Shown here: one piece after another, positions 1 to 64,000 of the stretch
How positions within the stretch are numbered: position 1 is the first letter of the stretch
Layout: each line of letters starts with the position of its first letter
From: a bacterium
Lineage (GTDB): Bacteria > JAMCPX01
Length of the DNA: 64,000 bases
Direction of reading: 5' to 3'
Assembly: GCA_021787665.1 (NCBI GenBank)
Contig: JAJYLN010000005.1
Location: forward strand, 45,971-109,970
Program-made: the position numbers and the translations under genes
Notes under the pieces: generated by a model
Told to the model about the DNA's origin: nothing
What the model saw: the letters and a program-made list of their open reading frames with translations, nothing else
Database searches by the model: none

Positions 1-136
1 CCGGGGCCGGCACCGGGCCTTTACCGGCACGGGGGCTTGCCGTGGGTGGACGACCCGCTTCGGGTGTCCGGCCTCTGCTGGTGCGGGCCTATACACGGGG
101 CAAAAATAAACGACACAAAAAAAGAGATAGTGCTGT
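1..136. other. Non-coding window edge with GC-rich hairpins
   Basis: No convincing coding sequence covers these bases. Positions 48-69 form a strong stem: GGAC pairs with GTCC and ACCCG with CGGGT around a CTT loop and one bulged G. An A-rich stretch (about 101-126) follows, just before yceD. This may be the 3' part of a structured RNA, a leader or a terminator, or the end of an upstream gene cut by the window. I do not recognise it as RNase P RNA, tmRNA or a tRNA. Not identified. Confidence 0.3.
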
Positions 137-676
137 ATGAATATACGGGAGATACCGAAAGACGGTAAAAAGATCAGCATGGTAAAAAGCAGCGAATGGT
201 TCATGGGTATGGTAGGCGATGCGGCCATCGACATAGAGTCCGCCAGGGACGGAATAAACTCCACGATCGATGTGCATATCCAGGATGACGCGTCCGTCGC
301 TATCGAAGGCAGCGTGCATGCGGACGTGGTCCTCAGGTGCGTAAAGTGCCTCGAGCCGTTCCAAAGCCCGGTCGACCGGGAGTTTAGCGTGGTGCTCGAG
401 CCCTATGAGAGGTCCCTCTCGCTGAGCCGCAGCATATCCCGTGCCGAACTCGACGCGGAGTTCTACTCGGACAACGAGTTCGACCCTGACGTCATCGTCT
501 TCGAGCAGATCATGCTGAGCTTACCGCTGTACCCCCTGTGCAGGCCTGCCTGCAGGGGTCTCTGCAGTCACTGCGGCATCGACCTGAACGAGCACCCGGA
601 ACACCAGTGTCAGAACGATACGGGCGCGAACAGCCCGTTCAGGGAACAGATGAATAAAATAAGAAAAATCTTGTGA
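137..676 (+). CDS. yceD: YceD/DUF177 family protein
   Basis: 179 aa. The family sits directly upstream of rpmF in most bacteria and is linked to 23S rRNA accumulation and large-subunit assembly. Visible features are a cysteine pair C68-C71 in the middle and a C-terminal cluster C135, C139, C143, C146 in the typical CRPACRGLCSHCGIDLN arrangement, probably a zinc site. Length is normal. The start at 137 gives the usual N-terminus; the ribosome-binding site is weak (AGAGATAG). The stop is 10 bases before rpmF, so the two are co-transcribed and head the fatty-acid operon. Confidence 0.88.
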   Translation: MNIREIPKDGKKISMVKSSEWFMGMVGDAAIDIESARDGINSTIDVHIQDDASVAIEGSVHADVVLRCVKCLEPFQSPVDREFSVVLEPYERSLSLSRSISRAELDAEFYSDNEFDPDVIVFEQIMLSLPLYPLCRPACRGLCSHCGIDLNEHPEHQCQNDTGANSPFREQMNKIRKIL

Positions 677-686
677 AGGAGAATCC

Positions 687-869
687 ATGGCACAGCCAAA
701 GAGAAAACATTCCAAGGCACGGAGGAACTCGCGGAGGGCGAATTACGGGCTCACGGCGCCGACGCTCGCCACCTGTCCGAGGTGCCACCAGCTCATGAAG
801 CCCCACCACGTCTGCCCGACGTGCGGTCACTACGACGGCAAAGAAATCGTGGAGATAAAAGAAATATAG
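687..869 (+). CDS. rpmF: 50S ribosomal protein L32
   Basis: 60 aa, the usual L32 length. The basic N-terminus MAQPKRKHSKARRNSRRAN is diagnostic, followed by a zinc ribbon with C30, C33, C43 and C46. This is therefore the zinc-binding (C+) form. AAGGAG precedes the start. It sits between yceD and plsX, the classic rpmF-plsX arrangement that ties ribosome synthesis to phospholipid synthesis. Confidence 0.97.
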   Translation: MAQPKRKHSKARRNSRRANYGLTAPTLATCPRCHQLMKPHHVCPTCGHYDGKEIVEIKEI

Positions 870-872
870 CCT

Positions 873-1877
873 ATGAAAGTGGCCCTCGACGCTTTTGGGA
901 GCGACCGCAGCCCTGACATAGAGATCAGGGCCGCAAACGAGGCGGTGCGCCAGGGTATAGGCATCGTCCTGGTCGGCGACAAGACAAGGCTTGGCGGCGC
1001 AGACGCCGCGATCGAGATCGTCGATGCCAAAGAAGTCATCGCCATGGACGAGTCCCCGACGAACGCGCTGCGGAAGAAAAAGGACTCGTCCATGCGGATC
1101 GCGGTGGAGCTTGTCAGGGACGGTAAGGCGGACGCGGTCGTCAGTGCAGGCAACTCCGGCGCTATGATGGCGATCTCCATGTTCGTCCTCCAGAAACTGC
1201 CGGGCATCCACAGGCCGGCAATCGTCGGCGTACTGCCGAGCTACCGGGGCAGCACGGTGTTCGTGGACATGGGTGCAAACGTGGACTGCAAGCCCCACTA
1301 CCTTTTGCAGTTCGCGATCATGGGCAGCGTGTACGCGAAGAAGCTCTTCAACATCGAACGTCCCTCCGTGGGCCTGCTGAGCAACGGCGAGGAGGAAGGC
1401 AAGGGCAACGAGTTGACCTATCATACCAACGAGCTGTTGAAGGGAAGCTCCCTGAACTATCGGGGTTATGTGGAGGGCAAGGACATCTATATGGGGGACG
1501 TGGACGTCGTCGTCGCCGATGGCTTCGTGGGAAATGCCGTCCTGAAGGCGAGCGAGGGCGTCGCAGAGATGATAACCAGCGTGCTCAGAGACAGCTACCG
1601 CGCCTCCCCGGTCGCCATACTGGGCTACCTGCTGTCCAAGGGCACCTTCACAAGGCTGAAGAAGCGGATCGACTATGCCGAGTACGGCGGCGCGCCCCTG
1701 ATCGGTGTGAACGGACTCGCGATGATAAGTCACGGGCGCTCCAACGAGAAAGCGATCCTGAACGCGATCCGGCTCTCGAAGCGGTTCTACGACACGAAAC
1801 TCAACGAGGCGATAATCGCGGAGCTCAACAGCAACACAGCGCACGTGGAAAGTATCAGGAAAGCGGGAGCACAATGA
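873..1877 (+). CDS. plsX: Phosphate acyltransferase PlsX
   Basis: 334 aa. PlsX makes acyl-phosphate from acyl-ACP, the acyl donor for PlsY in the first step of glycerophospholipid synthesis; it is a peripheral cytoplasmic enzyme. The family opening MKVALDAFGSDRSPDIE, the SAGNSGAMM segment and the ADGFVGNAVLK segment are present, and the length is typical. It begins 3 bases after rpmF and overlaps fabD by 4 bases. fabH, often found next, is absent here. Confidence 0.96.
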   Translation: MKVALDAFGSDRSPDIEIRAANEAVRQGIGIVLVGDKTRLGGADAAIEIVDAKEVIAMDESPTNALRKKKDSSMRIAVELVRDGKADAVVSAGNSGAMMAISMFVLQKLPGIHRPAIVGVLPSYRGSTVFVDMGANVDCKPHYLLQFAIMGSVYAKKLFNIERPSVGLLSNGEEEGKGNELTYHTNELLKGSSLNYRGYVEGKDIYMGDVDVVVADGFVGNAVLKASEGVAEMITSVLRDSYRASPVAILGYLLSKGTFTRLKKRIDYAEYGGAPLIGVNGLAMISHGRSNEKAILNAIRLSKRFYDTKLNEAIIAELNSNTAHVESIRKAGAQ

Positions 1878-2812
1878 AGATTGCTTTCATGTTCCCGGGA
1901 CAGGGCTCCCAGTTCGTGGGCATGGGCAGAGAGCTCTACGGGAAATATGAGATCGTCAGGGAATATTACGACCGGGCATCGAAGAGACTGGACACGGACC
2001 TTACGCGCATCATGTTCGATGGCAGCAGGGAAGAGCTCACCCTTACCTATAATGCACAGCCGGCGATACTGACGATGAGCGCCGCCGTGGCCAGATTGGT
2101 GAGCTCGACCTACGGGATAGAGCCGGATCTGTGCATGGGACACAGCGTGGGCGAATACAGCGCTCTCACTGCAGCATCAGTCATGGCGTTCGAGGACGCA
2201 GTCTACGCCGTGAGGAAGCGGGGTGAAGCCATGCAGGCTGCGGTACGGCCCGGGGAAGGCACGATGGCAGCGGTCATAGGGATGGACGAGCCCCTGCTAC
2301 AAGACCTCCTCCTCCAGGCGGGGGCAGAGACCGGCCGCACCGTCGAGATCGCGAACTACAACAGCCCCGGGCAGATCGTCATCTCCGGCCACACGATAGC
2401 CGTGGACCGTGCGATGGACCTGCTCCGGGCAAAGGGCGCGCGACTCGTGAAGAAGCTGGAGGTCAGTGCACCATTTCATTCGAGCCTGATGCAGCCGGCC
2501 GTTCCGGTCATGGAAGAAGTCCTGCACGGCATGGCATTCGGGAAGACACGCTACCCGGTCGTGTTCAACGTCGATGCCGCAGTTCACCGAGACGAAAGCG
2601 AGATCCCGGGCCTGCTCCTGAGACAGCTCGTGAGTCCTGTCAGATGGACCGACACGATCACCTTTGCACTGCAGCAGGGCGTCGACACCTTCATTGAACT
2701 GGGTCCCGGCAGGGTCCTGACCGGGCTTGTCAAGAGGATACGTGGCTCTGCCCGGCTATTCAACGTCGAAAGTCCCTCGACGCTCGAGCAGCTCAGCGTA
2801 CTCGTTCAATGA
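1874..2812 (+). CDS. fabD: Malonyl-CoA:ACP transacylase FabD
   Basis: 312 aa. FabD loads malonyl groups onto ACP for type II fatty-acid elongation. The nucleophile elbow GHSVGE places the catalytic serine at S91; the second catalytic residue is the histidine in SAPFHSSLM. The PGQGSQFVGMG oxyanion region is present near the N-terminus. It overlaps plsX by 4 bases. Its stop overlaps the ATG of the fabG remnant in an ATGA junction, so the operon structure predates the fabG damage. Confidence 0.97.
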   Translation: MKIAFMFPGQGSQFVGMGRELYGKYEIVREYYDRASKRLDTDLTRIMFDGSREELTLTYNAQPAILTMSAAVARLVSSTYGIEPDLCMGHSVGEYSALTAASVMAFEDAVYAVRKRGEAMQAAVRPGEGTMAAVIGMDEPLLQDLLLQAGAETGRTVEIANYNSPGQIVISGHTIAVDRAMDLLRAKGARLVKKLEVSAPFHSSLMQPAVPVMEEVLHGMAFGKTRYPVVFNVDAAVHRDESEIPGLLLRQLVSPVRWTDTITFALQQGVDTFIELGPGRVLTGLVKRIRGSARLFNVESPSTLEQLSVLVQ

Positions 2813-2993
2813 CCATGGCCTACGATGTGTTGAACAGAATCGCTTTCATAACCGGCGGCCAACCGGGCATCGGCTTTTAAAAAACTGTTGCAAAAGAGAT
2901 AGGTAGCAGGGATATACTGTGGTCTGCTTCCTCCTGTCCGAGGAGGCTGGCTACGACAAGGGCACGGCGATAGGGGTAAACGGCGTGCATTGA
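2809..2993 (+). pseudogene. fabG: Remnant of fabG (3-oxoacyl-ACP reductase), internally deleted
   Basis: Both ends of a FabG-like reductase are readable but the middle is gone. From the ATG at 2809 the frame gives a FabG-type N-terminus with the Rossmann glycine motif TGGQPGIG, then a stop at 2878-2880 with AKEI-like codons beyond it. In another frame, 2922-2993 reads a typical FabG C-terminus (FLLSEEAGYDKGTAIGVNGVH) ending at TGA. A normal gene is about 740 bp, so roughly 560 bp are missing and the two parts are out of frame. The position between fabD and acpP is exactly where fabG normally lies. A working reductase must be supplied elsewhere. Confidence 0.85.
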
Positions 2994-3060
2994 GACAAGG
3001 CCGGACAGGCGCCGGGGAGGTCCCGGTGTGAAACACCAATAAACCAAAGGAGGAGAACGT

Positions 3061-3300
3061 ATGGCACTCGAAAAGAAAGTACGTGAGATTATCGCAGACA
3101 GGCTGAAGCTCGATGTCGAGCAGGTCCAGCCCGGCTCGAGGTTCATAGAGGACCTGGGGGCGGATTCGCTGGACATCGTGGAGATGATCATGCAGATGGA
3201 GGAGGACTTCGGCATAACGATACCAGACGAGGACGCGGAAAAGATCAAGACGGTCGGTGACGCCATTTCGTATATCAAGTCACAGGGTGTGAATGAGTAA
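3061..3300 (+). CDS. acpP: Acyl carrier protein
   Basis: 79 aa, acidic, standard ACP length. The phosphopantetheine attachment motif DSLD places the modified serine at S36, within [14 protein letters not shown] strong site (AAAGGAGGAG) precedes the start. The gene follows the fabG remnant and overlaps fabF by 8 bases, so acpP and fabF are probably translationally coupled. The product is the cytoplasmic acyl carrier for the FabD, FabF and PlsX steps encoded around it. Confidence 0.97.
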
Positions 3301-4540
3301 AAGAAGGGTCGTCATTACCGGGCTCGGTACGGTCACCCCGCTGGGGAACAGCGTGGAGGAGACGTGGCGGGCACTCCTCAGCGGGAGGTCCGGCATCGCT
3401 CCTATCACGAGGTTCGACCCGTCGCTCACCGACGTCCGGATAGCGGGCGAGGTAAAGGACTTCGACGCGGAGTCGTACGTCGAAAAGCGGGACGTCAAGA
3501 AGATGTCGCTCTTTATCCAGTACGCGATGGCCGCGGCGGTCATGTCGTTCAAGGACAGCGGCCTGTCCGAGACGGACATAGACGGGGAGAAGATGGGCGT
3601 CATCATCGGGAGCGGGATGGGCGGCCTGGAGAGCATAGAGTACTATCACGATGCACTGCTGAAAGGCGGAAGCCGCAAGATCTCCCCCTTTTTCATCCCC
3701 ATGACGATCGGCAACATGGCATCAGGGCACGTGGCCATCAGGTTCGGAGCGAGGGGGCCAAACCTCTGTATCACGACGGCGTGCTCCTCCGGGAGCCACT
3801 CCATCGGCGAGGCTTACCGGTACATCCAGCACGACCTTGCTGACATCGTCATCGCGGGCGGAGCGGAGTCGACCATCACCCCTCTCGCGTTCGCGGGCTT
3901 CTCGAACATGAAGGCACTATCCTCCTCGCACAACGACGATCCGAAGGGGGCGTCCCGGCCCTTCGACCTCGACCGGGACGGCTTTGTGATGGGCGAGGGT
4001 GCCGGGGTACTCATCCTGGAATCCTACGAGCACGCGAAGGCACGGGGTGCGAGAATGTATGCGGAGGTCATAGGGTACGGAGCAAACGGGGACGCATACC
4101 ATATAACCACACCTTCGCAGGACGGCAGAGGGGCGGCCCAGTGTATGCGCAGGGCGATCGCGGATGCGGCCATCCGGCCCGAGGACGTCGGCTACATCAA
4201 CGCACACGGCACGTCCACCAAGTACAATGACCAGATAGAGACCCTTGCGATAAAGGCCGTATTCGGCGAGCACGCCGGCCGGCTCGTGGTGAGCTCCACC
4301 AAAGGGGCGACCGGACACCTGCTCGGTGCAGCGGGCGCCATCGAGGCTATATTCAGCGTTCTCGCCCTCTACCATGACACCCTACCGCCCACCATCAATT
4401 ATACGACGCCCGACCCGGCATGCGACCTGGACTACGCCCCGAACGCACCTGTCAAGAGGGAAGTGGCGGTGGCCCTGTCGAACTCGTTCGGTTTCGGGGG
4501 CACGAACGCAGTGCTCGTTTTCAGAAGGATGGTCGTATGA
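3293..4540 (+). CDS. fabF: 3-oxoacyl-ACP synthase II (FabF)
   Basis: 415 aa. This condensing enzyme elongates acyl-ACP with malonyl-ACP. The Cys-His-His triad is visible: C164 in [11 protein letters not shown]305 in [11 protein letters not shown] and H342 in [12 protein letters not shown]. Lys337 (STKGATG) and the GFGGTNA C-terminal motif are also present, and the length is normal. It overlaps acpP upstream, and its stop overlaps the rpiB start (4537). It is the only ketoacyl synthase visible in the window. Confidence 0.97.
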
Positions 4541-4989
4541 AGATCGCGATCGCGTCCGACCACGCCGGCTTCGGGTTGAAGGGAGAGATACTTAAGTTCC
4601 TCGAGAGCAGGAACATCCGGACCATCGACCTCGGCACCTACTCGGAGGAGTCCGTGGACTACCCGGACTACGCAGAGAAGGTAGCGGACGCCCTCACGGA
4701 CGGACGGGCAGACAAGGGCATCCTCGTCTGCGGCACCGGCATCGGCATGTCCGTCTCCGCGAACAAGAAGAAGGGCATCGTCGCGGCGCTCATCTACAGC
4801 GACTACACAGCAGAGATGGCGGCGAAGCACAACCGGGCCAACGTGATCACGCTCGGCGCAAGAACCATGCAAAAAGAAGACGCGATCCGGTATATCGATA
4901 TATGGATGAACACACCGTTCGAAGGCGGCAGGCACGAGAAAAGGGTCAGGAAGGTCCTGGACATAGAGAAGGAACAGAAGGAGAAATAA
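4537..4989 (+). CDS. rpiB: Ribose-5-phosphate isomerase B
   Basis: 150 aa. It interconverts ribose-5-phosphate and ribulose-5-phosphate (pentose phosphate pathway). RpiB/LacA hallmarks are ASDHAGFGLK at the N-terminus, the phosphate-binding GTGIGMSVSANK segment with the catalytic cysteine in LVCGTG, and HNRANVITLGAR. I chose the ATG at 4537, which overlaps the fabF stop; the longer upstream frame lies inside fabF and lacks family similarity. glyA begins 3 bases downstream, so the gene is in the same operon. Confidence 0.95.
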   Translation: MKIAIASDHAGFGLKGEILKFLESRNIRTIDLGTYSEESVDYPDYAEKVADALTDGRADKGILVCGTGIGMSVSANKKKGIVAALIYSDYTAEMAAKHNRANVITLGARTMQKEDAIRYIDIWMNTPFEGGRHEKRVRKVLDIEKEQKEK

Positions 4990-4992
4990 GCT

Positions 4993-6237
4993 ATGGACAG
5001 TATACGGCAGACCGACAGAGAGGTCTACGATGCGATCGCCGCCGAGGTCAGGAGGCAGCAGACCACGCTCGAGCTCATAGCCTCGGAGAACATCGTGAGC
5101 ACGGCCGTGCTCCAGGCGATGGGAAGCGTGATGACCAACAAGTATGCGGAAGGATACCCGGGCAAGCGGTACTACGGCGGATGCGAGAACATGGACACGG
5201 TCGAGCAGCTCGCGATAGACAGGGCAAAGGCGCTGTTCTCAGCGGACTATGTGAACGTCCAGCCACACTCAGGGGCCCAGGCGAACATGGCCGTCTACTT
5301 CGCGTTCCTCAACTACGGCGACACCATCATGGGTATGAACCTTGCACACGGCGGCCACCTCACGCACGGCAGCCCGGTGAACTTCTCCGGGAAGTTCTAC
5401 AAGGTGGTACCGTACGGCGTACGCCGGGACACAAAAACCATCGACTACGACGAGCTCGAGAAGCTCGCGTCGGAACACAGGCCCAGGCTCATCATCGCCG
5501 GCGCCTCCGCATATCCGAGGACGATCGACTTCGGGCGCTTCTCGAAGATCGCGAAGGCGTGCGGCGCATACCTTATGGTCGATATGGCGCACATCGCCGG
5601 CCTGGTCGCAGCCGGACTGCACCCGAGCCCGGTGCCCTGGTCCGACTTCGTCACGACGACGACCCATAAGACGCTGCGGGGCCCGAGGGGCGGAGTCGTC
5701 ATGGGCAAGGCGCCGTACGAGAAGCAGCTTAAATCACAAGTGTTCCCGGGCATGCAGGGCGGCCCGCTCATGCACATCATAGCGGCAAAGGCGGTCGCTT
5801 TCAAAGAGGCGCTGTCCGACTCTTTCAATCAGTACCAGCGACAGATCATCCTGAACGCGGCACGGCTTGCCAGGGAGATGCAGGACGCCGGGTTCGACAT
5901 CGTCTCCGGTGGAACGGACACACACCTGTTCCTCGTGGACCTCTCACCGAAGGGCATCACCGGCAAGGACGCGGAGAAGGTACTGGAGCGGGCAGGCATA
6001 ACCGTGAATAAGAACGCGATACCGTTCGACGAGAAGCCACCGACAGTAACGAGCGGTCTGAGAATCGGGACTCCGGCGATCACGACGAGGGGCATGGGCG
6101 AGAAGGAGATGGCGCTCATCGCCGGCTACATCGACGACGCGCTCAAGCACCGGGACAACGAGACAGCGCTCGGCGAGATAAAGCTGAAGGTAGTCAAGCT
6201 GTGCAACGATTTCCCGATTTACCAGGGGATGGCCTGA
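4993..6237 (+). CDS. glyA: Serine hydroxymethyltransferase
   Basis: 414 aa. This PLP enzyme converts serine and tetrahydrofolate to glycine and 5,10-methylene-THF. The PLP lysine is K226 in [14 protein letters not shown]. The substrate-loop signature [10 protein letters not shown] and the [15 protein letters not shown] segment are intact, and the length is typical. It is packed between rpiB and nrdR, the arrangement common in Deltaproteobacteria-like genomes. The AAGGAG-like site lies in the rpiB 3' end. Confidence 0.97.
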
Positions 6238-6249
6238 GCAGCTCACACC

Positions 6250-6750
6250 ATGAAATGTCCGGAGTGCGGCCATAGTGATACCTCAGTGATCGACTCGCGC
6301 ATGGCGCGGGAGGGCCTCGCCATACGCAGGCGCAGGGAGTGCCCCACCTGTAAAAAGCGCTTTACCACGTACGAGCAGATAGAAGACGCTACGCTGATGG
6401 TCATCAAGAAGGATGGGAGGCGTGAGCCGTTCGACAGGCAGAAGATAAAATCCGGCCTCCTGAAGGCATGCGAAAAGAGGCCCATCAGCATGGACACGAT
6501 AGAGAAAGCCGTCAACCGCATAGCCCAGACCTATGAAGGCTCTCCGGACAAAGAGATACCCACGAGCGAGATAGGCGAAGCACTTATGACGGAGCTCAAG
6601 GAGCTCGACAAGGTCGCCTATGTACGGTTCGCTTCAGTCTATCGCGAATTCAAGGACATCAGCGAGTTCATGGACGAACTCAAGGGACTGCTAAAAATAA
6701 AGCTCGCACCCCAGCAGTCCTCTGTCCGGAAAAAGCCCCGGAAGCACTGA
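6250..6750 (+). CDS. nrdR: Transcriptional repressor NrdR
   Basis: 166 aa. NrdR represses ribonucleotide reductase genes in response to ATP/dATP. The N-terminal zinc ribbon has C3, C6, C31 and C34, followed by an ATP-cone beginning near residue 49 (KKDGRREPFDRQKIKSGL). It starts 12 bases after glyA and is the last gene of this operon. Its stop directly abuts the stop of the convergent peroxiredoxin gene, with no room for a dedicated terminator. No reductase gene is in the window. Confidence 0.95.
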   Translation: MKCPECGHSDTSVIDSRMAREGLAIRRRRECPTCKKRFTTYEQIEDATLMVIKKDGRREPFDRQKIKSGLLKACEKRPISMDTIEKAVNRIAQTYEGSPDKEIPTSEIGEALMTELKELDKVAYVRFASVYREFKDISEFMDELKGLLKIKLAPQQSSVRKKPRKH

Positions 6751-7215
6751 TTACTTTTTGCCCTCGAGCACGCGGATAATTTCCGTGATGTCCGGGAGCT
6801 CTCCGATCGGATAGATCTTGAAAAACAATATCTTCCCGTTCTCGTCCACGATGACATTCGCCCTCTCGGAAAAGCCGTCGCCCTCCCGGAAGATCCCGTA
6901 CTTTTTCGCGATGTCCCCGTGTATCCAGAAGTCCGCGAGAAGACGGGTGTCCTTTATGCCCAGGGACTTCGCCCATTCTTTCTTGGACGGCGATGTATCG
7001 ATGCTTACGCCGAGGGCCACGGTGTTGAGCCGGTCGAATGCCGCCTTGTTCGTCTCGAGCGATCCCATCTGCCTGGCACACACGGATGTCCACGCGAGCG
7101 GGTGGAACGAGAGGAGGACCTTCTTGCCCCTGAAGTCCGACAGCCGCACGTCCTTCCCGTCCTGATCTTTGACCTTGAAGTCCGGTGCAAGTACACCTAC
7201 ATTGAGTCCAGCCAT
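6751..7215 (-). CDS. One-Cys peroxiredoxin (AhpC/TSA family)
   Basis: 154 aa, thioredoxin fold, probably cytoplasmic. The peroxidatic cysteine is C46 in the motif HPLAWTSVC, matching the PxxxTxxC pattern; the usual first proline is shifted and the surrounding AWTSVC is slightly unusual. No other cysteine exists in the protein, so there is no resolving cysteine and an external thiol donor is needed. GGAGGAT precedes the start. It is convergent with nrdR and divergent from gatB. The peroxide substrate is not predictable. Confidence 0.9.
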   Translation of the reverse strand: MAGLNVGVLAPDFKVKDQDGKDVRLSDFRGKKVLLSFHPLAWTSVCARQMGSLETNKAAFDRLNTVALGVSIDTSPSKKEWAKSLGIKDTRLLADFWIHGDIAKKYGIFREGDGFSERANVIVDENGKILFFKIYPIGELPDITEIIRVLEGKK

Positions 7216-7478
7216 ACCGTATCCTCCTTTTACGAAAAGGTACTCAGCACGGCGCGTTTTTTCAATACCCTTGTACCGCGCAGAGATCCGGCCCCGTTTC
7301 CACCCTTCTGAAGATTCGGGGCGGGAACACGAGACACCTCTGCAGAGCCGGTTGGCAAAGCAAGGTCACGAGCCTGACTCAGGATTTATGAAAAAGTCTT
7401 ATGTCATTTCCATTGCTTTAACCTGAAAGTTGTGTCATAGCTCACGATTGGATTAAAACGGAGTGCTCGGGGAGAGCG
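7216..7478. other. Divergent intergenic region, peroxiredoxin / gatB
   Basis: 263 bases separate the divergent peroxiredoxin and gatB starts, so both promoters should lie here. I see AT-rich stretches around 7385-7425 and 7440-7460 but no clear pair of consensus hexamers at 16-18 base spacing, no tRNA and no riboswitch that I recognise. Confidence 0.4.
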
Positions 7479-8915
7479 ATGGAATACGAAGCTGTCATAG
7501 GGCTCGAGGTACACGCCCAGCTCAAGACGCAGACCAAGACGTTCTGCGGGTGCGCGACGACGTTCGCACGGGAGCCCAACATCAACGTCTGTCCGGTGTG
7601 CATCGGCATGCCCGGCGTGCTGCCCGTACTCAACAGGAACGTGGTGGTGTACGCGTGTATGCTCGCGATGGCGGTACGCGGAGAGATCTCCAGGCGCAGC
7701 GTCTTTGCGAGAAAGAACTACTTCTACCCTGATCTGCCGAAAGGCTACCAGATATCGCAGTACGAACTGCCCGTGAACAGGGGCGGTATGATACACATCC
7801 AGCTCGACGGCGCGGACCGGGACATCCGGCTCAACCGCATCCATATCGAGGAGGACGCCGGCAAGCTCATGCACAACCAGGATGGGACGAGCTACGTCGA
7901 CTTCAATCGCTCCGGGATCCCTCTGCTCGAAATCGTGTCCGAGCCGGACCTGTCCACGCCGGACGAGGCGATTGCCTATCTCAAAAAACTGAGGACGATA
8001 CTGCTGTACCTCGGGGTGTGCGACGGCAACATGGAAGAGGGCTCCCTGCGATGCGATGCAAACGTCTCGGTACGGCCCCGGGGCGAGGCTCGGCTCGGGG
8101 TAAAGACGGAGCTCAAGAACATGAACTCGTTCAGGTTCATCCATAAAGCGCTGGACTACGAGATACAGCGGCAGACCGAGGTCCTCGGCCGGGGCGGCAC
8201 GATCAGTCAGGAGACGAGGCTGTGGGACGAATCATCCGGTACGACGCGGTCCATGCGATCGAAGGAGGAGGCCCACGACTACCGCTATTTCCCTGAGCCT
8301 GACCTCCTCACGCTCGAGGTCAGCGACGATCTCCTGGAAGAGGCACGCCGGGGCGTGCCGGAGCTGCCGGACGCAAAGGCGGGCCGCTTCACCGCGGAGT
8401 ACGGTCTTCCTGCGTACGACGCGGAGGTTCTGACCGCATCGAGGGACCTCGCCGGCTACTTCGAGACCGTGGTAGGGTCTTTCGACCGGCCCAAGGCCGT
8501 CAGCAACTGGATCATGAGCGAGATGCTGAGGTTCATAAAGGACATCGACACCGAAGTAAAGGACTTCCGGGTCACCCCGGACAGAACGGCGAAACTCCTC
8601 GGGCTGATCGACGACGGGACGATAAGCGGCAAGATCGCTAAAGGTGTGTACGAACAGATGGTATCGACCGGCAAAGAGCCGGATGCACTCATAAAAGAGC
8701 TCGGTCTCGAGCAGATCTCCAGCGAGTCCTCCCTGCGGGAAGTCATAGCACCCATACTCGAACAAAACAGAAAAGAGGTCGGGCAATACAAAGCCGGCAA
8801 GGAAAAGCTGTTCGGCTTCTTCGTGGGACAGGTAATGAAGGCAACGGCCGGGAAGGCAAACCCGTCCGTGGTAAACGATTTATTGAAAAAAATGTTAAGA
8901 GAGGAAAAAACATGA
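7479..8915 (+). CDS. gatB: Asp-tRNA(Asn)/Glu-tRNA(Gln) amidotransferase subunit B
   Basis: 478 aa, full length. GatB is the kinase/transamidase scaffold subunit that, with GatA and GatC, converts misacylated Glu-tRNA(Gln) or Asp-tRNA(Asn). The N-terminal YEAVIGLEVHAQLKTQTK and CGCATTF motif and the LPKGYQISQYE segment are diagnostic; the C-terminal tail domain (GatB/YqeY) ends in KANPSVVNDLLKK. gatA and gatC are not in the window. It overlaps the next gene by 4 bases (ATGA). Confidence 0.96.
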   Translation: MEYEAVIGLEVHAQLKTQTKTFCGCATTFAREPNINVCPVCIGMPGVLPVLNRNVVVYACMLAMAVRGEISRRSVFARKNYFYPDLPKGYQISQYELPVNRGGMIHIQLDGADRDIRLNRIHIEEDAGKLMHNQDGTSYVDFNRSGIPLLEIVSEPDLSTPDEAIAYLKKLRTILLYLGVCDGNMEEGSLRCDANVSVRPRGEARLGVKTELKNMNSFRFIHKALDYEIQRQTEVLGRGGTISQETRLWDESSGTTRSMRSKEEAHDYRYFPEPDLLTLEVSDDLLEEARRGVPELPDAKAGRFTAEYGLPAYDAEVLTASRDLAGYFETVVGSFDRPKAVSNWIMSEMLRFIKDIDTEVKDFRVTPDRTAKLLGLIDDGTISGKIAKGVYEQMVSTGKEPDALIKELGLEQISSESSLREVIAPILEQNRKEVGQYKAGKEKLFGFFVGQVMKATAGKANPSVVNDLLKKMLREEKT

Positions 8916-11620
8916 AGCTCAAAAAGGCTATCATTTACTCAGGGGCAGCACTGGTTCTGATCGTTGCCATCCTGCTTGTGCTCCCCTTCGTGATCAATCT
9001 GGACAGGTACATAGGCAAGATAACGGCACCCGTAAGCAAGGCCATCGGCAGGCAGGTCTCCATCAAGCACATCAGGCTGACCATACTGACCGGACTCGGC
9101 GTCGAGCTGAAGGGGGTCACGGTCGCAGAAAAGGCCCCGGCGAAGAGGCCCTTCGTGCACGTGGATGATATTGATGTCGGGGTCAAACTGCTCCCTCTGC
9201 TGAAAAAGGAGATAGACATAAGCAGGGTGATACTGCTCAGGCCGGACGTTCACATCGTGCGGTACGAGAACGGGACCTACAACTTCTCCGATCTCCTGAA
9301 GACCGCACCCGCAACCACCCACCGGGCGCAGACAAAGAAGGCGGCCACGGGCATACCGGCAGGCTTCTCTCTTGACAGACTTGCCCTGTCGCACGGTACG
9401 ATCGATATCTCTTCCTTCCAGCACAAAAGAGAGCACGATTACCGTATAAGCGACATCAACCTGGAGGTAAACGACTTCAACGCCAGCAGCCCCTTCACCA
9501 TGGCACTCGGCGTTCACTTCGCCAGTCTCAAAGAAGCCAGCCTGAACGTACAAGGCAAGGTCGGTCCCCTCGGCCAGCAGCCGTCCCTGGAGACGCTCCC
9601 GATCGACATGGCGGTCTCCATGAAACATATAGACATACCGTACATGCTCGCGCTCGCAGGGATCAAGAGCAAGGTGCTCGCTGCCGGTACCCTTGACGTG
9701 CACGAAACACTCAAGTCCTCGTCCGGCACCACGAACATAGACGGCAGGATCGGCTTCTCCGGGCTGACGCTGACCAACGGCACGATTGAGCCCTTTGCAC
9801 TGACAAACAGACTGCAAGTGCACCAGCGACAGAAGCTCCTGTCCATAAAGGACATTACGCTCAGTTCACGGGGCATCGAGCTGGGTCTTCAGGGTGATAT
9901 GAGCATCCCGGGCATGACGATAAACGCCAGTCTCGCTTCCAGGAAGCTGTCCATCGAGGACCTGCTTGCATTCTACAGCCCGCTGAAACAGATGCTGCCG
10001 GCCGCAGTATCGATAAGCGGCAACGTGGGCGTCACAACGGAGGTCCATGACGACAAAACCGGGATCCGGGCGCGTGGTGCCGTCGACCTCCAGGACGCGA
10101 CGGTACGGTACAAGGACCTGTTCGAGAAGCCGGCATCGACGCCGCTACGGCTGTCCTACGCTCTCTCCAAGCGGGGCAACCTCGTGTCTCTGAGCGACCT
10201 GAAGCTCGTGATCGCCAGCATCGCCCTGTCTGCGGCCGGGACCGTCTCGATGGCGGGCGACATGCCGGGCAACATCAGGATCAGCACCGGCAGCGTGGAC
10301 CTGCAGTCTTTGCAGGGCATCGTACCCCTGATAAAGACCTACAGTGCCTCCGGCAGCCTTACCCTGTCGGCAAACGCGAAGGGGCCGCTGAAAGAGCCCG
10401 GGAAGCTCGCCATTACCGGGGGGATCAGGGTAAACAAGGTGTCCGCCCGGATAGCATCGCTGCCCAAACCCGTGAAGTCCCTTGCCATGGACGCCTCATT
10501 CACACGCAACAGCGTTGCGCTCAAGTCGATGAGCATACAGATCGGACACTCGACAATCGACGCCAGCGGGAACATCGCGGACTTTGCAGCCCCCCGGGGC
10601 AGGATCTCCATCAGCTCGCCATATCTCGATGTCGATGAGCTGACCCCCGCATCGAAGCAGGGACAGGGGACACCCGCAAAACAGCCGGCACAGACAAAGC
10701 CCGGCGAGCAGCCTTCCATCCTCGACCGAGCCGACATCACCCTGTTTGCACGTGTCCAGAAAGGCATCATAAAGAAGGCTCCCTTCGCGGACCTCGTCGC
10801 TCTGGCGAGGCTCGCAAAAGGCACGATCGTCCTGGACAGGTTCAACATCAGGGCATTCGACGGCAGCATTGCCGCGAACGGTACCGTGGGCATGAAGGGG
10901 ACCAAGCCCTATGACCTCCATCTCAAAACCGTGGGTCTGAACCTCGGTACTATGCTCAACACCTTTACCTCGTACAAAGACATCATGACCGGCCGGCTGG
11001 GGACCACCATCGCACTTAACGGCAACACGGCCGACTTGAAACACAGCGTGTGCGGGAACGGCGTGCTCACCGTCACGAACGGCGAGATAAAGACCTTCTC
11101 GGTCCTGTCGCAGCTCCTGGGCATCGCGAGTCTCGCGGGCGCCGGCAACGGGCAAACGACGAAATTTAATGCCCTCAAGCTAACGGCGGTCATCGATCAC
11201 GGGAAGGTCTCCTCGAAAGATCTGCAGATGTCGAGCACTGATCTCGACGTCATGGCCAACGGCTATTTCGATACGGATGGCAACCTGAACTATCACGGCA
11301 TCGGCACCCTCTCGCGGACTCTGTCGAACGGCGTAGGCGGCACGGCCGGGCAGCTCATCAAGAACGGACACGGCCAGGTAGAGGTACCGTTCATACTGAC
11401 CGGAGAGGTCCGAAGGCCCTCGTTCAGTCTCGACCAGGCGGTGTTTCAGCAGAGGCTCCGGGAGAACGCAAAGAAACAGGTCATCCGGCAGTTGAACAAC
11501 CAGCTCAACAACGAACTCAAGTCGAACCAGCAGCTCAAGCAGTTGAACCAGGGCCAGAACAAGAACATCCAGAACCTGCAGCAGCAGGGCAGGAAGGCCC
11601 TGCAGAACCTGTTCAGATGA
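8912..11620 (+). CDS. AsmA-family inner-membrane-anchored protein
   Basis: 902 aa. One N-terminal membrane helix (about residues 7-29) is followed by a long, mostly beta periplasmic region with AsmA features: AsmA-type N-terminus VINLDRYIGKITAPVSKAIGR and a C-terminal AsmA_2-like segment with repeated short beta strands. The last 45 residues are unusually Q/N-rich (QLNNQLNNELKSNQQLKQ) and probably helical. AsmA-like proteins help lipid traffic or assembly at the outer membrane. It overlaps gatB and mtnA by 4 bases each, an odd operon. The exact substrate is unknown. Confidence 0.85.
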   Translation: MKLKKAIIYSGAALVLIVAILLVLPFVINLDRYIGKITAPVSKAIGRQVSIKHIRLTILTGLGVELKGVTVAEKAPAKRPFVHVDDIDVGVKLLPLLKKEIDISRVILLRPDVHIVRYENGTYNFSDLLKTAPATTHRAQTKKAATGIPAGFSLDRLALSHGTIDISSFQHKREHDYRISDINLEVNDFNASSPFTMALGVHFASLKEASLNVQGKVGPLGQQPSLETLPIDMAVSMKHIDIPYMLALAGIKSKVLAAGTLDVHETLKSSSGTTNIDGRIGFSGLTLTNGTIEPFALTNRLQVHQRQKLLSIKDITLSSRGIELGLQGDMSIPGMTINASLASRKLSIEDLLAFYSPLKQMLPAAVSISGNVGVTTEVHDDKTGIRARGAVDLQDATVRYKDLFEKPASTPLRLSYALSKRGNLVSLSDLKLVIASIALSAAGTVSMAGDMPGNIRISTGSVDLQSLQGIVPLIKTYSASGSLTLSANAKGPLKEPGKLAITGGIRVNKVSARIASLPKPVKSLAMDASFTRNSVALKSMSIQIGHSTIDASGNIADFAAPRGRISISSPYLDVDELTPASKQGQGTPAKQPAQTKPGEQPSILDRADITLFARVQKGIIKKAPFADLVALARLAKGTIVLDRFNIRAFDGSIAANGTVGMKGTKPYDLHLKTVGLNLGTMLNTFTSYKDIMTGRLGTTIALNGNTADLKHSVCGNGVLTVTNGEIKTFSVLSQLLGIASLAGAGNGQTTKFNALKLTAVIDHGKVSSKDLQMSSTDLDVMANGYFDTDGNLNYHGIGTLSRTLSNGVGGTAGQLIKNGHGQVEVPFILTGEVRRPSFSLDQAVFQQRLRENAKKQVIRQLNNQLNNELKSNQQLKQLNQGQNKNIQNLQQQGRKALQNLFR

Positions 11621-12666
11621 AGGCGTCGTTCTTCACAATCCTGCCGAGGGAAGATCATATTCTGATCCTTGACCAGAGGCTACTGCCCGGTAAGAAGCAC
11701 TACCTCAGGGTGAGGACCTATAGAGACGCTCACGACGCGATACGGGACATGGCAGTACGGGGTGCGCCGGCGATCGGCGTTACGGCGGCGTTCGGCCTGT
11801 GGCTTGCGGCAAGGGCCGCCAGGACGAAGGACCGCAGGACATACAAGGCAGAGCTCGAGAGGGCCGGGCGCTACCTCGTCAGTTCGCGGCCAACCGCCCA
11901 CAATCTGCCGTGGGCAATTCGGAGGATGCTCCGGGTAGCGAAGGCAGAGCAGTCATCTCCCCTTTCAATAACAGAAAGGCTGTACACCGAGGCGCTGCAC
12001 ATATTCCATGAGGACATCGAGGCGAACAAGCGGATGGGCGACCTCGGCGCGAAACTCATACCGGACGGTGCCACCGTCCTCACGCACTGCAACGCCGGCA
12101 CCCTTGCGACTGCCGGCTACGGCACAGCCCTCGGGGTTCTGCGCTCGGCGAAGAGCGCGGGCAAGCGGCTCAAAGTCTTCGTCGACGAGACGAGGCCGTT
12201 CCTGCAGGGCGCACGACTGACCGCGTGGGAACTCAACGAGGACGGGTTCGACGTCACCCTGATCACCGACAGCATGGCAGGCTGGATGATGAAGCAGGAC
12301 CTCATCGACGCATGCATCGTCGGTGCCGACCGTATCGCGCTGAACGGGGACGTCGCGAACAAGATTGGCACCTACAGCGTCGCTGTGCTCGCGCGCGTGC
12401 ACAGCATTCCGTTCTATGTCGCCGCTCCGTCGTCGACCTTCGATGCGGGCATATCGTCCGGCAGGGACATTGTCATAGAGGAACGGGCACACAAGGAGGT
12501 CATCACCCTATCGGACAGGGTAATAGCCCCGGCAGGAATAAAGGTGCGCAACCCTGCCTTCGACGTGACGCCGGCCACGTATATCACCGCGATAATAACG
12601 GAGAAGGGCATCATCCATGCCCCCTACGCAAGGGCCATACGGGGCCTCCTGAAACAGACAACGTGA
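11617..12666 (+). CDS. mtnA: S-methyl-5-thioribose-1-phosphate isomerase
   Basis: 349 aa. It isomerises methylthioribose-1-phosphate to the ribulose form in methionine salvage. Family motifs are all present: RGAPAIG, THCNAGTLATAGYGTALG with the catalytic cysteine, DETRPFLQGARLTAWEL, and GADRIALNGDVANKIGTY with the catalytic aspartate. It lies in an overlapping string asmA-like / mtnA / DUF218. No other salvage gene (mtnB, mtnD, mtnP) is near, so it may serve a partial pathway. An eIF2B-like or ribose-1,5-bisphosphate isomerase role is less likely given the motifs. Confidence 0.95.
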   Translation: MKASFFTILPREDHILILDQRLLPGKKHYLRVRTYRDAHDAIRDMAVRGAPAIGVTAAFGLWLAARAARTKDRRTYKAELERAGRYLVSSRPTAHNLPWAIRRMLRVAKAEQSSPLSITERLYTEALHIFHEDIEANKRMGDLGAKLIPDGATVLTHCNAGTLATAGYGTALGVLRSAKSAGKRLKVFVDETRPFLQGARLTAWELNEDGFDVTLITDSMAGWMMKQDLIDACIVGADRIALNGDVANKIGTYSVAVLARVHSIPFYVAAPSSTFDAGISSGRDIVIEERAHKEVITLSDRVIAPAGIKVRNPAFDVTPATYITAIITEKGIIHAPYARAIRGLLKQTT

Positions 12667-13253
12667 AGCGCGTCTACATCGTTACGCTCATCGGAACGCT
12701 GTTGCTGATCGTGGGCCTTTTCACTGCATACCCGCTGCTGGAGCGGGAGCTCTACTTGGGCGATACACCCCACAAAGCCAACGCCATCATCGTGCTGAGC
12801 GGCGACGCCGAGCCGGACTACCTGCGGACCAGGAAGGCCGTCGAGCTATACAAGCAAGGGTATGCCCGCTACATCATATTTACGGGCTACGGAGCTGCCG
12901 GAGACAGCGGAGAGTTCCTGTCGAAGATAGCTGCCCACCACGGCATACCCATGACCGCGATTATCATAGAGCCCTACGCGAGGAGCACCTACGAGAATTT
13001 CTTCTTTTCAAGACCCCTCGTTCTGGGACACGGGTTCAGGTCCATACTGATCGTGACGTCCCCGTACCACCAGCTCAGGGCATACCTCGTCGCGAAGAAG
13101 ATCTTCAGGGACACGGGCGTACGGATCTACAACTGCGCATCCCACAGGCCCTACACACTCGCGGCCGGCATCGGGACCAGCATCCGGGAGGCGCGGTTCG
13201 TTTTTATGGAATATATAAAGTTTTTCGGCTATTACCTGCTCGGAAGGATATAA
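12663..13253 (+). CDS. DUF218/YdcF-like membrane-anchored protein
   Basis: 196 aa from a GTG start at 12663, which overlaps the mtnA stop by 4 bases; a longer frame upstream runs antiparallel in reading phase through mtnA and is not coding. One N-terminal membrane helix (residues 5-22) precedes the DUF218 domain, with ANAIIVLSGDAE at the start, an EPYARSTYENFFFS segment and ILIVTSPYHQLRAYL. ElyC/SanA/YdcF relatives affect envelope or peptidoglycan processes. Substrate unknown. Confidence 0.85.
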   Translation: MKRVYIVTLIGTLLLIVGLFTAYPLLERELYLGDTPHKANAIIVLSGDAEPDYLRTRKAVELYKQGYARYIIFTGYGAAGDSGEFLSKIAAHHGIPMTAIIIEPYARSTYENFFFSRPLVLGHGFRSILIVTSPYHQLRAYLVAKKIFRDTGVRIYNCASHRPYTLAAGIGTSIREARFVFMEYIKFFGYYLLGRI

Positions 13254-13270
13254 AAGGAAGGAGCGATGTT

Positions 13271-14395
13271 ATGATAAAGCAATTAGACCTGTCCGCGCAC
13301 GATAGCGGACTACGCGAGGAGATCCTGCACAAGGTTCAGCAGGTCTTCGAAACCCAGCAGTTCGTACTCGGGTGCTTCGTGGATGAATTCGAACGGGCGT
13401 GCGAGGCATACCTCGACGTCAGGCATGCCGTGGCAGTTGCATCGGGATCGGACGCGCTGTACCTTTCCCTCATGGCGATGGGAATCAAAAGGGGGGACAG
13501 GGTGATAACGACGCCGTTCACCTTTTTTGCGACCGTATCGGCCATAACGCGACTCGGTGCCTTCCCGGTGTTCGTCGATATAGAGCCGGACACCTTCAAC
13601 ATAGCCGGCAAGGGTATCGAACAGGCGCTGAAGAGACACCGGGGCATAAAGGCTATTCTGCCGGTACATCTCTACGGCAGGAGCGCGGACATGGAGGCCA
13701 TAACCGGACTCGCCAAGGAGTACGGCGTGCGTGTCGTAGAGGACGCGGCGCAGGCCTTCGGAGCACGCTGTGTTCTGGATCATGGATTCAGGAAGGCAGG
13801 GACGGTCGGAGACGCCGGGTGCTTCTCTTTCTACCCGACGAAGAACCTCGGGGCAGCAGGCGACGCCGGTATGGTGGTCACGAACGACGACAGGATTGCC
13901 GGGCTGCTTCGCATGCTGCGGGTACATGGGTCCCCGGAGAGGTACCTGCACACACACCCGGGCATCAACAGCAGGATGGACGGGCTGCAGGCTGCGGTGC
14001 TGTCCGTAAAGCTCGGCCACATAGAACGGTGGAACCACACGAGGATGGAGCTCGCGAGGAGGTACACGGAGATGTTCAGGGACAGGGGACTGGACCGTGT
14101 CATAACCCTCCCCGAGGTACCGGAAGATGCGACCCACATATTTCACCAGTACACGATACGGGTAAGGGACAGGGACACTCTTAGGGAGGCCCTCAGAAAG
14201 GACGGCATCGGCACGGAGGTCTACTACCCCATCCCGCTCCACCTCCAGCCGGTCTTCAGATACTTGAAGTACAGGAAGGGCAGCTTCAGACAGGCCGAGG
14301 TCGCCGCACAGCAGGTGTTGAGCCTTCCTCTGTACCCGGAGCTATCGGAAGACCAGCAAAGGGAAATCGTGGACGCGCTACAGCGTCATCTTTAA
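13271..14395 (+). CDS. DegT/DnrJ/EryC1 family sugar aminotransferase
   Basis: 374 aa PLP-dependent enzyme that typically aminates a keto-sugar nucleotide for cell-surface polysaccharide. The PLP lysine is K191 in SFYPTKNLGAAGDAG; PLP-phosphate contacts VASGSDAL and VEDAAQAFGA are present, and the C-terminal TEVYYPIPLHLQPVF motif is typical. GGAAGGAG precedes the start 17 bases after the DUF218 gene. Length is normal. The sugar cannot be named; WbpE/PglE-like enzymes are the nearest type. It may feed the LPS or exopolysaccharide genes further on. Confidence 0.9.
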   Translation: MIKQLDLSAHDSGLREEILHKVQQVFETQQFVLGCFVDEFERACEAYLDVRHAVAVASGSDALYLSLMAMGIKRGDRVITTPFTFFATVSAITRLGAFPVFVDIEPDTFNIAGKGIEQALKRHRGIKAILPVHLYGRSADMEAITGLAKEYGVRVVEDAAQAFGARCVLDHGFRKAGTVGDAGCFSFYPTKNLGAAGDAGMVVTNDDRIAGLLRMLRVHGSPERYLHTHPGINSRMDGLQAAVLSVKLGHIERWNHTRMELARRYTEMFRDRGLDRVITLPEVPEDATHIFHQYTIRVRDRDTLREALRKDGIGTEVYYPIPLHLQPVFRYLKYRKGSFRQAEVAAQQVLSLPLYPELSEDQQREIVDALQRHL

Positions 14396-14412
14396 GGGCT
14401 GGACCGTGGCGG

Positions 14413-15207
14413 ATGCACACACAAACCATAGACCTGTACGGATGCAGGATCGCCTTCAGAGTTTCGCAGGGTAGCGGCACCTGCCTGCTGTTCCTCCACG
14501 GGGCCGGCTCTGCCGGCGCGGTATGGCAGGCTCAAGGGGACTTCTTTCAGACGCTTGCGCCCGTGATCATACCCGATCTCCCGGGGCATGGGGACTCGCC
14601 CGGCAGGGGCCGCACCTCCATTGACGCGTATGCAGGCATCGTGACCGAGCTTATGGCGGCCCTCGGGAAGGGGCCCTTCGTCGTGATCGGACATTCGATG
14701 GGCGGCGCCATAGCACAAACGATAGCCCTTGCGCACCCTGAAATGATCATGGGCCTCGTGCTCATGGGGACCGGGGCCAGGCTGCGGGTGACCGGGCAGA
14801 TCTTCACGGCCATCGAAGCAGATTACGACCAGTATCTGGACCTTGCCAGCAGCTTTTCAGTCCCGGCTACGGCAGGGCAGCCCATCGTATCACGGCTCAG
14901 AGAGCTCTTTTCGAAGACGGAAAAAGCCGTGGTCTCCGGCGATTTTAGGGCGTGCGATGACTTCGACATCATGGACAGGGTCGCATCCATACGTACGAGG
15001 ACCCTGATCATCAACGGCGACAGCGACATGATGACGCCCCTGAAATACGCGCAGTACCTCCATGAGCAGATCCCCGGCTCACGCCTGCACGTCATGGCCG
15101 GCACGGGACACATGGCCATGATCGAGAGGCCGGAGGAGGTCAACGCCGCCATCAAGGAGTTCCTGTTTACTTGCTTCCGGACTCGTTGTGACACATACTA
15201 TGGTTGA
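14413..15207 (+). CDS. Alpha/beta-fold hydrolase
   Basis: 264 aa. The fold is shown by the oxyanion-hole motif LFLHGAGS, the nucleophile elbow GHSMGG (S95), the acid residue near INGDSDMMTP and the histidine in MAGTGHMAMIERP. No signal peptide is seen, so it is cytoplasmic. It starts 17 bases after the aminotransferase and precedes a GNAT gene. Members of this group include esterases, haloperoxidase-like enzymes and C-C hydrolases; nothing here identifies the substrate. Confidence 0.85.
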   Translation: MHTQTIDLYGCRIAFRVSQGSGTCLLFLHGAGSAGAVWQAQGDFFQTLAPVIIPDLPGHGDSPGRGRTSIDAYAGIVTELMAALGKGPFVVIGHSMGGAIAQTIALAHPEMIMGLVLMGTGARLRVTGQIFTAIEADYDQYLDLASSFSVPATAGQPIVSRLRELFSKTEKAVVSGDFRACDDFDIMDRVASIRTRTLIINGDSDMMTPLKYAQYLHEQIPGSRLHVMAGTGHMAMIERPEEVNAAIKEFLFTCFRTRCDTYYG

Positions 15208-15219
15208 AAGGAGGCTGCC

Positions 15220-15819
15220 ATGAACAAGAACCCTTCAAAGAAGTATGTCCTCAAAGACGGTTCCGAGATAACGATACGAGCAATGGCCAGAAACGATGGA
15301 AGCGCCCTGCATGAATTCTTCAAGCATATCCCGGAAGAAGACAGGCTGTTCCTGAAACACGACGTCGTGGACAAAAAGATTATCGAGCAATGGGCAAAGG
15401 ACCTCGACTACAACAGGGTCCTGCCTTTGCTTGCAATCGATAGCGGGGATCACATCATCGGCGATGCCACTCTCCACACGACGGACTACGGGTGGTCAAG
15501 GCACCTTGGAGAGATTCGCCTCGTGGTGGGGAGGGCGTATCGGGGCAGGGGCGTTGGCTTTGCGTTGTCGAAAGAGATATTCATCAATGCGCTCGAGAGG
15601 GGCCTTCTGAAGATCACTGCGCAGATGGCCGCGGACCAGAAAGGGGCGATCAAGGTTTTCGAGAATCTCGGCTTTACGAGAGAGGCCGTGCTGAAGAACC
15701 AGATCATAGACCTGAAGGGCCAGACGCACGACCTTATCATCATGACGAACGACGTCAGTGAGGCGGTCAAGGCCATGGAGCGATACGAGGCGGAGAACCT
15801 CGTGAAGACCACGGAATAG
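15220..15819 (+). CDS. GNAT-family N-acetyltransferase
   Basis: 199 aa. A single GNAT domain covers most of the protein. The acetyl-CoA-binding loop is the RxxGxG-like YRGRGVGFALSKE segment (about residues 108-120), and the GFTRE segment closes the fold. AAAGGAGGCTGCC gives a strong ribosome-binding site. It follows the hydrolase at 12 bases, so they share a transcript. The acceptor amine is not predictable; the long N-terminal part resembles single-domain acyl-CoA-ligase-linked GNATs only loosely. Confidence 0.83.
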   Translation: MNKNPSKKYVLKDGSEITIRAMARNDGSALHEFFKHIPEEDRLFLKHDVVDKKIIEQWAKDLDYNRVLPLLAIDSGDHIIGDATLHTTDYGWSRHLGEIRLVVGRAYRGRGVGFALSKEIFINALERGLLKITAQMAADQKGAIKVFENLGFTREAVLKNQIIDLKGQTHDLIIMTNDVSEAVKAMERYEAENLVKTTE

Positions 15820-15836
15820 CCGCCCCTTCTTCCCGT

Positions 15837-15870
15837 AAAGCGCTACGTCCTAACCGTAGGACACCGCTTT
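15837..15870 (+). terminator. Hairpin between GNAT gene and apgM
   Basis: AAAGCG pairs with CGCTTT and an inner stem GTCCTA pairs with TAGGAC around an ACCG loop; CTAC and ACAC-type bases bulge between them. GCTTTTCTCC follows, a short T-rich run. It may be a weak terminator or processing site after the 7.5-15.8 kb gene string. Confidence 0.45.
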
Positions 15871-15921
15871 GCTTTTCTCCGGGAATACCGGTATGTAGTT
15901 GACAGGAAGGCAGGACCGGAT

Positions 15922-17124
15922 ATGAAGTACATCGTATTACAGGGCGACGGCATGGCCGACTACCCCCTCGAAAGGCTGGGGGGCCGGACCCCACTCTCGT
16001 ACGCCCGAAAGAAGAACATAGATGAACTTGCGAAGAAGAGCATCGTCGGCATGGTACGCACGATCCCGGCCGGCATGCATCCCGGAAGCGATATCGGCAA
16101 CCTGTCCATATTCGGCTACGACCCTGCACGGTACTACACGGGCAGGGCCCCGATAGAAGCGGCCGGCCAGGGCATAGCGCTGGGCATGGACGACGTCGCG
16201 TGCAGGTGTAACCTCGTCACGCTGGACAAGTCCGCGGGTATGACGCGCATGAAAGACTATAGCGCTGGCCACATCACGACGGAAGAGGCCATCGAGCTTA
16301 TGCGGGCTCTCTCGTCGTCGCTACAGCTGGACGGCTTCAGGCTGTACCCCGGGGTTAGCTACCGGCACCTCATGGTCTGGCAGCACGGCCTCGACCGTAT
16401 ACAGACCTTCCCTCCCCACGATATCGCGGACCAGGACATAGCCGGACACATGCCGGCCGGCGACGGTGCCGACCGGCTGACTTCGCTCATCGAGTCATCG
16501 TGGGATATTCTCGAGGCACACCCGGTAAATATAAAAAGAAAGGCGCTCGGGAAGGCGCCGGCAAACAGCATCTGGCTATGGGGCCTTGGAAAGGCCCTGC
16601 GTATACCGCCGTTCAGGCAGGTGTACGGGCTCTCCGGTGCATGCATATCGGCGGTCGATCTGGTGAGGGGCATCGCGAGGCTTGCCGGCTTCGCTATCGT
16701 CGAGGTGCCGGGGATCACGGGCTGGGTCGACACGAACTACAGCGGCAAGGCAGCGTACGGCGTGACCGCACTGAAGGACCATGACATCGTCTACATCCAC
16801 GTCGAAGCGCCGGACGAGGCTGGGCACAACGGCGACATAGCGCTCAAGGTCAAGGCCATAGAGGATTTCGATGAAAAGGTGGTGGGCGGTGTAAGGGACC
16901 ACCTGCAAGGGGCCGGACCGTACCGGATCCTCATCATGCCGGACCACAGGACGCCGATAGCACGGAAAACGCACACGGAAGAGCCGGTGCCGTTCCTCTT
17001 GTACGATTCGGAGCACGAGGTCAGGAATGCATACCCCTATGATGAGGCCGGCGCGGGGAAAAGCGGCATTTTCATAGAGAACGGTTTCGAGATCATGTCG
17101 ATGCTCCTGAAGGACAGACGGTAG
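15922..17124 (+). CDS. apgM: Cofactor-independent phosphoglycerate mutase, archaeal type
   Basis: 400 aa. ApgM interconverts 3- and 2-phosphoglycerate; it belongs to the alkaline-phosphatase superfamily. The metal ligand D9 (QGDGMADYP), the nucleophile S62 in GSDIGNLSIFGYDP and the metal-binding VEAPDEAGHNGD and MPDHRTP segments are visible, at the expected places. Length matches the roughly 400-aa archaeal/bacterial class rather than the 510-aa GpmI. It starts after a 102-base gap holding a hairpin. Relatives annotated as phosphonopyruvate decarboxylase lack this context. Confidence 0.92.
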   Translation: MKYIVLQGDGMADYPLERLGGRTPLSYARKKNIDELAKKSIVGMVRTIPAGMHPGSDIGNLSIFGYDPARYYTGRAPIEAAGQGIALGMDDVACRCNLVTLDKSAGMTRMKDYSAGHITTEEAIELMRALSSSLQLDGFRLYPGVSYRHLMVWQHGLDRIQTFPPHDIADQDIAGHMPAGDGADRLTSLIESSWDILEAHPVNIKRKALGKAPANSIWLWGLGKALRIPPFRQVYGLSGACISAVDLVRGIARLAGFAIVEVPGITGWVDTNYSGKAAYGVTALKDHDIVYIHVEAPDEAGHNGDIALKVKAIEDFDEKVVGGVRDHLQGAGPYRILIMPDHRTPIARKTHTEEPVPFLLYDSEHEVRNAYPYDEAGAGKSGIFIENGFEIMSMLLKDRR

Positions 17125-17206
17125 ACACAACGGGCGTGCATGGGCCCCTATCTTATTGCAATTTTCCGGTTAGTATGAGCATGTATCCTTCATAAGGAGC
17201 GTACCC

Positions 17207-17848
17207 ATGGAAGAAGAGCTTTTTAAAAGGTTTGGCAAGACGTTCCCGAAGGGCACGATACTGTTCCACGAGGGCGATACCGGCGAGGACATGTACATCA
17301 TCAACACCGGCAAGGTAAAGATCTTCAAGGAGATAGGGGGCACGGAAAAGGTCCTAGCCGTTCTCGGTGTCTCGGACTTCTTCGGCGAGATGTCGCTCCT
17401 CAACAGGAAGCCGCGCTCCGCAAGCGCCGAAGTCGTGGAGGATGCAAAGATACTCGTCATCAATAACAGCACCTTCGACACGATGATACGAAGCAACGCG
17501 GAGATAGCGCTGCGTATCATTCGGATCCTGTCGAAGAGGCTCGATGATGCCGACGTCCAGATAGCCAATCTGATGATAAAGGACTCGAGTCAGAGGGTCC
17601 TCGTGACACTCATCAAGCTGGCGGACGGCGGCACAAAAATAGACACCGGCACGTTCCTCAAGGCAGATACCGATTACCTGGCCATAACGACCGGGCTCGA
17701 AAAGGAGAAGGTGCGGGAGATAGTGGAGCGACTCATGAAGAACAGGCTCATCGAGCAGACGAACAACGGGATCCTGATCCGGAACAAGGACAACCTGAAG
17801 AAGTATCTCGACTACCTGGTCATGAAAGAGCAGTTCGAGGGGATGTGA
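17207..17848 (+). CDS. Crp/Fnr-family transcriptional regulator
   Basis: 213 aa. The N-terminal cyclic-nucleotide-binding domain (residues about 5-120) keeps the phosphate-binding cassette: G60-E61 and R70-S71-A72 within FGEMSLLNRKPRSASAEV, so nucleotide binding is plausible. There are no FNR-type cysteines. A C-terminal winged helix (about 145-200) is present but its recognition helix KEKVREIVERL is divergent. ATAAGGAGCG precedes the start. The next gene, 16 bases on, encodes an MBL protein related to cyclic-nucleotide phosphodiesterases, which supports a cyclic-nucleotide signal. Confidence 0.9.
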   Translation: MEEELFKRFGKTFPKGTILFHEGDTGEDMYIINTGKVKIFKEIGGTEKVLAVLGVSDFFGEMSLLNRKPRSASAEVVEDAKILVINNSTFDTMIRSNAEIALRIIRILSKRLDDADVQIANLMIKDSSQRVLVTLIKLADGGTKIDTGTFLKADTDYLAITTGLEKEKVREIVERLMKNRLIEQTNNGILIRNKDNLKKYLDYLVMKEQFEGM

Positions 17849-17864
17849 GCCACTGCGGGGCCCT

Positions 17865-18626
17865 ATGAATATACGAGTCCTCGGGTGCCACGGCGGCGAG
17901 CTGCCGAACTACAGGGCCACGTCGTTCCTCATCAACGGGCGCACGCTGATCGACGCTGGCGCTGTCACCAGTGTACTGACCCTGAAGGAGCAGCTTCGTA
18001 TCGAGCACGTGATCCTCACCCACGCCCACGCAGACCACTGCAGAGACACGCTGTTTCTTGCGGACAACATCATCGGCGCGGCTGGCGGAGGCTTCCGCAT
18101 GTACGGACTGTCGGTCGTGCTGCAGGACGTCAAGAAATACCTGTTGAATTGGCATATATGGCCGGACTTCACGGAGATCCCTGACAAAGAGCGGCCCGTC
18201 ATAACGATGCACGGGATCGAGAGCGAGCAAACCGTCGAGATCGACGGCCTACGAGTCACCTTCTGTGCAGTCGATCACACCGTCCCCACAGCGGGCGTCA
18301 TCATTGACGACGGCAGGAACAGCGTCGTGTTCAGCTCGGACACCGCTCCGACCGAGAGGCTCTGGGAGCTTGCGTCCAGCAGAGACAACCTGAAGGCCGC
18401 GTTCGTGGAATGCTCCTATCCGGAGGAAAAAAAGGACCTCGCTGCCCTGTCGAAGCACCTTACGCCGTCGCTCGCCAGGCACGAGGCAGCCAAGCTCCAC
18501 AGGGATGTCCCTGTCTATATCTACCATGTGAAGCCGCAGTTCTACACCCAGATAGCACGCCAGCTCAGACGGGAGAAGGGCATGCGCGCAGAGGTCATAC
18601 GGCTCGGCCAGGTCGTGCGGCTCTAA
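17865..18626 (+). CDS. MBL-fold hydrolase, class II cyclic-nucleotide phosphodiesterase-like
   Basis: 253 aa. The metallo-beta-lactamase fold has its dinuclear metal set: H53-A-H55-A-D57-H58, a histidine in AVDHTVPTAG, an aspartate in FSSDTAP and a histidine in IYHVKPQF. The opening IRVLGCHGGELPNYRATSFLI matches the class II PDE (CpdP/PDE1-like) group, with an EQLRIEHVILTHAHADH core. It probably hydrolyses a cyclic nucleotide, inferred from family and from the adjacent Crp-type gene. RNase Z-like or general MBL activity is the alternative. accD follows at 1 base. Confidence 0.78.
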   Translation: MNIRVLGCHGGELPNYRATSFLINGRTLIDAGAVTSVLTLKEQLRIEHVILTHAHADHCRDTLFLADNIIGAAGGGFRMYGLSVVLQDVKKYLLNWHIWPDFTEIPDKERPVITMHGIESEQTVEIDGLRVTFCAVDHTVPTAGVIIDDGRNSVVFSSDTAPTERLWELASSRDNLKAAFVECSYPEEKKDLAALSKHLTPSLARHEAAKLHRDVPVYIYHVKPQFYTQIARQLRREKGMRAEVIRLGQVVRL

Positions 18627-18627
18627 A

Positions 18628-19461
18628 ATGCCCCTTTTCGGTTCTGAAAAAACGAAGAATAGCCTCGACAGCCTCTGGATAAAGTGCAACAACTGCAACG
18701 AGATCATCTACAAGAAAGAGGTGGAGAAGAACCTGAAGGTCTGCCCGAAGTGCAACTATCATTTCAGGCTGTCCGCAAAAGAATGGATCGACATCCTTAT
18801 CGATCGTGACACCTTCCATGAGCTCTGGTCCAACATCGAGGCCGTGGATCCGCTCGACTTCAAGGACAGGTCCAGATACCGGGACAAGCTGAAGGAGACC
18901 CAGAAGCTGACCGGCATCAGCGATGCTGTGGTCACGGGCTACGGCACGATTAACGAGCTTTTCCTCAATATAGGCATATTTGACTTCAACTTCATGGGCG
19001 GCAGCATGGGCAGCGTGGTCGGGGAGAAAATCACGAGGCTGATAGAGAAGGCAGCGGAGGAAGGATCAAACCTTCTCATCGTTACTTCTTCCGGCGGCGC
19101 AAGAATGCAGGAGGGCATCTTCTCGCTCATTCAGATGGCCAAGACGAACACGGCCATGAGCAGGCTTGCCGGCAGCAGTGCCCTGTACATCAGCCTCCTC
19201 ACGGACCCCACCACCGGAGGGGTCGCTGCAAGCTTTGCAAGCATCGCAGACATCATCATAGCGGAGCCCAAGGCACTGATAGGTTTTGCCGGACCGAGGG
19301 TCATATCGGACACCATAGGGCAGAAGCTGCCGGACGGATTTCAGCGTGCCGAGTTTCTGCTCGAGCACGGCATGATAGACATGGTGATCGACAGAAAGGT
19401 CATCAAGAAAACGATAGCGCAGATCATCAAGCTCCTCGGGAACACCCAGAAACGCCTATAA
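18628..19461 (+). CDS. accD: Acetyl-CoA carboxylase carboxyltransferase subunit beta
   Basis: 277 aa. AccD with AccA transfers carboxyl from carboxybiotin to acetyl-CoA, giving malonyl-CoA for the Fab enzymes at the start of the window. The N-terminal zinc ribbon has C20, C23, C39 and C42; the oxyanion and CoA-binding regions VTSSGGARMQEG and GGVAASFAS are intact, with GFAGPRVI near the C-terminus. Length is normal. accA is not in the window and the usual downstream folC is missing. Confidence 0.96.
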   Translation: MPLFGSEKTKNSLDSLWIKCNNCNEIIYKKEVEKNLKVCPKCNYHFRLSAKEWIDILIDRDTFHELWSNIEAVDPLDFKDRSRYRDKLKETQKLTGISDAVVTGYGTINELFLNIGIFDFNFMGGSMGSVVGEKITRLIEKAAEEGSNLLIVTSSGGARMQEGIFSLIQMAKTNTAMSRLAGSSALYISLLTDPTTGGVAASFASIADIIIAEPKALIGFAGPRVISDTIGQKLPDGFQRAEFLLEHGMIDMVIDRKVIKKTIAQIIKLLGNTQKRL

Positions 19462-19501
19462 AGGATGCTGCCGCAGCCATAGCTCGCGACCGTACGGGGC
19501 A

Positions 19502-20824
19502 CTACCACTCGAACTTGGAAGCGATGATCACGTCGTTGTAAAACCTCGTGTACGATCCGAAGGCCAGCGCGCTGCCGGCATAGCCGACATACACGGTCGG
19601 GCTTCCCGGGGTCTTCGGATACCTGAGAACCGGTATCTTCAGCGTATACTCGGTCAGCATTTGAGGAACACCGCCTGCTATCTCGTACGACGCTATCCCA
19701 GTCGTGACCGTGAATATGCTCGCCACGCCTGTTCCGTAGACGAAGTCCAGGGTTATCTCCGGATTGTAAAAGTCCCATATCTGCGTGTATATACCCAGCC
19801 CGATCGAGGGGCCGGACAGGGAGTAATTGTAGGACGAGGTCCCCTGGTTCGAGGAGCCAGGGTACGAGGACCACAGGTACCCATAGCCGGGGTTGAGCCA
19901 TATCTTCACGCTGTCGGCATCGACGATATTGAGTCCGATGCTGACGTGACCCAGCACGTTCGTCTCCATCGATGATTGGTACGACGGTCCTTGCGAGTTA
20001 ATCCACGTGTACGATGAGCTGAACATCTGGGCGGTCACGTCCCCATTGATCCTCAGCCAGTCCAGAGGACCGTACGAGGCCCTGACCGACAGCAGAAAGT
20101 CGTACGAGGACGAGCTCGGCGAGTCCTGCACGACCCCGCCCCCGCCTATCTCCGGCGTAATGGAGGCCCATCTCCTAAAGGGCGGTGCCGGGTGGTACTC
20201 GGCAGGCATCACGACCCTCATGTTGTAGTTGTGCTGCGAACCCGGCTGCTGCGGGACCGGCATGGATGGCTGGTATGCGACGCCGGTATTGGGGTGCCGG
20301 TTAACCTCCGTGGGGGCAAACGATATATAAACCATGGCGCCGTAGGTGGCCTGCTGTGAAAGGGTTATCTGGTAAACCTCGACTTTCTGCGAAGGACTGA
20401 GGTTTAACGTGAGCTCTTTTTTGGACGGGACAAAGAACTGCGTACTCGATATCACGAGCTTCGAAGGACCTGAGGAGGGCATCGAATAGTACTGCACCCC
20501 GCCGCCGGTCGTGATGCTGATATTGAAGCCCCCCACCCTCGACGAGGCTACCGGCACGAGGCTCCTCACGGTCACGGTAAGCTTGCCCTGGGCGTGCGTC
20601 TCTATATCGAACATGCTCGACGGCACGATAATGTAGTAGATCTTACCGCGCTGCCCGGCAACGGTAACAGGCTTTCCGTTCGTCAAGAGCTTGAAGGGAG
20701 GGCCCTGCTGCGCAAGTCCCGGTCTGACCATGAGTCCCAGCGTGGCCGCTGCCACGCACATCAGTATAAGAAGCCGATTCACCCGGCCCGAGGCCTCACC
20801 ATCCGTGTATAAGTTTGTACGCAA
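19502..20824 (-). CDS. Predicted outer-membrane beta-barrel protein
   Basis: About 440 aa, secreted. A hydrophobic signal (LLILMCVAAATLGLMV) ends near GLAQQ. The middle has Pro/Gln-rich linkers, and the C-terminal half alternates short amphipathic strands rich in Y, G and S and ends KFEW, an aromatic last residue typical of Bam-inserted barrels. I prefer a TTG start at 20824, 8 bases after GGGAGG; GTG at 20833 or 20782 are alternatives. I do not recognise the family. The gene converges on accD and diverges from the propeller locus. Confidence 0.7.
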   Translation of the reverse strand: MRTNLYTDGEASGRVNRLLILMCVAAATLGLMVRPGLAQQGPPFKLLTNGKPVTVAGQRGKIYYIIVPSSMFDIETHAQGKLTVTVRSLVPVASSRVGGFNISITTGGGVQYYSMPSSGPSKLVISSTQFFVPSKKELTLNLSPSQKVEVYQITLSQQATYGAMVYISFAPTEVNRHPNTGVAYQPSMPVPQQPGSQHNYNMRVVMPAEYHPAPPFRRWASITPEIGGGGVVQDSPSSSSYDFLLSVRASYGPLDWLRINGDVTAQMFSSSYTWINSQGPSYQSSMETNVLGHVSIGLNIVDADSVKIWLNPGYGYLWSSYPGSSNQGTSSYNYSLSGPSIGLGIYTQIWDFYNPEITLDFVYGTGVASIFTVTTGIASYEIAGGVPQMLTEYTLKIPVLRYPKTPGSPTVYVGYAGSALAFGSYTRFYNDVIIASKFEW

Positions 20825-20884
20825 GTGACTCACCTCCCTTTTGTCCCTCTATACCAGAAAACAAATAAAATGCAAGCAAGGAAG

Positions 20885-20940
20885 GTAGGGGCGTCCCGCC
20901 GGGGTACCCAAGCGGGGCTTTGGTCGCGGGACGCCCCTAC
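20885..20940. repeat. GTAGGGGC palindromic element 1
   Basis: Fifteen-base perfect arms (GTAGGGGCGTCCCGC and its complement) enclose a 26-base centre that is partly complementary. It lies between the barrel gene and the first propeller lipoprotein. It has the same GTAGGGGC...GCCCCTAC ends as the elements at 23894, 23952, 27563, 30365 and 35682. It resembles REP-type intergenic repeats. Confidence 0.85.
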
Positions 20941-20977
20941 GACGCTCCTGTCTTCAAAACATACTATTCCATACTGC

Positions 20978-21006
20978 TTGACAAAGAAAAAAGGATTTTT
21001 TATGAC
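20978..21006 (+). promoter_or_regulatory. Sigma70-type promoter for first propeller lipoprotein
   Basis: TTGACA (20978-20983, perfect -35) and TATGAC (21001-21006) are separated by 17 bases. The start codon at 21083 lies 77 bases further, with AAAGGAGGAG in front. This is one of the best promoter matches in the window and supports a separate transcription unit. Confidence 0.6.
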
Positions 21007-21082
21007 GAGGCTGACTTGCAGTCCTCAATGTAGAATCGGATCACAGAGGGAGCAACTGAATACTCAAACTAAAGGAGGAGCT

Positions 21083-22474
21083 ATGAAGGCAAGGGTGACG
21101 GTATTTCTTTTCATGGCATCGATGGCGATGCTGGTGATCGCGGGATGTTCTTCCGGCAAGAACGGGGCAACCGGGGCACAGGGCCCGCAAGGGGCCGCCG
21201 GCCAGCAGGGGGCCACGGGCCAGCAGGGGGCTTCCGGGCCGCCGGGGCTCGTTATCGACAGCCTGAGCGCAACACCGAACACCTTGATCCCAAACAGGAC
21301 GGCGACCGCGGTCGTGGAGGCGTACGACCCGAGCGGGGCCGCCCTGACCTACGCATGGACCGCGTCAGCGGGCTGGAAGATCAAGGGCTACGGCGTGACC
21401 GCAACAGTCACAGCGCCTACGGCATACGATGAAGTAGGCTATATCATGGTAACCGTCGCCGACGGATCAATAAGCGTTACCGGTACGACCGTGGTAAGCA
21501 CGGTTCCGCAGCTCATTACCAATACCTTTGCCGTAGGATATGAGCCTTACGGCATCGCCATAGATGCATCCGGCGATGCATGGGTAACAAACGATTACAA
21601 CAATACAGTGTCAGAGCTCAGCCCCACCGGTACGACCATGGGTAACCCATTCCCTGTCGGAAGCGGGCCTGTAGGCGTAGCAATAGACGCATCCGGCGAT
21701 GTCTGGGTCGCAAATAATGGCAACGGTACGGTATCAGAGCTGAGTCCCACGGGCACGACCATCGGCGGGCCCTTCACGGTCGGAAGCTCTCCTGAAGGCA
21801 TAGCCATAGACGCGTCCGGCAATGTCTGGGTCGCGAATAATGGCAACGGTACGGTTTCAGAGCTTAGCCCCACGGGCACGACCATCGGCGGGCCCTTCAC
21901 GGTCGGAAGCTCTCCTTACGGCATAGCCATAGACGCGTCCGGCAATGTCTGGGTCACGAATTTCGGCACCGACACGGTTTCAGAATTGAGTCCCACGGGC
22001 ACGACCATTGGCGGGCCGTTTACGGTCGGGAGCGGGCCCTGGGGTATAGCCATAGACCCATCCGGCAACATCTGGGTCGCAAATAATGTCGACAACACGG
22101 TAACAGAGCTGAGTCCCACGGGCACGACCATCGGCGGGCCTTTCACGGTCGGGGTTTATCCTACAGGCATAGCCATAGACGCATCCGGCAATGTCTGGGT
22201 CGTGAATTCTTACGGCAACGATCCGAATGGCTACAGCCCCGGTACGGTAACCGAACTGAGTCCTGACGGCACAGTCATCGCAAACTACAGCGTGGGCTTC
22301 TATCCCTACAGCATAGCCATAGACGCGCTCGGCGATGTCTGGGTCGTGAATTACGACGGAGGAGAGATGTACGGCGAGACCGGCGGCACGGTGACCGAGA
22401 TAATGGGTGTCACCCAGGGTCCCCAGTACTGGCCTTACACGGGGCCCGTATTTCCGGGCGGCGGTAACTACTAA
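21083..22474 (+). CDS. Propeller lipoprotein A (collagen-like, PKD-like, NHL/Vgb-like repeats)
   Basis: 463 aa. Lipobox IAGC places the lipidated cysteine at C22. Residues 28-55 are nine to ten Gly-X-Y triplets (collagen-like), 57-143 an Ig/PKD-like domain, and about 148-433 seven NHL/Vgb-like blades of about 41 residues with the signature GIAIDASGNVWVAN. The last 30 residues form a tail shared with three other proteins here. I chose 21083 because AAAGGAGGAG precedes it and the signal peptide follows; upstream codons are intergenic. It is a tandem paralogue of the next gene. No catalytic residues are evident; surface binding or structural role is inferred. Confidence 0.85.
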   Translation: MKARVTVFLFMASMAMLVIAGCSSGKNGATGAQGPQGAAGQQGATGQQGASGPPGLVIDSLSATPNTLIPNRTATAVVEAYDPSGAALTYAWTASAGWKIKGYGVTATVTAPTAYDEVGYIMVTVADGSISVTGTTVVSTVPQLITNTFAVGYEPYGIAIDASGDAWVTNDYNNTVSELSPTGTTMGNPFPVGSGPVGVAIDASGDVWVANNGNGTVSELSPTGTTIGGPFTVGSSPEGIAIDASGNVWVANNGNGTVSELSPTGTTIGGPFTVGSSPYGIAIDASGNVWVTNFGTDTVSELSPTGTTIGGPFTVGSGPWGIAIDPSGNIWVANNVDNTVTELSPTGTTIGGPFTVGVYPTGIAIDASGNVWVVNSYGNDPNGYSPGTVTELSPDGTVIANYSVGFYPYSIAIDALGDVWVVNYDGGEMYGETGGTVTEIMGVTQGPQYWPYTGPVFPGGGNY

Positions 22475-22486
22475 AAAGGAGCGGCC

Positions 22487-23884
22487 ATGAAAACCTATAT
22501 CAGGACATGTGTGTTCCTTTTATCGATAGCGGTGCTTCTCCTCGGGGGCTGCGCCGGCAAGGATGGGGCAGCCGGGACCATGGGCAAGCAAGGGGTAACC
22601 GGCCCGACCGGGGCCACAGGCCAGCAGGGGACCGCAGGCGGCCTCGGGCTCGTTATCAGCAGCCTGAGCGCAACGCCGGACCCGATAATCCCCAACAGGA
22701 CGGCGATAGCGGTCGTCAATGCGTACGATGTCAGCGGAGGCACCCTGACCTATACATGGGCCGGATCTGACGGCTGGAAGGTCACCGGCTACGGCATGAC
22801 CGCGACGATCACGGCGCCGGCCGCGTATAACGCAGCAGGCTCCATAACCGTGACCGTTGATGACGGTGTAACGAGCGTTACGGGTACTACCGTATTGAGC
22901 ACGATGCCTCAGCTCATTATCAACACCTTTGCCACCGGGTATGATCCCGGAGGCATAGCCATAGACGTATCCGGCAATGTCTGGAACACAAATTACGACA
23001 GTTCTGGCACGGTCTCCGGGATGAGCCTTACCGGAACGACCTTAGGCGGGCCGTTTCCTGCCGGGAGCTATCCCTGGGGCATAGCCATAGACGCGTCCGG
23101 CAACATCTGGATCGGGAATGCAGGCGACGGTACGGTTTCAGAGCTGAGTCCCACGGGCACGACCATCGGCGGTCCGTTTACTGTCGGGCGCGGGCCTGAA
23201 GATATCGCCATAGACGCATCCGGCAATGTCTGGATCACGAATTACCAGGACAGCACGGTAACAGAGCTCAGTCCTACGGGTACGACCATCGGCGGTCCGT
23301 TTACTGTCGGGAGCGGGCCTAATTGCATAGCCATAGATGCGTCCGGCAATGTCTGGGTCACGAATTTCGGCACCGACACGGTTTCAGAATTGAGCCCCAC
23401 GGGCACGACCATAACGACGGTGACTGTAGGAAACAACCCCAATGGCATTGCCATAGATCCCTCGGGCAATATCTGGGTCTCGAATGAGGGTGATAATACG
23501 GTATCAGAATTAAGCCCCACAGGCACGACCATCGGAGGTCCGTTTGCCGTGGGTGTTGAGCCGCAAGGTGTCGCTATAGACGCATCGGGCAATGTCTGGG
23601 TCGTGAACTATTACGGCAATGATCCGAATGGCTACAGCCCGGGCACGGTAACCGAATTGGGCCCTGACGGTACGATCATCGCAAACTACAGTGCAGGCTT
23701 TTATCCTGCCGGACTGGCCATAGACGCGCTTGGCGATGTCTGGGTCGCAAACTATTGTGGCGGTCAGGATACCGGGGAGACCGGCGGCACGGTGACCGAG
23801 ATAGTGGGTGTCACAAAAGGACCTGAGTACTGGCCTTACACAGGTCCGCAGTTCCCGGGCGGCGGAAACAATGGATACGATTAA
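22487..23884 (+). CDS. Propeller lipoprotein B (tandem paralogue of A)
   Basis: 465 aa. Same layout as its upstream neighbour: lipobox LGGC (C22), about ten Gly-X-Y triplets (24-54), PKD-like domain (57-142), seven propeller blades and the tail ending GPQFPGGGNNGYD. Here the tail runs four residues past the GGGN. The genes are 12 bases apart with AAAGGAGCGGCC between, so they are co-transcribed. Some blades are nearly identical in DNA to blades of gene A (86 of 88 bases over 21921-22008 and 23325-23412), which suggests gene conversion. Blade 1 has lost the consensus valine (VWNTN). Confidence 0.85.
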   Translation: MKTYIRTCVFLLSIAVLLLGGCAGKDGAAGTMGKQGVTGPTGATGQQGTAGGLGLVISSLSATPDPIIPNRTAIAVVNAYDVSGGTLTYTWAGSDGWKVTGYGMTATITAPAAYNAAGSITVTVDDGVTSVTGTTVLSTMPQLIINTFATGYDPGGIAIDVSGNVWNTNYDSSGTVSGMSLTGTTLGGPFPAGSYPWGIAIDASGNIWIGNAGDGTVSELSPTGTTIGGPFTVGRGPEDIAIDASGNVWITNYQDSTVTELSPTGTTIGGPFTVGSGPNCIAIDASGNVWVTNFGTDTVSELSPTGTTITTVTVGNNPNGIAIDPSGNIWVSNEGDNTVSELSPTGTTIGGPFAVGVEPQGVAIDASGNVWVVNYYGNDPNGYSPGTVTELGPDGTIIANYSAGFYPAGLAIDALGDVWVANYCGGQDTGETGGTVTEIVGVTKGPEYWPYTGPQFPGGGNNGYD

Positions 23885-23893
23885 GGGAAAGGA

Positions 23894-23921
23894 GTAGGGG
23901 CGAACGGCCGTTCGCCCCTAC
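23894..23921. repeat. GTAGGGGC palindromic element 2
   Basis: A perfect 28-base palindrome with GTAGGGGC and GCCCCTAC ends, ten bases after the stop of propeller gene B. Another copy follows 30 bases on. As RNA it folds into a hairpin followed by CAAAAAAG, so it could also stop transcription. Confidence 0.88.
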
Positions 23922-23951
23922 AAAAAAGACGCGGGCACGATTAGGTAGAAG

Positions 23952-23980
23952 GTAGGGGCGGGTTTGAAACCCGCCCCTTG
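23952..23980. repeat. GTAGGGGC palindromic element 3
   Basis: Twelve-base arms AGGGGCGGGTTT and AAACCCGCCCCT around a single G. The right arm is cut short (CCCCTTG instead of CCCCTAC). It sits directly upstream of the promoter-like sequence for the STAND/BTAD regulator. Confidence 0.85.
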
Positions 23981-24006
23981 CAGTTTATTATATTTTCCTG
24001 TACATT
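23978..24006 (+). promoter_or_regulatory. Possible promoter of the STAND/BTAD regulator
   Basis: TTGCAG (23978-23983) and TACATT (24001-24006), each four of six matches, are 17 bases apart. The -35 hexamer overlaps the right end of palindromic element 3, so that repeat may contribute part of the promoter. The start codon is at 24037. Confidence 0.35.
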
Positions 24007-24036
24007 CCATTACGACCTTCATGCAAGGGATGTACG

Positions 24037-27000
24037 ATGCGACAATCACTATCATTGGCACTATCATTGGCCCAATATCCCCAGTATTCGAAGCTAAGCG
24101 GCCCCAAGCTGTCGAGGGTCATCATCAGGCAGAGGCTCTTTCGCATGTTGGACCGGTCGCGGAAAGGCCAGGTTATATGGATCACCGGGCCGCCGGGCTC
24201 CGGCAAAACGACCCTGGTCGCAAGCTACATCAAGGGCCGCGGCCTGCCGGGCATCTGGTATCAGATAGACGGCCGGGACGCCGATCCCGCGACCTTTTTT
24301 TACTATCTCAAGCTGGCGGCGGACAGGTCGGCCAAGAGGCGCCATCCGGCCCTGCCCTTGCTGGGTCCCGAATACCAGGTGGCGCTCCCGGCATTTGCCG
24401 CGAGATACTTCGGCAATCTCTTCGAGCGGTTTACGTCTCCTTTTGCCGTCGTCTTCGACGACTACCATAACCTTGCGCCTAACCTCTCGGATAACCAGCT
24501 CATCCACGACATGATCAACGAGGGCATGGAGCGGGTACCGGAGCGCGGCGTGATCATCGTTATAAGCCGCGGCGAGCCGTGGCCCGCATTCGCGCGCATA
24601 CGCGAGAGCGGCAGGCTGACGGTGATCGGGTGGGAAGACCTCAAATTTACGGAAAAGGAAACCGGGAGTTTTGCCCGTCTGTATACCGGGAAGGGCCTGC
24701 CCCGGCAGACGGTCCGCGCCATGCACGACAGGACGGCCGGCTGGGCAGCCGGTATGGCATTGATGATGGAGTACATCGAACATACTCCGGTATCATTGGA
24801 CCGGGCGGAACACTCGTTCTCACTCATGGAGCGGGAGGCGCAGGAGACGATCTTCAGCTATTTCGAGGGCGAGGTTTTCGACCGGGCGGACGACGGCATG
24901 CGGGAGTTCCTGCTCACGTCCGCCTTTCTGCCGAGGATGACGCCGGAGGCCGTGGAGGCGCTTACGGGCGCTAAAGACGCCGGGCGTCTCTTATCGAAGC
25001 TTGTCCGGTCGAGCAGCTTTATAAGCAGATACCATGCCCGGGAGCCTTTCTATCAATACCATGCGCTGTTTCTCGATTTTCTGCGTGCAAAGGCAATTGA
25101 TCTCTGGAGCGCCGATGCCCTGGGCCGCGCCCGGCGCCGCGCCGCGAAGGCCCTGTCGGATACCGGGCAGACCGAGGACGCGATCGCCCTCTACCTTCAG
25201 GCGAGCGATTGGACACAGGCCGCACGGCTGATTATCGCCGAGGCGCCGGGACTCATCGACACGGGCAGGTTCAGGACGCTCGAGGCATGGCTCCTCGGAC
25301 TTCCGTCAGACGTGCTCGATCGCGACCCGTGGCTCCTGTACTGGCTCGGGGCAAGCCGCGTGATGTCCGATCCGGCAGGATCCCTGGAATCTCTCGATAA
25401 GGCGTACCATAAGTTCAAAGAGGATAACGTACCGGCCGGGATGTATGTCGCCATAGCGACGACGATGAAGGCCTTCATACTGAGCACGCATGACGTTACG
25501 TCCTGGGGACGATGGGTCAAGGAGTTTAAAGAGCTCCACAGCACGTATCCGGCGTTTCCGTCCCGGGAGATCGAGCTGGAGGCGTCCTTCGGCATCTATA
25601 GTGCGCTCCTGTTCCACGACCCTCAGGACCCCGAGCTTCCGATGTGGGCGGAAAAAGTCAAATCGATCCTGACAAAAATCCCGGACCGGTTTGCCCGCAT
25701 TAGGCACGGCAGTATGCTGTTTCTCTACTACTCGTGGACCGGGGATTTCTTCAATGCCGGTGTGCTGGCGGATATGTTCCACGCATTGGTGCGCTCCGGG
25801 GACACGCCGCTCCCCACGCGCCTCCTCGGGTACGTCATGGAGTGTACCTATCTCTGGAACCGCGGAAGCACGGATGCATGTCTCAGGGAAATGGAAGAGG
25901 CGCTGGCAATAGCGCACGCCGATACTATCCACATAGTCGATCGCTTCCTTCTGGGCGCCGGCCTGCATGCCTCATTGATAAACGGCGATGTAAAGACCGC
26001 CGCGGGCATAGTAAAGCGGATGGAGGACGCGGTAAATCCTTTCTACCGGTTCGCTCTCTCCAATTATCATTTTTTACTCGGCTGGTACCGTATCCTCGCG
26101 GGAGACCCGCCCGGCGCGCACAACTACGCGGAAGAGGGCCTTGCACTGGCACAGCAAGCCGGTGTTCCCTACGTGCAAGCGCACCATCATCTCGAGCTGG
26201 CATATCTCTGTATCGGGGACGGGCGGTACCGTGAGGCATCGTCCCATCTTGCCCATGCCCATAGCATTGCCGTCGGCATGAAGAGTATGCAGCTCGAATA
26301 CCACTGCCTGATGACGCGCGCATGGTACGATTTTACGAGAGGCAGGGAGACACAGGCTTTGAAGGGGCTTGCGCAGGCCCTGGCGATCGGCAAAAGGCAG
26401 GGCTTTGCCGTTACGCTGGTGTTCCACAGGTCCGCACTCGCGGACCTGTACAACAGGGCGCTCGACGCCGGGATAGAGACAGACTATGTAAAAGGCGTCA
26501 TCAGAAAGCTCGACCTCGCCCCTCCCGCCCTTCCCGATCATAATCCGGCGGCTGCTGCCGGCTGGCCCTGGCCCATAGCGATATTCACACTCGGACGCTT
26601 CGAGCTCATGCGGGACGGGGAAAAGCTGGTCTTCTCCGGGAAGGTACAGAAAAAGCCGTTGACCCTGTTGAAGGCGATCAGCGCTTTCGGAGGAGAAGAG
26701 GTCGAAGTGGGCCAGCTTGCCGACCTTTTATGGCCCGATTCCGAGGGGGACATCGCTTTCAAGGCGTTGCGCGTAACTCTCATACGCCTGCGCAGGCTGC
26801 TCGGCTATCCCGCGGCAGTCAGGCTTGTAAACGGCAAGGTGTCCCTGGACCCGCGCTACTGCCGGGTCGATGCATGGGCGTTCGAGCAGGCACTGGACGG
26901 AATCGGGGCCGCGGCGCAAGAAGCCGGGGGACCGGGGAAGGAGCGAATGCTTACGGCACAGATGCAACAGACCGTTGCATCCTACAGCGGGGATTTTCTG

Positions 27001-27333
27001 GCAGGGGAATCATACCCATGGTCGATATCGTACCGTGAGCGGCTCAGGCTCAGGTTTACCGGGAGCATCGAAAGCCTGGGCAATCGTCTCGAGCAGGGAA
27101 ATGCATTCAATAAGGCCATCGAGGTTTACCACAGAGGACTGGAGGCCGATGAGCTCTCCGAGGTCTGCTATCAGCGCATCATTGCCTGTTATCTCCGGAC
27201 GGGACGCCATGCAGAGGCGTTATCGACGTACCATACCTGCAAAAAGACCCTCGCCGTCTACGGCATAGAGCCGTCTTCCGAAACGGAGGCTCTCTACCGG
27301 CAGATCAAGACTAAAAATTCTTCCAATCCGTAG
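24037..27333 (+). CDS. STAND/MalT-like NTPase regulator with C-terminal wHTH-BTAD
   Basis: 1098 aa. The N-terminal NTPase has Walker A GPPGSGKTT (51-59) and Walker B AVVFDD (137-142). A long helical, TPR-like sensor follows (about 350-830). From residue 843 comes an OmpR-type winged helix (LGRFELMRDGE, LADLLWPDSEG, LRRLLG) and then a bacterial transcriptional activator domain to the end. This is the LuxR/MalT-style layout with a SARP-like output instead of a LuxR HTH. A duplicated ACTATCATTGGC in the DNA makes SLSLALSLAQ at the N-terminus. It lies between propeller genes and may control them (inference). Confidence 0.88.
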   Translation: MRQSLSLALSLAQYPQYSKLSGPKLSRVIIRQRLFRMLDRSRKGQVIWITGPPGSGKTTLVASYIKGRGLPGIWYQIDGRDADPATFFYYLKLAADRSAKRRHPALPLLGPEYQVALPAFAARYFGNLFERFTSPFAVVFDDYHNLAPNLSDNQLIHDMINEGMERVPERGVIIVISRGEPWPAFARIRESGRLTVIGWEDLKFTEKETGSFARLYTGKGLPRQTVRAMHDRTAGWAAGMALMMEYIEHTPVSLDRAEHSFSLMEREAQETIFSYFEGEVFDRADDGMREFLLTSAFLPRMTPEAVEALTGAKDAGRLLSKLVRSSSFISRYHAREPFYQYHALFLDFLRAKAIDLWSADALGRARRRAAKALSDTGQTEDAIALYLQASDWTQAARLIIAEAPGLIDTGRFRTLEAWLLGLPSDVLDRDPWLLYWLGASRVMSDPAGSLESLDKAYHKFKEDNVPAGMYVAIATTMKAFILSTHDVTSWGRWVKEFKELHSTYPAFPSREIELEASFGIYSALLFHDPQDPELPMWAEKVKSILTKIPDRFARIRHGSMLFLYYSWTGDFFNAGVLADMFHALVRSGDTPLPTRLLGYVMECTYLWNRGSTDACLREMEEALAIAHADTIHIVDRFLLGAGLHASLINGDVKTAAGIVKRMEDAVNPFYRFALSNYHFLLGWYRILAGDPPGAHNYAEEGLALAQQAGVPYVQAHHHLELAYLCIGDGRYREASSHLAHAHSIAVGMKSMQLEYHCLMTRAWYDFTRGRETQALKGLAQALAIGKRQGFAVTLVFHRSALADLYNRALDAGIETDYVKGVIRKLDLAPPALPDHNPAAAAGWPWPIAIFTLGRFELMRDGEKLVFSGKVQKKPLTLLKAISAFGGEEVEVGQLADLLWPDSEGDIAFKALRVTLIRLRRLLGYPAAVRLVNGKVSLDPRYCRVDAWAFEQALDGIGAAAQEAGGPGKERMLTAQMQQTVASYSGDFLAGESYPWSISYRERLRLRFTGSIESLGNRLEQGNAFNKAIEVYHRGLEADELSEVCYQRIIACYLRTGRHAEALSTYHTCKKTLAVYGIEPSSETEALYRQIKTKNSSNP

Positions 27334-27380
27334 CCTATCTGTAGCTCCGGCTGAAGTACACGTGCCTCAAAGGAGGCGGT

Positions 27381-27578
27381 ATGGAAAGCTACATTGTCCG
27401 TATCTATCGTCGGGACAAGAAGGACCGGGATGGGATCACTGGCGTCGTCGAGACCATTGAAACAAACAGCCGTTCAGATAAGACCGGCAAGAAGGGCTTC
27501 AAGAGCTTCGATGACTTGAGAAGGGTACTCTGTCCGGCGAAACAGCCGCAGGATTCAACTGAAGGTAGGGGCAATTGA
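27381..27578 (+). CDS. Small hypothetical protein, C-terminus supplied by a repeat
   Basis: 65 aa. Opening ESYIVRIYRRDKKD is basic; no membrane helix or signal. AAAGGAGGCGGT precedes the ATG, a strong ribosome-binding site that supports real translation. It starts 47 bases after the STAND/BTAD gene, and such small basic ORFs could be co-transcribed with it. The final codons (EGRGN) and the stop come from palindromic element 4. Function unknown. Confidence 0.6.
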   Translation: MESYIVRIYRRDKKDRDGITGVVETIETNSRSDKTGKKGFKSFDDLRRVLCPAKQPQDSTEGRGN

Positions 27579-27593
27579 TGAATTGCCCTACCT
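27563..27593. repeat. GTAGGGGC palindromic element 4
   Basis: AGGTAGGGGCAATT pairs with AATTGCCCTACCT with one extra G in the left arm and a GATG centre. It overlaps the 3' end of the small ORF and stands 23 bases before the next propeller lipoprotein. The inner bases differ from the other copies, but the outer GTAGGGGC is kept. Confidence 0.8.
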
Positions 27594-27615
27594 AGTAAAA
27601 TAAAAGGAGACGAAT

Positions 27616-30354
27616 ATGAAAAACGGTCTGAAATTTTCGTTTACGATTGCCATAATCTTGGCAATAGGCATGGGAAGCGGCTGCGGCAGCAAGAGTGGTG
27701 GTAACAATCCGTCTCCTGTCAAGCCGAATCCTCCGACAAATTTGACGGTGACCCCGGCGGACGCGCAGGTGACGCTGCAATGGGGCGCTTCAAAAGGTGC
27801 GGCGAGCTACAATGTCTACGACTCGACGACATCCGGCGGTCCTTACACAAAGGTCAATAAAGCCACCTATCCCGATTACGTGGTGATCGGGCTGACCGAC
27901 GGGACGAAGTATTTCTTCGTCGTCACGGCGGTGAACAGTGCGGGTGAGAGCGGGTACTCGAACGAGGCGGGCGCAACGCCCACACCATCCACCATGCCGC
28001 CTTCGGCGCCGGCCAATCTTGTCGCGGTGGCAGGGAATACACAGGTCGCCCTGGCCTGGAGTGCATCCGCGGGCGCGACAAGCTACAACGTCTATACATC
28101 GACAACGTCCGGCAGCTATGCCGCGAAGCTCACCTCGACGACCAATCCCCATTACACGGTCACAGATTTGACCAACGGGACCAAGTACTACTTCGTTGTG
28201 ACCGCGGTGAACAGCATCGGCGAGAGCGGGCATTCGAACGAAGTGAATGCCACGCCGTATGTAACCGGACCGCTCAATCTAAAGGCGATACCCGGGGCTT
28301 CACAGGTATCGCTGGGCTGGAACACCTTTGCTGTAGGCATCTACCCGATGGGCATAGCCACAGATGCATCCGGCGACGCCTGGGTTGCGAATGACTGTGG
28401 AAATGATTCTAAGTGCAACAGTATCGGCACGGTATCGGAATTGAGCCCAACCGGTTCAACCATAACCACGGTTACCGTAGGCCATTACCCTGTGGGTATA
28501 GCCATTGATGCGTCCGGCAATGTCTGGGTTGTAAATAATGGAGGTAGTCCCGGCACGGTAACCAAATTAAGCCCGACGGGCACTTTCATAACCGAGGTCA
28601 CCGTAGGTTACTCCCCGATGGGTATAGCCATAGACGCATCGAATAACGTCTGGGTTGCGAACAGCTGCGGTGATGATTCTTCCTGCGGTTCCGGTACGGT
28701 TTGGAAGCTAAGCTCTACCGGAAATTTCATAACCACGGTTACCGTAGGCTACTCTCCTCAGGGTATAGCCATATCCGGGACCGGCAACGTCTGGGTTGTG
28801 AATAACTGTGGTGATGATTCTTCCTGCTCCAGTCCCGGCACGGCAACCGAATTAAGCCCCACGGGCACCTTCATAACCGAGGTCACCGTAGGCTATAGCC
28901 CGTACGGCATAGCCATAGACGCCTCAGGCGATGCATGGGTTGCGAATTACAGTGTCAACTCCGTAACTGAACTGAGTCCTACCGGCACAACCATAACCAC
29001 GGTAACCGTCGGCAATAGTCCGCAGGCCATAGCCATAGACACGTCAAATAATGTCTGGGTCGCGAATGAAGGCGACAATACGGTGTCGGAGTTAAGCCCT
29101 ACCGGCACGACCATAACCACGGTTACCGTAGGCTCGTGGCCGTACGCCATAGCGGTAGACGCATCGGACAATGTCTGGGTTGCGAATGAAGTCGACTATA
29201 CGGTAAACAAATTCGGCGCGGACACCAGAGGATACAATGTTTATAAGTCCACAACGTCCGGCGGTCCGTACGCACTCGCGGGCTTTTCAGCGCACATGAC
29301 ATTTAACGCTACAGGGCTGACGAACGGTATCGAACACTACTTCGTGGTGACCGCCGTCGATAAACATGGCGAGAGCTTATTCTCGAACGAGGCGAGCGCG
29401 AGACCGTTCTCCGTGACGGACTATACCGTGGGTAATGAACCCGGGGGCATAGCGGTAGATGCGTCGGGCAATATATGGGTTGCGAATTTTAACGACGGAT
29501 CGTTAAACGAGATAACGCCGACGACGGGCAGTAATTTTACCGTTTTCAGCGCCTTAAATCATCCTAAGGGTATTGCGATCGATCACGCCGGCAATGTCTG
29601 GGTAACCGATGACGGCAATAACACGGTAACCGAATTGACCCCCTCGTTCACGGCATACACCTATACGGTCGGTACTGTCTCCTATCCCGGTCCCGAGGCC
29701 ATTGCGATCGATCAATCCGGCAATATCTGGGAAACGAATCAATATGAAAATACGCTATGCGAGATAACCCCGACGACGGGCATCACATCCACCGTTCTCG
29801 GCGGCTTAACCACTCCCCAAGGTATAGCGATTAATGCTACCGGCGACGTCTGGGTAACGAACTATTCTTCAGGTAACTCGGTGACCGAGTTGAACACGTC
29901 GTTCACGACATACACCCATACCGTCGGAAGCTATCCCTGGGGCATTGCGATCGATCAATCCGGCAATGTCTGGGTAGCGAATTCAAATAACTCAAGCATA
30001 TCGGAGTTAAGCCCGACCGGTTCGACCTTAAACACATATTATGTAGGCCCTCAGCCGTCGGGCATAGCCATAGACGCGTCCGGCAATATATGGATCGTAG
30101 ACTTCAGCTCGAATATAGTGAGCGAGATAGAAACGGCAGGCACACCGGCGACGATTACCTACACTATCCCCGGCTTAACCGGGGCCGATGGCGTGGCGAT
30201 CGATCAATCCGGCAATGTCTGGATAACCAATAATTTTGGCAATACGGTGACTGAGATGGTCGGCATAGCGACCGGCCCGCAGTTCTTCCCGTGCCCGTAT
30301 TCGACCGCACCGGGCAACACCTGTCCGCAGTTCCAGGGCGGCGGGAATTTCTGA
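27616..30354 (+). CDS. Propeller lipoprotein C (FN3 domains, two seven-bladed propellers)
   Basis: 912 aa. The signal peptide ends at a GSGC lipobox (C23; Gly at -3 is unusual). FN3 domains span about 39-123 and 128-215. A third FN3 begins at 218 but is interrupted after LGWN (about 236); seven propeller blades follow (237-533), then the rest of the FN3 (GYNVYKSTTSGG to about 598). A second set of seven blades spans about 600-880 and the tail ends FQGGGNF. Blades 1, 3 and 4 of the first propeller carry a C-x5-C loop (C261/C267, C351/C357, C398/C404). Presumably surface exposed; ligand unknown. Confidence 0.85.
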   Translation: MKNGLKFSFTIAIILAIGMGSGCGSKSGGNNPSPVKPNPPTNLTVTPADAQVTLQWGASKGAASYNVYDSTTSGGPYTKVNKATYPDYVVIGLTDGTKYFFVVTAVNSAGESGYSNEAGATPTPSTMPPSAPANLVAVAGNTQVALAWSASAGATSYNVYTSTTSGSYAAKLTSTTNPHYTVTDLTNGTKYYFVVTAVNSIGESGHSNEVNATPYVTGPLNLKAIPGASQVSLGWNTFAVGIYPMGIATDASGDAWVANDCGNDSKCNSIGTVSELSPTGSTITTVTVGHYPVGIAIDASGNVWVVNNGGSPGTVTKLSPTGTFITEVTVGYSPMGIAIDASNNVWVANSCGDDSSCGSGTVWKLSSTGNFITTVTVGYSPQGIAISGTGNVWVVNNCGDDSSCSSPGTATELSPTGTFITEVTVGYSPYGIAIDASGDAWVANYSVNSVTELSPTGTTITTVTVGNSPQAIAIDTSNNVWVANEGDNTVSELSPTGTTITTVTVGSWPYAIAVDASDNVWVANEVDYTVNKFGADTRGYNVYKSTTSGGPYALAGFSAHMTFNATGLTNGIEHYFVVTAVDKHGESLFSNEASARPFSVTDYTVGNEPGGIAVDASGNIWVANFNDGSLNEITPTTGSNFTVFSALNHPKGIAIDHAGNVWVTDDGNNTVTELTPSFTAYTYTVGTVSYPGPEAIAIDQSGNIWETNQYENTLCEITPTTGITSTVLGGLTTPQGIAINATGDVWVTNYSSGNSVTELNTSFTTYTHTVGSYPWGIAIDQSGNVWVANSNNSSISELSPTGSTLNTYYVGPQPSGIAIDASGNIWIVDFSSNIVSEIETAGTPATITYTIPGLTGADGVAIDQSGNVWITNNFGNTVTEMVGIATGPQFFPCPYSTAPGNTCPQFQGGGNF

Positions 30355-30364
30355 GATTGAAAAG

Positions 30365-30392
30365 GTAGGGGCGAATGATTATTCGCCCCTAC
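30365..30392. repeat. GTAGGGGC palindromic element 5
   Basis: GTAGGGGCGAAT and ATTCGCCCCTAC, 12-base perfect arms around GATT, ten bases after the stop of propeller gene C. Spacing from the stop codon is the same as for element 2 after gene B. Confidence 0.88.
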
Positions 30393-30471
30393 GAAAGAAC
30401 CCATCGGCCGGTTTGCGCACGGAACCTTTTTGACGGACCTGCGTTTAACCCGGTAAAAGGAGGTACGGGTC

Positions 30472-30876
30472 ATGAAGAAGACGATGGTAATGGGTGTTGT
30501 AGTCCTGATGGGGCTCATGCTGGCCGGGGCCGCCTATGCGATGGGACCGGGCATGTGTAAAAGAACAGGTGCCACGATAGCGAGCATCAACATAGATTCC
30601 GTCAAGCACTTTCTCAAGGACACTTCAGCGGTACGGGACGAGCTTATCATAAAGCGAATCGAGCTGCTCAAGGCATGCAGACAGACAAACGTGGACTATG
30701 ACCGGATTGCGACGATCAAGAAAGCCATGATAGATCTCAAGACGAAGGTTATGGACACAGCGAAAAAGTACGGGCTCGACAAGGACATCGAGTGCCTGAT
30801 GGGCATGAAGAGAAGGGCGATGATGGTACACCGCGGGATGGAGCACGGTATGATGGGCCCTGGGCGCGGGAACTGA
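30472..30876 (+). CDS. Small periplasmic Spy/CpxP-like Met/His-rich protein
   Basis: 134 aa. A signal peptide (VVVLMGLMLAGAAYA) precedes a helical, charged mature protein. The N-terminus of the mature part (MGPGMC) and the end (RRAMMVHRGMEHGMMGPGRGN) are rich in Met and His, as in periplasmic metal-related proteins of the Spy/CpxP/ZraP type. Two other cysteines (in LKACRQT and IECLMG) are present. AAAGGAGGTACGGGTC precedes the start. It ends 6 bases before the stop of the convergent ThDP enzyme. A metal or envelope-stress role is inference. Confidence 0.7.
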   Translation: MKKTMVMGVVVLMGLMLAGAAYAMGPGMCKRTGATIASINIDSVKHFLKDTSAVRDELIIKRIELLKACRQTNVDYDRIATIKKAMIDLKTKVMDTAKKYGLDKDIECLMGMKRRAMMVHRGMEHGMMGPGRGN

Positions 30877-30882
30877 CGCCCT

Positions 30883-32634
30883 CTACATCGAGATCGAGCC
30901 TTTCCTGAACTCTGTCCTGCCGATCAACGCGTTTACCAGTACGGGTGTACCTTTTCTGGACACCTCAACGGCCTGACGGAGCACGGGCTCGATCTCGTCC
31001 TCGCTGCTGACGACGAACGCCTTTGCGTCGAAGGCCTGCGCGACCTGGTGGTAATTGGAATAGCGCAGCGCGGTCGCGACATCGTCCCCCAGAAGCTCCA
31101 CCTGCTCGCGAGCAATCTGCGTCCAGCCGGCATCGTTGCCTATGACCGCAATGACCGGGATCCGGTGCCGCACCATGGTGTCGAACTCGATGATGCTGAA
31201 GCCGGCCGCGCCATCACCCCAGAGCAGCCACACGTCCGACGTAGGCCTGCATAGCTTCGCCCCTATCGCGAAGCCGGCTCCCACGCCAAGCGTGCCGAAC
31301 ACCCCGGGATCGAGCCATGACAGCGGACCTCGAGGTTGCACGATGTACGAGGCGGTCGCCACGAAGTCCCCTCCGTCTGCAACGATGATGCTCTTGTCTG
31401 CCAGCGTGCTGTCGATCCTCTCGAGTAGACGCAGGGGGTTTATGTACGCGGTACCCTGACCTGCGAGCCCCCTGATCTGGTCCTCGCGCTGCTGCTCGCG
31501 CATGCGCAGCGTCTGGATCCATGCCTTGCGTTCACGCCCACCAGCCAGTGACGAAGAGCAGGCAATGAGGAACGCTGCCGGATCGGCGTTCACCGCGAGC
31601 CGGGGCCTGCGGTTCAGGATAAGGTCGCGCTTGCTGCGGTTTATCGAGATGACCTCGGCCTTCGGATTGATCGCCCTGCCGTAGTCGAGCCTGAAGTCGC
31701 ACGGCATGCCAGCCAGGACTACGAGGTCTGCCTCTGCGAGCGTGCTGTTGCGCCTATGGTGGAACTGCAGCGGATGGGCCGTGCCCAGCAGACCGCGCGC
31801 CATACCAGCCAGATACACCGGGACGCCTATAGCGTTGACCGACTGTATCAAGGCATCGAGCTTCCCGGGGTCGAGGACCGCCTGGCTGCCGAGGACCATG
31901 GCCGGGCGCTCCGAGCGGACGATCAGGGCAGTGGCCCTTGCCACGCCCCTGTCGTCGAGCCCCGGCACGTCCGGAGCGATGCGGCCGCGCTCCATCGTAT
32001 CAGCAATCCTGTCTGACATCCCTTGGGGGTCGCACGCGAATATCCTGTCCACGTGGCGCCTCAGGTACCAGGAGACCATCCTGTCCATGAAGGCCCCGGA
32101 CCCGGGACCCTTGTCAAGGTACCACTTCCTCACGAGCTGCTCGTCGTACACCAGGTCTATGGGGCATTCGACGAGGACCGGACCCGGCACGCCAGACTGT
32201 GCGAGCACAAAGGCCGAATCGAGTGTATGGACAAGATCGCAGCTCTTTGTTATGCTGAACACGGCCTTCACGGCGTGACGGACAAGCGATGGCTGGTCGA
32301 TGTCCTGCAGCGCGCCCCTGCCCCTGAGAACCGTGGTGGCAGCACCGGCGATAACCACGAGCGCTGACTGCGCCATCTTTGCATTCATGAGCGCGGTGAC
32401 GCCGTTGGCGAGCCCGGGACCGGCAGTTACGACCGCTACCCCGGGTGAGCCGGTAAGCCTGCCCACAGCGTCCGCCGCGAACACGGCGTCTGCCTCCTGT
32501 CTGAAGTCAACGACCCTGATCCCGGACTTCTTCGCTTCGGTCAATATCGGGGAGATGTGTCCGCCGATCAGCGTAAAGAGGTTCCGTACACCGTGGCCAT
32601 TCAGTGTACGCGCTATGACAGCCCCGCCGTTCAT
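30883..32634 (-). CDS. Thiamine-diphosphate enzyme, acetolactate synthase-like (ILVBL/HACL-like)
   Basis: 583 aa, three-domain ThDP fold. The catalytic glutamate lies in [13 protein letters not shown], and the ThDP/Mg motif runs from WGDGAAGFS to IGNDAGW. The opening [29 protein letters not shown] closely matches the vertebrate ILVBL/HACL2 group and its bacterial relatives, rather than IlvB or IlvG. So 2-hydroxyacyl-CoA lyase or acetolactate-synthase-like activity is possible; the substrate is not fixed. It stands alone on the minus strand inside the propeller locus, with a GGGAGG site before the start. Confidence 0.85.
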
Positions 32635-32804
32635 AGGTCTCGTCCTCCCATCCTATAAAGTACAACATAAACCGTCGTTTTCAACGGGTATGGCAAAAGG
32701 CACACAGCAGTGAAAACAAAAAACGAAGTTTCTATTGACAATCAGGGAACGAAGTAACGATAGTGGAATGATGGGCATTCTTTATAAACCAATAGGAGAA
32801 GAAA

Positions 32805-35666
32805 ATGGGGACAATTCGGTATGCAAAAGCCTTTAAATCCACCTTATTTGCTGCGGTACTCTTCGGCACAGCGGTAGTTGCAGGGTGCGGCAGCAAAATC
32901 AATCACAACAATGGAGTTACCTATAGCATCGCGGGTACGATGAGCGGCGCAGTCATACAGGGCGTTACCGTGACCCTGACCGGTGGGGTAGCTGGTGCAA
33001 CTCCAAAGGCCGTCACGACGGACGCGGACGGCATCTATATTTTCACCGGCCTTACGAACGGGAGCTACTCGGTTGTCCCGTCCCTGTCGGGCTACACCTT
33101 TACCCCTGTCAGCACCGCCGTTACGATAAACGGTGCAAACGTACTGGCGATCAACTTCGTAGTAATGGCGAACCCTGCACAGACTTACAGCATATCCGGG
33201 AAGGTCACCTATAATAGCAGCGGATTGGCAGGGGTCACGATGTTCCTGGGTGCAGGATTGGGTAGCACCACGACGACTACAGACGGCAGCTACAGCTTCA
33301 GCGGGCTTACCAACGGCACTTTTACCATAACCCCGTCCCTATCAGGCTACACCTTTAGCCCATCCAACAGCCAACAGACACTGAACAACACCGCTATTAC
33401 CGGCGTCGACTTCACGGCTACGCTAACAGTCGTCAAGCCCGACCCACCGGCCGGACTGGTACAAGCGACCATCAATAAGATCCCGCAGGTATCGCTGACC
33501 TGGAGTGCATCAACCGGCGCAGATAGCTATGCCATTTACTATACGACCACGACGGGCACCTGTGCCACTGCCGGCTATACGTATGCAGGCCCTGCAACAG
33601 GCCTCGCCTACACGGATACAAATCTCATCTCCGGAACGACCTATTGCTTCGCCGTAACGGCAAAGAACAGTGCGGGCGAGAGCGGGTATTCCAACATAAC
33701 CACCACGACCATTCTCGCGGTGCCGTCCCCCCTGAATGCTATCGCACCGAGCGATACAGAAGTGGATTTGACATGGGGTGCCTCGGCCGGTGCGGTAAGC
33801 TACGATGTGTATACATCGACGACGTCGGGGGCTTATTCCACGACACCGTTTACAGCGACCTCCGGCCTCAACAGCACGGTAACAGGATTGACGTACGGGA
33901 ACACCTATTACTTTGTCGTAACCGCGGTGAACGCGAATGGCGAGACCGGGTATTCGAGCCAGAAGGGCGTTTACCTCGGACAAACGCCCAATGGCCTGAC
34001 GGCATTACCGGGAGACACGGAGGCAACGCTCGACTGGAATGCGACGGTCTCACCGTTGCAATACAATTTATATGACGATGCCGGATTCGTAGGCTTTACC
34101 TCCTTCACCTCGTTTACAGCCACGTCGTTGACGAACGGCAGTCTTTACAACTTTACCGTGACCGGGGTCTACGCTGGCGGGGAGAGCGTGGGATCGAACC
34201 CTGCAAGCACCATACCGATGTCAATACCTTCGGTCACCTTAAGCGAGCCGGCAACCAGTACCGTCCAGGTAAGCTGGACCCAGGCACAAGGGTTGACCGG
34301 CAGCGTGTATGAGCAACTATCGCCCGCTGGAAGCTGGTCACAGTTGTTTACCGGCGTGAGCTCTTCGCAAACATGGACGGGTGCAAAGGACGGCGATACC
34401 TATAACTTCACGGTGACCGCCATAAACAGCCTCGGGCAGGAAGGGTCTGCATCGGCTATCGCAAGCCTTACCCTGACACCGGACGCACCGACCGGGTTGG
34501 TCGCTCATTCGGGCAATCAGCAGGCTGCTCTCAACTGGATCGGCTCCAACGGAGCAACAAGTTACAATGTGTATATAACGACGTCTACTACCTTTACAGA
34601 GTTAACGACAACTCCTCCGCCGAGTTATACGGTACACGGATTGACAGGCGGGGTTACATACTATTTCACCGTTACTGCCGTGAACGCCGGGGGCGAGAGC
34701 GGGCCGTACAACCAGGCGAGCACAACGCCCTTTACCGCTTATACCTATGCTGTCGGTTACGGACCTATTGGCATAGCAGTCGATCAAAGCAATAACATCT
34801 GGATTGCCAATGCAAGCGGTACCACGTTAAGCGTAATAACCCCGGTCACATCCGGTACACCTCAAACATCTACGGTAACCTTGACCCAGTCGCCCTGGGC
34901 ATTAGCTATAGATAGTTCGAACAATGTATGGGTCTCTGAACCTGCTGGCTATAGTCAGGAAATTATCGGACGTACACCTCAGACAGCTCAGAATATCGGC
35001 CATACTCCTCAAGGTGTACTGATCGATGAACATGATACGATATGGTATGGCGATAGTTCTGCCAACTCGAGTATTCATAACGATGTATGGAATTCGGTTA
35101 CAAAGACATGGTCAACGGTGGGTGGCCCCTATTTTTACGTTAATTATGGCGAGTTAATCACTGTGGCAGGGGATATATGGCTTGATGGTAACGATATAAG
35201 CCAAACATCTGCGAGCTACCTCAGCTTTGCCATAGGCGATCTTGTCGGCAGTACTATGACGGCCCTTGCTAATTTCGCCGGCGGATCTTTCCCTGCGGGC
35301 ATGGCTGTAGACAAATCAGGGTATGTTTGGGTTGCGGAAAATTCCCCGAATGGTTCTGTAGAGAGTACGAATGGACGGAACGTCCATGGATTGGGCCAGC
35401 CCCTGGGCATTGCCATAGACGACTCCGGCTATGTCTGGGTTGCTGGTGGCTCCAGCGGAACTGTATATGAGCTTGACCCTAATACAGGCAGCATCGTGCA
35501 TAGCTATCCGGTCGGGAGCACACCCTGGGGCATAGCCATAGACCACAGCGGCAACGTCTGGATAACCAATGGTGTTTCCACGGTAACCGAGATTGTCGGT
35601 GTCGCAACAGGTCCGCAGTACTTCCCGGTCTCAGGCCCGGTGTTCTCGGGCGGCGGGAACTGGTAG
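32805..35666 (+). CDS. Propeller lipoprotein D (carboxypeptidase-regulatory-like, five FN3, propeller)
   Basis: 953 aa. Lipobox VAGC places lipidation at C28. Two carboxypeptidase-regulatory-like beta domains (38-123, 127-206) are followed by five FN3-like domains (about 213-302, 306-390, 393-470, 474-556, 560-643) and a divergent seven-blade propeller (645-925). The fourth blade is degenerate. The tail ends PVFSGGGNW. TAGGAGAAG precedes the ATG. The 170-base upstream gap contains TTGACA at 32735-32740 but no good -10. It is divergent from the ThDP gene. Function unknown; presumed surface protein. Confidence 0.83.
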   Translation: MGTIRYAKAFKSTLFAAVLFGTAVVAGCGSKINHNNGVTYSIAGTMSGAVIQGVTVTLTGGVAGATPKAVTTDADGIYIFTGLTNGSYSVVPSLSGYTFTPVSTAVTINGANVLAINFVVMANPAQTYSISGKVTYNSSGLAGVTMFLGAGLGSTTTTTDGSYSFSGLTNGTFTITPSLSGYTFSPSNSQQTLNNTAITGVDFTATLTVVKPDPPAGLVQATINKIPQVSLTWSASTGADSYAIYYTTTTGTCATAGYTYAGPATGLAYTDTNLISGTTYCFAVTAKNSAGESGYSNITTTTILAVPSPLNAIAPSDTEVDLTWGASAGAVSYDVYTSTTSGAYSTTPFTATSGLNSTVTGLTYGNTYYFVVTAVNANGETGYSSQKGVYLGQTPNGLTALPGDTEATLDWNATVSPLQYNLYDDAGFVGFTSFTSFTATSLTNGSLYNFTVTGVYAGGESVGSNPASTIPMSIPSVTLSEPATSTVQVSWTQAQGLTGSVYEQLSPAGSWSQLFTGVSSSQTWTGAKDGDTYNFTVTAINSLGQEGSASAIASLTLTPDAPTGLVAHSGNQQAALNWIGSNGATSYNVYITTSTTFTELTTTPPPSYTVHGLTGGVTYYFTVTAVNAGGESGPYNQASTTPFTAYTYAVGYGPIGIAVDQSNNIWIANASGTTLSVITPVTSGTPQTSTVTLTQSPWALAIDSSNNVWVSEPAGYSQEIIGRTPQTAQNIGHTPQGVLIDEHDTIWYGDSSANSSIHNDVWNSVTKTWSTVGGPYFYVNYGELITVAGDIWLDGNDISQTSASYLSFAIGDLVGSTMTALANFAGGSFPAGMAVDKSGYVWVAENSPNGSVESTNGRNVHGLGQPLGIAIDDSGYVWVAGGSSGTVYELDPNTGSIVHSYPVGSTPWGIAIDHSGNVWITNGVSTVTEIVGVATGPQYFPVSGPVFSGGGNW

Positions 35667-35681
35667 GGGAAAAGTGCACCT

Positions 35682-35707
35682 GTAGGGGCGGGCGCACGCC
35701 CGCCCCT
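35682..35707. repeat. GTAGGGGC palindromic element 6, terminator-like
   Basis: AGGGGCGGGCG and CGCCCGCCCCT, 11-base arms around CA, 16 bases after the stop of propeller gene D and followed by a run of T. The hairpin-plus-T layout makes it a plausible terminator as well as a repeat copy. Confidence 0.8.
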
Positions 35708-35785
35708 TTTTTATTCCCCTGAGATGGACCGCCCGCTTGCGCTTGACCTTTCCGGTCGAGTTAATGTAAGCCTGTAACAATCACC

Positions 35786-36919
35786 ATGAGAATAGGCCTT
35801 AATTTCCTATCGTTCCGCTCGTACCAGGGCACCGAGATCTTTGCCAGACACCTGCTGTCAGAGCTCGTGGGCATGGCGCCGGATAGCGCCTACATCGTTT
35901 TCGGCTCGGCATGGCTGCCGGATGAAATGAGACTCGGGTCTCTTCACGTCTCTGTCGAGACGGTCCGCATAAACCCGGCAAAGACGCTCAGCATGGGCCT
36001 GTACCAGCAGATAATCCTGCCGCTCAAGCTCATGGCAAAAGGCATAACGCATTTTTATGCGCCCCTGCCCTCCATCCCGGTATTTTTCCCCGGCAAAAAA
36101 TTCATAACGATCCACGACTGCGCCTACGACCGGTTTGCCGAGTACAAAAGCACCCTGAGCAGGCTGTACATCAAGTCCATGTATCTCGCGGGAAAATACA
36201 TCTGCGACGGAATAATCACGGACTCCAGCTTTGCGAAAGAAGAGCTCGTACAGCTCTACGACATCGAGCCCGAGAGGATACACGTCCTCTATCCCGGCAT
36301 ACCGGATCTGCCCGGCGTGGACGAGGCGCTCATACGGGAAACAAAGGAGGCGTTCGGGATAAGGCACGAGTATTTCCTTTATGTCGGTATCACGAGGCCG
36401 AGGAAGAACCTGCCCGGCTTGTTAAAGGCGTTCAAGCTTTTTTTGCGGAGCCACCCGGCTACGCAACTCGTGCTCGCGGGCAGGATCGATACGTCCTTCG
36501 TCGATATCGGAGAAGAGATCCGGACGATGGACCTCCGGGACCACGTGGTGCAGACCGGCTTCGTATCGGACAGGCAGAAGGCGGCACTCTACAGGGGCAG
36601 TCTCGGGCTGGTGTTCCCCTCCTACTACGAGGGCTTCGGCATACCGGTCATCGAGGCACAGGGCCTCGGCGTGCCGGTGCTGACGTCGAACACCTCGTCC
36701 CTTCCCGAGGTCGCGGGTGAGGGGGCGGTGTACGTCGACCCTCATGACATAAACGATATTGCCGGTGGGATGGAAAAGCTCCTGGACAGCGGGACCAGGG
36801 ACAGGCTCATACGGGACGGACTGGAGAACGTGGAGAGGTTCTCGTGGAGGCGTGCGGCCTCAGAGCTGTTGGACATATTGAAGGAGGGGAAAGAACCGGG
36901 GTCAGGCCTACACATTTGA
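35786..36919 (+). CDS. GT4-family glycosyltransferase
   Basis: 377 aa, GT-B fold. The C-terminal donor site has the E-x7-E arrangement in YYEGFGIPVIEAQGLGVPV, with the KNLPGLLKAF segment typical of GT4 retaining transferases. The N-terminal GTEIFARHLL glycine region is present. It begins a five-to-six-gene surface-polysaccharide string. The last seven residues (PGSGLHI) and the stop codon are encoded by the inverted-repeat element at 36898-36969, so the natural C-terminus may have been altered. Sugar and acceptor unknown. Confidence 0.88.
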   Translation: MRIGLNFLSFRSYQGTEIFARHLLSELVGMAPDSAYIVFGSAWLPDEMRLGSLHVSVETVRINPAKTLSMGLYQQIILPLKLMAKGITHFYAPLPSIPVFFPGKKFITIHDCAYDRFAEYKSTLSRLYIKSMYLAGKYICDGIITDSSFAKEELVQLYDIEPERIHVLYPGIPDLPGVDEALIRETKEAFGIRHEYFLYVGITRPRKNLPGLLKAFKLFLRSHPATQLVLAGRIDTSFVDIGEEIRTMDLRDHVVQTGFVSDRQKAALYRGSLGLVFPSYYEGFGIPVIEAQGLGVPVLTSNTSSLPEVAGEGAVYVDPHDINDIAGGMEKLLDSGTRDRLIRDGLENVERFSWRRAASELLDILKEGKEPGSGLHI

Positions 36920-36969
36920 CAAAGGTATATTTACCAAATAAGGGCTGTCACATGTGTAGACCTGACCCC
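36898..36969. repeat. GGGGTCAGG inverted-repeat element (REP-like)
   Basis: A 72-base element with 24-base arms (GGGGTCAGGCCTACACATTT at left, continuing GACA) matching the right arm with two mismatches. A small inner hairpin GGTA-TATT-TACC lies in the centre. It overlaps the 3' end of one GT4 gene and ends 11 bases before the next. Its sequence is unrelated to the GTAGGGGC family. Such elements are often moved by Y1-type RAYT transposases (family knowledge); none is in the window. Confidence 0.85.
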
Positions 36970-36980
36970 ACGTTCCCATA

Positions 36981-38096
36981 ATGAAGGTACTGCAGATAAA
37001 TAAATTCTATCACCCGGTGGTCGGCGGCATAGAGACGGTGGTACGGCAGATAGCCGAGGGCATCAACGGCAGGGACGACTTTGTCGTGGACGTGCTGGCG
37101 TGCAGCGACCGGCCCGGGACACCGGCGTCCGAGGACATAGACGGTGTTCATGTAACAAGGGCCCGGAGCATGGGCGTGCTTCTCAGCATGCCGGTGTCGG
37201 CGACCTTTGTTCGGGTGTTGAAAGACATGCACCGGGGGTACGACCTCCTGCACCTGCACCTACCGTTCCCGCTCGGCGAGCTCGCGCTATGGCTCATCAG
37301 ACCAAGAAGGAAGTTCGTGGTGACTTATCACAGCGATATCGTCCGACAGAGGCCCGCAGAGGCCGCCCTGGGATGGTTGCACCGGTGGACGCTGGCGCAC
37401 GCTCAGCGGATCGTCGTCTCAAACCCGGGCATCGTCCGAAGCTCTGCCGTACTCAGGGGCTTTGGGCAGAAGTGCACCGTCATACCATTCGGGGTCGACA
37501 CTGCACGGTTCGGCCCGGAGCTCGGGTCACCGGACAGGGCAGAGCGAATACGCAGCCAATACGGTCAGCGGATCATCCTCTTCGTAGGGAGGCTCGTCTA
37601 CTACAAAGGTCTGGATTACCTGATTCGGGCGATGAGAGATATAGACGCCGGGCTCGTAATCGTGGGGGAAGGCCACCTGAGGGCGCGCCTCGCCTACGAG
37701 GCACGGAGGGCCGGAACCGGCGACAGGGTCTCGTTCGTCCCATACCGGACGCCGGAACAGCTCGTGGACTTTTATCGTGCAGCCTCCGTGTTCGTGCTGC
37801 CGTCCGTATACAGGAGCGAGGCGTTCGGCATAACGATCGCGGAGGCAATGGCGTGTGGCCTGCCGGTCATCTCCACGGAGCTCGGAACCGGGACCTCGTT
37901 CGTCAACCAAGACGGCATTACGGGATTCATTGTCCCTCCGCGCGACAGCGGTGCCATCCATGACAGGCTGAAAAGGCTGCTGTCGGACCGCGCTCTGGCG
38001 GCAAACATGGGGAGGGCCGCAACCGAGAGAATCAGAGCAAGCTTTACGCTTGACACTATGCTATACAACTATACGAGGCTGTACAGGAACTGCTGA
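36981..38096 (+). CDS. GT4-family glycosyltransferase
   Basis: 371 aa, GT-B fold. N-terminal HPVVGGIETVVRQIAEG is the usual GT4 glycine-rich opening. The C-terminal donor site reads RSEAFGITIAEAMACGLPV, and the VGRLVYYKGLDYLIRAM segment begins the second domain. Close to WbaZ/PimB-type mannosyl or related transferases, but the sugar is not certain. It starts 11 bases after the inverted-repeat element and ends 2 bases before the sugar-phosphate transferase gene. Confidence 0.9.
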   Translation: MKVLQINKFYHPVVGGIETVVRQIAEGINGRDDFVVDVLACSDRPGTPASEDIDGVHVTRARSMGVLLSMPVSATFVRVLKDMHRGYDLLHLHLPFPLGELALWLIRPRRKFVVTYHSDIVRQRPAEAALGWLHRWTLAHAQRIVVSNPGIVRSSAVLRGFGQKCTVIPFGVDTARFGPELGSPDRAERIRSQYGQRIILFVGRLVYYKGLDYLIRAMRDIDAGLVIVGEGHLRARLAYEARRAGTGDRVSFVPYRTPEQLVDFYRAASVFVLPSVYRSEAFGITIAEAMACGLPVISTELGTGTSFVNQDGITGFIVPPRDSGAIHDRLKRLLSDRALAANMGRAATERIRASFTLDTMLYNYTRLYRNC

Positions 38097-38098
38097 AT

Positions 38099-39415
38099 AT
38101 GAATGGCGCATCCAGACTGAAGATCTTGATACTCGGGGCTGGCGATCTTATTTTGATGTACGTCTCACTGGTTGCAACCCTGGTCATACGGTACCGGACA
38201 GGCGCATACCACGAGCTCGTGCGGTATCACCTGTTGCCGTTCAGCATACTGTTCGTCCTGTGGATAGTCGTGTTCTCCTTCGCCGGCTTCTACGACCTGA
38301 AGAACCTCAAGAACAGCCTTGCCTTCAAGAAGGGCTTCTCGTTGCTCGTGCTCGCGATCCTCCTGACCGGTATCCTGTTCTTCTACGCGGTTCCTGCATT
38401 CGGCGTCTCCCCGAAAACGAACCTCCTGCTGCTCATCGCGATCTTCGGCATCGACGACTATGCGTGGAGACATCTGTACAACATCGTCCTCGTAACGACG
38501 ATGACGCCGGTCGATATAACTATCATAGGAGCGCACCGGGATATCGATGCTCTTGTCGACTACATCCGCAGCAACCCGCAGCTCGGGTATAGGATCGGGC
38601 AATGGGTCGAGAGCATAGACGGAAGCTTCGCAGACCGGCTCAGACACACGGACCTTCTGGTGATCCCGGACTATATCAAGCGGGATAGGGCGCTCATAAA
38701 GATCATCTACAACACCATGTTCAGAGGCATCGACGTCATGGATGTGTCCGCGTTTTACGAGGAGATCTTCGGCAAGATACCGATCAGCGAGCTCGAGGAG
38801 TCCTGGCTCATCGAGAACGTAGCGGCACAGCACACCCTGTTCGACGCCGGGAAGAGGCCGGTGGAGCTTGTGGCTGCCGTCATAGCGGTGCTGGCGCTGT
38901 CGCCCTTGTTCGTGGCTCTGTACGCAGCGATACGGCTCACTTCGAGTGGCAGCGCCATCTACCGACAGGAGCGGGTAGGACGTTACGAGAAGAGGTTCGT
39001 GCTGTACAAGTTCAGGACCATGGTTCCTGACGCAGAGCCGGCCGGACCCCGCTGGGCACAGGACGACGACCGGCGCGTTACCGCTCTGGGAAGGCTCCTC
39101 AGGCGTACCCATCTCGACGAGCTGCCGCAGATGATCAACGTCATAAAGGGCGACCTCTCGTTCGTGGGCCCACGACCAGAGAGGCCGGCATTCGTCGAGC
39201 AGCTCAAGAAGCGGGTCCCGTATTACGAAGTCAGACACCTCGTCAAGCCCGGCATCACGGGCTGGGCGCAGATCAACTACCGGTACGCCGCATCGATCCA
39301 CGACACGTACGAGAAACTCCAGTACGACATCTACTACCTCAAGAAGCGGTCCCTCGTGTTCGATGTCGTCATTTTGTTGAAAACTATAAAAACGTTATTT
39401 ATAAATCCTGTGTAG
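38099..39415 (+). CDS. Polyprenyl-phosphate sugar-1-phosphate transferase (WcaJ/EpsB-like)
   Basis: 438 aa. It starts a lipid-linked sugar for exopolysaccharide or O-antigen. The N-terminus has about four membrane helices (10-30, 45-65, 78-98, 108-125), then a cytoplasmic CoA-binding-like region. A further helix (about 258-280) leads into the bacterial sugar transferase domain with IYRQERVGRYEKRFVLYKFR, LRRTHLDELPQ and GDLSFVGPRPERP. It ends 12 bases before the phosphohexomutase. The sugar (glucose, galactose or GalNAc/GlcNAc) is not determinable. Confidence 0.9.
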   Translation: MNGASRLKILILGAGDLILMYVSLVATLVIRYRTGAYHELVRYHLLPFSILFVLWIVVFSFAGFYDLKNLKNSLAFKKGFSLLVLAILLTGILFFYAVPAFGVSPKTNLLLLIAIFGIDDYAWRHLYNIVLVTTMTPVDITIIGAHRDIDALVDYIRSNPQLGYRIGQWVESIDGSFADRLRHTDLLVIPDYIKRDRALIKIIYNTMFRGIDVMDVSAFYEEIFGKIPISELEESWLIENVAAQHTLFDAGKRPVELVAAVIAVLALSPLFVALYAAIRLTSSGSAIYRQERVGRYEKRFVLYKFRTMVPDAEPAGPRWAQDDDRRVTALGRLLRRTHLDELPQMINVIKGDLSFVGPRPERPAFVEQLKKRVPYYEVRHLVKPGITGWAQINYRYAASIHDTYEKLQYDIYYLKKRSLVFDVVILLKTIKTLFINPV

Positions 39416-39427
39416 AAAGGAGCATAC

Positions 39428-40828
39428 ATGCGCACACTATCGTTCGGAACAGAAGGATACAGGGGGGTAATCGGATACGACTTCGGCTTCCAGACCGTCG
39501 AGAGGATAACGAAGGCGATATCCGCATACCTTATCGAGAACAAGGGCAGGAGGCTCATCGTGGGCTACGACACGCGTTTCCTGTCCAGGGAGTTCGCCGA
39601 GCACGCAGCAAACATTGCCTCGAAGCAGGGCATCGAGGTATTGATCGCGGACACGTTTTGCCCCTCTCCGGTCCTATCGAACGCGGCAAAGAGTCTCGGC
39701 TTCAACGGCGGCATCATGATCACCGCGAGCCATAACCCGCCCCGTTACAACGGGATAAAGTTCAAGGCACACTACGGGGGTGCAGTTACTACGGACGTGA
39801 CGGACAGGCTCTCCTCCCTGATAGAGCAGGTGCCGGTCGAAGAGACCCTGCCGCAGCGTTATGACCAGACGACGAACATAACGAACGTCTACCGGCACGA
39901 CATCGAGCGGTTCATCAACAGGGACCTGCACGCCTCGCAGAGGCTCGGGATCGTCATAGACCCCATGTACGGCGCCGGCCAGCGCCTCCTCGCCTCGCTG
40001 TTCGAAGACCTCGGCCACCGGGTTACCGAGGTGCGGGGGACCGTCAACCCGTCCTTCGGAGGAACGAACCCCGAGCCGGTAGACGTCAACGTCGCCCCGC
40101 TGAAGGAGGCCGTCGTCAAGAACCAGGCAGACATCGGCATCGCGCTCGACGGCGACGCGGACAGGATAGCGCTCGTGGACGAGAAGGGACAGTACGTTGA
40201 TGCCCATAGGGTATTCGGGCTGCTGATCATGTACCTGGTCGAGGAGATGGGCCTGCACGCAGACGTAGCAAAGACCGTATCGGGCTCCGGACTTATCGAC
40301 AGGCTGTGCGCGCACTACGGGCTGAAGCTTCAGGTAACCAGGATAGGCTTTAAGCACATCTGCGACCTGATGCAGCACGGCAATGTCATGATCGGCGGCG
40401 AGGAAAGCGGGGGCATCGGCGTTGCATCGCACATCCCGGAAAGGGACGCCCTGCTCGCCAGCATCCTGATCACCCAGCTCATGCTGGCGAAGCGGAAGAC
40501 ACTCCGCAGCCTGATCGACTCGATGGAGGCCATCACCGGCAGGCACTACTACCGGAGGAAGGACCTACAGATACGCCAAGCCGCCGGCATTCTGGATAAG
40601 GTACGCAACAACAGGAACGTCCTGCTGGAGGGCCTCGGCGCATACACGGTGGACGATACGGATGGATTGAAGTTCGTGTTCAAGGACGGCGGGTTCCTGA
40701 TGGTGCGGGCTTCAGGCACCGAGCCCATTCTAAGGATTTACGCCGAGCTTGATGAACCGGAGAAGACAGAGCGGGTCATCGATGGATTTATCACGAGACT
40801 CGGGGAAGTTACCGGGAGGACCGTATGA
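39428..40828 (+). CDS. Phosphoglucomutase/phosphomannomutase family protein
   Basis: 466 aa, alpha-D-phosphohexomutase superfamily with four domains. The phosphoserine is S101 in TASHNPPRYNG; the Mg loop is DGDADR; the sugar-binding loop is GEESGG; the C-terminal phosphate-binding motif is RASGTEP. Length and motifs fit PGM/PMM enzymes that supply hexose-1-phosphate for nucleotide sugars, consistent with the neighbouring transferase genes. GAAAGGAGC precedes the start. It overlaps yicC by 4 bases. Confidence 0.92.
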   Translation: MRTLSFGTEGYRGVIGYDFGFQTVERITKAISAYLIENKGRRLIVGYDTRFLSREFAEHAANIASKQGIEVLIADTFCPSPVLSNAAKSLGFNGGIMITASHNPPRYNGIKFKAHYGGAVTTDVTDRLSSLIEQVPVEETLPQRYDQTTNITNVYRHDIERFINRDLHASQRLGIVIDPMYGAGQRLLASLFEDLGHRVTEVRGTVNPSFGGTNPEPVDVNVAPLKEAVVKNQADIGIALDGDADRIALVDEKGQYVDAHRVFGLLIMYLVEEMGLHADVAKTVSGSGLIDRLCAHYGLKLQVTRIGFKHICDLMQHGNVMIGGEESGGIGVASHIPERDALLASILITQLMLAKRKTLRSLIDSMEAITGRHYYRRKDLQIRQAAGILDKVRNNRNVLLEGLGAYTVDDTDGLKFVFKDGGFLMVRASGTEPILRIYAELDEPEKTERVIDGFITRLGEVTGRTV

Positions 40829-41697
40829 AGAGCATGACCGGCTACGGCCTATCGAACGGCGAGGTGGAGGGGTTCGGGCTCTCGTGCGAGTTGAAGACGC
40901 TCAACGGAAAGTACCTCGATGTGAACGTCAGGCTGCCCCGTGAGCTCTCCGTGTTCGAGGTCCCCCTGACGAGGTGGCTGAAGGGGCAGTTCTCCCGGGG
41001 CACCGTCTACCTCAACTTCAGTATCAAGGGGTACGAGTACAAAAAACGGTGGCCGTTCACGATCGATACGAAGAAGGCCGGGCTCTACATCGAGCTCCTC
41101 AAGACGATAAAGAAGGCCCTGGGGCTCAGAGGAAAGATCACGGTCGACGTACTTACACAGTCCCCGGAGTTTTTCCTCAAGGACGACAGGCCCGTGTCCG
41201 AGAGCGCCATAAACGGTATGATCAATATCGCCGAGGAGGCCGCAAAGAAGGCGCTGCAGATGCGTGAAACTGAGGGCGAGGAGATTCAGAGGGAGCTTCG
41301 GTCATTGATCGACAGCATAGATGCCGCAGTGAGGGAAATCGCGGGGAAGATACCGCCGATGATCGCGCAGTACCGGCAGAGAGCCATCGACGCCGTGAAG
41401 GGTCTCAGGCAGTCCCTCGACACGCAGGCGTCCCCGGAAGCGATCGTGGGAAACTATATAGACAGGATAGATATAAACGAAGAGATCAAGCGCATCCAGT
41501 CCCACCTGAAGGCACTCCTGCAGCTCTTCGAGGCAAAGGGTGCAATCGGGAAGAAGCTTGAGTTCTTTACGCAGGAGCTCATTCGCGAGCTCAACACCAT
41601 AGGCTCCAAGGCCGGCGAGACCGGCATAACGGTGAGCGTTATAGACGCCAAGAGCACCGTAGAGAGGATAAAGGAGCTCGCACAGAACGTGGAATAG
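40825..41697 (+). CDS. yicC: YicC/YloC family endoribonuclease
   Basis: 290 aa. YicC is a stress-linked endoribonuclease implicated in small-RNA turnover in E. coli. The opening MKSMTGYGLSNGEVEGFG and the conserved C-terminal LKALLQLFEAKGAIGKKLEF are diagnostic, as is DRIDINEEIKRI. Length is typical. It overlaps the phosphohexomutase and precedes gmk by 5 bases, the usual yicC-gmk pairing. Confidence 0.93.
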   Translation: MKSMTGYGLSNGEVEGFGLSCELKTLNGKYLDVNVRLPRELSVFEVPLTRWLKGQFSRGTVYLNFSIKGYEYKKRWPFTIDTKKAGLYIELLKTIKKALGLRGKITVDVLTQSPEFFLKDDRPVSESAINGMINIAEEAAKKALQMRETEGEEIQRELRSLIDSIDAAVREIAGKIPPMIAQYRQRAIDAVKGLRQSLDTQASPEAIVGNYIDRIDINEEIKRIQSHLKALLQLFEAKGAIGKKLEFFTQELIRELNTIGSKAGETGITVSVIDAKSTVERIKELAQNVE

Positions 41698-41702
41698 ATA
41701 TC

Positions 41703-42266
41703 ATGGGCAGGAAAGGGCTGATCATCATCGTATCCGGGCCATCGGGCGTAGGCAAGACGACGATAACCCAGAGACTCCTCGGCGCCATGCGCGGGATCAG
41801 GCAGTGCGTGACATACACCACGCGCTGCAGGCGGCCGGACGAGAAGGACGGTGTGGATTATAACTTCGTGGACGACGCGGCATTCTCCGCGCTCGTCAGG
41901 GACGACCTGCTCGCGGAATGGGCCGTGATCAACGGCTACCGGTACGGCACCCCGAAGTCCGGAATCGAAAAGATAACCTCTTCCGGGGATGACGTCGTGC
42001 TGGTCATCGACGTCAGGGGTGCAGCCTCGATCAAGTCGTTGTACTCGTCCGCGATTTCAATATTCATAAAGCCGCCCTCCCTGAACGTACTCAGGGAGAG
42101 GCTCGCGGAACGGGGCGAGCAGGACCGCGTCGACCTGCGTCTCGGGAGGGCCGGTACAGAGCTATCGCAGGCACACGCCTACGACTACGTCCTTGTCAAC
42201 GACACCGTGGACGAGGTGATTGCGGCCCTGCGGGACATCATCGAGAAAGCGCGCGCCGAGCGATAA
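41703..42266 (+). CDS. gmk: Guanylate kinase
   Basis: 187 aa. It phosphorylates GMP to GDP. The P-loop is GPSGVGKTT (12-20); the GMP-binding region has the TTRCRRPDEKDGVDY segment; the lid-like RGEQDRVDLRLGR segment is present. Slightly shorter than E. coli Gmk (207 aa) but complete. It is the last gene of the polysaccharide-yicC-gmk unit and is followed directly by a strong terminator. The usual rpoZ and coaBC neighbours are not here. Confidence 0.95.
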   Translation: MGRKGLIIIVSGPSGVGKTTITQRLLGAMRGIRQCVTYTTRCRRPDEKDGVDYNFVDDAAFSALVRDDLLAEWAVINGYRYGTPKSGIEKITSSGDDVVLVIDVRGAASIKSLYSSAISIFIKPPSLNVLRERLAERGEQDRVDLRLGRAGTELSQAHAYDYVLVNDTVDEVIAALRDIIEKARAER

Positions 42267-42296
42267 AAAAAGGGCACCCGGTCGGGTGCCCTTTTT
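42267..42296. terminator. Bidirectional Rho-independent terminator
   Basis: AAAAAGGGCACCC pairs with GGGTGCCCTTTTT around a GGTC loop. An A-tract on one side and a T-tract on the other let it work on both strands, serving gmk (+) and the convergent porin gene (-, stop at 42319). Confidence 0.93.
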
Positions 42297-42318
42297 GATG
42301 AAACCGCCACTGGTGTAT

Positions 42319-43806
42319 TCAGAACAGTACCGTAAACCTCGTTACGAAGGCGAATACGCCGTCCGCGCTCTTATCCTGTCCTACGCTGTTGGTATAATCG
42401 AATACATTACCGGGGATAAGGTAGCCTGTCTGGAATCCGAAGATAAAATTGTCCGATAGGGTCAAATCAACGCCGAGGTCTGCCTCATAGCCGAGGGTCC
42501 TTCCCGGCTTGCCCGCGGGCCTTCCCGCAAGAGCAGCATAGTTTACGAAGTCGTTCGTCTCAGCGTACATGAGCTGGAGCTTTGCCTTGAAGAAATCTGC
42601 GGGTACGAATTTCACCATCGGGGCAATGTACAGGAAGTCATCCTTCAACGCAGATTGGGACGGAATGTTTGTCGAGCCAAGGGCATTCAGCGTGCTTATG
42701 GTCGTATTGGGGAACGAGGCCGGCCCTGCAAGCCCGGTGTTGTTGAACAGGATAAGGCTCGAATTGTAGTCGTTGCTGAACGGGTATGTCTGGATCTGGT
42801 TCGCTGTGTTCCCATTGGCCGGCGAGAAGCCCACCTCCAGCACATAGTCGAGCGGAGACATCGAGTAGATGCCCCGCAGCACGCCGCCCTGTGCGTCCTT
42901 TACCTTCAGCGTAGACGTCCCTATGGCCGCCTGCATGGCCGCCGAGCCTGCGCTCGATGCGGTAAACGGCATCAGAGAGCCTCCCATGTAGAAATAGTCG
43001 AGCAAGAGCTTGAGGTTCTGTATGGGCTTCGCATCCACATAGAGCTCGGCATAGTTTATGTTCTTCCTGAAGGCGTTCTGCTCTATATGGAGCAGGAGCA
43101 GAAAGGCCGTGAGCTTGTTCGTCTTGTAGCCCGGGACGAATGTATACCAGTCTTCGTCATCATAGGGGTCATTCGGGTTATTGCCTTTCTGCTTTGCAAA
43201 ATCAAGTACGGTAACCAGCGGTCCATCCTTACCCATGGGCATGGTTGCGAACTGTATTTGGTCCGCAGTATTGCCGTAGTATGCGTCGCCCCATGCGTTT
43301 GCGAATCCGTTTCCGTCGTTGTAGTTTATGCCGAGTCCAAAAGCGTATGGCATCCGCCCTATCGAGAAATTGCCGACGGGTGAATGATACTCCAGCCAGA
43401 CCCTCTGTACATTGATGTTCAGCAGGGCCGTTCCGTCCGGAGTCGTTACGCCGTAGGGATAGTATTGGGAATTATTGCTCGGATTACCGGTGTAGACAGC
43501 GTTCCCTGCATCTACATTGTCGCCCCACATCACATCATCCAGCATATCGATCTGTGTCTTTATAATGATGTCCTCGTTTATGTTAAACTGCGGATCGAGC
43601 CGGAACCTCTGGTCGAAGTACGACGTGTTCTCGGAGTTTTGGGTGGCGATGTTATGGTAGTATATCTGTCGTGCCCGGTAGTATCCGCCGAACTTGATGC
43701 TCGAGGCATGAAGCAAGTCTGCAAACGATAGTGTCGAAACAGCAAGGGCCCCTATCAATGATGCAATGAACAGCGTGATCGTGACAACGTGCCTTCTTGT
43801 TTTCAT
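42319..43806 (-). CDS. Predicted outer-membrane porin-like barrel
   Basis: 495 aa. A cleavable signal (LFIASLIGALAVSTLSFA) leads into a mature region of alternating aromatic strands, starting IKFGGYYRARQIYYHN and ending RFTVLF with a C-terminal phenylalanine, as in Bam-inserted barrels. Segments such as NFSIGRMPYAFGLGINYNDGN resemble alginate-export/OprO-like 16-18-strand porins. AAGGAGGTACGCT precedes the start. It stands as a single gene with its own terminator. The specific substrate is unknown. Confidence 0.8.
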   Translation of the reverse strand: MKTRRHVVTITLFIASLIGALAVSTLSFADLLHASSIKFGGYYRARQIYYHNIATQNSENTSYFDQRFRLDPQFNINEDIIIKTQIDMLDDVMWGDNVDAGNAVYTGNPSNNSQYYPYGVTTPDGTALLNINVQRVWLEYHSPVGNFSIGRMPYAFGLGINYNDGNGFANAWGDAYYGNTADQIQFATMPMGKDGPLVTVLDFAKQKGNNPNDPYDDEDWYTFVPGYKTNKLTAFLLLLHIEQNAFRKNINYAELYVDAKPIQNLKLLLDYFYMGGSLMPFTASSAGSAAMQAAIGTSTLKVKDAQGGVLRGIYSMSPLDYVLEVGFSPANGNTANQIQTYPFSNDYNSSLILFNNTGLAGPASFPNTTISTLNALGSTNIPSQSALKDDFLYIAPMVKFVPADFFKAKLQLMYAETNDFVNYAALAGRPAGKPGRTLGYEADLGVDLTLSDNFIFGFQTGYLIPGNVFDYTNSVGQDKSADGVFAFVTRFTVLF

Positions 43807-43891
43807 AGCGTACCTCCTTTTTACACATGATCTTTACTATACAAGAAAACGTGTTGTCAAGGAATGAATGTGTATCGATGGCTTTTCTCTA

Positions 43892-44941
43892 TCAGCCCTT
43901 TTCAAGCTTATCGAGGATGGAGTCTATCTCATCAAGCGGCTCCTCTTTCCTGGGTGCAGGCCTTACTCCCTCGGTCTTCTGGGCCTTCGGGGCTGCCGCA
44001 GAAGGATTGGGGACCGGTCGCGGCTTCGGAGAGGCGATTACGCGGGGCGCGGGCTGCTCCGGTACCGCATCAACGGTCTGCTCTGCTTCCGGTGCCGCTG
44101 CCGCTTTTTCGTCCTCCCCGGGCTGGGCGAGCCTTATGCCGAGATCGGCCGCCACGTCGTCGATGGTCTTGCTCTCTATGGGCTTTGCCCTGACGAGGAA
44201 ACCCTCGAAGAGGGCATTCGAGGATATGATGTTTATCGTCCTCGGTATACCCCTCGAGTAGGCATGGATCCTTTCTATGGCCTTGCTCGCAAAGATGTCG
44301 TCCTTGCTTCCCGCGAGGCCGAGCCTGTGCTTTATGTAGGCCTCGGTGGACTCGTAGTTGAACGACTCGAGCTTGTACTTCAAGGCGACTCTTTGGGCAA
44401 GAGGACTGTCGAGCAGCAAGTTGTCCTCTATTTCCGGCAGGCCGAAGAACACGAAGGTGATCAGCTTTCTGTCGGATGCCTCGAGATTGAGGAGACCTCT
44501 GAACTCCTCCATCATCTCCTTGCTTTTGAGCATCTGGGCCTCGTCGATCAGGACGACCGCCTTCTTGTGCTGCTCGTACAGCTCGTTCAGTCTCTCGTAG
44601 AGCTGCGACAGCAGGGTTAACTTGTTTTCCGAAGGCTCCGCAATACCGAGCTGGAGTGCGATCTTTTTCAAGAGCCAGTCCGCCGTTATGCCGGAATGGA
44701 TGATGACGAGCAGTGCTGACTCGTACTCCTCCTCCGGCAAGCTATCGAGCATCCGCCTTGCCAGCGTCGTCTTGCCCGTGCCTATATCGCCGATAAGGAG
44801 TGCGAGCCCCTTCATCGAGTCCACCGCGTACATGAGCCTCACGAGGGCCTTTGAGTGCTGCGCGCTGTTGTAATAAAACTTTATGTCCGGAGCGCTCGAA
44901 AAAGGCTCCTCGTTCAACTTATAGAAATCTAAATAATTCAT
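43892..44941 (-). CDS. ExeA-like AAA ATPase
   Basis: 349 aa. The ExeA/GspA-type ATPase opens YLDFYKLNEEPFSSAPD and has Walker A GDIGTGKTT and Walker B VVLIDEAQ, with a sensor region in VFFGLPEIE. After residue 275 comes a Pro/Ala/Glu-rich tail ending LDEIDSILDKLEKG. It lacks the periplasmic peptidoglycan-binding half of true ExeA, and no membrane helix is seen. It follows the TPR gene by 12 bases. XrtA-locus secretion ATPases are related, but no exosortase is in the window. A role in envelope transport or assembly is inferred. Confidence 0.85.
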   Translation of the reverse strand: MNYLDFYKLNEEPFSSAPDIKFYYNSAQHSKALVRLMYAVDSMKGLALLIGDIGTGKTTLARRMLDSLPEEEYESALLVIIHSGITADWLLKKIALQLGIAEPSENKLTLLSQLYERLNELYEQHKKAVVLIDEAQMLKSKEMMEEFRGLLNLEASDRKLITFVFFGLPEIEDNLLLDSPLAQRVALKYKLESFNYESTEAYIKHRLGLAGSKDDIFASKAIERIHAYSRGIPRTINIISSNALFEGFLVRAKPIESKTIDDVAADLGIRLAQPGEDEKAAAAPEAEQTVDAVPEQPAPRVIASPKPRPVPNPSAAAPKAQKTEGVRPAPRKEEPLDEIDSILDKLEKG

Positions 44942-44953
44942 AGTAACCCTCTC

Positions 44954-47845
44954 CTAAATATACGATACCTTTTTCTTTGGCTGCTTGGGCTTGCCCTTGT
45001 CCGCATCCGCTCCCTGCGTATACGTCCTTTCGTCAGTCTTAGGGCCCATGACAGGGGCCTGCGGTACCGGCTCCTGCTTGATCGGTGCTTTTTCTTCCTG
45101 GGCCTGAGGCTGCTCCTCTGTCAGGATGTCGTCGAGCGTGAATTTTTCTTTCGCCGCCGGCTTCTCGACTTCCGGCTGGGCGATGGTCTCGCCTTCTGAA
45201 AACTCGGCGAGCCTGTGGAGCTTATCCTTGATGTCCCGGAAATCCCCGTCTATCGTTGCCACTTCCTGGAAGTAGCTCAAGGCACTCTTCATATCACCGT
45301 ACGCCTCGAAGGCAAGCGCGAATTCATACAGGAGACCGATGTTTTTCTGTTTTACCCCGCCCTTGGAAGCAAGTGCCTGCTTGTACATCTCAATTGCCTT
45401 TCCCGGCAGGCCCTTGCCCATGTAGCTCATACCGAGCATAATAAGCCCGTCCGCTTTCTTGTCCGGAGAGACGATGGCGATATTGAACTCGTTTATGGCC
45501 TCGTCTATGAGCCCCATCTCCTTGTAGGCGATACCGAGATTGTAATGGGTCTCTGCGTCCTCTTTATCGACGCTCTTCTCGACGCCTTTCTTGAAGGCTT
45601 CGAGCACCTCCTCCACGCTTACCTGCTGGTCCTCCTCCGGCCGGGGTTCGTCCGTCTTCACGACGCTTGTGGACAGCTCGTTCTCGAGCTCCCTTGCGAG
45701 GTCAAAAAGATCTTCGTCCGAGGATGCAGAAACGACCGGCGCCTCTTTCTGGATGAACGACTCTCCCAGCTCTGTGAGCCCCTCCTCGTTCGATGCGGAA
45801 ATCGATTCCTCTTCCTTTGCCGTTATCTCCGCCAGCTTCTTCTTTGCGCGCTCTTCGTTCGGAAATGACTTGAGGATCTTGAGGAGTATGCCCTTGGCCT
45901 CTGTCAGGATCCCCTGCTGGTAATAAAATTCTGCCTCATCAAGAGCATCGATGACGTCCATCCCCGCCCCTTGTTCATGAGACCCATGGGCAGGACGGCC
46001 GGCAGGCTGCTCCTGTTTGCCTGCAGGCGCCTCAGGACTTATCTCCTTCATTTCTTCCTCCGAGAAGCTGAACTCTATCTCATCACCCGACGGGGCCTTG
46101 CCGGTCTCCGGTTCGCCGCTGCCGGCCTCGGGGGTAAATTCTATTTGCTCCGGGATCGGCACCTCCTCCCTGGGTTCTTCCCTGCCCTCTCCCTGTGCTC
46201 GCGCACCTTCAGCCCTGTCCGACACGCCGTCATCCGGACCAATCGCCGCCTCGGCCCCTGTTTCTGGAGTCATCGGGGCCTCGACCTCGATCTCTATGCC
46301 CGTATCTATCTCCTGCGGTATCTGCCCTGCGACCTCTTCCTTGCTTTCTACGGCCTCGACCTGCTCCGGTGCCGTCCGCGCCTCCGGTGCCGAGGTCTGC
46401 CCGATGTCCTCTGACATCGCGGTCCCTTCGGGTTGCTCCGCCTTGACCTCCGTCGGTCCGGCGCTCTCGCCCGCGAGCGCCTTCAACACTTCGTTGTCCT
46501 GATCGTTGGCAAGAGCCTTTCTGATGATTTCCTCGGCCCTCTCTATGTCGCCATCGGCCATCAATATGTTATAGAGCTTCTCGGCTATTTCCGATGCTTC
46601 TTTGGATTTTTTATCGGCCTGATAGAGCTCGAATAGTTCTGTAAGCGCCGTCTTGTGAGAAGGGTATACGGCCGTGACCTGCAGCAGCTTTTCTACCGCC
46701 TTTGCGTTCAGGCCGTACCTCTTGTATACCTGTGCCTCGGAGAGGTATTTGTCTATCGCCTCGGCTGACAATCCTTCCTTCTTCTCCGTGGCCTGCTTCC
46801 CCCGTGGCTCGGGCGGCACCGCGGCCGTCTTTTTCTCCTGCTGAGCCTCCGCGGACTTCTCTGACGTCTTCGGCGCCTTCCCTGCATGTACCTCCGTACT
46901 CTCGAGAGGCTCGGGTTGTATCTCTATCATCGGCTTCTCGACCGGACCTGCCCCGGTTACGATCTGCAGTGCCTGCTGGTCCGTGGGATCAATCTCGAGG
47001 ACCTTCTTGTAGATTTCCCGCGCCTGGGGTACAAGGCCTTCCTTCGTGTAGAGCTTCGCGACCTCTTTATAAGCGGACACGGCAAGGGATGTTTTCTCAA
47101 GAGCGGTGTACGCCTTCGCAAGGGCGATCAGTGCGTCCGTATCCGGTTTACCCAGAGTTATAATCTCTTTTACCCTCAATAATACCTTTTGGTAGTCTCC
47201 CCTTGCCAGATAGAGCTTTATAAGCTGCTTTGATACGTTTGAGTCATCCGGCTTTATGGTAAGTATCTTCTCATAAACGGTTATCAGATCTATCGTTTTC
47301 TTGGCTTCGATGAGCTTCTCGGCGATATGTACAAATTCTTTATAGGCCTCGTTCTTCAGCCCGTTCTTGATATACAGGCTTGCAAGCTTCATCCGGCCGG
47401 GAAGGTTTGACGGCTCGAGCTCGGTGATGGTCTTAAGGATCTTCAGTGCCTCCTGAACCTTGCCTTCTTTCTCGTAAATGGCTATCGCGATCTTGTAGTT
47501 GGAAACCGCTTCCGCGGTAAGGTTCTTCTTTCTGAAAAGATCAGCGATCTTGAGGTAAGGATCAGCCGAGGGCGGGGACAGGGACAACACCTGCCGGTAC
47601 ACGGCTATCGCCTTGTCATAGAAGCCGCTGTCCCTGAACATATTCGAGGCTAACTCGTAATAGCTCACCGCGTCCTGTTTTTTGTCCAGTTTAAGAAAGA
47701 GCTCGGCTATCTTCAGTGCGATCTGATTATTTTTGGGCTCCAGCTCCAGGATTTTCTGTAAGTCTTTTATAGCTTTATCGAATTGGTTCTTGGCTATAAA
47801 TTTACTCGCACTCTCTATTATTTTTTTCTTATCTACCGCAGCCAA
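44954..47845 (-). CDS. Large tetratricopeptide-repeat protein
   Basis: 963 aa, no signal peptide. An N-terminal TPR block (about 1-290) and a C-terminal TPR block (about 620-890) flank long Glu/Pro-rich, low-complexity linkers (about 305-355, 460-625). It ends with a Lys-rich KQPKKKVSYI. The start is TTG at 47845 with AAGGAG five bases upstream; no ATG fits. A good promoter lies at 47881-47909. Co-transcribed with the ExeA-like ATPase, so a scaffold for that ATPase is likely (inference). GC seems slightly lower than in neighbouring metabolic genes. Confidence 0.85.
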   Translation of the reverse strand: MAAVDKKKIIESASKFIAKNQFDKAIKDLQKILELEPKNNQIALKIAELFLKLDKKQDAVSYYELASNMFRDSGFYDKAIAVYRQVLSLSPPSADPYLKIADLFRKKNLTAEAVSNYKIAIAIYEKEGKVQEALKILKTITELEPSNLPGRMKLASLYIKNGLKNEAYKEFVHIAEKLIEAKKTIDLITVYEKILTIKPDDSNVSKQLIKLYLARGDYQKVLLRVKEIITLGKPDTDALIALAKAYTALEKTSLAVSAYKEVAKLYTKEGLVPQAREIYKKVLEIDPTDQQALQIVTGAGPVEKPMIEIQPEPLESTEVHAGKAPKTSEKSAEAQQEKKTAAVPPEPRGKQATEKKEGLSAEAIDKYLSEAQVYKRYGLNAKAVEKLLQVTAVYPSHKTALTELFELYQADKKSKEASEIAEKLYNILMADGDIERAEEIIRKALANDQDNEVLKALAGESAGPTEVKAEQPEGTAMSEDIGQTSAPEARTAPEQVEAVESKEEVAGQIPQEIDTGIEIEVEAPMTPETGAEAAIGPDDGVSDRAEGARAQGEGREEPREEVPIPEQIEFTPEAGSGEPETGKAPSGDEIEFSFSEEEMKEISPEAPAGKQEQPAGRPAHGSHEQGAGMDVIDALDEAEFYYQQGILTEAKGILLKILKSFPNEERAKKKLAEITAKEEESISASNEEGLTELGESFIQKEAPVVSASSDEDLFDLARELENELSTSVVKTDEPRPEEDQQVSVEEVLEAFKKGVEKSVDKEDAETHYNLGIAYKEMGLIDEAINEFNIAIVSPDKKADGLIMLGMSYMGKGLPGKAIEMYKQALASKGGVKQKNIGLLYEFALAFEAYGDMKSALSYFQEVATIDGDFRDIKDKLHRLAEFSEGETIAQPEVEKPAAKEKFTLDDILTEEQPQAQEEKAPIKQEPVPQAPVMGPKTDERTYTQGADADKGKPKQPKKKVSYI

Positions 47846-47880
47846 TATGTCTCCTTATTCGAGTCGTGCCTCCCTTTGAT

Positions 47881-47909
47881 TAGATAACCCCTCCGTCTGA
47901 AATTGTCAA
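47881..47909 (-). promoter_or_regulatory. Promoter of the TPR-ExeA-like operon
   Basis: On the minus strand, TTGACA (47909-47904) and TATCTA (47886-47881) are 17 bases apart. The -35 is a perfect match and the -10 keeps the first three consensus bases. The TTG start is 36 bases downstream. Confidence 0.5.
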
Positions 47910-47931
47910 GACGGGCACGCTGGCTGAAAGG

Positions 47932-48387
47932 CTAATGTATACTCTGCAATATAAGCTGTGCCAGGTCTTTGTACTCAATAGCTATCGCCGCAATCAGTGG
48001 GGTGAGCAGCAATGAGCTTACCAGGCTGTAGAGGATCATACGTCTCCTATCGGCGCCCAGTGCCTGAAAAACGAGTACCACGGTGAACGTGCCGAGCAGA
48101 AGCGGGCCGAGCAGCACCGCATAGATAAGGCCTTTCCCCTGAATGAGGCCCGTCAACTTTTTCCCCCTCTTTTTTTCGATATAACGCCCGATGAACCCGA
48201 TTCGACCGAGCTGATCTATGAAGAGCACGACCATGGCTGCCTGAATAAAATTAGTTATACCGGACACCACGCAGACCAGCACGACGGGCAGTCCCAGCCC
48301 GACACCGAGAGGGATGGCAATGCCCCTTCCGGTCAGGGGATTGAGCGTGGTAAAGACCACCGCGAGCCATGTATCGAGTGAAATCAT
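47932..48387 (-). CDS. Small multidrug export-like membrane protein
   Basis: 151 aa with about four membrane helices (10-30, 32-55, 85-108, 118-140) and a basic cytoplasmic loop YIEKKRGKKL. The ELP- and GLGLP-type turns (ITGRGIAIPLGVGLGLPVV-like) match the small multidrug export family (Sm_multidrug_ex). No Shine-Dalgarno sequence is visible before the ATG. A TTGTCA / TATCTT pair with 16-base spacing (48418-48391) ends only 3 bases before the start codon, so the mRNA may be leaderless. Transport activity is not established for this family. Confidence 0.7.
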   Translation of the reverse strand: MISLDTWLAVVFTTLNPLTGRGIAIPLGVGLGLPVVLVCVVSGITNFIQAAMVVLFIDQLGRIGFIGRYIEKKRGKKLTGLIQGKGLIYAVLLGPLLLGTFTVVLVFQALGADRRRMILYSLVSSLLLTPLIAAIAIEYKDLAQLILQSIH

Positions 48388-48390
48388 ATG

Positions 48391-48418
48391 AAGATAAAAA
48401 AGAAAGCGTTCTTGACAA
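48391..48418 (-). promoter_or_regulatory. Possible promoter giving a leaderless transcript
   Basis: TTGTCA (48418-48413) and TATCTT (48396-48391), spacing 16, sit directly before the ATG at 48387. If used, transcription would start at about the start codon. Sequence match only. Confidence 0.3.
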
Positions 48419-48429
48419 TGCCCTCTTTA

Positions 48430-49473
48430 CTATACCCGTTGCGTCCCTTTCCTGACCCTGTCATAGAGGCCTTCCACAAGGCCCATGACCTCTTCCGGCT
48501 GGACTGCAGCAAGGCATTTCAGCCCGTTCTTGCAGTTGCGAGGGACGCAATGACCGCACCCGACGTCTTTCTTTATCCAAACATGGTACGGACTGTCCGG
48601 CGGCTCCCAGCTTACGGGATCGCTGGGACCGTGTACCGTCACGGTGGGTGTACCCACCGCGACTGCTAGGTGCTTTATCCCGTTGTCATTGCCGATGTGC
48701 AGGTCGGCACGCTCTATGAGCGCCGCGATATCCTTTATAGTCCGGGTCTGGGGAGACAGGTGCGGCTTTTGCTTCATCAGATACATAATCTGCTGGACAT
48801 AGGTCTTTTCTCCGGGTCCCCACAGAAAGATCAGATGGGCGTCCAGCGCACTTATGAGCATATCGGAGAGCCTCGCGAACCTTTCAGGGGCCCACTGCTT
48901 GTACGCCCGCCTGCTCACCGGCGAGACCGTGATGGTGGGCCCATCCCCCTTCTTTATACTGTCGATGAACGCCGTGGCGAACCCGCGTGCACTATCCGGG
49001 ATGAAAAGGTCGAGGGCGTATCCGTCGGTGCCGATGTCGACCGCCCTGAGCAGGTCATATTTAAAATCGACGCTGTATTTGGGAAAGGGGTCCCTCGTTA
49101 CCACGACGTTATAGGCAAACTTGCGCAGCCTCAGGTCATAGCCCACTCTCCGAGCTGCACTCGAAAACCACGTTATGAGCGCGGTCCTCGGATTGCAGAG
49201 ATAGTCGAACACGAGGTCGAACCTTCGTTTTTTTATGTTGAGCAGGAATCGTGCATATTCGCCGGGCGGCATCGATTTATCGAGGAGCAGTATCTCGTCG
49301 AGATAGGGATTGTAGGTGAAGACGTGATAGTTCTGGGGCGTCGTGAGGAACGCGATGTATGCGTAGGGCAACGCCTTCCGTATACTCCTCACGACCGGAG
49401 TCGTAAGGAGGTTGTCGCCCATCTGGCCCGTGTGTATGATCAGGACGCCGCTGTTTTTGTTCTTCTGTTCCAT
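48430..49473 (-). CDS. GT9-family heptosyltransferase-like protein
   Basis: 347 aa, GT-B fold of the WaaC/WaaF/WaaQ group, which add heptose to the LPS inner core. Typical segments are IHTGQMGDNLLTTPVVRSI at the N-terminus, PVSRRAYKQWAPERFA in the donor domain and IGNDNGIKHLAVAVGTPTV. Near the C-terminus four cysteines (CGHC, NC, KC) form a cluster seen in all four GT9 proteins here. I prefer the ATG at 49473; a GTG three codons earlier is possible. It is the last gene in the LPS string, 86 bases after the GT4 gene. Confidence 0.87.
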   Translation of the reverse strand: MEQKNKNSGVLIIHTGQMGDNLLTTPVVRSIRKALPYAYIAFLTTPQNYHVFTYNPYLDEILLLDKSMPPGEYARFLLNIKKRRFDLVFDYLCNPRTALITWFSSAARRVGYDLRLRKFAYNVVVTRDPFPKYSVDFKYDLLRAVDIGTDGYALDLFIPDSARGFATAFIDSIKKGDGPTITVSPVSRRAYKQWAPERFARLSDMLISALDAHLIFLWGPGEKTYVQQIMYLMKQKPHLSPQTRTIKDIAALIERADLHIGNDNGIKHLAVAVGTPTVTVHGPSDPVSWEPPDSPYHVWIKKDVGCGHCVPRNCKNGLKCLAAVQPEEVMGLVEGLYDRVRKGTQRV

Positions 49474-49559
49474 GCCTGGCACCTTTTTGCCGTCCCATCG
49501 TCAACGTTCCCGTATGCGTTCCCGGGCGGCCCCCATCTTCATCATCGAGATGGCTCCGC

Positions 49560-50678
49560 TCACCTCTTCCTTCCTATGACTTCAAGGTAAAATACCTCGG
49601 TCGCTTCGGCAAACGCCCTCATGGAGAACCTCTCTTCGACAAGCCTGCGCGCGTTGTAACCGAAGACCTCCCGGAGCTCCCTGTCCTTCAACAGCCGTAT
49701 GACAGCGTCCGCCATAGCCACGAAGTCGCCCGCCTTGACCACGAACCCGGTCTTCCGATCGTCTATCAGCTCCGGGATGTCCCCGATGTCCGTGCCCACG
49801 ACCGGCACGCCGCACGCCAAGTATTCGAGCGTAATGCGGGAATGATTCTCCGAGCCGACGGAGCTCACGATGCCGACATCGAGGCAGCCAATCAGATCAT
49901 CAACATTGTCCACATAGTCAAGGAAGAGCGTCTTTTCGAGCACCCCGGCCTGCTCGGCCATGCCTTTCAGGTCCTTGAGAGGAACGGTGTCGTCAACGCC
50001 GGCCGTAACGAAGAAAACGTCCCGGACGTCGTTATGGATAATTTGTGCGGACTTAAAGAATACGTCGTGACCTTTTACCGGCGATCGCCGCGCGATGTTG
50101 CCGATGACCGGGACGTCACTCGGTATATGGAAGCCAGCCCTCTTGTCGTGATCATCGCTTCCCTGACTGAAGCGCACCGTGTCCACTCCTGCGTGGATGA
50201 TCTTTATCATGGGTTCCGGCAGTCCGGTGAATGACCGCACTTCATCCCGGTCAGCCCTGTTCGCCACGATAATACCGTTCATGTTATGGTACGAGAATCT
50301 ATTGAAGGGATAGCGCTTGATCTTCCTGGAGTCTACGCGTGTTCTGACGAGCTTGTACCTCAGGCCGAACAGGGCCCTTGCGATAAAGAAGAGGCTCTGC
50401 GCATGTGCCGTATGGACATTCACGACCTGCACATCGTTGTACACCGTCCTGAAGGCGCGCCTAATCCTGATGAGGTCAGATAAGAAGTGCGGCATCCCGA
50501 AAGCGAGCATAGTGTCCGTACGAAGACCGAGCTCGATGGCCTTACCGTACGACGGCGTGTCCCTATCGCAGAGAATGACCACATCGTGTCCTCTCTTTGA
50601 CAGGGCATCGGCAATCATGATGCAGTACTCCGCCGCTGCGTTCCACCACGGGACGTTGATGACCTCCGCGACCCTCAT
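49560..50678 (-). CDS. GT4-family glycosyltransferase (LPS locus)
   Basis: 372 aa from ATG 50678, which overlaps the upstream GT2 stop (ATGA). The longer upstream frame overlaps that gene and is not coding. GT-B fold with an N-terminal VINVPWWNAAAEYCIMIADAL glycine-poor opening, then VGTDIGDIPELI and NHSRITLEYLACGVPV near the donor site, where the E-x7-E pattern is kept as E...E around EYLACGVP. It probably adds a sugar to LPS core or O-chain. The sugar is not identifiable. Confidence 0.87.
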   Translation of the reverse strand: MRVAEVINVPWWNAAAEYCIMIADALSKRGHDVVILCDRDTPSYGKAIELGLRTDTMLAFGMPHFLSDLIRIRRAFRTVYNDVQVVNVHTAHAQSLFFIARALFGLRYKLVRTRVDSRKIKRYPFNRFSYHNMNGIIVANRADRDEVRSFTGLPEPMIKIIHAGVDTVRFSQGSDDHDKRAGFHIPSDVPVIGNIARRSPVKGHDVFFKSAQIIHNDVRDVFFVTAGVDDTVPLKDLKGMAEQAGVLEKTLFLDYVDNVDDLIGCLDVGIVSSVGSENHSRITLEYLACGVPVVGTDIGDIPELIDDRKTGFVVKAGDFVAMADAVIRLLKDRELREVFGYNARRLVEERFSMRAFAEATEVFYLEVIGRKR

Positions 50679-51427
50679 GTCTGCGCCCCTTTCTCCCATG
50701 CCTTCGCGTACTTTATAAAGACATGGAACGCTGAAACGCACGCAGCTATAAGCCCCTGAAGGCCGTCGAGGAAGCCTTTTTTGATCACGAACATCTTCAG
50801 AAACATCCCGAAGGAGTGGGACAGCATAGCTGCGGGTCCTGCGTGCTTCCCGGACTTTACCAGCTCCGAGGAGGCCAGATCCGTAAAATAGTCGAGTTTC
50901 CTTATGTGATGCGCAATGTTCCTGAACGAGTAGTGGAGGATGTCGCCGTCCAGCCGACAGATGATGCCGTCCACCTCGAGCACATCGTGCGGCTCCCGAC
51001 CGGTCCACCTGCCGGCCCCGTTCCGTATGAGTCTCGTCTTCCTGTCCGGATACCAACCGGAATGCTCCATCCACCTGCCCAGGTAATAGGTCTTCCTCGG
51101 CATAGAATAGGCGACACAATCGCCTGCCGCGGCGGCGACCACTTCCCGTATCTGCGGTATCAGCCGGTCGGACAACTGCTCATCAGCGTCGAGCGAGAGA
51201 ACCCAGTCCTTCGTCGCAAGCTTCAGGGCGTAGTTCTTCTGGGGGATAAAGCCGTCCCATTTTCTGGTGTATATCCTGTCCGTGTAGGGCCTGCAGTACT
51301 CCGCTGTCCTGTCCGAGCTGAACGCGTCGACCACGACGATCTCGTCTGCCCATGCGACGGAGTCAAGGCACCTCCTGATCCTGTCCTCTTCATTGTAGGT
51401 AACGATGACCACCGATAAACCTTGCAT
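50675..51427 (-). CDS. GT2-family glycosyltransferase, WaaE/KdtX-like
   Basis: 250 aa, GT-A fold. Opening SVVIVTYNEEDRIRRCLDSV and the metal-binding DADEQ (DxD-like) after LSLDADE are diagnostic. PQKNYAL, GYYPDRKTRL-like and GWYPDRKTRLI segments place it with WaaE/KdtX beta-1,4-glucosyltransferases of the LPS inner core. The C-terminus has one likely membrane-associated stretch (GLQGLIAACVSAFHVFI). It is 2 bases from the upstream GT9 gene and overlaps the GT4 gene by 4 bases. Confidence 0.9.
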   Translation of the reverse strand: MQGLSVVIVTYNEEDRIRRCLDSVAWADEIVVVDAFSSDRTAEYCRPYTDRIYTRKWDGFIPQKNYALKLATKDWVLSLDADEQLSDRLIPQIREVVAAAAGDCVAYSMPRKTYYLGRWMEHSGWYPDRKTRLIRNGAGRWTGREPHDVLEVDGIICRLDGDILHYSFRNIAHHIRKLDYFTDLASSELVKSGKHAGPAAMLSHSFGMFLKMFVIKKGFLDGLQGLIAACVSAFHVFIKYAKAWEKGAQT

Positions 51428-51429
51428 GG

Positions 51430-52446
51430 CTACACCGTCATCACCCTGGACACGTCCGGTTGCCCAGTAAGTCCCACGAGTGCGGACTCAACCTCCTCGA
51501 CTGTGATGTCCTCCATGCATCGGTGATGTGCGTACTTGCATGCCATGGATCCGTGGAGGCTGCAGGGCCTGCATCTGAAGTCCTTTTCTATCACGACGCT
51601 CTTCCTCCCCGCCGGGAAGAAGCCGAACTCCCTCGTGGTGGGTCCGAACAGCGCGACGAGCGGGGTACCGACAGCCTCGGCAAGGTGCATGAGTCCCGTA
51701 TCACCACCGACGAATACGTCCATCGCCGCTACGGCGTAACCTATGTCCCTCAGGAGGTATTCCCGGACATCAATGGTCTTTGCGAGCGGTGAGACGGTCA
51801 CGAGCTCATCCCTGACGCCCTCATCCCCTTTGCCGAAGATAAACACGGCATCGAAGCCTCTCTGCTCAAGCCGCCTTGCAAGCTCCGCGTAACGGCCGAT
51901 ACCCCATTTTTTTGTTCCCCACTTCGCCCCAGGTGCAATCCCCAGTACCCTGTTTCCCGCAGCACCCGCACGCCTCAGGATGGCATGTCCCCGCTGCTTC
52001 TCTTCCGGGGAAGTGCCCAGCCACGGCGTATCCGGAAGGCCATCGATCCCGAAGGTGGCCAGATACCTCCGGAGCACGGAGGGGAACGGCGAGAGCCGTA
52101 TGCCCGTCTCGACAAAGGTACGCCGCGCAACGGCGCCCTTCCGGTACCTCTTCCGGGTGCCTGCCTTCAGGAGAGGGACTATCATGACGGTCCTGAGACT
52201 TGCGTGAAGGTCGCCAATCACGTCGTACCGCTGCTCGTTGACCTTTTTCACGAACGGCATGATGCCATCGCCGTCGAGGTAGATGACCCTGGTGAATGGC
52301 GACGGGGGGGTAAACAGGCCCCGGTAATCGATCTTTGTCCCGAGGTCCACCGTTGCACCGGTATATTTCTGCCGGAGTGCCAACGCCACGGGCATGGTCA
52401 GGATGACGTCCCCGAGGGAGCTGAATCTCAAAAGCAATATCCTCAT
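51430..52446 (-). CDS. GT9-family heptosyltransferase-like protein
   Basis: 338 aa. N-terminal ILLLRFSSLGDVILTMPVA is the heptosyltransferase nucleotide-sugar region, followed by GIAPGAKWGTKKWGIGRYA and GGDTGLMHLAEAVGTPLVA. The C-terminal Cys cluster is CRPC-x7-C-x6-C. Similar to WaaF. It overlaps the upstream radical SAM gene by 4 bases, so the two are translationally coupled. The acceptor sugar in the LPS core is not known. Confidence 0.9.
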   Translation of the reverse strand: MRILLLRFSSLGDVILTMPVALALRQKYTGATVDLGTKIDYRGLFTPPSPFTRVIYLDGDGIMPFVKKVNEQRYDVIGDLHASLRTVMIVPLLKAGTRKRYRKGAVARRTFVETGIRLSPFPSVLRRYLATFGIDGLPDTPWLGTSPEEKQRGHAILRRAGAAGNRVLGIAPGAKWGTKKWGIGRYAELARRLEQRGFDAVFIFGKGDEGVRDELVTVSPLAKTIDVREYLLRDIGYAVAAMDVFVGGDTGLMHLAEAVGTPLVALFGPTTREFGFFPAGRKSVVIEKDFRCRPCSLHGSMACKYAHHRCMEDITVEEVESALVGLTGQPDVSRVMTV

Positions 52447-53399
52447 CGGTGGAACAGATTGGCCCAGAAGCTGTCGCTTTGGAAGATGAATTCGTTACAG
52501 GTGCTGCACAGCGGTATCTCGCTGTATCTCCCTTCCAGATGCAATTGCCTCAGCCGCTCCATCTTCTCGCCGCGCCAGATCTGCTCTACGGTCTGATCCT
52601 TGATATTGCCCAGGACGATCGTGGAGTTGAAGTCCATACAACAAAAAGCCACGCTCCCGTCGTAGTTGACAATCATCTCTTTCCATGGGTTCTTGCACGG
52701 AAAGGCAAACTGATCCATATCGGTAATCGGGGTGTTCCTGTCAGGAAAGATCCCTACCCATGTATTGTAATGGTTCACATACACGGTATCGGCGAGGTGT
52801 GACCATGCCTCCCTGAAAACGGGAACCTCCCGATGGGTGACGTCCATATCGATGATCGTGACCGAAATCTTTACCCGGGAATGCAGCTCGTTGCGCATCG
52901 CTATCAGGTGCTTTGCATTGCTGTTCACCCTGTCAAAATCGAGTTGTTTCCTGATGCCCTCATAGGTCTGTCGTGTAACGCCGTCTATGTCTATATTGAT
53001 CCTGTCGATGCCGGACCCAAGGAGCCCGACCGAGAGCTTGTCGTCCAGAAGCTGGGCGTTCGTGCTGAGGTTCAGCTTCACGGCCGGGAGCGACGTCTTT
53101 ATCCGCCCGATAATATCGATGATGCGCGGATGGAGCAGGGACTCACCGAAACCGAACAGGTTGATCTTATCCAGGGGTCTCCCCACGGCATCCGCGCAGA
53201 GCTTCTCGACCACGTCCATGCCGATGTTACCTATTTTTCTGCTGAGCTGGTCCCTCGGACACATGATGCACCGCGCGTTGCAGGCATTGGTCAGCTCCAG
53301 AGATATAAGCTTGGGGAATTTTAACCTCTTGTTCAGAATGAGCTTTTGCAGGCCCCCCCTCAACGGTCCCACAGCCCTTATGGCCTTGTTAAACTGCAA
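52443..53399 (-). CDS. Radical SAM/SPASM-domain protein
   Basis: 318 aa. The radical SAM [4Fe-4S] site is C40-x3-C44-x2-C47 (NACNARCIMCPRD), with the GFGESLLHP and ID-rich barrel features. The C-terminal SPASM region has FPCKNPW, VAFCCMDF and CSTC cysteines for extra clusters. SPASM enzymes usually modify peptides or sugars. Here it is coupled to GT9 genes on both sides: it overlaps the upstream gene by 11 bases and the downstream one by 4. An LPS sugar or other envelope substrate is inference. Confidence 0.88.
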   Translation of the reverse strand: MQFNKAIRAVGPLRGGLQKLILNKRLKFPKLISLELTNACNARCIMCPRDQLSRKIGNIGMDVVEKLCADAVGRPLDKINLFGFGESLLHPRIIDIIGRIKTSLPAVKLNLSTNAQLLDDKLSVGLLGSGIDRINIDIDGVTRQTYEGIRKQLDFDRVNSNAKHLIAMRNELHSRVKISVTIIDMDVTHREVPVFREAWSHLADTVYVNHYNTWVGIFPDRNTPITDMDQFAFPCKNPWKEMIVNYDGSVAFCCMDFNSTIVLGNIKDQTVEQIWRGEKMERLRQLHLEGRYSEIPLCSTCNEFIFQSDSFWANLFHR

Positions 53400-54420
53400 T
53401 CACTTCCTCCAGTTTTGACAGAACATCATCCATTACTATTGAATTCATACAATCATAGTGTAAGCAATTCTTATTGCAAGAGTATTGTTCCTTGCACCCC
53501 ATTTTTGGTTCTATCACAACGGTATTATTATTCAAATAGGGGGCCCATCGTGTGCGGGATTGTGCCCGGATAGGGGAGAAGATCGCCACGGTGGGTCTCC
53601 CGAACGCCGCGGCAACATGCATGGGGCCGGTGGAGGGGGCTATGACGGCCTTAGAGAAGAACAGGACCGCCTTCAACTGCTGCAGGGACAGGACGCAGCA
53701 CATATCCCTCACGTCCGGGTTGCCGGCAAGCTCCCGCATTATCTTGTTGGTGACCGCATTGTCCACGTAGCTCCCGGTGATGATGATCGGCAGCCGATAC
53801 CTGTCCGAGAGCTTTCTGATCAGGACCGTATACTGTTCGGCGGACAGGTTCTTCGCCGATCCTCCCATGCCCGGATGGACCACGAAGTAGTTGAAAGGCT
53901 TTATTCCCTGGTTCAAAAGGAGCCTCTCGCAACTGTCCTTATTATCGGACAGGTAGAGACGGGGCCGTATGTCCATCTCTTCTATGCCGAGCGGCCTCAA
54001 CAGCATGAGGTTATAAGCAGCCTCATTATACCTCGACTCCTTCCGCCGCTGCCTGACAACATCGGTCAGCAACAGGCCGGAGTAGGTCCTTGAGCCGGGC
54101 CCTATCGTGCGCCTGATCCTGGCGAGCTTGACTGCAAGCGCTGGGTAAAAAGACATAAACAGCTCGACAGCGACGTCGATGCGCTTGCGCTGCAGCACAC
54201 GCGCGAGCTTCAGGGCCCCTGCCATACCCCTGTGCTCCCCGTCGGGGTCGAAGGCAATATACTCGTCTACAGAGGGGTTATCACTGATCACATCGATGGT
54301 CCCCTTCCTCGCCATGACCAGGATGTACGTACCCGGCAGGGACCTCTTGATAGCCTCGAAGACGGGCGTGGAGAGCACGAGGTCCCCTATCCTGTCCGTC
54401 CTGCTGACAAGGACCCTCAT
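53389..54420 (-). CDS. GT9-family heptosyltransferase-like protein
   Basis: 343 aa. Opening VLVSRTDRIGDLVLSTPVFEAI; donor-domain VHPGMGGSAKNLSAEQYTVL; IAPSTGPMHVAAAFGRPTV. Cysteines near the C-terminus are C-x5-C-x3-C-x4-C, a looser version of the cluster in its relatives. Probable LPS core transferase. It overlaps the radical SAM gene by 11 bases and lies 82 bases after the next GT9 gene. Confidence 0.88.
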   Translation of the reverse strand: MRVLVSRTDRIGDLVLSTPVFEAIKRSLPGTYILVMARKGTIDVISDNPSVDEYIAFDPDGEHRGMAGALKLARVLQRKRIDVAVELFMSFYPALAVKLARIRRTIGPGSRTYSGLLLTDVVRQRRKESRYNEAAYNLMLLRPLGIEEMDIRPRLYLSDNKDSCERLLLNQGIKPFNYFVVHPGMGGSAKNLSAEQYTVLIRKLSDRYRLPIIITGSYVDNAVTNKIMRELAGNPDVRDMCCVLSLQQLKAVLFFSKAVIAPSTGPMHVAAAFGRPTVAIFSPIRAQSRTRWAPYLNNNTVVIEPKMGCKEQYSCNKNCLHYDCMNSIVMDDVLSKLEEVIAV

Positions 54421-54502
54421 ACCGTAGCGCCCTCTGCCCCCGATAATCTAAAAAGGATAGCTCCGGCGAACAACGTTGCCCATCCTATCCGCACATGACG
54501 GA

Positions 54503-55510
54503 TCATATCTCATGTACCATGGTCTCTACCGCTTTGAACACGGCCTCAGGGGTAACGGATTTCATGCAGAGGAAATGACCCTGCGGACAATCCATGGGAC
54601 CATGGGCCGAGCACGGCCTGCACGCGAGTCCCCTGTTCTCTACCACGAGCGTGTTTGGCCGCACCGGGGCAAACCCCTGTTCCGGCACGGTCGGGCCGAA
54701 AATTGCGACGATGGGCGTGTTCACCGCTTGTGCCATCTGCATGGCGCCATTGTCGTTGGTCACGAGGAGCTCTAGACCGGACAAGAGTTCCGCGAGCTCG
54801 ACGAGGTCCGTCCTGCCGGTCTTATCGTCTATCCGGACCCCTGCACTGGACTTTATCCTGCCGGTCGTCACCCTGTCCGCCGCGCTGCCTATCAGCACGA
54901 TACGGTATCCGTTCTTGTCCAGCCTGCGTATGAGCTCGGCATACCCGTCCTCAGTCCATTGCTTCGTGCCCCACGCAGAGCCGGGCGCTATTCCGATCGT
55001 CCCCTTGCTCCTTGCCGAATTTCTCGTCTTGAGGAACGGATACCTGTCCTGCTCCGATAACTTCAGGCCGAAGGGCTCGAGGAGCAGGAGGATGCGGTCG
55101 ACCTCGTGCGCAGCGTTCTGCCTCCTGAGACGGATGTTGTAGAAAGGCAGCAGGTGCGGCAGGCCGTAGCCTATTCTTGTGCCGGCGCCGGAGAACAGGG
55201 CCACGGTGCCGGACCTGAACGAGCGGTGCGGGGATATGACGGTATCGATCCTCAGGCCCCGGACCTCACGGATCTTCCTGAGCAGCGCGCCCGGCCCCCT
55301 GTCCGCGCCTTTTTTGTCGTACACGAGAATCCGGTCAACGATACACTGGCCCTCGAGCAGTGACCTACCCACCGGCGTCGTCAGGAGGATCAGCTCTGTT
55401 CCCGGGCTATAGCGCTTCAGTGCCCTCAGTAAGGTAGTGGTAAGAACGATGTCGCCGAGGAATGCCGTCTGAATAACAAGGACACGCCGCGGCTCATTTG
55501 GATAGTTCAT
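54503..55510 (-). CDS. waaF: Heptosyltransferase II-like protein (WaaF-like, GT9)
   Basis: 335 aa. The nearest of the four to WaaF: VLVIQTAFLGDIVLTTTLLRAL, the GIAPGSAWGTKQWTEDGYAEL donor motif and VTNDNGAMQMAQAVNTPIV. The C-terminal CRPC-x7-C-x6-C cluster resembles that of the 51430 gene. It probably adds the second L-glycero-D-manno-heptose to the inner core. Its start lies inside the Trm112-like gene (17-base overlap), so that small gene heads the operon. Confidence 0.85.
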   Translation of the reverse strand: MNYPNEPRRVLVIQTAFLGDIVLTTTLLRALKRYSPGTELILLTTPVGRSLLEGQCIVDRILVYDKKGADRGPGALLRKIREVRGLRIDTVISPHRSFRSGTVALFSGAGTRIGYGLPHLLPFYNIRLRRQNAAHEVDRILLLLEPFGLKLSEQDRYPFLKTRNSARSKGTIGIAPGSAWGTKQWTEDGYAELIRRLDKNGYRIVLIGSAADRVTTGRIKSSAGVRIDDKTGRTDLVELAELLSGLELLVTNDNGAMQMAQAVNTPIVAIFGPTVPEQGFAPVRPNTLVVENRGLACRPCSAHGPMDCPQGHFLCMKSVTPEAVFKAVETMVHEI

Positions 55511-55676
55511 TAAGTCTTATTGCCTCATCGATAAGCATCACGGGTATATCGTCTATGATGGGGAACTTCAGGCCGCACGTATGACAGATGAGCCCCGCAT
55601 TGTCCTTCTCGAGCTCGAGGTCGTGCTTGCACTTCGGACAGACGAGTATATCGAGCAGCTCTTTACTTATCGCCAT
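55494..55676 (-). CDS. Trm112/UPF0434-like zinc-ribbon protein
   Basis: 60 aa from ATG 55676. Opening AISKELLDILVCPKCKHDLE and a second pair CHTCG give the four zinc cysteines; PIIDDIPVMLIDEA is the family C-terminus. Trm112-like proteins act as small activating partners of methyltransferases. Upstream codons before 55676 lack a ribosome-binding site of their own. Placed at the head of the LPS operon, directly after the promoter, with a 17-base overlap into the WaaF-like gene. Confidence 0.88.
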   Translation of the reverse strand: MAISKELLDILVCPKCKHDLELEKDNAGLICHTCGLKFPIIDDIPVMLIDEAIRLNELSK

Positions 55677-55709
55677 CTTTCGATCTCCCGGATAACCATG
55701 TACCGGCAT

Positions 55710-55738
55710 AGTTTAGCTGGACATCCGCCGTTAGTCAA
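55710..55738 (-). promoter_or_regulatory. Promoter of the LPS-core operon
   Basis: On the minus strand, TTGACT (55738-55733) and TAAACT (55715-55710) are 17 bases apart, five of six and four of six matches. It is 33 bases before the Trm112-like start and could drive most of the genes down to 48430. Confidence 0.55.
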
Positions 55739-55764
55739 GTAGTATAGAGCAGCGACAGGCTGTC

Positions 55765-57006
55765 ATGAGAGATACACAGACTACATACGGTCCCTATCGG
55801 TGGGTGGTGTTGATGGTATTTATATGCGTCATTGCGCTCAACCAATTTCTGTGGCTCAACTTCGCACCGGTGGCGACGATCGTCGGGCGACAGTTGGGCC
55901 TCAGCGTATTCCGGATCGGTCTGCTGGCGTCCATCTTCCCGATCATGAACATTCTCCTGGCAGTACCGGTCGGTGCGATGCTCGATGCAAAGGGCTTCCG
56001 GTTTACCGTGTCCGGGGGTGCCGCTATCATGGGGGCGTCCGTCCTGCTGAGGCTCCGGTATACCTCGTACGCATGGCTGTTCGCCGGGCAAGCCGGCATA
56101 GCTGTGGCACAGCCCCTTATCCTGAACAGTGTGTCGAAATTTTCCTCTGTCTGGTTCGACAGGGACCGGGGCGCTGTCGCGAACGGGCTCGGATCCATGG
56201 CGATGTTCGTCGGTATGATGGCGGCCATGGTCCTCACCCCGCTGCTCGTCAGCAGCGCCGGGCTCGGCAACGTGCTCTCTCTCTACGCCGGGGCGACCGT
56301 GCCCGGCTGCCTCCTGTTCCTCATGGTCGCCAGGGACAACCCGTCGCTCTCTGCTGTCTTGAAAAAAGAAGAGGAAGTATACAGGGGCACGCACGCGTAT
56401 CCGGACGTCCTGCGTACAAAAGATATGCCCCTGCTCATCGGCATCATATTTACAGGCATGGGGTTCTTCAACGGGCTCATGACCTGGATGAACGAGTTGC
56501 TTGCGCCGAATGGCTTTACGGCCGTCCAGACAGGCGCCATAGGCGGCACCATCATAGGCGCAGGGGCCCTCGGGGCCGTCGTCATACCGCTGCTCTCCAA
56601 CACCCTCCGGCGAAGGAAGCCCTTCCTTGTGCTGGCATCGCTTGTCGGCGGCGCAGCAACCTATCCGTTCCTGCATACCCGGCGTATGGGGGTGGCGATG
56701 TTCTTCGGCGCGATGATCGGCTTCTTCGTAATATCGCTCCTGCCGATTATCCTGCAGATGACCACGGAGATCGTGGGAGAACGGCGTACCGGCACTGCCA
56801 CCGGGCTGCTCATGCTTGCGGGATCCTTAGGGGCCGTGACCGTGATATATGTGCTGGAAGGCATGAAGGGCATCACCGGCAGCTTCAGGTACTCCCTGTG
56901 GGTCATCATGGCGCTCTTTTCAGCGGCTCTTGTGCTCTCGCTCCTGATACGGGAGACCTATCCGGGCCGTCAAAGGCAGCACGGTGTTCCCCCGCTTTCT
57001 CGATAA
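55765..57006 (+). CDS. Major facilitator superfamily transporter
   Basis: 413 aa with twelve predicted membrane helices. RWVVLMVFICVIALNQFLW at the N-terminus and the MFS loop motif GAMLDAKGFR between helices 2 and 3 identify the superfamily. The layout resembles FLVCR-like and related organic-solute carriers, but the substrate is not predictable. The ribosome-binding site is weak (GCGACAGG). It is divergent from the LPS operon and convergent with tatA at 7 bases, without a clear terminator. Confidence 0.87.
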   Translation: MRDTQTTYGPYRWVVLMVFICVIALNQFLWLNFAPVATIVGRQLGLSVFRIGLLASIFPIMNILLAVPVGAMLDAKGFRFTVSGGAAIMGASVLLRLRYTSYAWLFAGQAGIAVAQPLILNSVSKFSSVWFDRDRGAVANGLGSMAMFVGMMAAMVLTPLLVSSAGLGNVLSLYAGATVPGCLLFLMVARDNPSLSAVLKKEEEVYRGTHAYPDVLRTKDMPLLIGIIFTGMGFFNGLMTWMNELLAPNGFTAVQTGAIGGTIIGAGALGAVVIPLLSNTLRRRKPFLVLASLVGGAATYPFLHTRRMGVAMFFGAMIGFFVISLLPIILQMTTEIVGERRTGTATGLLMLAGSLGAVTVIYVLEGMKGITGSFRYSLWVIMALFSAALVLSLLIRETYPGRQRQHGVPPLSR

Positions 57007-57013
57007 GGTTTTC

Positions 57014-57235
57014 TTACCCTTTTCCCGCGACATGCCCCTTCTCTTCCCTATTGCCTTCGGGGGGACGCGTCTTCGTCTGATCTATTGAAGAGACATCAAG
57101 CTCGTTTATGGACTTCTTAAAGTTTTTTATAGCTTCGCCAAGGCTCTTCCCCACCTCTGGCAGCTTTTTGCCGCCAAAAAGCACGAGGATAATCACGAAT
57201 ATTACCAGCAACTCGGGCATACCTATATCAAACAT
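57014..57235 (-). CDS. tatA: Twin-arginine translocase TatA/E-type subunit
   Basis: 73 aa. One N-terminal membrane helix ([20 protein letters not shown]) is followed by an amphipathic helix ([16 protein letters not shown]) and a polar tail, the TatA plan, with the [14 protein letters not shown] hinge. It forms the Tat pore for folded proteins. AGGGAGGAAAGC precedes the start. Placement at the end of a cluster that includes a Tat-type (RRDFLK) MopB subunit suggests it aids export of that protein. tatB and tatC are elsewhere. Confidence 0.93.
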
Positions 57236-57253
57236 GCTTTCCTCCCTTGTACT

Positions 57254-58393
57254 CTATTGCTGTCGCTTCAGATAAAGATAGAGCGATTTTACGTCGGAAG
57301 CTGTAAGAACTGGCAGCTTCTGACCATGTGCAAAAAGGATGCCTTCCATCTTTGGTACATGGTTCCATAAATCGGCAAAGAAAGTATTGTCATTCGGGAA
57401 ATATTCTTTCTGGGTAAATACAGGGGCATCGAGCGGGTTATTTTTGTGATGACAGTTGATACAGCCCTTCGCCCGAAAGACACGCTTACCATCTTCCGCC
57501 GAACCCTTAGTCTTCGGCGGGCTCATAAAATAAAGGTACGATATCAGGTTTGCCATCTCATTCCCTTTAAATATGGGCCAGGAGATTTTCAGTTCTTTCA
57601 CCTTTTTCCCCATCTTATCTGAATGGTTCCACATGAGGCCTGCTATGTCCGTTACACTCCTGTCCATCATAACCATCTTTAGGTCAGGACCTATATGCCT
57701 TTCTCCATGGCAGAAGGAGCACTGCTTGGTTTTAAACAGCTTTGCACCCTTCCCGGGATTGCCGGGATAGATATAGCGCCTTTCACGCTGGGAGAAATAG
57801 CTTATCTCTCTTAAATAGGCAGATAGATTCGCAATATCATTGGGGGTAAAGATGGGCCCAACAATCCCCATCGCATGCATTCTCTGGTGCATTTGAGGAG
57901 AATGGTTCCACATACTCTGTGCCAGATACAGCGGCGATGGATAAACCTTCAGTTTGTCCAAGCGGATAGCAGTACTCTTTTTATTTCCAATAGAATGACA
58001 CTTTCCACATCTGTCTTTACGAAATAGTTGCTTGCCCCTCGACACGTTACCGCTACCGCCGAGGTACCGAAGAAAGCCTAAAAAGGTCTGCAGCCGTTGA
58101 AATTCATCTGCAGTAAACTCGGGCCTTTTGATGTTCATCTCCTTCATCTTCAGTATCATCTTGGAGGAATGATTCCACATGTCAGCTACCAGACTGTAAC
58201 CAGTACCGAAGTAGAGATGTATACCAAGGTCGGGTCCTATGTGGCTGCCAACCCCGTTAACGGCATGGCAGTCGATACATCCCTTTTCTTCGAACACAAT
58301 TCTTCCCTCCAGCGGGTCCTCCGGCATGGTTTGGGCGTACGCAGTTAAGAACAAACAAATACTGAGGACGAACGTCATGGTCAATGTTTTCAT
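57254..58393 (-). CDS. Tetrahaem cytochrome c of four repeated domains
   Basis: 379 aa with a signal peptide (LSICLFLTAYA). Four CxxCH haem sites (CIDCH, CGKCH, CSFCH, CINCH) each open a class I-like domain of about 90 residues. Each domain has the motif WNH (MWNHSSKM, MWNHSPQM, MWNHSDKM, LWNHVPKM); its Met is a likely sixth haem ligand. So it arose by repeated duplication. AAGGGGGTAAT precedes the start. It is probably the periplasmic electron partner of the quinone-linked complex encoded upstream; direction of electron flow is unknown. Confidence 0.88.
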   Translation of the reverse strand: MKTLTMTFVLSICLFLTAYAQTMPEDPLEGRIVFEEKGCIDCHAVNGVGSHIGPDLGIHLYFGTGYSLVADMWNHSSKMILKMKEMNIKRPEFTADEFQRLQTFLGFLRYLGGSGNVSRGKQLFRKDRCGKCHSIGNKKSTAIRLDKLKVYPSPLYLAQSMWNHSPQMHQRMHAMGIVGPIFTPNDIANLSAYLREISYFSQRERRYIYPGNPGKGAKLFKTKQCSFCHGERHIGPDLKMVMMDRSVTDIAGLMWNHSDKMGKKVKELKISWPIFKGNEMANLISYLYFMSPPKTKGSAEDGKRVFRAKGCINCHHKNNPLDAPVFTQKEYFPNDNTFFADLWNHVPKMEGILFAHGQKLPVLTASDVKSLYLYLKRQQ

Positions 58394-58394
58394 A

Positions 58395-58622
58395 TTACCC
58401 CCTTTGCTTGTGAAGACCTACAAACACATAGGTAAGAATACTCCCCAGCACCCAGAATATAAGAATTGCGATAATGCTTATGGCGACGGTAGCATCGGGT
58501 ACGTCGTGTACTCGGTATGCAACGTGGATCAGGTGTATACACAGGGCCGTTATACTCAGAACCAGACCCCAGATCAAGGTGACCGAAAATACCTGCAATA
58601 TAACTATAGTCTTATTGTTCAT
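58395..58622 (-). CDS. Small two-helix membrane protein of the respiratory cluster
   Basis: 75 aa: hydrophobic helices at about 7-30 and 45-68 with polar ends. It overlaps the NrfD gene by 11 bases and ends 1 base before the cytochrome gene, so it is tightly coupled. Small membrane subunits occur in alternative complex III, but I see no specific similarity. Function unknown; probably an accessory subunit. Confidence 0.75.
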   Translation of the reverse strand: MNNKTIVILQVFSVTLIWGLVLSITALCIHLIHVAYRVHDVPDATVAISIIAILIFWVLGSILTYVFVGLHKQRG

Positions 58623-59982
58623 GATGTCCTTCCACCTCCATGGAATGCATAGCCTGTGGGGCAGGGAAGTATCCTTTCAGCCGCTGTGAGACATTATGGA
58701 CGCTCTCTTCCCTGCCTTCCTTGATCTCCCAGATCGAGATCAGTGGAAACAGCTTAGAAAACATCATAAATCCAAAGCCAAGCGCAGCTAATCCAAAAAG
58801 CAGCAGCATGACTTCTGTTATTGAGGGGAAGTACACCCCAGTCCTGACATAAGACAGTCGTGGATTCGCGAGCGAAGGTATGACGATGATCAATCTCTCA
58901 AGCCACATCCCTAAGATAACACTGAAGGATGCTATCAGTATCCCGGGTATCTTTCTCAATTTCTTGAATCCCAGAAGGATTACCGGTATAACAAAGTTAC
59001 ACACAACCATAAGCCAGAACAATGGAGCAAATCTGCCATCGATCTTGTAAAAGAACACTCTCATCTCCTGCGGCTCATGGCCGTAGAACCCTGTCAGGTA
59101 TTCGGCAAACGTAAAATAGAACCATAGCAGCGACATGATAAGCAGGAGCGTAGAAAGGTAGTCGAAATGGACATCTCTCAGATAGTTCTCAAAATGATAC
59201 GCCTTTCTGAAGATGATCATGATTATGAGAAGTGCAGCGATGCCGGAGAAGATGGCACCCACGACAAAGTAGGGACCAAAGATGGTGCTGTGCCATCCCG
59301 GTTGCAGGGTCATTGCGAAGATCCATGAGATTATCGTATGCACCGAGATCGCGATCGGGATGACCATGACCATGAGGATATTGATTGCCCTTTCGAGGAC
59401 CTTCTTGTGTTCCGGGCTCCCGTTGTATCCCCATGATAAGAACTCATAGAGCTTATGATGTTTGTCTCCCCTGTCCCGTAAAAGGGCTATATCAGGTATC
59501 AGTGGCAGGTAAAGATACACGGTCGAGGCTGTGAAGTATGCAGTAATGCTGAACACATCCCAGAGCAAAGGAGACTGGAGCCTTCCGCTGGTTACCAGAT
59601 GCAGTATCCTATCGGGCCTCCCGAGGTCAATGATGGGATGCAGACCACCTATAGCCAGCACAATTGCGGTAATGACCTCTGCCATACGGGTAATCGGCCT
59701 GCGCCATTCTGCCTTTGATAATCGGAGGATTGCCGAGATCAGTGTCCCCGCATGGGAAATACCGATAAAGAATATAAAGTCAATGATGTAAAACCCCCAC
59801 GTGACCGGCTCTCCCATGCCTGTTACTCCAAGTCCGTAGATGAGCTGGGATACATAAAGCGTCCCAGCCACAAGCATGATAAGCAGCAGAACAGCAGCAA
59901 TAAGGTAAAACCCCCGCCCTGTATGATAGATCGGCCTGAATAAGACCTCGTCCTCATCTGTTTTGTAATTCTGACTGTTCAA
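58612..59982 (-). CDS. NrfD/PsrC-type membrane subunit (QrcD/ActC-like)
   Basis: 456 aa with about ten membrane helices. NrfD-family proteins interact with quinones and pass electrons to or from an attached iron-sulfur protein. FSVILGMWLERLIIVIPSL and LITSGRLQSPLLWDVFSI-type segments match the Qrc/alternative complex III group. The start is TTG at 59982 after a GGGGGAT site; no ATG lies in frame near it. It is followed by the 2-helix gene. Only one NrfD subunit is present, as in Qrc; alternative complex III normally has two. Confidence 0.88.
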   Translation of the reverse strand: MNSQNYKTDEDEVLFRPIYHTGRGFYLIAAVLLLIMLVAGTLYVSQLIYGLGVTGMGEPVTWGFYIIDFIFFIGISHAGTLISAILRLSKAEWRRPITRMAEVITAIVLAIGGLHPIIDLGRPDRILHLVTSGRLQSPLLWDVFSITAYFTASTVYLYLPLIPDIALLRDRGDKHHKLYEFLSWGYNGSPEHKKVLERAINILMVMVIPIAISVHTIISWIFAMTLQPGWHSTIFGPYFVVGAIFSGIAALLIIMIIFRKAYHFENYLRDVHFDYLSTLLLIMSLLWFYFTFAEYLTGFYGHEPQEMRVFFYKIDGRFAPLFWLMVVCNFVIPVILLGFKKLRKIPGILIASFSVILGMWLERLIIVIPSLANPRLSYVRTGVYFPSITEVMLLLFGLAALGFGFMMFSKLFPLISIWEIKEGREESVHNVSQRLKGYFPAPQAMHSMEVEGHHEQ

Positions 59983-60004
59983 TTCATCCCCCTGTCTTTA
60001 AAAA

Positions 60005-60685
60005 TCACTTCGCGTGCAGGTAATGCACCTTGGGATCCGTTCCGAGGTCCTCCAGCAAGGTGAACCCGCGCACGTCCCTCATAGCCTCTGTTACCCTGTT
60101 CTGAGGATTGTCCAGATCACCAAAATAGAATGCCTTTGCCGGACATACCTGCATGCACGCAGGTACATAATCACCTTCTCTCATCTTTCGGTGCTCAGCC
60201 TGAGCAAGTTCCTTTGCCTTCTGGAGCCGGTGTATGCAGAAGGTGCATTTTTCGACGACCCCTTTCGGGCGCACGGAAACATCCGGATTGATACAATTAC
60301 TCATGGGTTTCTCAGGCACATATCTGTACCAGTTGAATACCTTTACGGTATACGGGCATGCTGCCATACAGTATCTGCAGCCTATACATTGAGGGTATAT
60401 TTGGGCAACGAGGCCATCCTCGTTCTTATAGGTCGCACGTACAGGGCATACCTTGATGCAGGGCGGCTTATCGCACTCAAAACAGAGCCGCGGTATGAAC
60501 TTCATCTTGATGTTGGGGTATTCGCCTTCATACCCTACAAGCATTTTCATCCAGAACATGGTACGTCCCATCTTCGCATCATCCTCGGAAACTATGGCAA
60601 CATTGTTTTCTGCCTTGCATGCGGTCACGCAGGCCCCACAGCCCGTGCATCTGTCCAAATCAATTACCATTCCGTATCGCGCCAT
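60005..60685 (-). CDS. Four-cluster ferredoxin subunit (QrcC/ActB2-like)
   Basis: 226 aa. Four cysteine groups are visible: CTGCGACVTAC, CFECDKPPCIKVC, CIGCRYCMAAC and CTFC with CMQVC, enough for four [4Fe-4S] clusters as in DmsB/PsrB/QrcC. No signal peptide, so it is likely carried out by the Tat system with its MopB partner. It starts 1 base after that gene's stop, with AAGGAG inside the preceding gene. It links the MopB subunit to the NrfD membrane subunit. Confidence 0.92.
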   Translation of the reverse strand: MARYGMVIDLDRCTGCGACVTACKAENNVAIVSEDDAKMGRTMFWMKMLVGYEGEYPNIKMKFIPRLCFECDKPPCIKVCPVRATYKNEDGLVAQIYPQCIGCRYCMAACPYTVKVFNWYRYVPEKPMSNCINPDVSVRPKGVVEKCTFCIHRLQKAKELAQAEHRKMREGDYVPACMQVCPAKAFYFGDLDNPQNRVTEAMRDVRGFTLLEDLGTDPKVHYLHAK

Positions 60686-60686
60686 A

Positions 60687-62891
60687 TCAGCTCCTTTCCT
60701 TCTCTACCTCGGCCAGGGTCTCTGATAGTGCCGGCTTGCTCGTGAGCTCATCGAAAATATTGTTCGCAAACGCAAGAGGGTTGTCCGCCGGGCTATTCCC
60801 CTCGTCGGTATGCCCCAGGCCAAACGGCACATCGATAGCATCCGGCATAACCGCCGGATTGTATCTGGCTGTTGCTTTGAATTTGCCCTTTGATGTCTTA
60901 ATAACTATTCTGTCTCCGTCTGAGACCGATAATCTCCGCGCGGTTGCCGGATTTATCTCTGCCCACAGCTCGTAGTAAACATCCTGACTGATACCGAATT
61001 GCTCCACGAGCACCGGGCTGGTGCCCATGTTCCCTTTGTAATCGAGCCCCTTTCTGAATATGTTCAGGATAAGCCCCGATCCCTTCTCATGGGGAAAATA
61101 TTTGGGGATAGAGAAGGTAAGTCGTTTTTCAACCGTCTCGGGGCTGATCCTGAGCTTTGGTGCGTATTCAGATTTCTTTACGAGAGGGTCCCACCATCCA
61201 CCGTGATCAGATAACCGCTCCCTGAATTCCTTAAAATTAGTGTACGGCACAAGCTCCCATCCGCTCTTCTTAAAAACCTCTTCAATCACGGTCGTTTTCG
61301 GCTGGGACATAACCATACCCTCTCCTCCGTTATACACGGACATCAGCATCTCATTGAGATAGGCTTCATAATTCTCGCCCTGGAATCCTTGTGCAAGTCC
61401 GGCCTTTTTTAATAGCGCTATTAAAACATCGCCCGTATCAACGGTATTATAGAATGGCTTCACGACGGGCTGTTGAATGCTGAGAAGGGGAGAGTCAATA
61501 TTATGGAGAATGGCATCGGCTTTCTCCAGCGGATCATGATCGGGTATTACAAGATGGGCATATGTGGTCGTCTCGTCAATAAACGGGGAGAAGCTTACGA
61601 TGAATGGAATTGATTCCATTGCCGTAACAATCTCATGCTGATCCGGGCTGTTGAATACAAAATTGGAGTTGTAGATCATAAGCATCTCTACTTGTTTTTC
61701 ACGGAGCAATCGTCTCCGGAACGTGGCAAATTTTGTAGAGAGTGCTTTGCCGTACTTGTCTTTCTCAGCAGCTAAGGGCGCCGTAGCGTTAAACCTGCCA
61801 AAGGGTTTAAATCCCTTGAATGCGTTTAAAAGAACTATCGACAAGGCGCCTTCTGTGCCGGTAGAATTGTATAAGATAGACTCATCAAAGATTGCAGCCG
61901 GCTTTTGGGAGAGGCCAAAGCTCCTCCCTATATCGATTATCTTTCTCGCAGGGATGCCGGTGACAGCAGATACCTTATCCGGGGTGTACTGATCCGTGAT
62001 GTGCTTCTTCAAGGCCTCGAGCGCATCGAGATTATCTATAGTACCTTCTATAAAATGCTTGTCGTAAAGATCGTACTGCAGTAAGACATACAGTATGCCC
62101 ATTGCCATGGCATTGTAAGAAGCCGGGTTGATCGGAACCCAGTCGCCCGCAAAAGCGACGCCAGGGGTAAGCTTTGGCTGGAGGGAGATAACCTTTTTAC
62201 CGGACGACTTGAACTCGTGGATCTTACGGGTGAAGTAAAGAGGCGATTCAGAAATCCCCGTAAGGTCTGAAGAGAAATTCAGAATAAAGTCGCATGCATC
62301 AAAATCTATAAAATCGGGCGCACTATCGGCGAGCTCAAGGTAAGGGAACGCGGAGTTATAGGAAAAATTGTCAACGGCAAGGTTTTGAGAGCCGAGCCTT
62401 CCCATAAATTCATGCAGCAGAGAGACCATCAATTTCGATTCTGTCTGCGCAACAAAAAAAAGCTTCTCCTGCTTTTTTGTCGCAAGGACGCTGCCAAGCT
62501 CAGCCGCGAGGGTGTCGAAAGCCTCTTCATATGATATAGGCTTGAACACGCCGTTAACGCGCTTGACCGGAGAGGTCAGGCGCTTCGGATGATAGAGACT
62601 CTCCGCAGCTACAATGCCCATGGCACATATACCGCCCTTATTGACAGGAGAAAGCTGGTTCCCGAACGCCTGAACCGGGAAGCCGTCGATCAACCTGATA
62701 TTGATACTGCATCCACCCGGGCACCTCGCACACGTCGTAACCTTCCATGTTTCCAGTTTCGGACCCGTATAGAGAATCGATTTCTTAGAATCGAGGACCT
62801 TGAATATCGGTCCTTTCAGCGAGTCTGCTGCAACAAGCCCTAGGGCAGTGCCGCCCAGCAGCTTCAGGAAGTCTCGTCTATAAATCTCCAT
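60687..62891 (-). CDS. MopB-type iron-sulfur subunit (QrcB/ActB1-like)
   Basis: 734 aa. A Tat-like signal (RRDFLKLLGGTALGLVA) precedes a [4Fe-4S] site C54-x2-C57-x3-C61-x27-C89. The rest follows the molybdopterin-oxidoreductase fold with a C-terminal dinucleotide-binding-like domain (VSDGDRIVIKTSKGKFKA). In Qrc and alternative complex III the equivalent subunit often lacks molybdenum; here I cannot see a clear Mo-ligand motif, so catalysis is uncertain. GGAGGAGA precedes the start. It is unfused from the ferredoxin subunit, unlike ActB. Confidence 0.87.
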   Translation of the reverse strand: MEIYRRDFLKLLGGTALGLVAADSLKGPIFKVLDSKKSILYTGPKLETWKVTTCARCPGGCSINIRLIDGFPVQAFGNQLSPVNKGGICAMGIVAAESLYHPKRLTSPVKRVNGVFKPISYEEAFDTLAAELGSVLATKKQEKLFFVAQTESKLMVSLLHEFMGRLGSQNLAVDNFSYNSAFPYLELADSAPDFIDFDACDFILNFSSDLTGISESPLYFTRKIHEFKSSGKKVISLQPKLTPGVAFAGDWVPINPASYNAMAMGILYVLLQYDLYDKHFIEGTIDNLDALEALKKHITDQYTPDKVSAVTGIPARKIIDIGRSFGLSQKPAAIFDESILYNSTGTEGALSIVLLNAFKGFKPFGRFNATAPLAAEKDKYGKALSTKFATFRRRLLREKQVEMLMIYNSNFVFNSPDQHEIVTAMESIPFIVSFSPFIDETTTYAHLVIPDHDPLEKADAILHNIDSPLLSIQQPVVKPFYNTVDTGDVLIALLKKAGLAQGFQGENYEAYLNEMLMSVYNGGEGMVMSQPKTTVIEEVFKKSGWELVPYTNFKEFRERLSDHGGWWDPLVKKSEYAPKLRISPETVEKRLTFSIPKYFPHEKGSGLILNIFRKGLDYKGNMGTSPVLVEQFGISQDVYYELWAEINPATARRLSVSDGDRIVIKTSKGKFKATARYNPAVMPDAIDVPFGLGHTDEGNSPADNPLAFANNIFDELTSKPALSETLAEVEKERS

Positions 62892-62937
62892 TCAGGTCTC
62901 CTCCACTTTCACTCGTTCTTTTGTGCCCGCAACGCGG

Positions 62938-63450
62938 TCATCTGTGACATGCATAGCAGTCTGTGCTCGCTTTATATTTCTCATGACAATCGATGCAGTT
63001 CTGCATTTTTATCGCGAGAAATTGTTTTCTCGGCGGGGTCGTCATCGATGCTATAGCGCCATGACAGACGCTGCACTTGAGTTTTGCGATCCCAACGTGC
63101 CTGCGATGAGAAAAGTACACGTAGTCCGGTACATAATAGATGGTACGCCATGGTATCTGTTTGTTCTGTCGTACATATGCCACCACTTTATTTTCTTCGT
63201 TTGACTTGCCCATCATCTGTGAGTGACACATGCCGCACGTCTCAATGTTGGGGATGCCAGCTCGGGCGTTGGTTTTCACCAGCTTATGGCAACCCATACA
63301 GGTAAACCCCGTTTTTTCGATCATGAGCTTGTGGTTGAATTGGATCGGCTGTAATACCTCGGATCGCGCATCTCTTGCATGGATAAACCATACCGACGAG
63401 ATCACGAGGGCCAGCAGAAACGCAACGCTACCTATAATAATATCCCGCAT
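62938..63450 (-). CDS. Pentahaem cytochrome c (ActA/QrcA-like)
   Basis: 170 aa. An N-terminal membrane anchor (IIIGSVAFLLALVISSVWF) is followed by five CxxCH sites: CMGCH, CGMCH, CSVCH, CIDCH and CYACH. Five haems match ActA of alternative complex III; QrcA usually has six. Several histidines (FNHKL, FSHRRH) may be distal ligands. It stands 46 bases before the MopB gene in the same operon and probably passes electrons between a periplasmic carrier and the complex. Confidence 0.9.
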   Translation of the reverse strand: MRDIIIGSVAFLLALVISSVWFIHARDARSEVLQPIQFNHKLMIEKTGFTCMGCHKLVKTNARAGIPNIETCGMCHSQMMGKSNEENKVVAYVRQNKQIPWRTIYYVPDYVYFSHRRHVGIAKLKCSVCHGAIASMTTPPRKQFLAIKMQNCIDCHEKYKASTDCYACHR

Positions 63451-63511
63451 AGAGTACTATTTCTCCCTGTTCTGGACCTGAGCTCTCCTCACTGTCCCAT
63501 AGTATCCTTCG

Positions 63512-63796
63512 CTATTTGCTCTGGCTTTTTGAGCGCGTAGCAAGAAACTCTGTTATTTCCTTTGCCTCCTTGTTGCTTATCCATGTCGGATCCTTAGCCT
63601 GCATCTTTTTTACAGTGTCCTGCCATCCCTTGAGGTCCTTATTGATATGGAGCGGCATCTCTTCGCTATGACACTTGGAACACTTTGTCCTGAAGAGCTG
63701 CTCCGCGCTTTCCGATGTCCCGCTTCCAAACGCCTGGATCGTTGAGAATGCACATGCCGCTGTAAGAACCATCGCAATCGCCATTCCTTTTTTCAT
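63512..63796 (-). CDS. Small monohaem cytochrome c
   Basis: 94 aa from the ATG at 63796, with GGAGG five bases upstream; a GTG 12 bases earlier would lie inside that site. A signal peptide (MAIAMVLTAACAFSTIQAFG) precedes one haem site CSKCH, and the Met in KKMQAKDPTW may be a sixth ligand. It resembles soluble ActE-like or generic class I cytochromes. First gene of the respiratory cluster on this strand, 61 bases before the pentahaem gene. Confidence 0.87.
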   Translation of the reverse strand: MKKGMAIAMVLTAACAFSTIQAFGSGTSESAEQLFRTKCSKCHSEEMPLHINKDLKGWQDTVKKMQAKDPTWISNKEAKEITEFLATRSKSQSK

Positions 63797-63874
63797 AGTT
63801 TCCTCCACTAACTTGTTATTTGTTTATTGCGTAACTTTTCACGTTTAAGCCGCTTGGCTTATCCAGACTCCCGT

Positions 63875-64000
63875 TTAGAACAGGAACTCGAGCTTGATCG
63901 AGGTGACGTTGAAGTCGCTTGCCGCAAGGCTCAGGGTCGGGTTATTGGTCGATGCCCTGTATTGCGCAACGCCCATGTTGTACGTGCTGAACAACGCCTG
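63875..64000 (-). CDS. Outer-membrane barrel protein, 3' end only
   Basis: Only the last 41 codons lie in the window; the gene continues beyond 64000. The frame reads short strands (FSTYNMGVAQYRAST, FNVTSIKLEFLF) and ends with phenylalanine, as expected for a Bam-inserted barrel. Family and substrate cannot be told. It is upstream of the cytochrome genes on the same strand, with 78 bases between. Confidence 0.65.
   Translation of the reverse strand, partial: QALFSTYNMGVAQYRASTNNPTLSLAASDFNVTSIKLEFLF

Follow-up and report, generated by a model that had tools for sequence, protein, structure and literature searches.

In the bacterial genome analysed here (G000), the canonical fabG of an otherwise intact fatty-acid operon has decayed to three short pieces, and the best reading of the site, as known from the assembled sequence, is that it is a genuine pseudogene of the operonic gene. 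We put at about an even chance the explanation that couples this pseudogene with a paralogue of the ApeQ type on contig 22 (C22), which would most likely be on double duty. The relic occupies positions 2815-2993 of the window (the whole 64,000-nucleotide stretch of DNA analysed), where the gene order is a DUF177-type ORF, rpmF, plsX, fabD, the fabG relic, acpP, fabF, rpiB, glyA and nrdR; the genes were named from the look of their sequence unless relatives had been aligned. The features at the site are as follows.

873-1877, + strand: plsX, intact, 334 aa
1874-2812, + strand: fabD (malonyl-CoA:ACP transacylase), intact, 312 aa, 64-72% identity to fabD of the family
2815-2874, + strand: fabG relic, island 1, codons 1-20 (MAYDVLNRIAFITGGQPGIG), nhmmer fabG 1-60, aligned to MAYDFSDKIAFVTGGARGIG of G002
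2875-2919, + strand: fabG relic, island 2, codons 167-181 (F-stop-KTVAKEIGSRDIL), nhmmer fabG 492-543
2920-2993, + strand: fabG relic, island 3, codons 224 to stop (VVCFLLSEEAGYDKGTAIGVNGVH, then stop), nhmmer fabG 670-736
2994-3060, + strand: acpP leader with a strong ribosome-binding site (AAAGGAGGA), read from sequence
3061-3300, + strand: acpP (acyl carrier protein), intact, 79 aa
3293-4540, + strand: fabF (ketoacyl-ACP synthase II), intact, 415 aa

The homology of the pieces to fabG was established with a DNA profile for nhmmer, built from the intact fabG of five relatives and searched against the 64 kb window. Both ends and the middle of the relic gave collinear matches, at 2868-2919 (fabG 492-543, E 4.4e-7), 2919-2985 (fabG 670-736, E 3.8e-4) and 2815-2874 (fabG 1-60, E 0.023), while the matches that followed had E values of 2.1 and 5.6, leaving the three islands alone below E 1. 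The 248 nt spacer between fabD and acpP thus holds three collinear fabG pieces with a chain score of 38.3 bits, and when the spacer was shuffled 2000 times under a first-order Markov model no positive chain was obtained, which rules out a chance resemblance. A tblastn search of the 23-aa N-terminus of the relic against plasmids returned weak SDR matches only. A full fabG of 247-248 aa stands between fabD and acpP in five genomes of the same family (G002, G003, G004, G005 and G006), and its product exceeds the TIGR01830 cut-off in all five; the comparison is limited to these, as the fabD-acpP stretch is not assembled in G001, G007 and G008, and within this scope the relic has so far been found in one genome only. 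For G001, which belongs to the same genus, the 9 kb around the site had no match in its assembly. The profile and the five relatives together confirmed the original prediction that fabG is reduced to scraps in its own place while fabD, acpP and fabF remain intact. Elsewhere in the window, lipoprotein-like ORFs at 20825-23884 and 27616-30354 carry tandem repeats of ~40-47 aa (periods of 120-141 bp, of the 'IAIDASGNVWVAN' type) together with a collagen-like stretch, GPTGATGQQG; parts of this repeat region match many contigs of G001.

When placed on the 747-nt intact gene of the relatives, the islands correspond to nucleotides 1-60, 499-543 and 671-736 plus the end. Islands 1 and 2 are mutually in frame across a deletion of 438 nt (146 codons), while a second deletion of 127 nt shifts island 3 out of frame with respect to them, and 3 nt more are gone near the end of the relic, in island 3. 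In addition, a nonsense codon, TAA, is found at 2878-2880 (TTT-TAA) in island 2, where the relatives have TCA or ACA. The relatives read FSKSVAREMGSRNIL at island 2 and VVCFLLS[DE][DN]AGY[IM]NG...DVNGGMY followed by a stop at island 3. Altogether 568 of the 747 nt are deleted with all the catalytic residues, including the NNAG, Ser and Tyr-Lys parts of the active site, so that no enzyme could arise from the relic even by read-through or frameshifting. The two ends described in the original prediction are indeed fabG, but the relic consists of three islands, the middle one of which begins inside the supposed N-terminus ending in a stop. The homologous start is the ATG at 2815 (MAYD..., as in G002); the ATGA at 2809-2812, two codons upstream and in the same frame, is real sequence, yet the junction with fabD that it was thought to preserve is not ancestral, since in the relatives read there the fabG ATG follows the fabD stop after ~1-3 nt, with no ATGA overlap. 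A 21-codon ORF begins directly after the fabD stop, and a scan of 2700-3120 revealed no promoter-like or terminator-like sites. As compared with canonical FabG (TIGR01830) of plsX-fabD-fabG-acpP-fabF operons, the relic shares position, orientation, start, C-terminal VNG motif and collinear order, but with three quarters deleted, the active site gone, and a stop and a frameshift present, it is not a working FabG.

Broken down by codon position, identity between the fragments and G002 (0.81, 0.84 and 0.42 for positions 1, 2 and 3) was close to that of the intact fabD (0.79, 0.84 and 0.41), indicating that most of the divergence arose under selection. By this rough dating, based on only 57 codons, the loss of fabG would be relatively recent with respect to the split from other genera. 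Among 35 columns that are invariant in the five intact relatives, 8 are altered in the relic; four intact members have 0-2 such changes, and the most distant member has 8 of 43. From this, some relaxed drift appears to have followed the loss.

FabD, AcpP, FabF and PlsX are encoded at this locus and the other steps of fatty-acid synthesis on other contigs, with FabZ on C25, a FabI-like enoyl reductase on C8 (41% identity to E. coli FabI) and two FabH proteins on C2 and C15 that pass the family cut-off. The presence of FabZ and FabI rules out a loss of the whole of fatty-acid synthesis. As originally noted, fabH is absent locally, between plsX and fabD, and the same is true of the relatives, which likewise have fabH elsewhere; a genome-wide loss of fabH is ruled out by the two copies found. 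It follows from a relic next to intact fabD, acpP and fabF that the cell, if it makes fatty acids, must rely on a different ketoacyl-ACP reductase, as had been proposed. In the assembly, which is 92.66% complete and in 35 contigs, eight SDRs match the FabG model. None of the eight exceeded the TIGR01830 cut-off of 297.75 bits, hence no canonical FabG was found elsewhere in this 92.7%-complete assembly, where the closest match to the operonic FabG of the family reached no more than 45%. The best of them, C22:22927-23634 (267 bits), is an ApeQ-type paralogue and not of the FabG4 type that had been suggested as a candidate. Relatives also have counterparts of the SDRs on C3, C20 and C12, which scored 184-222 bits on the 3-oxoacyl-ACP reductase model. 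Among curated families these SDRs fit best to PRK07035, PRK07576 and PRK07791, all general SDR families; they form long branches in the tree, and their neighbours are acyl-CoA dehydrogenase-like and thiolase-like genes (C3) or unrelated genes (C20 and C12).

Comparison within the family showed that the contig-22 protein, listed as 248 aa, is an old, family-wide paralogue of the ApeQ type, as judged from its sequence. Seven of eight relatives have an orthologue with 79-84% identity, among them four of the five that retain the operonic FabG (none was found in the assembly of G002), indicating an inherited paralogue and no new arrival, and in the tree the protein falls in a separate, well-supported clade apart from the operonic FabGs. 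It keeps the catalytic Tyr-Lys, while the lid residue at Leu185 is Leu and not Phe or Tyr (APGLIETEM, as compared with APGYIETDM in the operonic FabGs) and the lid loop is shorter. At the ACP-docking position Arg174 (E. coli Arg172, placed by means of the row of the alignment that we take to be E. coli FabG) it has Leu, with an Arg one residue earlier. Its nearest solved structures by sequence are 6nrp and 7caw/7cax (6nrp and 7caw at 260 bits, as compared with 188 bits for E. coli FabG, 1i01), which are Acinetobacter ApeQ, an aryl-polyene ketoreductase (PMC8041823). The paralogue therefore resembles ApeQ (PDB 7CAW/7CAX/6NRP; PMC8041823) in the lid Leu, the shorter lid loop and sequence proximity among solved structures, while the Leu at the docking position sets it apart. 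Its conserved neighbours are a LolA-like carrier, a DUF3261-like lipoprotein (below the DUF3261 cut-off) and a ketosynthase, which may point to an aryl-polyene gene cluster. The NCBIfam model NF004200 (FabG), on which it scored 321.9 against a cut-off of 273, does not separate the two roles, since the operonic FabG of the family fell below this cut-off (228.7).

Further ketosynthase, ACP and dehydratase-like genes occur elsewhere on C22 and C20. On C22:10000-29999 (L188), positions 4104-17527 encode an MMPL exporter-methyltransferase fusion, a lipid-A-type acyltransferase, two radical SAM proteins and a polysaccharide deacetylase-methyltransferase fusion, followed by the ApeQ-type FabG, LolA, the DUF3261-like protein and the ketosynthase, and this region may be a cluster for aryl polyenes or a related lipid, in a family about which little is known. 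On C20:60000-79132 (L214), at ~8899-14561, a 734-aa ketosynthase-like ORF and phytoene-desaturase-like, aromatic amino-acid ammonia-lyase-like and thioesterase-like ORFs stand near two ACP matches; as judged from the look of the sequences, the arrangement recalls the supply of starters for flexirubin or aryl polyenes. No acceleration in the evolution of the contig-22 FabG was seen after the loss, the neighbouring ketosynthase being similarly diverged in this genome. A few states found in G000 only that match canonical FabG (GITADGL, GQANY) could be ancestral and were not counted as evidence. The enzyme has kept the ApeQ-type Leu and short lid, with no clear adaptive change toward a FabG role.

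Ralstonia solanacearum (PMC4618531), Xanthomonas campestris (PMC5941067) and Enterococcus faecalis (PMC13293336), which have two or three FabG-like genes, also encode a second FabG-like reductase away from the fatty-acid operon, but their housekeeping fabG remains intact and is required for unsupplemented growth, while here it has decayed. Ralstonia FabG2 complements an E. coli fabG(Ts) strain, yet fabG1 is essential in Ralstonia, and FabG has been described as the sole enzyme known to carry out this step (PMC4618531). In X. campestris, FabG2 works mainly from C8 upward and fails at short chains (PMC5941067), while E. faecalis FabG2 and FabG3 are inactive (PMC13293336). In polyene synthesis, ApeQ cannot be replaced by the FabG of A. 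baumannii (PMC8041823), and we found no report in the literature of the reverse swap, that of ApeQ in fatty-acid synthesis. Second FabGs often fail to replace the first, and the precedents cut both ways. When 103 fabD loci from many phyla were inspected by tblastn, fabG was next downstream in 75, while in two, G014 (L055) and G029 (L056), both of other families, acpP-fabF came directly after fabD and the best FabG match lay in another part of the genome; the remaining 26 loci ended too soon or lacked all of these genes close downstream. Thus fabG can be displaced from the operon, and what is less usual is that its debris can still be recognised. In G014 and G029 tblastn detected no fabG relic, and the spacer there is 141-153 nt as compared with 248 nt here. 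Text searches of the open-access literature turned up no description of a fabG pseudogene within an operon that is otherwise intact.

Among the other readings of these data, the one that most nearly competes is that the pseudogene is genuine and a canonical fabG, moved, duplicated or acquired, works from a part of the genome that was not assembled. We consider this unlikely, though the lack of a clear adaptive change in the contig-22 protein makes it a serious rival: the incompleteness and fragmentation of the assembly leave room for it, and the operons of G014 and G029, with their best fabG match on another contig, offer examples of relocation, while nothing in the assembly is closer than 45% to the operonic FabG of the family. 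A lower probability is given to one of the SDRs on C3, C20 or C12 being the working ketoacyl-ACP reductase beside the genuine pseudogene, for although their scores on the 3-oxoacyl-ACP reductase model and their counterparts in relatives fit such a role, their general SDR families, long branches and gene neighbours speak against it.

We judge it equally improbable that the site is an assembly artefact or a local chimera and that fabG is intact in the real population. The agreement between fragments and fabD at codon positions 1 and 2 is compatible with an artefact, but two separate deletions, a stop and a small deletion would be needed within 180 nt, the altered invariant columns exceed those of most intact members, and the ORFs adjoining the relic are intact and free of frameshifts, indicating that the contig is not error-ridden in general. 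The single assembly deletion that had been raised as an alternative is less likely in view of the several independent lesions in three pieces. It is very improbable that the fragments were retained because they serve in some new way, for instance as a short coupled peptide or as the leader of acpP: the 21-codon ORF and the strong ribosome-binding site of acpP would suit it, but the scan of the site revealed no promoter-like or terminator-like element, the fragments match fabG merely as broken pieces, and other genomes have acpP 141-153 nt past fabD with no fabG between them.

In the explanation that we favour, a genuine pseudogene together with double duty of the contig-22 paralogue, fabG has lost three quarters of its length, including the whole active site, to two large internal deletions and a small one, accompanied by a nonsense codon and a frameshift, while the other type II fatty-acid synthesis genes stayed intact. 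That the loss was tolerated is most likely owed to the paralogue, which by an inferred takeover would now reduce 3-ketoacyl-AcpP for membrane lipids in addition to its own polyene-type substrates. That this polyene-pathway (ApeQ-type) ketoreductase is now the sole 3-ketoacyl-ACP reductase of the type II synthase, with the old fabG still recognisable as debris, is a claim we make more tentatively, at somewhat less than an even chance. The kind of event, displacement by a paralogue with a leftover pseudogene, is ordinary, while the gene hit is an unusual one and normally essential. FabG is a proposed drug target, and a natural loss of fabG with the pathway otherwise intact would test whether reductases of secondary metabolism can carry primary fatty-acid synthesis.
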